A DNA stretch of 32,105 nt, taken from NCBI GenBank assembly GCA_016874915.1, contig VGSW01000024.1, forward strand, positions 1 to 32,105. Direction: 5' to 3'. The stretch is from Deltaproteobacteria bacterium (lineage in GTDB: Bacteria > Desulfobacterota > Desulfobaccia > Desulfobaccales > 0-14-0-80-60-11). Shown here in pieces: positions 1 to 32,105 of this stretch (position 1 is the stretch's first letter; every line of letters begins with the position of its first letter). The notes under the pieces were generated by a model. The model saw nothing but the letters and a program-made list of their open reading frames with translations. It was not told where the DNA came from and searched no databases. A program made the translations under genes and the position numbers.

Positions 1-1
1 C

Positions 2-43
2 ATCGCGCCTGTTTCCTTCTACGGCTTGGACCGGGAGGACTAA
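2..43 (+). CDS. 3' end of an upstream CDS (…IAPVSFYGLDRED*), truncated by the window
   Basis: Open frame from the window start to TAA at 41-43, directly before the SD/ATG of the next gene. Confidence 0.4.
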   Translation: MAPVSFYGLDRED

Positions 44-46
44 ATC

Positions 47-1210
47 ATGAGCCTCACTACTGACCTTAGCGGGGGGCTGTTCGGGCCTACCAGAGAGGAA
101 ATCGAGAAAGAGGCGCAATACCAGAAGCAGCGCCGATTGCTGGAGCTGCAGCAGGAAGGGGCGGTAAAACTGGCGGAAGCCCGGAACGCTACCACCAGCC
201 CTCGGAAAGAGCCGGTCCGGGAAGCCCAGGCGTTCACCCGGGCCTTCGTTGCCGGCAAGGGACTGGGAGACGAGACTTCCTACGGCGGCCAGGGTCCTCT
301 GTTTCCCGAGGAGGCGGCCCGGTCCGAAACCCGGGTTGCTTCGGGCCAGCAGGACTTTGCCAGACCCATCCCGGTGACCCGAGGCATGACCACCACCTAC
401 CAGGGGCCGCGCTACGGGGAGGAGTTTGCCGCGCCGGGGCAGGCGGTGCAGGCTTTCCGGAGAGAGCAAGGCGCGCCTTTCGTGCCGGCGGGCGGAGCCA
501 TGGAGGGTCTCAAGCACCAAAACAAGCTGGAAGAAATCGCGGCCCAGGGAAAAAGCCAGGAAGCGGCCCTGGCGGGGGACGTGATGACCCGCAAGCGCAA
601 CCTGGAAGCCTTCATGAACCGGGTGCAAAGCGACCCCCGGTTTTACAAGGAAGGCCCGGAAGGCTTGGGGCCGGTGATTCCGGGTTTAGGGCAATTGGTT
701 ATGGGGTTCAAGGCTATGGGCGAGGCCGACCCCGAAAAGGCTTTCCAGGCGTTCGAAGCCAAGGCCATGCGCCACCTGGACGAGAACAAGTGGGTCAATG
801 ATCAGGGCATCACCAAGGCCGTGGAAAATCTGACAAAGGCCGGATACGCCCTGACGCAGGGGCAAAAATTATGGCTGACCACTCCTCAAGCCGACCAAGA
901 GGCGGAAAAGAAGCGCCGGGACACCATCCTTCAATGGGTCAACCCCCCGGCGGTCCCCGATAAAACCCAAAACCGGACTGCGCCGCTCCAAAATTCTCCG
1001 GGGACGGCACCGCCGCTTTTCCTGGACGACAAGATGGTGCAGGTGGGGCCCCGGGGAGAGATAACCCCGTTCAAGATTGAGGTGGGGCCGCGAGGGGAGA
1101 TCAGGCCGTTTAAGCCGCTTCCGGCCCTGCCGGGTCCGGCGCTCTTGCGGCCTGACCAGTACAGCCGGCTGATGGAAGAAAAGCAGCGCGGATACGGAGT
1201 CCTACCGTGA
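47..1210 (+). CDS. Hypothetical phage protein (387 aa)
   Basis: ATG preceded by GGAGG; stop overlaps the GTG start of the giant ORF (GTGA), suggesting translational coupling. Confidence 0.8.
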   Translation: MSLTTDLSGGLFGPTREEIEKEAQYQKQRRLLELQQEGAVKLAEARNATTSPRKEPVREAQAFTRAFVAGKGLGDETSYGGQGPLFPEEAARSETRVASGQQDFARPIPVTRGMTTTYQGPRYGEEFAAPGQAVQAFRREQGAPFVPAGGAMEGLKHQNKLEEIAAQGKSQEAALAGDVMTRKRNLEAFMNRVQSDPRFYKEGPEGLGPVIPGLGQLVMGFKAMGEADPEKAFQAFEAKAMRHLDENKWVNDQGITKAVENLTKAGYALTQGQKLWLTTPQADQEAEKKRRDTILQWVNPPAVPDKTQNRTAPLQNSPGTAPPLFLDDKMVQVGPRGEITPFKIEVGPRGEIRPFKPLPALPGPALLRPDQYSRLMEEKQRGYGVLP

Positions 1211-4200
1211 GTCTGCTTTACCCCGAAGAAGAACGCTTTAACCTGGCCCCGCTTCGGCCGCCGGGTCAGCCGCGGGTCCCCGACTTCATCCCGGAGATGT
1301 TCGGCAAGTCGCCGGATTTCATTCCCGAGGCGGCGCCGGGGGCGAAGACGCCCGACATTCCCGAGATGCCTTTGGAGTCCGTGACGCCGGAGCAGCAGGC
1401 GGGGGTGGATCGGATCGACCGCCTTTTAAAGAAGCGGCAGGCGGCCCAGGTGGAGGTGGAGCGGTCGCTTCCCGGAGAGGTGGCGGCCAGCCTGGGCCGG
1501 GGCGCCCTGGGCCTGGCCAAGCTGCCCTTCCAGCTGGCCAAGATCGCGGGTTCGGACGTTTTGCAAAGCGACACGGTCAAACGAATCACCGAACCGGTGA
1601 TCACCGGCCTGGAAGATATCGCGGAGTCCCCCGCGCTCAAGCCGGGCAAGGCCGCGGGCGGTCCCCCGGTGGAGTTGGACCGCATCCTCCAGGACCCCGG
1701 GGGCGTGGCCAAGCAGATCGCGGCCAACGTCACCAACCCCCACTTCTGGGCGGCCCAACTGCCGGAAGGGGCCATGAGCACCATCCCTTATTTCTTCGGC
1801 AACTGGATGGCCCGGGCCGGGGCCGCGGCCTTGAAATACGGCAAGCTGATCAACGGGGCCGACAAGGCGGCCAAGGCCGCGGCGTTGGCCGGGGATGCCG
1901 AGGCCCTGGCCACAGCCACCGCCAAGCTCACCGAGTACGGCTCGAAGCTCGCCCGCATGGGGCGCATGGGCGGATACAGCATGGCCATGGCCCAGGAAGC
2001 GGCCTCCGCGGAACAGAACTTAAGGAATTGGGAACTGGAGAAGGGCAAGGAAGTGCCCTGGCTCACCCGCAACATCGTCATGCTGGCCGGCGGGGCGCTG
2101 GCGGGCTCTCTGGAGGCCATGTCCCTGGAGCGAATCTTTGCCGGCAAGAAGGGCCTGACCCTGACCCGGAAGCTGCTGGATTCCATCATCACCGAAGGCT
2201 CCACGGAAGGCGCCCAGGAGATCGTGGCCAACGCCTTCAAGAAATACGGCTACGACCCGGACCAGAAGCTGACGGAAAACGTGGTGGAAAGCGTTCTGGT
2301 GGGCGCGGCCCTGGGCGGGGTCTTCGGGGGGGCCGAAAAATTCGCGGAGTACCGGCAGTACGTCCGGGAACTGCGGGAGAAGGCCGACTCTGAACAACAG
2401 GAACGCCAGGCCCCGGCCTGGACGCCCCCTGCAGTGGAGCCGTGGGAGGAAGCGCCCATAGCCCCGCCGCCGGCCACCTTCGGCCCGTCTCCCGGAGAAG
2501 AGATTCCCCCTCCGCCTCCCTACCGGATCATCGAGCGGGGGGAGCGGCCGCCCGCGGTCACCGAAGGTGAACCCGAAGGCGGCTCTCCCCTGGTGGACCA
2601 GTTCGGGCGGCCCATTTACCGGAGCGCCCTGGAGATCGCCTTGCGCAAGGAGCCGTGGGAGCGCACCGCGTTGGAGAAGTGGCTGGCGGACCAGGCCACC
2701 AAGGGCGAGACGGTGGCCCCGGAAACCCGGGGTCCGGGGATTGTCTTGGGGCCGGGGGGCGAAGTGGTGGCCGGTCCGGGCGCGGCTAGCCCCGCGCCCA
2801 CGCCTGCGCCCATGGGCGCGCCGGCCACGGAAACGGAAACCGTGCTGGAAGCGGCCAAGGAAGAAGCCGCGCCCCAGGTTCCCGACTTGAAAGAGCTGGT
2901 CGGCCAGTTGACGGCCCTGGTGGAAGAAACCGGGGACCCGGCCGCGGCCGCGAAGCTGAATGAACTGCTCATCGCCAACCGGGAGGAGGTGGGGAACCTC
3001 TTCAGGATGCCGGAAGAAGAGAGGCCGGGGTTGAAACCCATTGCGGAGCGGTTGTCCGGCCTCATCCGCCAGGTGGAGGAAACCGGCGATCCGGCCGCGG
3101 CCCGGGAGCTGCACGGCCTGCTGGCCGCCCATCGGGACGTGCTGAGAGGCGTGGGCCGGTGGGAAATTGATAAAGCGGCCAGCCCCCCGGAACCCCTGGC
3201 CCTTGCCGGAGTGCAGGCGGAAGAGGCAGCCCGCCCTCCCGAGCCAACCCCTTCCACCGAAATGCCCTCGCCTGCACCCCCGGCTCCGGAGCCGCCCCCG
3301 GTGCCCCGGGGAATCCAGGGCCATACGGTTGCGGCCACCACCGCCCGGGGCACCGCGGTGGACACGCAATATGAAGTGATGGACGTGGGCGACCTCGTCA
3401 CCTCCCACGACGACAACCTGGGCCTTAACCCGGCCTTTCCCCAGGAACTCCAGCCCCGGGAGCGGGGGCGGGTGGCTTCGCAACTGCAAATCGGCCGGAT
3501 TGAGCAGGGTCTTCAGCCTGACTTTTTGTTGACGGAATCTCCCCAAGCGGCAGAAGGCACTCCCATTATCGGGCCGGACAATCTGGTGGAAAGCGGCAAT
3601 GCCCGGACCATTGCGGTGCGGCGGCTTTATGGCCGGACGGATGGACAAATCGAAGCCTACCGGCAACGGTTGAAGGAAAAAGCTGCTCAGTTTGGCATCA
3701 ACCCGGCTTTGGTTGACCAAATACAGAATCCGATTTTGGTGCGGCGACGGTTATCGGAAGTGGACCGCCAGCAGTTTGTGCGGGAGGCCAACGAAGCGGC
3801 CGTAGCCGCCATGAGTGACGTGGAACAGGCCCGTTCCGACGCCAACCGGTTGCACGGCCTAGATATTCTGCAAAATTTCGTGGCCAACGATGACGGCGAA
3901 ATCCTGACTCAGGCCAACCGCTTCTTCATTAAGCAGTTCATGGAGAAGGTGGTGGGGCCGACAGAGGCCAATCGCTACCTGACTGCGGACGGCGGCTTAA
4001 GCCAAGCAGGGATAATGCGGATTCGCAATGCCTTATTCGCCCTGGCTTTTGGTGACTCCGCTTCTCTGGGGAAACTGGCCGAAAGCCCGGACGACAATGC
4101 CAGAAACATCACCGGGGCCATGGCCATGGTGGCGGCCCGCTTGGCCTCCATCAACAAGGAAATCGCCAAAGGCCGCCTGTTCGATCTGAACATCACCCAA

Positions 4201-7200
4201 GAGATTGGTCAGGCTGCGGACATTTTACAGAGCCTCAGAGAGCAGGGACAGTCGGTGGATTGGTTTTTGGCTCAACAGAAACTTTTTGAGACCATCGATC
4301 CGATAGTAGCCGACCTTCTGAGGGTTTTTTCCAGGTTCTCCCGTTCCCGCAAAAAACTTACAGCGATCTTCAACGCCTATGCGGAGGCCCTCGAAGCTTT
4401 GGGCAACCCCAAGCAGTTGCAGCTTTTAGGGCCAAAAATTGATATAAGCAAGGCGGAGCTTTTGCAGGCTGCCTTGACCAAGGAGAAGGGTCATGGAGAA
4501 GAAATCGGACCCCTACCAGTTGGAGTTCAGCCAGGTGCGACCCCAGGCGGTGAATTGGGTCCTGAAACGCATGGAGAAGATGGAAGCCAGGAAGCAAGCG
4601 AAGAAGGAGAAACAGGGCCAGAAGGCGCAAGTCATCCCGCTCCCGAAGAAGAAGTAAGTTTCGGCCCCGAGGATTTCGGCCTCACCGGGGGCCAACCTAA
4701 AGCCTCAACACTCGAAACCCGCTTAAAAGAAGTCCAAAAGCAGTTCCCCGACATCGACCCGGACAAGGCCCTGGCCGTGCTCCGGGCCTTCCCCGAAGGC
4801 CAGATCGAACCCGCCCAAGTCAACATTTTAGCCGGCGATCCCGAACTTTTCTCCCAGGTGTCCCGGGGGAACCTGTCGGCCCAGGAGCGGGAGCAGCTCT
4901 ACAAAAAAGCCACGGACCTGGGCCAGCAGCAAACTCTGGAAGGTCTGGGGCCGGGCGGGGGGTTGTTCGACCAAAAGCCGCCCGCCACAGAAGTCAAAAA
5001 GCCTCCTAAGCAGGAAACCGGCCCAGAACCCGGAAAAGAAGCCGGAGGACTGTTAAAGGCTTTTCGCGACCTGATCAATCAGGCCATGGGGCAACCGACT
5101 CCCGCCCCCATTACCGCCAAAGACGTGGCCGCGGTCGCCCAAAAAGCCGGAGTCCCCAAGGAAGAGCTGCCCCAGCGCCGGAAGGAGATCGAGGAAACCT
5201 TCGAACTGGCTTTGGTCAATAAGGCCCGGGAAATTGCGGCTAAAAAGGGCGACCAGGCTTTCGAGGAAATCAAGAAGCTCTACTCCCTGCAGCCGGCTTT
5301 GACCTCCCGCACTTCCACCACCGTCAAGAACCAAGCCTATTCCACTCCAGCTCCCCTGGCCTTCCTCATGAGCAAGGCGGTGGGCGTAACTTCAGGCGAT
5401 TGGGTCTATGAGCCCACGGCGGGCAACGGCATGCTCCTCATCGCCGCCAATCCAGAGCAAACCCTGGCCAACGAGATAGAGCCGCTCCGGGCCGAACATC
5501 TGCGCAGCCAAAGGTTCGACGTGACCGTCCAGGACGCCCGGAACTTGGTGGGGACCGAGGAGGGACCCCAGGAAAAGTCGGCGGACGTGGTCCTGGCCAA
5601 CCCGCCCTTCGGTTCTCTGGAAAAGCCGGTGGCCTTTGACGGCTACAAAATCACCAAGCTGGAGCACCTCATCGCCCTGGACGCGCTTAAAGCCATGGAC
5701 GATGACGGGCGGGCCGCGGTGATCACCGGGGGCCATTCCTTCGCCACCCCCTGGGGCCAGCCCATGACCCAGCTGACGGACGCGGACCGGGTGTTTTTCA
5801 ACTACCTTTACTCCCGGTACCGCGTCACCCACCATATCAACGTCGACGGCGACGTCTACAAGCAGATGGGAACCAAGTTCCCCATCCGGCTGCTGATCAT
5901 CGAGGGGCGCAAGGCCGAACCCCAGGGCGCGGCCCCGCACCAGGCCGATGGGATAGAGGTTGCCAAGACTTTTGACGATATTTATAAGTTGTTGAAAGGA
6001 GACATCGATGCCCGGGCAAAAGGTGTTGTGGCTCCCGAAGTTTCTAAGGGACAACCGGCCGGCGAGGATCGGCCTGGGGGTGCTGGTGTCGCCCCGGGGG
6101 GCGCAGCAGTTGGACAACCCCAAGGACCCGAACCGGGCCTGGGCCTACCTGGGGCACTGGGAGGACAAGGCCCGGGAGCTGTTGAAACGGAAGGAGAAGG
6201 AGGCGAAGTACGGCAGCCGGGAGGTTTACGGGGTGCTGCTGAGCCTGGGACCCCAGGTGGCGGACCAGTACCTGGCGGGGGACGAGGACCAGGAGGACCT
6301 GTTGAAGGCCATCCGGCAGCACCCGGAGAGCGGGGGCCTGGCCCATCTCCTGGCGTATCTCCGGGACCCCGGCCCGGCGAACAAAAAGGATCTCCTAAGC
6401 CGGTATCCCCAGGACCCGATGCACGACCGCCTCAGCCCGACAGAGGAACTGCAGGAACAGAACGAGGCGAGCCTGGCCGAGTTCCTCCAAAGTCTATAGG
6501 CTCCGGCACCAAAATCACTCTTCCCGATGGGACCATCGTCACCATCAAGGAAGAGGCCGCAACTTACCAAACCCATTCCAAAATTCAAGAAGAGGCCGCT
6601 CCCTATGGCGACCAGACCATCGAGGTGGTGGACGCCCAGGGGAACGTGCGCCGCATCCCCGTCGCCCAAATCCAGGGCGTCATTGACGAGTCGGGCCGGG
6701 AAATCAAACTTTCCGACCGGGACCGCCAGGAGCTCCGGGTTTTCCAAAAGAACCAGTGGGTGGAAACCGCGGACGGCAAGGTGGGCCAAATCACCAAAAT
6801 CCGGGGCTGGTTCGACAAGATGACCTTAACCGTGCAGGGGCCGGAAGGACCGCTTACGTTCAAGCCGGGGGACGTCAAGAACATTCTGCCCGGGCCGCCC
6901 GAAGCCCAAAAAACCGAAGCTCCCGCCCCGCCTAAAACCGAAGCCCCCGCGGAAGAAACCAGGCTCCAGGCGGCCTACCAGCCCACCTCCAAAGGACCGG
7001 CCATGAACACCGTGGCTCCCCGGTACATGGCCGAGGCCGTCAAGAATTACCTGGAAAAGTTGCAGGAAGAGATCGGCGACCTGGACGAGTTCGTGCGGGA
7101 CCGCCTGGGCTACCAAACCAAGGAGGAGATGTTTTCGGTCCTGGGGGCCGAGCAGATCGAAGGGGTGGCCCTGGCCATCGACGCCATAGAAAGGGGCACC

Positions 7201-10200
7201 GGGGGCTTCGTCATCGGCCACCAGACGGGCGTGGGCAAGGGCCGCATGGTGGCCGCGGTCATGCGCTATGCCAAGAACCGGGGATTGGTGCCCATCTTCT
7301 TGACCGAAAACGACGGCCTGTTTTCCGCCATGTACCGGGACATGCGGGACATCAAGGCCGACCTCAACCCCCTCATCGTGGCCAGCAACAAGGACCGGGC
7401 TCGTATCGTGGACAACGACGGCAACGTCATCCGGAACCTGGACAAGAAGGCCATCCAGGAAGCGGTGAGAAGGCGGGATTTACCGGCCGGGTATGACGCG
7501 GTCTTCACCACCTATTACCAGATCAACAGCAAAAACTTGACCGGGAAGATGGAACTGCTGCGGGCCCTGGCGCCCAGGAGCATCCTGATCCTGGACGAGT
7601 CCCACAAAGGGGCCGGCCAGGAGAGCAACACCGGGGCCTTCTTAAGGTCGGCCATGACCGGCGCGGCCCGGGGCGTGGTCTATTCCTCCGCCACCTATGC
7701 CAAGCGGCCCGATACCATGGCCCTGTACCACCGCACCGAATTGGGCAACCTCAACGTGGACCTGGACACCGTCATTGAGAACCTGAAGCGGGGCGGGGTC
7801 CCCTTGCAGGAATGGATCGCCCACCAATGGGCCTTGAGCGGCCAGATGATCCGCAACGAACTCTCCTTCGCGGGGATCGACATCCCGGTGGAGGTGGACC
7901 ACGAGAGCGCGGCCCGGGATCGGCAGCGTTCCGATGACCTGACGGCCTGCCTTAGGGCCATCCTCAAGTTTTCCAAGGAATTCAACCTGTGGGTCAAGGA
8001 CCTGGACGCAGATTTCAAAAAAGAGGGCAAGGCCGCGGACGAGGGGTTCCGGGGAGGCATCAGCGCCACCCATTTCGCCTCGGTGATGCACAACAAGATT
8101 TCACAACTGCTGTTCTGCCTGCGGGCCGACGCCACCATCAAGGAAGCCCTGGACGCTCTCAAACAGGGCCGCAAGGTGGTCATCGGCTGCTACAACACCA
8201 TGGAGTCCTTCCTGGACGACATGCTGGAAGCCGGGGTGATCCGGGTGGGGGACGAAGTGAACATGAACTTCGCCCAGGTGCTCCGCAAGGCCGCGGACGG
8301 CACCCGGACCTACCGCATCAAGCACCATGATGGCAGCACGGAGAAGGTGACAGTCCAGGTGGAGGAAATGCCGGAGCATCTGCAGTACTTGTGGGGGCAG
8401 ACCGTTAATCTTATCGACGGCACCGTGACGGACGTGCCGGCCATGCCCATCGACTATATCGCCAAGGCCCTGGAAAGGGAAGGCTACCAGGTGGGGGAGA
8501 TCACCGGGCGCACCCATGTCCTGGACTGGCAAGAAGAGCGAAATATCCTGCGCAAACGCAGCGACAAGGAGAAGTACGACAAAAACACCCCCGTCAACAA
8601 GTTCAATTCCGGAGAATTCGACGCCTTGATCATCAACAGTTCCGGGAGCACCGGGATTTCGTTGCACAGCGGCGAGAAGTTCAAGGACCAGCGTCCCCGG
8701 CACATGGTCCTGACCCAGATGAGCCAGGAGATCAACGAGGCGGTGCAGCTCCTGGGGCGCATCCACCGCACCGGCCAGGTCCACAAGCCCAGCTACAAGG
8801 TGAAGATCAGCTCTCTTCCCGGCGAGAAGCGGCCTCTGGTGATCCTCCAGAAAAAGATGGCCTCCCTGTTCGCCAATATCTCCGCCAAGGGGGAGAGCGC
8901 CTACTCCCTGGACGTGGCGGACATCATCAACCAGTACGGCGACCGGGTGGCGGCCGAGATGTTCGCCGAAGACCCCAGCTTGAACGACCGCCTCAGCGGG
9001 GTCCTGGACCGGGTGATCGACCACGAATTCATCGAGGCGGACCGGGACGGGCGGATCCACCAGATTTTGCAAGCCTTTCCGGAAACCGGCTCCCTGACCA
9101 AGCGGGTTACCGGCTGGACCGCCCTGCAGCCGGTGGCGGTGCAGGAGGAGGTGTGGGCCGCCCTTGACGCCAAGTATGAAGAGCTGGTGGAGCACCTGAA
9201 ACAGATCGGCGAGTACAACCTGGAAAGCGAGCACCTGGACCTCCAGGCCAAAACCCTGGATAAGACCATGCTGGTGGCCGGCGACGCCCGGGGCAAAAGC
9301 GAGCTTTCCAGCCCCACCTATTTTGAGACGGTGGACGCCAAGATCCAGAAGAAGCCCATGACCCGGGCCGAGATCGAGAAGCGCCTCGAGGCCCACCTGA
9401 AGGGGAAAACCCCGGAGCGAGCAGCCGACGAACTTAAAACCCAGTTGGAGGACGATTTCCACGCCTGGCTGAAAGAGAAGAAGACCCTGATGGCGGGGGC
9501 CAACAACGCCCCGGAAATCATTGAAAGGTATGAACGGGGAGCCAGGCAAGCCCTGACTTTCGCCCTGGACACCCTGGATCAGTTCAAAATCGGCGCCCAC
9601 GTCACCCACCTGGAAGTCCTTGAAGGGGTCATCTACAACATTCAGTACAAGCCCACCCCCGGCAGCAACCCCGCCACGCCGTCCAACTTCAAGTACACCC
9701 TGGCGGTGGGGTCCTCCATGCGCACCTACCGCACCACCGCGTCCTTAAGGGGCCAGTCCTTCATCAAAGGAGAAGGCGTCCCGGCTGATTGGGACGAGCA
9801 GATGAAGGTCTTTCACCTCCAGCCCTATGAGAAACGCTACCTGGTGACGGGGAACCTCCTGGGCAACCCCATCAACAAGGGGCAGATGACCTTCTTTACC
9901 CGGGAAGACGGCAAACTGGCCACCGGCTTCGTCATGCCCCTCAATTTCGACCCTTCCAAGTACAAGGAACTGCAAACCGTCACCCTGAACCGGGACCAGG
10001 CCATCCAGGTGCTTAAGCGGCAGGGGTTGCTCAATGGCGGGGGAGTCTTCCTGCAAAAGTACGGCTCCGGTTACAAAATCTCCGTTCCCCTGGCCAAGAA
10101 AACCGGGGGCAGGTTTTATCTGGACGAAGACATCCTTAAGCACACCCGGGGCGATTTTTATAAATCCGGCCAGGCCATGGAGGCCGATATCGACACCTTT

Positions 10201-13200
10201 CAGGACGCCGCGGCCGTCATCGGCGTCCTCATGCAGAAGCACGGCGTTGCCGTCAGCCTGGCCCGGGTCACCTTCGAGGAAATTTTCGGGAAACCGGGGG
10301 AAAGCCACCGGCCCCTGGAGATCGCCGAAGGCTCGGCGCCCTATGCGGTAAAAACCACGGCCAGCCTGAAGCGCCAGATCGTTCCCCACCCCAAGGTCCT
10401 GGCGGAATATCAATCTGATGAGATGAGGCTCGCGTATGGATCTGAAAGCCTTGCGCAGGAAGCTGCTGCTGAAATCCGCAAAAAAGCCGAGCAAGCCGCC
10501 AAGAGGCAGGCTGGCGTATCCGGTAGAGCCGTGCCGGGGTCTCTTAAGGAGTATCGAAACAAGGTTTCCCAGGAATACGGCGACAGGAGATGGATCAGCT
10601 ACGTCGGGCGGCGACTGACGCCGGGCATGGAGCCTTACGAGATTGCCGAGCTCTTTCAAATCTACCGCAGCCCCCGGCAGGAGAACCTGCACGTCATCTA
10701 CACGGATGAAAAGGGCTTGATCCTGGCCCATAACACCCTGTCTTCCGGGACCCTTTCTTCCGTGAACGTGGACCTGGAATGGCTCGTGGGCCACGTCAGA
10801 CAGGCGGCCGGGCGCCTGGGAGCCGCCAAGGTCCATTTCCTCCACAACCATCCCAGCGGCAACCCCAAGATGAGCCGGGGCGACCTGGCGGGATTCAACA
10901 TCCTTTTTAAAGGACTGCCCGACTTGAACTTCAAGGGTTTAGGCGGCCTCATGGGTGAGTTCCTGGTGATCGACCACGGAAAGCTGAGCTACATCAGGAA
11001 CGGCATGGAATTCCAGGGGTTCTTCCGGCCCCGCCCCGGTGCAGGGGATTGGCTGGACAAAAAGGCCAGGATTAAAAACGAGGTTGACCTGGCCAACTTC
11101 GCTTTCTCCCTGGGTATCGACCCGGAAAAGGTGTGCCTGATCTTCACCAACGCCCAGAACCAGGTGCAGGGCTGGACGGTGCACCGCAAAAAGGTTCTCT
11201 CCAAACCCATCAATCAGGTGCGGAAAACCCTCATGGGCCTGGCCCGGGCCTACGACGCCAACCAGGTCAGCGTCATCATTGGAGATATAGACCTGTTGGA
11301 GCAATTCGTCACCCGGCAGGCCGAGGTTTTGGACAGATCCTCGTTCAACGAATGGATCATGGACATCCAAACCACGGAAGGCGAGAGCGTGCGCCGGGAG
11401 ATGCCGGAGTTGTGGACGCCCCAGCCGGGCCGGAAAGCCAGGAAATACGCCCGGAGGTTTCTATTCGAGGATGCGGCAAGATTTGGCGAAGCCGACCTAA
11501 GGGACATTGACGCCTACCGGGAGAAATACATCGCCGCTCCCCAAGAGGAAAAGAAGGGCCTGAAAGACCGCCTTACCGAAAAGCTTAAAACCTTCTACGA
11601 CCAGACCGTGGATCGTTGGGCCTCCTGGGAGCGGGCCGCCCGGCGCGCCGCCAAAGAAGGGGCCGCGGTGCCCGCGGGCGAAAACATCATCAACAGCTTG
11701 AGTTACATGAGGGGCGCCGAGGGCCGGGTGCACCAGGGCATCATGGGCGAGTACGTTTACCAGGACAAGAAAGCCTTTGACGAGAACCTGGGGATGGAGG
11801 TCTTCACCGGCGACGAGCTGGTGCGCAAAGGCCCCAGCCTGAAAGTGCGCCTGGAAGAGCTTAAGAAGCTGGCCGACAGCCGGGGTGACTCTTACGGCCA
11901 GGCCATGAACGACCTGGAAACCTTCATGGTGGCCCAACGGGACCTGGAACTGGCCGGGGACACCGGGGTGCGGGAGCAAGGGGCCATCAAGGGGGTGCAT
12001 CCCGAGGAAAGCCGTCGGGTCATCGAGGCCCTCAAGCGGAAGTATGACAAAGACTTCGAGAGCCTGTCAAAGGTGGCCGACTCGCTGCGGGAGTGGGGCG
12101 ATGAGATGATCCTTCAACCCTTGCTACAGGTGGGGTTCATTGACGAGGAGACCTACCACCAAATCAAGGAGCGCAACGAATACTACATCCCCTATAAGCG
12201 CCTCCTGGACGACGTGGAGACCTACATCGCGGCCAACGCCGCGGCCATGGGGGTGCCGGGCCGGATGATCCGGGAAATCAAAGGCTCGGAGCGCCAGGTG
12301 CTCAACCCCATGCAGATGTGGATCGACCTGGCCCACAAAGCCGCATACGCTTACGCCAAGAACAAGACCACCCGCTCGGTTTTTGTCACCGCCAAGGCCG
12401 CGGGATGGGAGGACGTTAAGGAAGTCCCGGCCAAGTACCTCCCCATAGACTTTGTCCAGAAGCAGGAGATGGACGCGGTTCTCCGGCCCCAGCTCACCCG
12501 CCTGGCCGAAGACCTGGGCATCAAGGTGAAAGTCCTGGGGAAGCTCCGGGGCCGGCGCCTGGGGCAGTTCAAGTCCTGGCTCAAGCAGGAGGTGCAAGAC
12601 GGCAAGCTGGCCGTGGAAACGGCCAGGGAGATCGAGGTCAGGTTCGCCACCTTCGAGGCCACCTTGGCCCACGAGCTGGGCCACGGAATCGACGAGTCCT
12701 ACGGCCTGGTGAAACTGCTCATCGAGAACGGCACCCCGGAGATGAAGAAGGAGCTGCGCCGCATCGCCGACCAGCGGGCCGGGGCCGCGTCCTCCAAGTC
12801 CTATCAGCGGTATATCCGCAAGAAGGAAGAGCAGGTGGCGGAGTTCGTCAGCCGCTACGTCATCGACCGGAGATCGGTGGAGCGGCTGGCCCCCACCGCC
12901 CTGGCGGCCTTCGAAGGCTTCCTGAAGTGGAACCCGAAACTGACGCCGCTTCTGAGCTTTCGTCTCTCCCACCAGGCCGGGATGATGGACTTCACCAACC
13001 GCATCTGGGCCCGGTCGCCTTTGCCCCCGGAGCCGGGAACCATCCCCTATTTCCGGGACGGCAGCCAGCGCTGGTTAAAACTGCCGCCTGACATGTACCA
13101 GGCGACCCAAAGCGCCATGTCTGCGGAGATGGGGATCCTGCTGCGCATCGCCAAGTGGCCCGCCGACACCCTGCGGGCCGGGGCCATCCTCGCGCCGGAG

Positions 13201-15018
13201 TTCGCCCTGGGCCGCAACCCCGCCCGGGACATCGTCCAGGCCTGGCTCTTCAGCCGCTTCGGATTCAACCCCTTCAAATGGGTGCGGGACGCGGTGGGCC
13301 TCTTGTCCAACGATGAAAACGTCAAGGAATGGCAACGGCAATGGGAAGCCGGGGGCGGTCCTTTGGCGACCCTGGCCCAAAGCTTCGTGGACCCCGAAAA
13401 GATTACGCCCGAAGCCATCATGGGGGACAAGAAGAAGATCAAATACTTCGCCCACCCCATCGACGCCCTGCGGCACGTGTCGGCTTACCTGGAGAACCTG
13501 ACCCGGTTCTCCATTTATAAGCAGGCCCGGGAGAAGGGCCTGACCCACGCCGAGGCGGTCCACGAGGCCCGGCGCACCACTTTGGACTACGCCCGGGTCG
13601 GCGGCCACCCCGCGGTGCGCTATCTCAACATGATCATCCCCTTCTGGAACGCCTCCATCCAGGGCATGGACAAGCTCCTCACCGAACTCGCCGGCCCCAA
13701 CAAGAAGGCGGTATACCGGCGCCTGGGCATGCTGGCCGGGGTTTCCGTGCTCATCTGGCTCTATGCCCACCGGGACGACCGCTATAAGGAACTGGAGGAT
13801 TGGGAGAAAAACTATTTCTGGCACCTGCCCCTGGGTCCCCAGGCTCCTATGCTTCGCATCCCCAAGCCCTTTGAGGCCGGGATCCTGTTCGGCTCCACCT
13901 TCGAGCGCCTCATGGAATGGGGCCGGGGCGAAAATATCAAGGGCTTACAGAGCGCTCTCCATGCGGCCTGGGAAGCGGCCACCCCGGAAGTCATACCCAC
14001 CCTCGCCCGGCCCTACGTGGAAGGGAAAGCCAATTACGATTTCTTCCGGGGCCGGGCCATTGAAGACGCGGCCCTGCAGCGCCTCCCGGTGCAGCTCCGG
14101 GCCAAGCCCTGGACTACGGCCACGGCCAAGGCGGTGAGCAAGCTGGCGCAGCCGGTGACGGACATCAGCCCCGTCCAGGTGGAACACTTCATTCGCACCT
14201 GGAGCGGCGGCCTGGGGGCCAACTATTTCCTGCCCGGAGTAGACGTGATCCTGCGCAAGGCCGGGGTCCTGGAAGATATCCCTCAACCGGCCCAGGAAAC
14301 GATTCAGAAAATCTGGGGGGTGCGCTCCTTTTTCACCCGGATGCCTACCGGCTACCGGGCCAAGAGCGTCAACGATTTCTTTGAGCGTTACCAGGACATC
14401 ATTCAGGCCGACGCCGGCTGGAAAGCCCTGTGGAACGCCGGGCAGAAAGAGGAATTGGACCGGTTCCTGGCCGCGCACCCCGAGGCCATGTTCGCCCGGG
14501 TGGCCCACAAATTCATCGATGAGATGGGAAAGATCAAAAAGGAGCGCACCGCCATCCACCTGAGCCGGGCGCTGACCCCGGAGCGGAAGAAGGAGAAGCT
14601 GGATCTTTTGGATGAAAAGGTGGTCAAGCTGGCCCGGGAAGCCAACGCCTTCATGTCCCAGGACGTGGCCCAAGCCCTGAAAATGCCTTCCCGGTTCACC
14701 ACCGAGACCGGGGTTCGGAAGGCCATAGACTTGAAAGACTATTACAAGATGGTGGCCGAGTCCACCGTTGACGCCTTTGAAGAAGTGAAGAAAGATCCCC
14801 GGTTTTTCACCCTGGACGAAGAGGCCCGCAACCACCGCCTGGCCTCCCTCCTCAAGCGGATGCGGGAGGAATATCAGCCGGTCAAAAAACCGGGGCGGGA
14901 GTTGGACGAAGTGATGAAGCCGTTTCGGTACAGGTCCATGTTCGACCAGCCCACCCGGCGCCAGCGAGCCGAATGGTCCAATATCTTCGGCCCCCGGCCC
15001 CCGGTGCTTTATCAATAA
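1207..15018 (+). CDS. Giant phage polyvalent protein (4603 aa): ParB/DdrB-like, N6-adenine MTase, Strawberry-notch-like helicase, RadC/JAB, HExxH zincin and LPD-type regions
   Basis: One uninterrupted ORF. Motifs read in the translation: NPPF, HQTGVGKGR (Walker A), LDESHKG (Walker B), QLLGRIHRTGQ (motif VI), HNHPSGNPKMSRGD (JAMM), AHELGHGID. Confidence 0.9.
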   Translation: MSLLYPEEERFNLAPLRPPGQPRVPDFIPEMFGKSPDFIPEAAPGAKTPDIPEMPLESVTPEQQAGVDRIDRLLKKRQAAQVEVERSLPGEVAASLGRGALGLAKLPFQLAKIAGSDVLQSDTVKRITEPVITGLEDIAESPALKPGKAAGGPPVELDRILQDPGGVAKQIAANVTNPHFWAAQLPEGAMSTIPYFFGNWMARAGAAALKYGKLINGADKAAKAAALAGDAEALATATAKLTEYGSKLARMGRMGGYSMAMAQEAASAEQNLRNWELEKGKEVPWLTRNIVMLAGGALAGSLEAMSLERIFAGKKGLTLTRKLLDSIITEGSTEGAQEIVANAFKKYGYDPDQKLTENVVESVLVGAALGGVFGGAEKFAEYRQYVRELREKADSEQQERQAPAWTPPAVEPWEEAPIAPPPATFGPSPGEEIPPPPPYRIIERGERPPAVTEGEPEGGSPLVDQFGRPIYRSALEIALRKEPWERTALEKWLADQATKGETVAPETRGPGIVLGPGGEVVAGPGAASPAPTPAPMGAPATETETVLEAAKEEAAPQVPDLKELVGQLTALVEETGDPAAAAKLNELLIANREEVGNLFRMPEEERPGLKPIAERLSGLIRQVEETGDPAAARELHGLLAAHRDVLRGVGRWEIDKAASPPEPLALAGVQAEEAARPPEPTPSTEMPSPAPPAPEPPPVPRGIQGHTVAATTARGTAVDTQYEVMDVGDLVTSHDDNLGLNPAFPQELQPRERGRVASQLQIGRIEQGLQPDFLLTESPQAAEGTPIIGPDNLVESGNARTIAVRRLYGRTDGQIEAYRQRLKEKAAQFGINPALVDQIQNPILVRRRLSEVDRQQFVREANEAAVAAMSDVEQARSDANRLHGLDILQNFVANDDGEILTQANRFFIKQFMEKVVGPTEANRYLTADGGLSQAGIMRIRNALFALAFGDSASLGKLAESPDDNARNITGAMAMVAARLASINKEIAKGRLFDLNITQEIGQAADILQSLREQGQSVDWFLAQQKLFETIDPIVADLLRVFSRFSRSRKKLTAIFNAYAEALEALGNPKQLQLLGPKIDISKAELLQAALTKEKGHGEEIGPLPVGVQPGATPGGELGPETHGEDGSQEASEEGETGPEGASHPAPEEEVSFGPEDFGLTGGQPKASTLETRLKEVQKQFPDIDPDKALAVLRAFPEGQIEPAQVNILAGDPELFSQVSRGNLSAQEREQLYKKATDLGQQQTLEGLGPGGGLFDQKPPATEVKKPPKQETGPEPGKEAGGLLKAFRDLINQAMGQPTPAPITAKDVAAVAQKAGVPKEELPQRRKEIEETFELALVNKAREIAAKKGDQAFEEIKKLYSLQPALTSRTSTTVKNQAYSTPAPLAFLMSKAVGVTSGDWVYEPTAGNGMLLIAANPEQTLANEIEPLRAEHLRSQRFDVTVQDARNLVGTEEGPQEKSADVVLANPPFGSLEKPVAFDGYKITKLEHLIALDALKAMDDDGRAAVITGGHSFATPWGQPMTQLTDADRVFFNYLYSRYRVTHHINVDGDVYKQMGTKFPIRLLIIEGRKAEPQGAAPHQADGIEVAKTFDDIYKLLKGDIDARAKGVVAPEVSKGQPAGEDRPGGAGVAPGGAAVGQPQGPEPGLGLPGALGGQGPGAVETEGEGGEVRQPGGLRGAAEPGTPGGGPVPGGGRGPGGPVEGHPAAPGERGPGPSPGVSPGPRPGEQKGSPKPVSPGPDARPPQPDRGTAGTERGEPGRVPPKSIGSGTKITLPDGTIVTIKEEAATYQTHSKIQEEAAPYGDQTIEVVDAQGNVRRIPVAQIQGVIDESGREIKLSDRDRQELRVFQKNQWVETADGKVGQITKIRGWFDKMTLTVQGPEGPLTFKPGDVKNILPGPPEAQKTEAPAPPKTEAPAEETRLQAAYQPTSKGPAMNTVAPRYMAEAVKNYLEKLQEEIGDLDEFVRDRLGYQTKEEMFSVLGAEQIEGVALAIDAIERGTGGFVIGHQTGVGKGRMVAAVMRYAKNRGLVPIFLTENDGLFSAMYRDMRDIKADLNPLIVASNKDRARIVDNDGNVIRNLDKKAIQEAVRRRDLPAGYDAVFTTYYQINSKNLTGKMELLRALAPRSILILDESHKGAGQESNTGAFLRSAMTGAARGVVYSSATYAKRPDTMALYHRTELGNLNVDLDTVIENLKRGGVPLQEWIAHQWALSGQMIRNELSFAGIDIPVEVDHESAARDRQRSDDLTACLRAILKFSKEFNLWVKDLDADFKKEGKAADEGFRGGISATHFASVMHNKISQLLFCLRADATIKEALDALKQGRKVVIGCYNTMESFLDDMLEAGVIRVGDEVNMNFAQVLRKAADGTRTYRIKHHDGSTEKVTVQVEEMPEHLQYLWGQTVNLIDGTVTDVPAMPIDYIAKALEREGYQVGEITGRTHVLDWQEERNILRKRSDKEKYDKNTPVNKFNSGEFDALIINSSGSTGISLHSGEKFKDQRPRHMVLTQMSQEINEAVQLLGRIHRTGQVHKPSYKVKISSLPGEKRPLVILQKKMASLFANISAKGESAYSLDVADIINQYGDRVAAEMFAEDPSLNDRLSGVLDRVIDHEFIEADRDGRIHQILQAFPETGSLTKRVTGWTALQPVAVQEEVWAALDAKYEELVEHLKQIGEYNLESEHLDLQAKTLDKTMLVAGDARGKSELSSPTYFETVDAKIQKKPMTRAEIEKRLEAHLKGKTPERAADELKTQLEDDFHAWLKEKKTLMAGANNAPEIIERYERGARQALTFALDTLDQFKIGAHVTHLEVLEGVIYNIQYKPTPGSNPATPSNFKYTLAVGSSMRTYRTTASLRGQSFIKGEGVPADWDEQMKVFHLQPYEKRYLVTGNLLGNPINKGQMTFFTREDGKLATGFVMPLNFDPSKYKELQTVTLNRDQAIQVLKRQGLLNGGGVFLQKYGSGYKISVPLAKKTGGRFYLDEDILKHTRGDFYKSGQAMEADIDTFQDAAAVIGVLMQKHGVAVSLARVTFEEIFGKPGESHRPLEIAEGSAPYAVKTTASLKRQIVPHPKVLAEYQSDEMRLAYGSESLAQEAAAEIRKKAEQAAKRQAGVSGRAVPGSLKEYRNKVSQEYGDRRWISYVGRRLTPGMEPYEIAELFQIYRSPRQENLHVIYTDEKGLILAHNTLSSGTLSSVNVDLEWLVGHVRQAAGRLGAAKVHFLHNHPSGNPKMSRGDLAGFNILFKGLPDLNFKGLGGLMGEFLVIDHGKLSYIRNGMEFQGFFRPRPGAGDWLDKKARIKNEVDLANFAFSLGIDPEKVCLIFTNAQNQVQGWTVHRKKVLSKPINQVRKTLMGLARAYDANQVSVIIGDIDLLEQFVTRQAEVLDRSSFNEWIMDIQTTEGESVRREMPELWTPQPGRKARKYARRFLFEDAARFGEADLRDIDAYREKYIAAPQEEKKGLKDRLTEKLKTFYDQTVDRWASWERAARRAAKEGAAVPAGENIINSLSYMRGAEGRVHQGIMGEYVYQDKKAFDENLGMEVFTGDELVRKGPSLKVRLEELKKLADSRGDSYGQAMNDLETFMVAQRDLELAGDTGVREQGAIKGVHPEESRRVIEALKRKYDKDFESLSKVADSLREWGDEMILQPLLQVGFIDEETYHQIKERNEYYIPYKRLLDDVETYIAANAAAMGVPGRMIREIKGSERQVLNPMQMWIDLAHKAAYAYAKNKTTRSVFVTAKAAGWEDVKEVPAKYLPIDFVQKQEMDAVLRPQLTRLAEDLGIKVKVLGKLRGRRLGQFKSWLKQEVQDGKLAVETAREIEVRFATFEATLAHELGHGIDESYGLVKLLIENGTPEMKKELRRIADQRAGAASSKSYQRYIRKKEEQVAEFVSRYVIDRRSVERLAPTALAAFEGFLKWNPKLTPLLSFRLSHQAGMMDFTNRIWARSPLPPEPGTIPYFRDGSQRWLKLPPDMYQATQSAMSAEMGILLRIAKWPADTLRAGAILAPEFALGRNPARDIVQAWLFSRFGFNPFKWVRDAVGLLSNDENVKEWQRQWEAGGGPLATLAQSFVDPEKITPEAIMGDKKKIKYFAHPIDALRHVSAYLENLTRFSIYKQAREKGLTHAEAVHEARRTTLDYARVGGHPAVRYLNMIIPFWNASIQGMDKLLTELAGPNKKAVYRRLGMLAGVSVLIWLYAHRDDRYKELEDWEKNYFWHLPLGPQAPMLRIPKPFEAGILFGSTFERLMEWGRGENIKGLQSALHAAWEAATPEVIPTLARPYVEGKANYDFFRGRAIEDAALQRLPVQLRAKPWTTATAKAVSKLAQPVTDISPVQVEHFIRTWSGGLGANYFLPGVDVILRKAGVLEDIPQPAQETIQKIWGVRSFFTRMPTGYRAKSVNDFFERYQDIIQADAGWKALWNAGQKEELDRFLAAHPEAMFARVAHKFIDEMGKIKKERTAIHLSRALTPERKKEKLDLLDEKVVKLAREANAFMSQDVAQALKMPSRFTTETGVRKAIDLKDYYKMVAESTVDAFEEVKKDPRFFTLDEEARNHRLASLLKRMREEYQPVKKPGRELDEVMKPFRYRSMFDQPTRRQRAEWSNIFGPRPPVLYQ
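3313..4440 (+). other. ParB/DdrB-like region within the giant protein
   Basis: IIGPDNLVESGNARTIAVRRLYGR…NPILVRRRL…RQQFVREANEAAVAAMSDVEQARSDANRL resembles the DdrB-like ParB superfamily region of phage polyvalent proteins. Confidence 0.65.
4493..4657 (+). CDS. Nested +1-frame small ORF (54 aa, MEKKSDPYQLEFSQVRPQAVNWVLKRMEKMEARKQAKKEKQGQKAQVIPLPKKK)
   Basis: AAGGAG at 4480-4485, 7 nt before ATG; local GC3 bias favours this frame over the giant ORF frame. Confidence 0.6.
   Translation: MEKKSDPYQLEFSQVRPQAVNWVLKRMEKMEARKQAKKEKQGQKAQVIPLPKKK
5302..5990 (+). other. N6-adenine DNA methyltransferase domain within the giant protein
   Basis: Motif I-like YEPTAGNGMLL and motif IV ADVVLANPPFGS (NPPF at 5599-5610). 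Confidence 0.8.
6008..6499 (+). CDS. Nested +1-frame ORF (163 aa) inside the giant ORF
   Basis: AAAGGAG at 5995-6001, 6 nt before ATG; natural amino-acid composition and high GC3 here, while the giant ORF frame reads Pro/Gly low-complexity. Confidence 0.7.
   Translation: MPGQKVLWLPKFLRDNRPARIGLGVLVSPRGAQQLDNPKDPNRAWAYLGHWEDKARELLKRKEKEAKYGSREVYGVLLSLGPQVADQYLAGDEDQEDLLKAIRQHPESGGLAHLLAYLRDPGPANKKDLLSRYPQDPMHDRLSPTEELQEQNEASLAEFLQSL
7000..9060 (+). other. Strawberry-notch-like SF2 helicase region (AAA/P-loop plus Helicase_C-like) within the giant protein
   Basis: GTGGFVIGHQTGVGKGRMVAA, SILILDESHKGAGQ, VVYSSATYAKRP, MSQEINEAVQLLGRIHRTGQVHKP. Confidence 0.8.
10436..10618 (+). CDS. Possible third nested +1-frame small ORF (60 aa)
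   Basis: GAGG at 10425-10428, 7 nt before ATG; the first ~35-40 codons are GC3-rich in this frame while the main frame is GC3-poor over the same stretch. Confidence 0.35.
   Translation: MDLKALRRKLLLKSAKKPSKPPRGRLAYPVEPCRGLLRSIETRFPRNTATGDGSATSGGD
10630..11000 (+). other. RadC-like JAB/MPN domain within the giant protein
   Basis: HNHPSGNPKMSRGD (10843-10884) fits H-x-H-x7-S-x2-D. Confidence 0.8.
12640..12880 (+). other. HExxH metalloprotease (zincin) motif within the giant protein
   Basis: FEATLAHELGHGIDESYG with downstream EEQVAEFVSRYVID; HELGH at 12670-12684. Confidence 0.65.
13150..14300 (+). other. C-terminal LPD38-like large polyvalent protein-associated region
   Basis: APEFALGRNPARDIVQAWLFSRFGFNPF…ARRTTLDYARVGGHPAVRYLNMIIPFWNASIQGMDKL resembles LPD38-type C-termini. 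Confidence 0.55.
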
Positions 15019-15034
15019 ATCAAAGGAGGCGCCC

Positions 15035-15388
15035 ATGAAGGATGAACGAGTGCAGCGTGTGGAAGTGGACTTCGTTTTCGGAGCCACCGGCGCGGTAAAG
15101 TCGATCCAGTCGGTTATTGAGGGCGAAATCAAGCAGATTCATCTGCGGGTCCCCGACTTCGCCAACCCGGTGACGCTGGCCCTCTCCATCGAGGATGAAA
15201 GCGGCTACGAAATCTTCAACTCCGGGCCCAAGGCCAAGGGCGCCAATTACAACCTCAAGGCCGCCGACCTGGACGATTCCATCCTTATCGCCGGCACGTT
15301 TACGTTCAAGGCAACTCTTTCCGGGGACGCCGGCGGAGCCGGGGGCACGGCCAAGGCGGTCATCTTTTTCTGGGGCATCAAGGGATAA
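15035..15388 (+). CDS. Hypothetical phage protein (117 aa)
   Basis: Strong SD AAAGGAGG before ATG; tightly spaced after the giant gene. Confidence 0.75.
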   Translation: MKDERVQRVEVDFVFGATGAVKSIQSVIEGEIKQIHLRVPDFANPVTLALSIEDESGYEIFNSGPKAKGANYNLKAADLDDSILIAGTFTFKATLSGDAGGAGGTAKAVIFFWGIKG

Positions 15389-15391
15389 AAG

Positions 15392-15775
15392 ATGGAGCTC
15401 TTACGCGATCCTCATCTATTCGCCTTGGCCCTGGTTCTCCTGGGCGCCGTGGGGCTGGGCGCGGGTATAAGCCTGGGGAAAGGCGGGGTTTTATTGGCCA
15501 AGCTGAAAGGCAACGGCAACGGCAAGGTCAACGTCTCCGTAGCGCCGCCCGTTCCATCGCCGGAGCACGCCGGGCACAGCTGCCTGGAGTGTATCCGCAC
15601 CCTGACGCAGACGTTCCCCTGTAAGGACCATTCCGGCCTGGTGGCGGACATGAAAAACAATCTGGCCGCCACCCAACGCATAGAATCGAACGTGGAGAAG
15701 GTTTGGGACGCCATCGGTGATCTCTGTGGAGATGTAAAAGAGTTGATCAAAACCCAGAATGAAAGGAGGGCCTGA
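15392..15775 (+). CDS. Membrane-anchored phage protein (127 aa), one N-terminal TM segment
   Basis: Hydrophobic LFALALVLLGAVGLGAGISLG near the N-terminus; CLEC motif; helical tail. Confidence 0.7.
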   Translation: MELLRDPHLFALALVLLGAVGLGAGISLGKGGVLLAKLKGNGNGKVNVSVAPPVPSPEHAGHSCLECIRTLTQTFPCKDHSGLVADMKNNLAATQRIESNVEKVWDAIGDLCGDVKELIKTQNERRA

Positions 15776-15777
15776 AT

Positions 15778-15975
15778 CATGGGGTCTACCAGCGCCGGGA
15801 CATCAACGCCGCGTATTCCACCTTCCGGCGCGGCTTGAGGCGGGCCAGGAATCACGGAGCCTGGCCCAAGCTGGATGAGCGGGAAAAGCTCAATCTCATC
15901 GTGGAGTGCGTGAAAGAAGAAATGCTCAATCTGCCCGTGAAAAGAACCTTGTGCGAGTTCTTAACCGGGCATTAG
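15778..15975 (+). pseudogene. 65-codon ORF (HGVYQRRDINAAYSTFRRGLRRARNHGAWPKLDEREKLNLIVECVKEEMLNLPVKRTLCEFLTGH*) without an in-frame ATG/GTG/TTG near its SD
   Basis: SD AAAGGAGG at 15762-15769 and ATG at 15779, but the ATG is one base out of frame; one extra G in GGGG would give MGVYQRRD…. Confidence 0.45.
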
Positions 15976-15985
15976 GAGGTGGGGG

Positions 15986-16579
15986 ATGGAAGAATACAGC
16001 AGGGAATTCTTGGAAGCGGTGGGTCTGACCCTGTCCGCCGAAGGCGGTTACAGCAACCGGCCCCTGTCCGAAGACCCGGGCGGGGCTACCAACTTGGGGG
16101 TGACCCAGGGGTTGCTGGACGCCATCGGCGGCTTTAACGGCAACAGAAGTGTGCGCCAACTCTCAGAAGCGGACGCCATCGGGATCTACTGGAAGCACTT
16201 TTGGCTGCGATACGGCTGCGACAAGCTGCCCTGGCCCCTCAGTTGCGCGGTATTCGATCACGGGGTGAACGCCGGTGCCTGGGGCCCCAAGCTGCTCCAG
16301 ACCATGCTCAACGAGTATATCGATGGCGAGATCGCGGTGGATGGAGGAATCGGGCCGGCCACCATGGCGGCCTTGGATGAGGCCGTGGCCAAGGTAGAGG
16401 CGACCTTGCGGTCCCTGGATTACCGGGGATTGACCCTGCAATGGTTGACCCATACCTATCTTTTCAGACGGATGAGAGATTATGCCACCCGCCCCGGCCT
16501 GTCGGTGCGCCAGGCCAACATGTCCGGCTGGACCAACCGGGTCTGCGACCTGGAGGAGAAGCTGTGCCATGGCGAATAA
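15986..16579 (+). CDS. Glycosyl hydrolase 108-family endolysin (197 aa)
   Basis: SAEGGYSNRPLSEDPGGATNLGVTQG matches the GH108 catalytic-region pattern; C-terminal PG_binding_3-like region; GGAGGTGGGGG before ATG. Confidence 0.88.
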   Translation: MEEYSREFLEAVGLTLSAEGGYSNRPLSEDPGGATNLGVTQGLLDAIGGFNGNRSVRQLSEADAIGIYWKHFWLRYGCDKLPWPLSCAVFDHGVNAGAWGPKLLQTMLNEYIDGEIAVDGGIGPATMAALDEAVAKVEATLRSLDYRGLTLQWLTHTYLFRRMRDYATRPGLSVRQANMSGWTNRVCDLEEKLCHGE

Positions 16580-17000
16580 GATGCTGGGACGGGAATTGCG
16601 GGGCTTGTTTGAAGAAATCGTCCGGGATGAAGTGCGCCAGGCTTTGGCTGCGCCCCGGCCTCATAGCTGGGTGGAATTGGTCACCGACCCCACCAGCAAG
16701 GAGCTTTCCATGTCCCGGTTGGCCATCGGAGTCCTGGTGGTGGATATGACGGCCGTATTGGCCTGCTCCGCTTTGGGACTCTTGAATCCGGAAAAGCTTT
16801 CTCCCATCACCACCATGTTCTCCGCCACCGTGGCTTCGGTGGCTGGCATCTACGGTCTAAACTCTCTGGCCGGCGCCATCGGAGGCGGGCAGGTGCAAGT
16901 CGCCTGGGAAAAAGCCAAGGGGTTCTTCGGTTTTGGCGGGACCCCTGGTTCCAAATTAGATCCCGGCTCCACCGCCAATCAAACCCTCTCGGCGGAATGA
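16569..17000 (+). CDS. Holin-like small membrane protein (from ATG 16569)
   Basis: MANKMLGRELRGLFEEIV… with two hydrophobic segments, located between endolysin and spanins; overlaps the endolysin end. Confidence 0.6.
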   Translation: MANKMLGRELRGLFEEIVRDEVRQALAAPRPHSWVELVTDPTSKELSMSRLAIGVLVVDMTAVLACSALGLLNPEKLSPITTMFSATVASVAGIYGLNSLAGAIGGGQVQVAWEKAKGFFGFGGTPGSKLDPGSTANQTLSAE

Positions 17001-17012
17001 AGGAGGATTCCT

Positions 17013-17345
17013 ATGTTACCGCTCTTATCTATCCTCGGCCTGCTTAATAATTGGCGCATTGTGGGGGCAATCGGCCTCGCCCTGGCCCTCCTGGGAGGGG
17101 TTCTGTATGTAAAGCACCTTCAGAAAGCCCGCATCCAGGCGGAATGGGAGGCGGCCACTGCCCGGGGGCAACTGGAAATCAACGACAAAAAAGCCGCTAT
17201 CGATAAGGAAGTGGCGGCGAGAAAGGGGAAGATCGATGAACTGGAAAAGTCTGGTGATGCTGCTGGTCTGTCTGACTATTTTAACCGCGGGCTGCGCCGG
17301 GAAAACCCCGCCGCTCCGCCTGCCGGAGATCGTCGTCCCCGATGA
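17013..17345 (+). CDS. Rz-like inner-membrane spanin (110 aa)
   Basis: N-terminal TM (IVGAIGLALALLGGVLYV) then charged coiled-coil; GAAGGAGG before ATG. Confidence 0.7.
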   Translation: MLPLLSILGLLNNWRIVGAIGLALALLGGVLYVKHLQKARIQAEWEAATARGQLEINDKKAAIDKEVAARKGKIDELEKSGDAAGLSDYFNRGLRRENPAAPPAGDRRPR

Positions 17346-17523
17346 GCCGGTGCTTCAAACCAAGCCCCTGACCGATCCCGGAACCGGTAAGCCAGGGGTG
17401 TTCTTTCCTTTGGAGGATGCGGCCAAGGAAGGGCGCTACCGGGAGGATCTGCGGGGGGCTGCTTTGCAGGGGAAGGCAAATACAGAAACTGCCAATCGAC
17501 TATTAGAAAATCGTTTGCCTTAA
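17236..17523 (+). CDS. Rz1-like outer-membrane spanin lipoprotein (95 aa)
   Basis: Lipobox LTAGC, Pro-rich; start nested out of frame in the Rz gene. Confidence 0.72.
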   Translation: MNWKSLVMLLVCLTILTAGCAGKTPPLRLPEIVVPDEPVLQTKPLTDPGTGKPGVFFPLEDAAKEGRYREDLRGAALQGKANTETANRLLENRLP

Positions 17524-17538
17524 AGAAAGGCGATTTTC
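17506..17538. terminator. Putative hairpin at the end of the lysis operon
   Basis: GAAAATCG-tttg-CCTT…AAGG-CGATTTTC spanning the Rz1 stop; lies between convergent genes. Confidence 0.45.
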
Positions 17539-17603
17539 CTGCTAAAAAGGCTGGCACCAGGATCTATGAGTTTGTTCCGAATGCCGAGTAAAATTAATAT
17601 GAT

Positions 17604-18029
17604 CTAAGAAGAGAAGGAGTGCTCTAAAATTTCGGTAGTTAAAGAATCCCAGTCTATTTCATTCCTATCAAGTTGGCATTCCCATAACACAAGACATCGC
17701 CAACCAAGTTCCTGAAGTTTCGTGATAGAAGCGATATCTCTCTCTCGATTTCTTCTTATTTTTTTTTCCCAAAATTCAATATTGCTACTCGGCAGCGATG
17801 CTTTTTGGCAATTTGCATGACCATGCCAAAAGCATCCATTAACAAATAAAGCGACCTTGTATCGTGGAAAAACTAAATCAGGTTTTCCAGGAAGTTCCTT
17901 AATATGAAGTCTATACCGCAATCCTCTCTTGTGCAATTCCTTTCTAACCTGCAATTCGATCTGGGTATCCTTCCCTTTAACTGCAGCCATGATGCGGCTT
18001 CTTTTTTCTTGAGTAAATATATCAGCCAT
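17604..18029 (-). CDS. vsr: Very short patch repair (Vsr) endonuclease (141 aa)
   Basis: RSRIMAAVKGKDTQIELQVRKELHKRGLRYRLH…LPGKPDLVFPRYKVALFVNGCFWHGH. Confidence 0.93.
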   Translation of the reverse strand: MADIFTQEKRSRIMAAVKGKDTQIELQVRKELHKRGLRYRLHIKELPGKPDLVFPRYKVALFVNGCFWHGHANCQKASLPSSNIEFWEKKIRRNRERDIASITKLQELGWRCLVLWECQLDRNEIDWDSLTTEILEHSFSS

Positions 18030-18033
18030 AATG

Positions 18034-21000
18034 TCAGATTAAGATATTTAGATTACTCAATATCTCATTCACAGTTATGTCTATCAGCCTGATAATATCA
18101 AATTGTCGATGGATTCTTGTTATAACATTGCCTAACGATAGAGCGTCTTCATCCCTGAAAGTTCTTCTAAGATAAGGCCGAGTCCGCCACTTAAACCATT
18201 CTTTCAGCACCGAATATCCTGCGATATCATAATCTAAAATCTCTCTACCGATACCGTCAATCACATATTCCCCTCCTTCCGTAGTCTCAACGACAAGGGT
18301 TGCGGCGTTGAGATCGATCTCGATGCCTCTGATATCCATTTCTCGATTTCTAATAGGTGATAATGCATTGATGATTTCTTCATCGGCGTCAATCTCGGAG
18401 TCGAAATTCTCAAGACGGGCAAGTCTTTCCCCCAGATCAACCAAACGTTCGAAAAGGGAATTGTATTGAGTGATGGGAATGCGTGGCCACTCTCCTGCGG
18501 TGTGAAAAAGGGCTCCTTCGAAACGATCCAGATAAGCATTTGAACATAATATTCCATAAGAGTAAAAAAGGATTTTTTTAGCTAAAGTCTCCCTATTGGA
18601 TTCAACATGGCCCAAAGATTGAAGAAGTTCTCCTGAAATGTTTAACCTAGGGCGATCATCCCATTGTCTATGCGGCCTTCTGTATTCCGGAAAATAAAGA
18701 CAAAAGACATGTGCATTACCCCTAGTACAAAGATCATTATCTGGAATATGCCAGGCAAACGATGAAAACCGATGAATGGACTCGCCAATATCTTCAGGGG
18801 CAGGAGCAACGGAGAATCCGAAATTTCCATCCAAAGAGTAAGCTGCCAGTATTTCAGGGCGGGATCTTGATCCTCCCCCTCCCATGCCGGCTAATCTCGT
18901 AAGAATGGGTGTGCAAAGGAAAACATAGGCAGGGGAGAAAGGACGAAAGGAGTAAGGCCGCAAATATTGCCTTGCCCCCCTGCTCCCAATGTGAACCCCT
19001 ATTTCGTGCCTGATAGTGATATTCAGAGAATCCTCTTGGGGAGGTTTTCTTTGCCCCCTGAACCAGCGTTCGATGAGCGTCCCAAAAGGCATATTAACGT
19101 TGCCGGTGTCCCTCAATCGGCGAAGCAAAATTGACTGGTCAACATGGACTAAAGCGGCAGTTATCCCGAGTTTGACGCCGGAACAATGTCTTAAGAATAT
19201 GACCCGCTCTCCAAGGCTAGGGGTCTGCCCGTGGGGGCACAGTTGCCAGAACCTTTCATAAATTTCTTGTTCAAAAGGAATGCTTGGGCGAAATTTATAG
19301 TTAGGAGGCGTCACTTCCAGCGTTTCAAAATCTCCATCTCCCTGACCGGCATTCGAGTTCAATTCATCGGTTTTTTGCTGAAAAAATTCTACCTTGGCAG
19401 AACTATCCAAATTTAGGATCGACAAACACTTGACTTCCGGATTACCATCCGTTTGGTTTTCGCGAGCGCAAAAAATAAGGGCTCGACCTTGGCGGGTCGG
19501 AAAGAGATTTGAAACTCTGATGCCTGTCCTGCTGTCAGAGTCGAATTCCAAGGCCCAAATCCAAGTGAAATTATTAAAAAGCCATTGACGAGCATTATCA
19601 TAGGAAACATGTTTCAAGAAAGATGAAGGTACTACGAAAGCCAATATCCCCGGTTCTCCCAGTGGAAGTTTATGACAGGCCCATCTTACGAATTTCAAAA
19701 AATCATTTTGAACCTGTTTTTGAACATTTTGTCTGAGGGACCTTTGGACTTGGGGCGGTCTAAATTCCTCCATTAATTCATAAATTCTCTTGTGAGTTCG
19801 CCGGTCGATATGTCGTCCGGCATCCGAGGAAGGGGGGTTACCTATAATAGCCGTAATCGGAGGGGTCGCCAATGTCACGGCCTCTTCCCTTTCGGATTGA
19901 AAAAGTTGCCTTGCTGCAGTAGGGCCGGACGAAGGCGGTTCGGGGAGAACCGAGTCTATTATTGCGTCTGACAATGTGTTGCACATGACAACCTTTACCT
20001 CATCGGCGGCCGCGACACCTTCCGAGGCTAATAACGCTAATCTATATTGAGATAGAGCATAAGGTGCAGGGAGAATTTCAAACCCTGCCATTGTAGGGAA
20101 TCTTCTTTCCCTAATTGTTTGAGGTGGTAACGCGTGAAGAACTTCCTCCAAAAAAGTTCCGGTTCCGCAACAAGGATCGATTATCTTGTTTCCATAGATA
20201 AATAAACTTCGATGGTTGAACTTAGTCCTGGCAATCCAATCGGAAAAAGCCACTACATACCGGACTAGAGGTTCGGGTGTTGCATATGCCCCAAAGTCGA
20301 TTCGGACTTGGGGATCATATGCCGAGAGGAATTGTTCGTATAACGAATGATAATTTACCGAGTGTTGTTGCTCATTCTGGAGAAATACATGAGAAAGGAA
20401 TAAAACACAATCGGAGTACCAGGTCATTAAAAGTCCCAAACCCATTTCTTCCGTTGAAAGAGATTCGGCAAGGGCTCTGAATGGTCTCAAGCGATTGGCA
20501 CCGTCTTGCCTTATGGCTTCAATCCAGAAATGGTGCAGACTTCGGGAAAGCTCCGCGGTGTCTTGCGTCGTTGAAACTAGATGCCTATGAGCATATAATA
20601 ATCCAAATACGAGGACCTGGGAAACCATATCCGCAAACTTGCGGTTATCACACAAGTCAGGATCGTGACCCGTCGTTAAAAGCTCTTTAAGACCATGAAG
20701 CGCTTCGATATTCCGATTCTCCTCGTCATCGATTCCGGAACCTTCGTCAAGGCTTATCAATTCGAGAATATCTTCGCTAATTTTCTTGGCTCTTAATGCC
20801 ATGGCCCTGATAATTTGGGAATCTGAGAGAATCCGAGGAGAGGGGGCTTGGAAAAAATTCGAAAAATTGACTTGAAGATCGGTATTTATCTGCGAGTTTC
20901 TCCATGGAAATCTCAAGGATAATGGTTTTGCGACTAGCGATCTCAGGGTCAATCTTTCGGGTTGATCAGGATCGAAAAATACGAAATCGATTCCATCAGA

Positions 21001-21363
21001 AAGAATAACTTTATAACCCAGGCTTAGATACAGATTGATCTGCTCTCTATAACGACTTGGGTCAATCACTATATTGGGGTCAAAGGGTTTCGCCTCCACA
21101 TAACCGAATATTCCCATCGAGTTCGAATCGTGAAAACGCCAATCGGGCCTTCCGGCTTTAGCTTGCCTACGGGGTTCAAAAATTACTCCTACATTAGTGA
21201 CATCGATCACTTGCGGTAGTCTTTCAAAAAATCTATGGAGCGGGGGCCTAAAGGAAAGTTCCGGAGTGGCTTCCCCGGTATCGAGAGCAATCCTATATGT
21301 CGACTGAAGGTCTTGCAGGTATTCTTTTACTAAACCTTCAAAATCCATGTGCCCATCTGACAT
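18034..21363 (-). CDS. Type ISP/IIG-like restriction-modification protein: PD-(D/E)XK nuclease + N6-MTase fold + TRD (1109 aa)
   Basis: GRPDWRF…GYVEAK (nuclease), IDPCCGTGTFLEEVL (motif I), IIGNPPSSDAGR (motif IV variant); no helicase motifs seen. Confidence 0.8.
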   Translation of the reverse strand: MSDGHMDFEGLVKEYLQDLQSTYRIALDTGEATPELSFRPPLHRFFERLPQVIDVTNVGVIFEPRRQAKAGRPDWRFHDSNSMGIFGYVEAKPFDPNIVIDPSRYREQINLYLSLGYKVILSDGIDFVFFDPDQPERLTLRSLVAKPLSLRFPWRNSQINTDLQVNFSNFFQAPSPRILSDSQIIRAMALRAKKISEDILELISLDEGSGIDDEENRNIEALHGLKELLTTGHDPDLCDNRKFADMVSQVLVFGLLYAHRHLVSTTQDTAELSRSLHHFWIEAIRQDGANRLRPFRALAESLSTEEMGLGLLMTWYSDCVLFLSHVFLQNEQQHSVNYHSLYEQFLSAYDPQVRIDFGAYATPEPLVRYVVAFSDWIARTKFNHRSLFIYGNKIIDPCCGTGTFLEEVLHALPPQTIRERRFPTMAGFEILPAPYALSQYRLALLASEGVAAADEVKVVMCNTLSDAIIDSVLPEPPSSGPTAARQLFQSEREEAVTLATPPITAIIGNPPSSDAGRHIDRRTHKRIYELMEEFRPPQVQRSLRQNVQKQVQNDFLKFVRWACHKLPLGEPGILAFVVPSSFLKHVSYDNARQWLFNNFTWIWALEFDSDSRTGIRVSNLFPTRQGRALIFCARENQTDGNPEVKCLSILNLDSSAKVEFFQQKTDELNSNAGQGDGDFETLEVTPPNYKFRPSIPFEQEIYERFWQLCPHGQTPSLGERVIFLRHCSGVKLGITAALVHVDQSILLRRLRDTGNVNMPFGTLIERWFRGQRKPPQEDSLNITIRHEIGVHIGSRGARQYLRPYSFRPFSPAYVFLCTPILTRLAGMGGGGSRSRPEILAAYSLDGNFGFSVAPAPEDIGESIHRFSSFAWHIPDNDLCTRGNAHVFCLYFPEYRRPHRQWDDRPRLNISGELLQSLGHVESNRETLAKKILFYSYGILCSNAYLDRFEGALFHTAGEWPRIPITQYNSLFERLVDLGERLARLENFDSEIDADEEIINALSPIRNREMDIRGIEIDLNAATLVVETTEGGEYVIDGIGREILDYDIAGYSVLKEWFKWRTRPYLRRTFRDEDALSLGNVITRIHRQFDIIRLIDITVNEILSNLNILI

Positions 21364-21420
21364 TGCTTACTCCTGGAAATCGAAGAACGATAAAGTTAGC
21401 GGAAAGTTTCTCTATTTTTT

Positions 21421-23940
21421 TTAAGAACGATCATCTGAACATCGTTTTTTCCAAGCGTCTATAATCGCTCCCCCAAGCTTTTCACTCAGGAGAGGGGGCA
21501 CGGCATTTCCAATTTGTCGGGCCACTTCTACTTTATTGCCCAAAAAGACGAAAGAGTCGGGAAAACTTTGCAACCTGGCACCTTCACGCAATGAAATCGT
21601 CCTATTTTGGTCCGGATGGCCAAACCTGCCTCGGGTCAAACTGTCAAACCGGGCTGTAATGACCCCGGCCGGCTTTTCCCAATCCAAACGACCATAAACA
21701 TACCGGTGCCCAGACGTGTTCGCATCAACCCTATGGCACGGAAGACGAAGGGCAGGAGGAATTTGCTCCCTGCCGCCCGAAGGCTTTACATATGAAAATC
21801 TCTCCTTATTTTTGGAAGTCAGCTTGTCTGACCTATGATTAGGAATAGACGGATGCTCGGTTCCGTTTTCGGGAACGGGCGGTAAATCGCCGACAGCTTC
21901 TCGTACGGTTTTCCAATATTGCTCTGGCACATTGGGTTTCGGAAATTCGAAAAATAAGACATTTTCAATTATTTTTTCTGCAACAATGAACATCCTCTTT
22001 CTGATTTGCGGCACGCCGAAATCTGCCGCGTTCAAGATTTTAATATGACAGAAGTAACCGTTTTGTAGACAAACTCGATTAATCTCTTCCAGGAGGGCTT
22101 TTCCCCTTTTGCCGCGTAATCCGAGTACGTTTTCCATGAGGATAAACGGCGGTTTTAATTTGATCGCCTGGTTGAAAAAAAGCGACACCAGGGAATTTCT
22201 CGAATCGCTATCGTCCCCTCGTCTCTGGACCGAAAAGCCCTGACATGGGGGACCGCCGGCTATGAGTATCAATCTTTTTTGATCACATCCCAGTTTTTCG
22301 ATTTGTTCCCGAAGATCGATCATATTTGCATCAGCCAAGAGCGCGTTGCAGCCAAGATTATGACGATATGTCTTCAGGGCTTTTTCATCGTTGTCATAAG
22401 CAACCGCAATATCAAAGCCGGCGTTTTTAAGCCCCAGGGAAAGACCTCCGGCTCCGCAAAAGGCGTCCACTGCCAATGGCTTTTTATTATTTTGTCCTGC
22501 CCTACTTAGCTTAGAAGCCGCAATTTTGCTGGAATATGAATTGACAACCGGTTTAAGGATTAACGTTCCATTGTTCGGTTTAGGAGGATGATAGGAAGAC
22601 GAAGCTATTTCCCCTAAGATATATGCGGCGACGAAAGCGGCAAAACGAGGCGGGACAGCATTCCCAATTTGGGAGAATTTTTTATCGAAAGACCCCTCAA
22701 AAATAAAACCTTCAGGGAAGGATTGCAGTATTGCCGCTTCCCTAATTGAGAAACCGCGGTCTTGTTCAGGGTGAACATAGCGGCCGCTTGCTGGATTCCG
22801 GGCATAGGCCGTAATTGTGATTGATGGCCTGTCCCAGTGCAATCTTCCGTAAACGTCATAAAAACCCTTAACCTTATCAAGGCACTTAGGACCTATGCCG
22901 GGAGGACGGCTACCTCCGTCTTTAGGAATCTGCTTTATCGTATCTATTGTAGATTCCCTGTGTCGGGCAGTAAAATGCATCGGGTCTGACTGGCTTGGGT
23001 GAAGAGGGGATATTGGTTCTAGATGTGAAATTGCTTGCCTTACCGTCATGAATCCTTCTTCGCTGAGGTATCCTTCAGGCATTATTATTTTTTTTCTGGA
23101 TGCGAGGACTATAGCGCGATGCCGTTCTTGAGGGACCCCGAATTTTGCCATGTTCAGGACGGCCGCGGCAACCTTGTAGCCGCTATTTTCAAGTGTTTCG
23201 CGATAACTTTTAAAATGCTCCCAATATTTTTCTGATAATAATTCCGGCACATTTTCCATGAAAACAAAATCCGGAGAGAGTTTGACCGCTATTTCAGCGA
23301 AGATCTCAACGAGATCATTTCTCCGATCCACACTATTCCAAGCCTTTTTCCGATGCGAAGAAAAACCTTGGCAAGGAGGACATCCTATTAAAACAAGGGG
23401 CTTGTCCCTCCTAATGTCACAGGAATTCAAAAATCTCTCTAAATTTTCATTATTCAGAAATAATCTTATATCCTCTTGATGAGGCATTACCCCGAAATTT
23501 TCCTTAAAAGTTTGGCACGAATTGGGGTCGATATCCAGGGCGCCAGCAAGCCGATAAGCAGGAATGAAGTTGTTAAGAGCCAGGAATCCGGCCGATACGC
23601 CTCCACAGCCGCAAAACAAGTCTATGAAGTCTATCTCGCAATCAGAGAACCCGTTAGGGATTTGCCAATATTTTAAAGCATTGGCATTGAGACAGGCCAA
23701 CTTAAAGGCTGACCTTCTATAACGGTCACCGCACAGATTAAGGGGTTCTTTAATCCGAGGTGGATATTGGCTTCCTATCAATAATCTCTCGGCTTGCTCC
23801 AGAAGAAGGCGGGTAACGATTTGAGGGCTAGTGTCTATCTCAGACTCTATAGAATATCTCAATAACGGGAGCATTCGCTTGTGGCCCAGCATATGTTGAC
23901 TCTTCGGTTTAATTTGATTGATTCTTAAAAGGCAAAACAA
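21421..23940 (-). CDS. Tandem (two-domain) DNA cytosine-5 methyltransferase (839 aa; true start may be internal, e.g. ATG at 23892)
   Basis: Two full motif sets: FIDLFCGCGGVSAGF/GCPPCQGFSSH/MENVPEL/QIGNAVPP and AVDAFCGAGGLSLGL/GGPPCQGFSVQ/MENVLGL/QIGNAVPP. Confidence 0.92.
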   Translation of the reverse strand: MFCLLRINQIKPKSQHMLGHKRMLPLLRYSIESEIDTSPQIVTRLLLEQAERLLIGSQYPPRIKEPLNLCGDRYRRSAFKLACLNANALKYWQIPNGFSDCEIDFIDLFCGCGGVSAGFLALNNFIPAYRLAGALDIDPNSCQTFKENFGVMPHQEDIRLFLNNENLERFLNSCDIRRDKPLVLIGCPPCQGFSSHRKKAWNSVDRRNDLVEIFAEIAVKLSPDFVFMENVPELLSEKYWEHFKSYRETLENSGYKVAAAVLNMAKFGVPQERHRAIVLASRKKIIMPEGYLSEEGFMTVRQAISHLEPISPLHPSQSDPMHFTARHRESTIDTIKQIPKDGGSRPPGIGPKCLDKVKGFYDVYGRLHWDRPSITITAYARNPASGRYVHPEQDRGFSIREAAILQSFPEGFIFEGSFDKKFSQIGNAVPPRFAAFVAAYILGEIASSSYHPPKPNNGTLILKPVVNSYSSKIAASKLSRAGQNNKKPLAVDAFCGAGGLSLGLKNAGFDIAVAYDNDEKALKTYRHNLGCNALLADANMIDLREQIEKLGCDQKRLILIAGGPPCQGFSVQRRGDDSDSRNSLVSLFFNQAIKLKPPFILMENVLGLRGKRGKALLEEINRVCLQNGYFCHIKILNAADFGVPQIRKRMFIVAEKIIENVLFFEFPKPNVPEQYWKTVREAVGDLPPVPENGTEHPSIPNHRSDKLTSKNKERFSYVKPSGGREQIPPALRLPCHRVDANTSGHRYVYGRLDWEKPAGVITARFDSLTRGRFGHPDQNRTISLREGARLQSFPDSFVFLGNKVEVARQIGNAVPPLLSEKLGGAIIDAWKKRCSDDRS

Positions 23941-24112
23941 GCTGTTGATGGCGTCCGATTTCCCTTTCTTTGAAAAGGTTGGCCAAGGCGTATCTAACTA
24001 TCCAGGAAATTGAAACCCTATTTTGTTCTGCCAATTCAATAAGTTGGCGATACATATCTTCTTCAGTGCTTATAGTAAACCGTTTTGATTTTAGCATAAC
24101 CGTATTTTCCAT
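23909..24112 (-). CDS. Ribbon-helix-helix (CopG-like) regulator (67 aa)
   Basis: KRFTISTEEDMYRQLIELAEQNRVSISWIVRYALANLFKE fits the RHH pattern; first gene of the leftward MTase operon. Confidence 0.72.
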   Translation of the reverse strand: MENTVMLKSKRFTISTEEDMYRQLIELAEQNRVSISWIVRYALANLFKEREIGRHQQLVLPFKNQSN

Positions 24113-24115
24113 ATG

Positions 24116-24175
24116 TTTTCACCAGGCTTCATCATTGTGGTGAAATAATCATAAATATGATGAACTTTTCACCAC
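24116..24175. promoter_or_regulatory. Candidate operator for the RHH regulator
   Basis: GTGGTGAAA (24137-24145) / TTTCACCAC (24167-24175) inverted repeat enclosing ATCATA-AA-TATGAT (24148-24161), plus a third TTTTCACCA at 24116-24124. Confidence 0.55.
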
Positions 24176-24388
24176 TCTAATCGACAGCCCGTAAAATTTC
24201 AAGCAAAAAAACTAAGAAGACAAATTTTTTTCAGTGACAATTTTTTGCGGGAAGCGCGAGAGATGCCTTGGGCTAGGCGATTTTTGCAGACAGTTTACGG
24301 AAACAATTTTTTTGGGGTTTTTGAGATAAATACCAATAAACGAAGCGGGGGAATCGATCCCATGGCTTCTAGGCCACCTACAGAATTA

Positions 24389-24700
24389 TCAGAGCCACGG
24401 GGTGTCAACATCTTCATGCCCTCCAGGAACTCCAATGGCCCCGTAATTCCCTGGGTTTCCATAGTTTCCAACATTACCATAATTCCCATAAGCCCCAAAA
24501 TTTATTGACCTATAAGGTGAACTCAAGTTGTAAAGGAGACGGTTTCCGTACCATATCTCCCCGAGGTATCGTCCAGTCATGTCGATAAAGATACCGTATT
24601 GCTTTAGAAAATGGCCAATATTCTCCCCTGTTGGAGCATGGAGTTGGCCGTTGACCTCATTGGCAATATGCTCACCTCTGCTATTGAAGAGGAATTTCAT
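24389..24700 (-). CDS. Small protein with 4-fold-beta-flanked-like N-terminus and a Gly-Asn-Tyr repeat tail (103 aa)
   Basis: MKFLFNSRGEHIANEVNGQLHAPTGENIGHFL…EIWYGNRLLYN then GAYGNYGNVGNYGNPGNYGAIGVPGG. Confidence 0.6.
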   Translation of the reverse strand: MKFLFNSRGEHIANEVNGQLHAPTGENIGHFLKQYGIFIDMTGRYLGEIWYGNRLLYNLSSPYRSINFGAYGNYGNVGNYGNPGNYGAIGVPGGHEDVDTPWL

Positions 24701-24770
24701 GGCTCATCCTTTTTCTAAGATAATCCAATTTCAGAATCTTTAAGTATGCCTTCTCGGTTCTAGAATGGTC

Positions 24771-25691
24771 TCAAGCCTCGCCTCCATATGCTTCTGAAGC
24801 CCGTAAAAATGGGTCCCCGCTATGCGCTGCATGCCGAATCTTTCGCTTTAGAAGATCTCTAAGATCAAATAATCCCTGCAATACGATTGCCAGGTCCTGA
24901 CCATCCATCAATATAACAGATGGCCGACCCCCCCGAATCGCGGCAAGCCCTACCTCGGTGAATCCATTGAGAGCTAAGAATAGCCCAAGGGTATTCTCAA
25001 GCTTTCTCTCGACTTTTTTTGAAAAGGAATCGACAGGTGCAGCGCCAAGAGGGGAACTCTCCCACTTTGCTTCGAGAAGAAATTGAGTTCCCTCGAACTC
25101 GAATGCCCCGTCGATTTGCTCACCTACAATGCGGAAAGGTGCTCGAGGGTTCAAATCGTGAGCAACAAAGAGATCATATAGAAAGCCTTCAAATAATCGG
25201 CCTCTTTGTTGGTGATCCTCAAGTGTGGTGAGATGAAAGAATCTTGCACGAAGGTCGCTCAATTCGTCTACTCTCCGATCAAATGCTTGCGACAGTTTCT
25301 CTTGCAATCCTGACTGCTTTGCCCGCCGCTTGATGAGATCCTCGTCATGAGCTGTTGCAATCTCGCGAAGATGCTCAACTGCCCTCCTTGCCTGACTAAC
25401 CTTTGCTGACCCATCCTCCAATGTTTCCAGATGATGGAATGATGGGATATCGAGCAGAGCTTTAATAAGACGTCTTATGGTTCCAAGACCCGCATCACCG
25501 GAAGAAACAAGATCATCAATAACGCGAGACACTATTTTGATCTTATACTCTTGGGGATCATGCCAGGCTTGCTTTGCGAGGATATTCGGAGCGACTTCGC
25601 ACGCTTGAAGAAAAAGCCTTAGGTCATTCTTGTACCAGTAGGCGTTCTTAAGTGCGTCTTTCAAAGCATGTAAGACTTCAGGTGGATACAT
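24771..25691 (-). CDS. Restriction endonuclease-like protein, PD-(D/E)XK fold, with helical N-terminal domain (306 aa)
   Basis: EQIDGAFEFEGTQFLLEAKW gives a D…ExK signature. Confidence 0.65.
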   Translation of the reverse strand: MYPPEVLHALKDALKNAYWYKNDLRLFLQACEVAPNILAKQAWHDPQEYKIKIVSRVIDDLVSSGDAGLGTIRRLIKALLDIPSFHHLETLEDGSAKVSQARRAVEHLREIATAHDEDLIKRRAKQSGLQEKLSQAFDRRVDELSDLRARFFHLTTLEDHQQRGRLFEGFLYDLFVAHDLNPRAPFRIVGEQIDGAFEFEGTQFLLEAKWESSPLGAAPVDSFSKKVERKLENTLGLFLALNGFTEVGLAAIRGGRPSVILMDGQDLAIVLQGLFDLRDLLKRKIRHAAHSGDPFLRASEAYGGEA

Positions 25692-25828
25692 AACGCTACA
25701 CCTTTACAGGCCAAAAGACACAGTCCGGGAGAAGGCCAAAGGGCCAGCAACATGTCACGGCATTATACCAAGAGTTTGGAAAATAGAAAACGACCTTGAA
25801 GAAGCTTCCGGCAGGGCCAAGAATTTAT

Positions 25829-25862
25829 ACTTGGCGAAAAATTATTTGAACTTGACGAAAAA
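25829..25862. repeat. Direct repeat ACTTG(G/A)CGAAAAA x2, 21 bp start to start
   Basis: Copies at 25829-25841 and 25850-25862. Confidence 0.7.
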
Positions 25863-25885
25863 CTGAGTAGATTGGATGAGTAGGT

Positions 25886-25920
25886 ACCGAGTGGCAGGTG
25901 GATGAAACCTGCCAATCGGT
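25886..25920. repeat. Inverted repeat/hairpin ACCGA-gt-GGCAGGT-ggatgaa-ACCTGCC-aa-TCGGT
   Basis: 7-bp perfect inner stem and 5-bp perfect outer stem. Confidence 0.75.
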
Positions 25921-25977
25921 GCAAGGTGGGTGTGTCAACCATGCGGGTTTGAAGGGCTTCCCGTCATGCCATGAGCA

Positions 25978-26042
25978 CTTCAAATCCGGTGTGCCTTCTG
26001 AGGAAGGGGGCAGGTGGGTTCGATTCCCATGCACTTCCGCCA
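25978..26042 (+). tRNA. Partial tRNA-Sec (3' half from anticodon loop to CCA); inferred att core
   Basis: CTTCAAA anticodon loop (UCA), CCTTC-TGAG-GAAGG variable arm, GTGGG-TTCGATT-CCCAT T-arm, 8-nt acceptor GCACTTCC + GCCA. Matching 5' half (GGAAGTGC…) not seen upstream, and the anticodon stem does not pair. Confidence 0.75.
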
Positions 26043-26121
26043 ACCTTTTTACCTAATGTCAACGCCCTCCAGCCAGAATCCGTATAAATCGCCCTCTGTC
26101 CCCCACCCGCGATTTTATTAT

Positions 26122-26150
26122 TTGACAGAGGCCGGTTTTGATAATAATAT
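26122..26150 (+). promoter_or_regulatory. Sigma70-type promoter upstream of csp
   Basis: TTGACA (26122-26127), 17-nt spacer, TAATAT (26145-26150). Confidence 0.7.
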
Positions 26151-26194
26151 TTAAAGAGCTAATGCCCGCCAACCCAAGGGAACTCAATCGGTTA

Positions 26195-26231
26195 GGGGAA
26201 CGGGGTACGGCCCCTTCCCCTGATTTTTTTT
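26195..26231 (+). terminator. Terminator/attenuator-like hairpin in the csp leader
   Basis: GGGGAA-c-GGGG…CCCC-TTCCCC stem followed by TGATTTTTTTT. Confidence 0.55.
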
Positions 26232-26284
26232 CCGGGCCGCGGGGCTTTCCCCGGAGGGGGAGAATTTCAAGGAGGTTTTGAGTA

Positions 26285-26488
26285 ATGCGAGTAAAAGGTA
26301 GGGTCAAGTGGTTCAACGATTCCAAAGGGTATGGGTTCATTTCCCAGGAGAACGGGCCGGACGTGTTTGTTCATCACAGCAGCATCCAAGGTGATGGCTT
26401 CCGCTCCCTGAAGGAAGATCAGGAAGTGGAATTCGAAATCGTTGAAGGCCGCAAAGGCCCCCAGGCCCACAACGTGGTAAAACTTTAA
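26285..26488 (+). CDS. Cold-shock protein (67 aa)
   Basis: [16 protein letters not shown]…[16 protein letters not shown] before ATG. Confidence 0.96.
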
Positions 26489-26499
26489 GTGCAGTTCCG

Positions 26500-26520
26500 G
26501 CCGGGGCCTCAAGCCCCGGC
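26500..26520. repeat. GC-rich hairpin between csp and FKBP gene
   Basis: GCCGGGGC-ctcaa-GCCCCGGC perfect 8-bp stem, no T-tract. Confidence 0.75.
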
Positions 26521-26543
26521 ATCCGGGGTCTGCAGGAGCGATT

Positions 26544-27044
26544 ATGACTATAGGAAAAAATGCCAAAAACGGCGATTATGTGCAAATTCACTACACAGGC
26601 ACCCTGGAAGACCACTCGGTGTTTGATTCCAGTGAAAACCGGGGGCCTTTGGAATTCCAATTAGGGGGCGGCCGCGTCATCCCCGGCTTCAACGACGCGG
26701 TCCTGGGCATGTCCGTCCAGGAAGAAAAAGAGATCTCTCTCCATCCGGACCAGGCTTACGGTGACCCCCACCCTGAGGCTATCCGGGAATTTCCCGCGGA
26801 AGTGCTCAAAGGCCATCAAATCCAGGTGGGCCAGGTGTTGGGCTTCAACAGTCCCCAGGGGCCGGTGCACGGCAGGGTCCTATCCATTGACACGGACAAA
26901 TTTTTGGTGGACTTCAATCACCCCCTGGCCGGAAAGACCCTGACTTTCAAAATCAAACTGGTGGGCATCACTGATGCCCCCACCCAGGCCAGCTGCGGCT
27001 GCGGTTGCCCTCCGGACACCGACTGCGGCACGACCTGCGGATAA
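26544..27044 (+). CDS. SlyD-like FKBP-type peptidyl-prolyl isomerase (166 aa) with Cys-rich tail
   Basis: VQIHYTGTLEDHSVFDSS…GGGRVIPGFNDAVLGM…AYGDPHPEAI; C-terminal CGCGCPPDTDCGTTCG. Confidence 0.92.
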   Translation: MTIGKNAKNGDYVQIHYTGTLEDHSVFDSSENRGPLEFQLGGGRVIPGFNDAVLGMSVQEEKEISLHPDQAYGDPHPEAIREFPAEVLKGHQIQVGQVLGFNSPQGPVHGRVLSIDTDKFLVDFNHPLAGKTLTFKIKLVGITDAPTQASCGCGCPPDTDCGTTCG

Positions 27045-27050
27045 TTTTTC

Positions 27051-27158
27051 TCACCACCAAGACACAAAGAATCAAAAGCTCTAATATCTTATAGGTGTTG
27101 GCGCCGACGACGCCAACACCTATAAGTTTTCCTTGGTGGCTTTGTGTCTTGGTGGTGA
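27051..27158. repeat. Nested inverted-repeat element (19-bp outer and 16-bp inner perfect arms)
   Basis: TCACCACCAAGACACAAAG…CTTTGTGTCTTGGTGGTGA enclosing CTTATAGGTGTTGGCG-ccgacga-CGCCAACACCTATAAG. Confidence 0.9.
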
Positions 27159-27171
27159 ATTATTTAAAAAA

Positions 27172-27194
27172 AGCACAGCCTGGAAGGCTGTGCT
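27172..27194. terminator. 10-bp hairpin; candidate terminator in leftward orientation
   Basis: AGCACAGCCT-gga-AGGCTGTGCT; leftward reading is followed by TTTTTTT. Confidence 0.6.
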
Positions 27195-27369
27195 GTGGGG
27201 GAGAGTGAGAGGGTTGAGAGATTGGAGGCACGGGGAGGTCGTGCCTTTTTTATTTAAAACCTATTCGCATTCAATCGGTGGCACCGGCTTCCACCCGGTG
27301 GAGCGCAGGCTAAAGCCTGCGGCTACAAAAAAATCTCTCTTGAATGCACCTTGTTATGAGATTCAATCT

Positions 27370-27666
27370 TTACGGGGCACTGCCCGGGATACTGGCCGCC
27401 GGAGCAAATTGGCCACCGCGGCCGCTCCGGGGCCCCCTGGGGCCCCGGCCCTGGGGGTTGCCGCTCCATGCCTGCCTCTGCTGGTAACCGGGATAGTTGG
27501 GACAATTGACGTTGCCCATTCCCCGGCCCGGTCCCCATCCCTGGGAGGTGGGATTGGGGCACCAGGCGCCTCGTCCCCGAGGCTGGGCATAGCTCAGATC
27601 CGCAGCCATTACCACACTGCCCAGCGCCAGGGCCAGGCAGGCAGCCAGCCATTTATAAGTCTTCAT
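27370..27666 (-). CDS. Small secreted Gly/Pro/Arg-rich protein (98 aa)
   Basis: Signal-peptide-like MKTYKWLAACLALALGSVVMAADLSYA; GGGAG before ATG. Confidence 0.65.
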   Translation of the reverse strand: MKTYKWLAACLALALGSVVMAADLSYAQPRGRGAWCPNPTSQGWGPGRGMGNVNCPNYPGYQQRQAWSGNPQGRGPRGPRSGRGGQFAPAASIPGSAP

Positions 27667-27763
27667 GAAATAGTACTCCCTTCAGTGAAAGTCGTCCTTT
27701 AAGAATGACTTGTTTTCTGTTTCTGTTTTAAAAAACCTTTTGCGCTGCGCCCAACATCCGGGA

Positions 27764-28339
27764 TTAGTCCGGCGGCAACGGCGGCGGTGGACCCTTGGGT
27801 CCCATGGGTCCCATGAATCCCTTGGGTCCCATAGGTCCCATGCCCATGGGGCCCCGGCCCTTACCCATGCCTTTGCCCATGCCAGGAGGGGGCATGCGGC
27901 TGAAGCGGTCCTGCATCAGGTCCACGAAGGCCGCTTGCTGTTCCGGTTTCAAGTGCTTCTTGAAGTCCAGCAGGAACCGGGCCATTTCTTCTTCCAAGCC
28001 CCCCTGAAGGTCGCTGATCTCCCGGATCTTAGCCCGCATGGCTTCCCACTGGGAATCCTGGGCTTTGATCAGGTTAACCAACTCCTGACGCTTCCGGGCC
28101 AGGTTCTGCCGGGCCGCCATCACCCGGCGGCGGTGCTCCGGCAACATTTGCCTCATGACCTGGCGCTGGTGGTCCTCCAGGTGCAGCGCCCCCCAGAGCT
28201 CCCGCATGTGCATGGGCGGCGGCGCCACCGGTGCGGGGCGGGCATGGTCCTGATACCGCAGATAGATCAGGGTGCCGATGGTCCCCAGGTTCAGGGCCAG
28301 GGAAAAAATCACCAGGTATAAAAGCCAATCCCGCTTCAT
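27764..28339 (-). CDS. Periplasmic heavy-metal sensor/CpxP-ZraP-like protein (191 aa) with MGPMGPKG repeat tail
   Basis: N-terminal TM, helical LTxxQ-like region, repeat tail; start overlaps the stop of the anti-sigma-like gene. Confidence 0.6.
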   Translation of the reverse strand: MKRDWLLYLVIFSLALNLGTIGTLIYLRYQDHARPAPVAPPPMHMRELWGALHLEDHQRQVMRQMLPEHRRRVMAARQNLARKRQELVNLIKAQDSQWEAMRAKIREISDLQGGLEEEMARFLLDFKKHLKPEQQAAFVDLMQDRFSRMPPPGMGKGMGKGRGPMGMGPMGPKGFMGPMGPKGPPPPLPPD

Positions 28340-28809
28340 GAGCCGTTACCTTCTTCCCCGTATGAAACCACCACCGCGCCCAGAGAACCCTGGGGGAAGT
28401 CGTGAAAGTCTTCCAGGGCCAGGATTTCCCCGCCATTGCCGTTGGCGGCGGGGTAGAGGAGGTACATATCCCGGGCCAGGGCGCCTCCCAGGGTAAGGCC
28501 CATCATCAGGGACGCCGCCAGGGCCAGGCTCTGCCACCAGCGACGGCGGGGCCGGGCCCGACGGGCCAAAACCCCCTCGGCCACCTGGGGCGGCGCCGTC
28601 GCCTCCAGCCGGCCCAGGGCGTCGTCCAGGGCGGTGAGCAGGGCCCGTTCCCGGCGGCAGCCGGCGCAGACCTCCAGGTGGGCCGCTACCGTCCGGCGGG
28701 CCTGGGCCTCCAGTTCGTCGTCCAGCCAGGCCGACAATTGCTCTCTTATCTGCTCGCAGCGAGGTTCCATGGGTTTCATCCAGAAAAGATGCCTTATTTT
28801 TAATAACAA
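28336..28809 (-). CDS. Zinc-finger (zf-HC2-like) anti-sigma-type membrane protein (157 aa; start may be internal)
   Basis: CEQIREQLSAWLDDELEAQARRTVAAHLEVCAGCRRE… then one TM segment. Confidence 0.75.
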   Translation of the reverse strand: MLLKIRHLFWMKPMEPRCEQIREQLSAWLDDELEAQARRTVAAHLEVCAGCRRERALLTALDDALGRLEATAPPQVAEGVLARRARPRRRWWQSLALAASLMMGLTLGGALARDMYLLYPAANGNGGEILALEDFHDFPQGSLGAVVVSYGEEGNGS

Positions 28810-28997
28810 TTACAAATGGAAAATTCGGCGCGGGGGCCAAAAAATTTTTTCCTGCTTCCGGGAGAGGGAACCAGGGCGCCTGGCCGGCCCCTCTCAGTCT
28901 TTAGCGCCAATTCGTCCAGAGAAAATCCTTTCTCCGCGACCACAACGGGCAATTCCATGTATAATGTAACTTGCACCCGGCCCTCCCCTTAAAAAAC

Positions 28998-29780
28998 ATG
29001 AACTCATTGTTAGAAATCATTGATCTTTCTCACAACTTCGGCGGCCTGCGGGCGGTGTCGGAGTTTGGCTTAACGATACGGGAAGGCGAGCTGGTGGGCC
29101 TAATCGGCCCCAACGGCGCGGGCAAGACCACCATCTTCAATCTCATCACCGGAGTTTTTCGCATTGCTCAAGGACGCATCCATTACCAGGGCGAGGACAT
29201 CACCCAATGGCCCAGCCACCGCATCACTGCCGCGGGCATTGCCCGCACGTTCCAGAACATCCGGCTCTTTAAAGAGTTGAGCGTGCTGGACAACGTGCGC
29301 CTGGGGGCCTTTTCCCGGCACCGTTATTCTCTATTTGAGTCATTGTGCCGCAGCTCCAATTTTCGGGAACAAGAAGAAAGTCTGACCCGGAGGGCCTATG
29401 AGCTGCTGGACCGCTTTCAACTGGCCCGTTACGCCGACGCCCCCACCCGCAACCTGCCTTACGGAGAGCAGCGGCGCATCGAGATCGCCCGAGCCTTGAT
29501 CAGCAATCCCCGGCTGCTGCTCCTGGACGAGCCCGCCGCGGGCATGAACCAAGCGGAAGCTGAAGAACTCATCCGGCTGATCAGAGAATTAAAAGAGGAG
29601 TTTTCCCTGACCATCCTGCTCATTGAGCACCAGATGCGGGTGGTCTTGAACCTCTGCCAGCGGGTTACGGTGCTGGACTTCGGGGAAACCATCGCCTCCG
29701 GGCCACCCCAGGAAATCCAGCGCCACCCCAAGGTCCTGGAGGCTTATCTGGGGCGGGACGGGGCTTTGGCGGCAGACTAA
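28998..29780 (+). CDS. livG: Branched-chain amino acid ABC transporter ATP-binding protein, LivG-type
   Basis: [57 protein letters not shown]. Track ORF starts at 28971; MNSLLEI start preferred. Confidence 0.88.
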
Positions 29781-29790
29781 GAGTTGTAAG

Positions 29791-29825
29791 TGACCAGTGA
29801 TCAGTGACCAGTGACCAGTAATCAG
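29791..29825. repeat. Tandem heptamer repeat TGACCAG x5
   Basis: TGACCAG TGATCAG TGACCAG TGACCAG TAATCAG. Confidence 0.85.
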
Positions 29826-29932
29826 TTTTAAAAATTGGCCGGTGGCTAATGGTTATTTTTTTTCGGCTTGGAAAAATTCCTGTAGGGTGCACCGCGCGCA
29901 CCCGCTTTGCGGCTCATTTCGGAAGGCCAGTT

Positions 29933-29954
29933 AGGCGGGCACAGAGGCCCGCCT
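29933..29954. repeat. Hairpin AGGCGGGC-acagag-GCCCGCCT
   Basis: Perfect 8-bp inverted repeat. Confidence 0.75.
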
Positions 29955-30054
29955 CACCAATTATTGCATATTTTATACTTATAGCCTTCGGCTCCGGCTG
30001 AAGCCTGCGGCTGCATTTCTTAAGCTGTAAAAAGCTGACCGCTGATAGCTTCTT

Positions 30055-30768
30055 ATGAAACCCTTATTGGAAGTAACCGACCTGTGGATCTCCTACGACC
30101 GCATCGCCGCGGTGCGGGGGGTGTCTTTTGCCGTGGGAGCGGGAGAGATCGTCACCCTCATCGGAGCCAACGGCGCGGGGAAATCCACCATTTTACGGGC
30201 CATTTCCGGGCTGACGCCCACGGCCCGGGGCCGGGTGGTCTTTGAAGGAGAGGATTTAATCAAGCTTCCTGCCCATCTCCGATCCCAGCGGGGCATCGCC
30301 CACGTCCCCGAAGGCCGGGGGATTTTCGGGAATTTGACCGTTCAGGAAAACCTGCGTCTGGCGGCTTACGCCCGGCGGGACCACGAGATCTTTGCCGATA
30401 TGGGAGAGGTTTACCGCCTCTTCCCCCGGCTGGGGGAACGCCGCCTCCAATGGGGCAACACCCTGTCCGGCGGCGAACAGCAGATGCTGGCGGTGGGAAG
30501 GGCCTTGATGAGCCGGGCCCGGATGCTCCTCCTGGATGAACCCTCCATGGGCCTGGCCCCCATGCTGGTCCGGGAGATTTTCCGGGTCATCAAGCGCATC
30601 AACCAGCAGGGAGCCACCATCCTCCTGGTGGAGCAAAACGCCCACCTGGCCCTGGAGGTGGCCCACCGGGCCTATATCCTGGAGACCGGGGAAGTGGCCC
30701 TATCCGGGCCTAGCGCCGAGCTGCGCCATCATCCCCAGGTTCAGGAAGCATATCTGGGCGGAACTTAG
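30055..30768 (+). CDS. livF: Branched-chain amino acid ABC transporter ATP-binding protein, LivF-type
   Basis: TLIGANGAGKSTILRAISG, TLSGGEQQMLAVGRALMS, LLLDEPSMGLAP, ILLVEQNAHLAL. Confidence 0.9.
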   Translation: MKPLLEVTDLWISYDRIAAVRGVSFAVGAGEIVTLIGANGAGKSTILRAISGLTPTARGRVVFEGEDLIKLPAHLRSQRGIAHVPEGRGIFGNLTVQENLRLAAYARRDHEIFADMGEVYRLFPRLGERRLQWGNTLSGGEQQMLAVGRALMSRARMLLLDEPSMGLAPMLVREIFRVIKRINQQGATILLVEQNAHLALEVAHRAYILETGEVALSGPSAELRHHPQVQEAYLGGT

Positions 30769-30778
30769 TTATTAGGGG

Positions 30779-30859
30779 AAAAGGTTAAAAGGGAAAAAGG
30801 CGAAAAGGGATAAGGTTTTTTTCTCTGAACCTTATCCCCTCTTCCCCTTTTAACCTTTT
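30779..30859. terminator. Long bidirectional terminator-like hairpin between convergent genes
   Basis: AAAAGGTTAAAAGGG (30779-30793)/CCCTTTTAACCTTTT (30845-30859) and GGGATAAGGTT (30807-30817)/AACCTTATCCC (30828-30838). Confidence 0.8.
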
Positions 30860-30885
30860 AGCCTTTTAACCCCACGATTAACGGC

Positions 30886-31374
30886 TCAATCTTCTTCAAT
30901 CTTCTCCATATGGTGCACTCGCAAATATAGCCCTACTCCCAAAGAAGAAAGTTCTCCGTAAATCATGACATTGTCCATGCGCTTGAGAGGATATTCCTTG
31001 ACCTTATGCTGGTCCAGGGCCGCCAGGTCGAAGTATTCCCGCATCTCCGGGGCGCCGTAGGTGGCGAACCATTTGAGGCGGTACCACCCTAAAGGGTGGC
31101 GAGGGTAGGAGAGGTAATTGCGCACCATGGCCGGGTCATAGGTGAGGAATTCCCAGAAGTAGGCGGGCACCCGGACTTTCTGGCCGGCTTGCAGGCCGGC
31201 TTGGGAAGCATCGAGGAGTTGACCGTAAGAAATGAGGGTGTATTCCTGGGGTGAAAAAGACCCGGGTAGAGGCCGCAGTTCCCCGCAGGCCGCGCCTCCA
31301 AGCAGGACTGCAGCCGCTATGACGGCCTGGAGCAGCCGTGTGGGGGAATGGTTCAGTTGGCAGGATTTTTTCAT
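30886..31374 (-). CDS. Putative lipoprotein (162 aa)
   Basis: Signal sequence with lipobox LGGAAC; compact conserved-looking ORF. Confidence 0.65.
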   Translation of the reverse strand: MKKSCQLNHSPTRLLQAVIAAAVLLGGAACGELRPLPGSFSPQEYTLISYGQLLDASQAGLQAGQKVRVPAYFWEFLTYDPAMVRNYLSYPRHPLGWYRLKWFATYGAPEMREYFDLAALDQHKVKEYPLKRMDNVMIYGELSSLGVGLYLRVHHMEKIEED

Positions 31375-31430
31375 AAGGTTGTCAGTGGAGATACTTTAGC
31401 ATAGAATTAGTAAAGAAAGGAGACTCAATC

Positions 31431-31709
31431 ATGGCCTGCGCCATTATTATTCGCTTCCATGACGGTTTCCAGTCCTACCTGGTGCTGGACGAAAACAACC
31501 CCCGGGAACTCTTGCGCCACTGGGGGTTTCAGGAAGAGTTCTCGGCCCGCCCCTGGCTGGGCTCCCTGGACCCGATGGATGCCCTGGAAGAATGGTCGGA
31601 AATGCTGGCGGAAGACCCCTTGAATTATCAAATTGCCGATGAAAACCACCAAGTTTTTCGCGTCGAGCGCTCCTGCTGGGATCATGTCGACATCTGGCCT
31701 AAAATCTAG
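31431..31709 (+). CDS. Hypothetical small protein (92 aa)
   Basis: AGAAAGGAG upstream of ATG; natural composition. Confidence 0.6.
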   Translation: MACAIIIRFHDGFQSYLVLDENNPRELLRHWGFQEEFSARPWLGSLDPMDALEEWSEMLAEDPLNYQIADENHQVFRVERSCWDHVDIWPKI

Positions 31710-31740
31710 AACCCGATAGAGGCTCTGGCAAATATGGTTT

Positions 31741-31805
31741 TTGTCATCCTGAACGAAGTGAAGGATCTCCAAATACGGGATTCTTCGCGGCGCTCAGAAT
31801 GACAA
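31741..31805. repeat. Imperfect inverted repeat, dispersed genomic repeat type
   Basis: TTGTCATCCTGAACGAAGTGAAGGATC…GATTCTTCGCGGCGCTCAGAATGACAA. Confidence 0.65.
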
Positions 31806-31989
31806 TTCCTGCCAACGGGGAATTTTGCAAGAACCTCGATGGAGTGTCCTTTTTAAAAGGATGGCCAATTATTTATTAGGGCCTGAAACAGTTCTGTCCG
31901 GTTAAAAAGCAGAAATAGTCCGAAAACGCCCTTAAATCTGTTACAATGGGTTTACCATAACCTATCAAACAGAAAGGAGAATTCGGACT

Positions 31990-32105
31990 ATGGCCCATTG
32001 TAACACGATCTTTGGTCAGATGCTAAAACTAATTCCGAGACATCATTTCTCCAGCCTGGAGCAGGAACACGGCACTGGTCGGGCCGCCCGCTCTTTCAGC
32101 CGCTG
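31990..32105 (+). mobile_element. 5' end of IS4-type transposase CDS (DUF4372-like N-terminus), truncated by the window
   Basis: MAHCNTIFGQMLKLIPRHHFSSLEQEHGTGRAARSFSR resembles DUF4372-type transposase N-termini; AGAAAGGAG upstream. Confidence 0.75.

Follow-up and report, generated by a model that had tools for sequence, protein, structure and literature searches.

Evidence for a protein family encoded in the +1 frame of the methyltransferase-helicase linker of giant polyvalent genes

The gene for a 4603-aa polyvalent protein very likely contains a second, completely nested gene on the same strand. The nested gene occupies positions 6008 to 6499 of the 32,105-nucleotide stretch that was analyzed as a whole (termed the window) and is read in the +1 frame relative to the larger gene. 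Sequence comparison establishes that it has its own start region and that its protein is under purifying selection; that this protein folds is predicted by a model. Over the same bases, the frame of the giant mainly has to stay open. A family to which the nested protein belongs sits at the junction of the methyltransferase and strawberry-notch helicase domains in most of the giant polyvalent genes examined. Translation is inferred from selection and signals, without support from Ribo-seq or proteomics. Conservation is decisive in favor of a real gene over a chance ORF: close relatives are intact, substitution periodicity shifts, homologs are recruited in the +1 frame without control matches, and the predicted fold is confident.

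The nested reading frame and its enclosing gene

The enclosing gene (positions 1207-15018, on the plus strand, as are all features of this gene given here) has ddrB-ParB (domain match at 3346-3750), N6-adenine methyltransferase (5284-5910), strawberry-notch-type helicase (7138-9222; PF13872 AAA_34 and then PF13871 Helicase_C_4) and RadC/JAB domains. It also has large polyvalent protein associated domain 38 (LPD38, 13774-14259), which places the giant among the polyvalent proteins. With an N6-methyltransferase followed by an SF2 helicase and polyvalent-associated domains, the gene meets the definition of the DarB type. By its ddrB-ParB, N6-methyltransferase, strawberry-notch SNF2-like helicase, RadC-JAB and LPD38 domains, it is one of the polyvalent proteins with a DNA methylase-helicase dyad, for which DarB is the archetype (Iyer et al. 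2017, PMC5512222). That paper deals with the giant frame only, and term searches of its text turned up no gene in the methyltransferase-helicase linker. In phage P1, DarB differs in that its helicase is of the classical SNF2 kind and that a nested gene is lacking.

Just 3' of the giant, a GH108-type endolysin gene (15986-16579) supports a phage or prophage setting. A restriction-modification island adjoins the element on the minus strand (17604-25691) and encodes a Vsr endonuclease, a 1109-aa N6-methyltransferase with a type ISP specificity domain, an 839-aa C5-cytosine methyltransferase and an Mrr-type endonuclease side by side. Two ATPases of branched-chain amino-acid ABC transporters (28971-30768) probably belong to the host chromosome beyond the element.

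The nested gene runs for 163 codons, from ATG to TAG. The Shine-Dalgarno (SD) sequence AAAGGAG (5995-6001) lies 6 nt before the ATG at 6008 and is kept across five close giants. A +1-frame TGA (5993-5995) stands just 5' of the start, so the ORF is unable to extend far upstream. In its own frame, the giant encodes a Pro/Gly-rich linker here (6004-6498) that remains open and is under little or no amino-acid constraint. GC content by codon position in the giant frame is 0.68/0.46/0.76 in the upstream flank and 0.62/0.40/0.83 in the downstream flank; over 6008-6499 it is 0.89/0.71/0.38 in the giant frame and 0.72/0.39/0.89 in the nested frame. An earlier note, made from the sequence alone, had claimed the SD motif, its spacing, the frame and the length of the product, and these are exact. 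Also upheld are its statements that the giant frame becomes low-complexity Pro/Gly sequence that is poor in GC at third positions, that the +1 frame is GC3-rich and encodes a normal-looking helical protein, and that the gene begins right after the methyltransferase domain (the gap to the end of the profile match is 97 nt).

Start codon, SD sequence, frame and stop codon are intact in four close relatives, namely G118, a metagenome-assembled genome from another family of the phylum (Thermodesulfobacteriota isolate Yes70-24), and three IMG/VR contigs (L008, L009 and L010). The G118 homolog is 60% identical to the window protein, has the same SD, ATG and TAG, and is likewise nested in the +1 frame of a homologous giant. 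All indels among the close relatives are multiples of three. A segment of the giant that follows the linker (GSGT.ITLPDGT.VTIKEE; window 6499-6726, L010:6254-6442) recurs elsewhere in the giants of L008-L010, as a repeated small domain.

Substitutions reveal which frame is constrained. Between L008 and L009, differences by codon position are 3/0/51 for the giant frame of a 300-codon flank and 24/19/36 for the nested frame of the nested stretch. Inside the nested ORF, third positions of the giant frame have the fewest or nearly the fewest changes and nested third positions have the most; in the flanks, giant third positions change most. When the whole giant was scanned with a sliding window, the only long continuous run without a maximum at giant third positions extended from 6025 to about 6490. 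Four other single windows (at 3574, 3892, 4306 and 5050) lacked a third-position excess, and three of them are gappy and Pro-rich. We read such regions, at about 3574-4400 and near 5050, as alignment noise.

Changes that leave the nested protein unaltered but affect the giant occur at 1.5-1.7 times the mean rate, and those that affect only the nested protein at 0.69-0.78 of it. Changes that alter the amino acids in both frames are at least as frequent as those that alter the nested protein alone, which indicates that the amino acids of the giant are hardly constrained in the overlap. The class silent in both frames (17 and 28 changes) was too rare to weigh. We also compared 28 independent pairs that span many clades. 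Variability peaks at the nested third position in all 28 and is lowest at the giant third position in 25, whereas in both flanks it is the giant third position that varies most in all 28. The flip in codon position and the substitution classes thus show purifying selection in the alternative frame. The nested protein evolves faster than the flanking enzymes: L017 and L085 are 46% identical in the nested protein, versus 91% in the methyltransferase and 92% in the helicase.

The length of the ORF proves little by itself for the window, because the +1 frame is not significantly more open than the giant's amino acids allow (p=0.35, synonymous-codon simulation). This test is weak locus by locus, and the unremarkable result is partly due to the giant's composition being dictated by the nested gene. 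In the converse case, with nested codons chosen at random according to the codon usage of the giant, about five stops (median) would be expected in the giant frame over the overlap. Given the nested protein, the median chance of the observed openness of the giant frame is 0.003, and it is below 0.05 in 106 of 129 loci. The frame of the giant thus stays open much more frequently than the nested protein by itself would allow, so its continuity is itself selected and both frames are used. Translation of the enclosing frame through the overlap is supported indirectly, by the openness of the linker and by the presence of methyltransferase and helicase in one open frame in 162 of 167 loci.

A family at the methyltransferase-helicase junction

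A search with the single query P0001 gave no match in viral contigs or phages, and relatives surfaced only by alignment and by way of the giant's domains. Giants were gathered from viral contigs, genomes and plasmids by using the helicase and methyltransferase domains as bait. Both domains were found at the 167 loci mentioned above, which yielded 133 non-redundant linkers of fused N6-methyltransferase/strawberry-notch-helicase giants. In 130 of these linkers the +1 frame contains an ORF that reaches 70 aa or more (median 131 aa); the +2 frame does so in only 5. Length was not taken as proof, since antisense ORFs that long are also frequent (50-94 of 133).

Iterative profiles built from the five close proteins recruit 99 of the 130 linker ORFs at E<1e-3, and none of the reversed, shuffled, antisense or giant-frame controls in the same test fell below E=0.05. 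In the mirror test, a profile made from the giant-frame linker recruited nothing. When compared with six-frame ORFs of every locus, the profile matches only these linkers, their duplicates, or loci cut inside them; L107 and L063 are matched although they were outside the training set. Weak matches in L002 and L004 were judged to be chance. Most of the remaining subgroups can be linked to the core by profile comparison: bact2, short2 and win5 match it with E around 1e-5, the Bacteroides-type group does so weakly (6e-4), and the subgroup termed "short" has no homology to the core that such a comparison can detect. Distances between nested proteins correlate with those between the helicases (Mantel 0.30, permutation maximum 0.08).

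About 125 other phage and plasmid versions of the giant carry a counterpart at the same spot, so what the earlier note saw in one element is a widespread family and not a peculiarity of that element. The 31 unrecruited ORFs include at least two (L106 and L019) that look like off-frame noise. The gene is absent from some relatives (L106, forms with short linkers, and P1 darB), and hence is not indispensable. We examined two +1 ORFs of P1 darB (127 and 118 aa) and dismissed them as off-frame noise. The L106 locus (L106:10618-11305) has a methyltransferase that is 69% identical to that of the window; its linker is a short Pro/Gln-rich stretch whose +1 reading is Arg-rich junk, and it may represent natural loss or the state before gain.

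Initiation and predicted structure

An SD-like motif precedes 81 of the 130 nested starts (62%), versus 7.8% of 6411 control +1-frame ATGs. That 127 of the 130 starts are ATG was not counted as evidence, since the start rule preferred ATG. At 92 of the 130 loci, the nearest in-frame stop 5' of the nested start is no more than 10 codons away, and at the other 38 it is farther. In L008-L010, a +1-frame TAG directly precedes the nested ATG, so these products are not extended upstream.

These features bear on the possibility that the +1 frame is entered by programmed ribosomal frameshifting from the giant, which would produce a methyltransferase-nested fusion ending at 6499. The frame is +1 in direction throughout, and the loci with distant upstream stops would permit this route. 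However, the close upstream stops at most loci, including the abutting TAG of L008-L010, and the strong enrichment of SD-like motifs argue against it, and no slippery site was noted in the window, albeit by eye only. We consider frameshifting very unlikely. SD enrichment and close upstream stops favor internal initiation, which remains an inference made without expression data.

An AlphaFold2 model of the window protein, made with 79 family members, is mostly helical and confident (mean pLDDT 93.5, pTM 0.88). Foldseek found no match at E<=0.001 in PDB or BFVD, with best TM-scores of about 0.2. Scans of 83 members against Pfam, PHROGs and NCBIfam gave no shared profile match; scattered weak matches of single members to Pfam or NCBIfam entries (DUF2947, CHAD and others) were rejected as chance. 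The earlier note had proposed homology searches with the 163-aa product, and a PDB profile search produced only weak matches to helical proteins, several of them designed repeats, that we judged to be noise. The nested product is a new family without a recognized fold match, and it is absent from these three family databases.

A further rival explanation is that the +1 ORF is an untranslated compositional by-product of a GC-rich, Pro/Gly-rich linker. In its favor, synonymous resampling often leaves the +1 frame open, as it does for the window, and long antisense ORFs are common too. However, this explanation does not account for giant third positions becoming the least variable, for +1 proteins that are homologous across clades when the giant linker is not, for the enrichment of SD motifs, or for the confident fold. 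Moreover, the gene-less L106 has only its short linker and junk in the +1 frame. The by-product explanation is already contradicted and all but excluded. The earlier note had suggested a real overlapping gene, which is supported by conservation, substitution periodicity, homolog recruitment and fold, although translation is inferred. It would have been refuted by homologs that lack the ATG and SD or have stops in the +1 frame, or by missing +1 periodicity; instead, the homologs keep both signals and an open frame, and the periodicity is present.

Origin, possible role and annotation

Of 46 genomes from one Thermodesulfobacteriota family, 25 encode a stand-alone chromosomal protein of roughly 216-230 aa, which shares with the nested family its C-terminal half, which aligns end to end, and the order of predicted elements (E-H-E-H-long H and so on). 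It differs in being encoded by a non-overlapping gene and in having an additional N-terminal half that is zinc-ribbon-like (CPxCGHHE). By hhalign, the match to the nested family has a probability of 96.9% (E=1.7e-10), or 95.9% with only the five window relatives, versus 0.4% for a reversed control. The AlphaFold2 model of the stand-alone protein is of low confidence (pLDDT 59.6), and only the order of elements was used from it. The domain therefore exists outside any overlap. The stand-alone protein has no Pfam or NCBIfam match. In several genomes its gene lies among metabolic genes, near EtfA/EtfB and a TetR-like regulator, neighbors that offer no functional lead. Examples are found in L189, L190, L192 and L199-L218 (for example, L192:1363-2022, minus strand).

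Giants or smaller fusions that lack the nested gene (L106, L019, L022, L031 and L047) have short, simple linkers. This fact, coupled with the stand-alone homolog, suggests that a small gene was engulfed and that the giant's linker was overprinted upon it. The small gene may once have stood between separate methyltransferase and helicase genes and been swallowed at their fusion, leaving the low-complexity linker as the overprinted frame. We lean toward this inferred history, although not strongly. The reverse, in which the giant linker came first and the small gene was created de novo within it by overprinting, is possible and is not excluded. De novo overprinting inside an older gene is the textbook direction. 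Such an origin is typical for viral overlapping genes (PMC8227390), and the lack of a structural match in PDB or BFVD is in keeping with it. Against it, the nested protein families are conserved and the giant linker is not, in addition to the stand-alone homolog and the short linkers of gene-less giants.

With regard to function, the inferred picture is that ribosomes initiate within the polyvalent mRNA at ATG 6008 and that the small helical protein is made alongside the growing giant at the point where the methyltransferase domain is emerging. It may help in assembly or delivery of the methyltransferase-helicase module, or keep the module in check. Whether the protein is such an accessory or regulatory partner is close to an even question; we favor this inferred role over an independent one, but it rests solely on the constant location of the gene.

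The main rival on function is that the protein is real but independent of the giant, for example a fast-evolving anti-defense or virion protein that merely travels along. Its faster evolution than its flanks is consistent with this view. So is the acidity of the family (median pI 4.6, net charge -9), and several DNA-mimic antirestriction proteins are similarly acidic. Also consistent is its delivery with elements that inject polyvalent proteins; the products of DarB-like genes are believed to accompany the DNA into the host (PMC5512222). However, across all loci searched, the nested gene turned up nowhere but at the methyltransferase-helicase junction, both in phages and on cyanobacterial plasmids; the latter are mobilizable, and no virion is expected there. 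In addition, acidity is only mild in the window protein (charge -2, pI 6.1), and the stand-alone homolog sits among metabolic genes. An independent role thus seems the slightly poorer prospect.

A bolder reading combines these proposals. The nested proteins would be an undescribed family encoded almost exclusively in the +1 frame of other genes, engulfed by fusion, unannotated in many loci, and acting as a co-translated regulator of an injected methyltransferase-helicase. We offer this only tentatively, as the balance tips a little against it.

Fully nested, same-strand phage genes include phiX174 E in D and lambda Rz1 in Rz. The gene described here resembles them in its complete embedding in another frame and its own initiation site. 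Unlike them, it is housed in the linker of a multi-domain giant and occurs across phages and plasmids from many hosts, and selective constraint rests on the small frame and not on the large one. For large DNA phages and plasmids, long nested genes on the same strand have seldom been demonstrated convincingly. With this gene, the polyvalent early-injection systems that counteract host defense gain a previously hidden component. This family offers a built-in comparative test across more than 100 loci together with a confident predicted fold. It is also a natural experiment on the sharing of constraint, in which the small frame holds a protein and the large frame holds mainly openness. Cultured carriers are available in Picosynechococcus PCC 7002 (plasmid pAQ6) and Bacteroides phage BS-TP4. 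On pAQ6, the nested ORF occupies NC_010480.1 100510-101013 on the minus strand, within SYNPCC7002_RS15125.

No earlier description of the nested gene was found in the open-access literature searched. The expectation that standard gene callers would suppress it is supported: annotation software almost always misses the nested counterpart, and public records with the same arrangement mostly annotate only the large gene. This is so for Bacteroides phage BS-TP4 and for four Picosynechococcus/[Synechococcus] plasmids, and it exposes a systematic blind spot of gene callers. In Gloeobacter plasmid pGMOR1 (L021:6786-7932), the record includes the nested gene (WP_230844304.1) and instead leaves out the methyltransferase that overlaps it. 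The helicase gene of this plasmid is annotated as starting 4 nt before the end of the nested gene.
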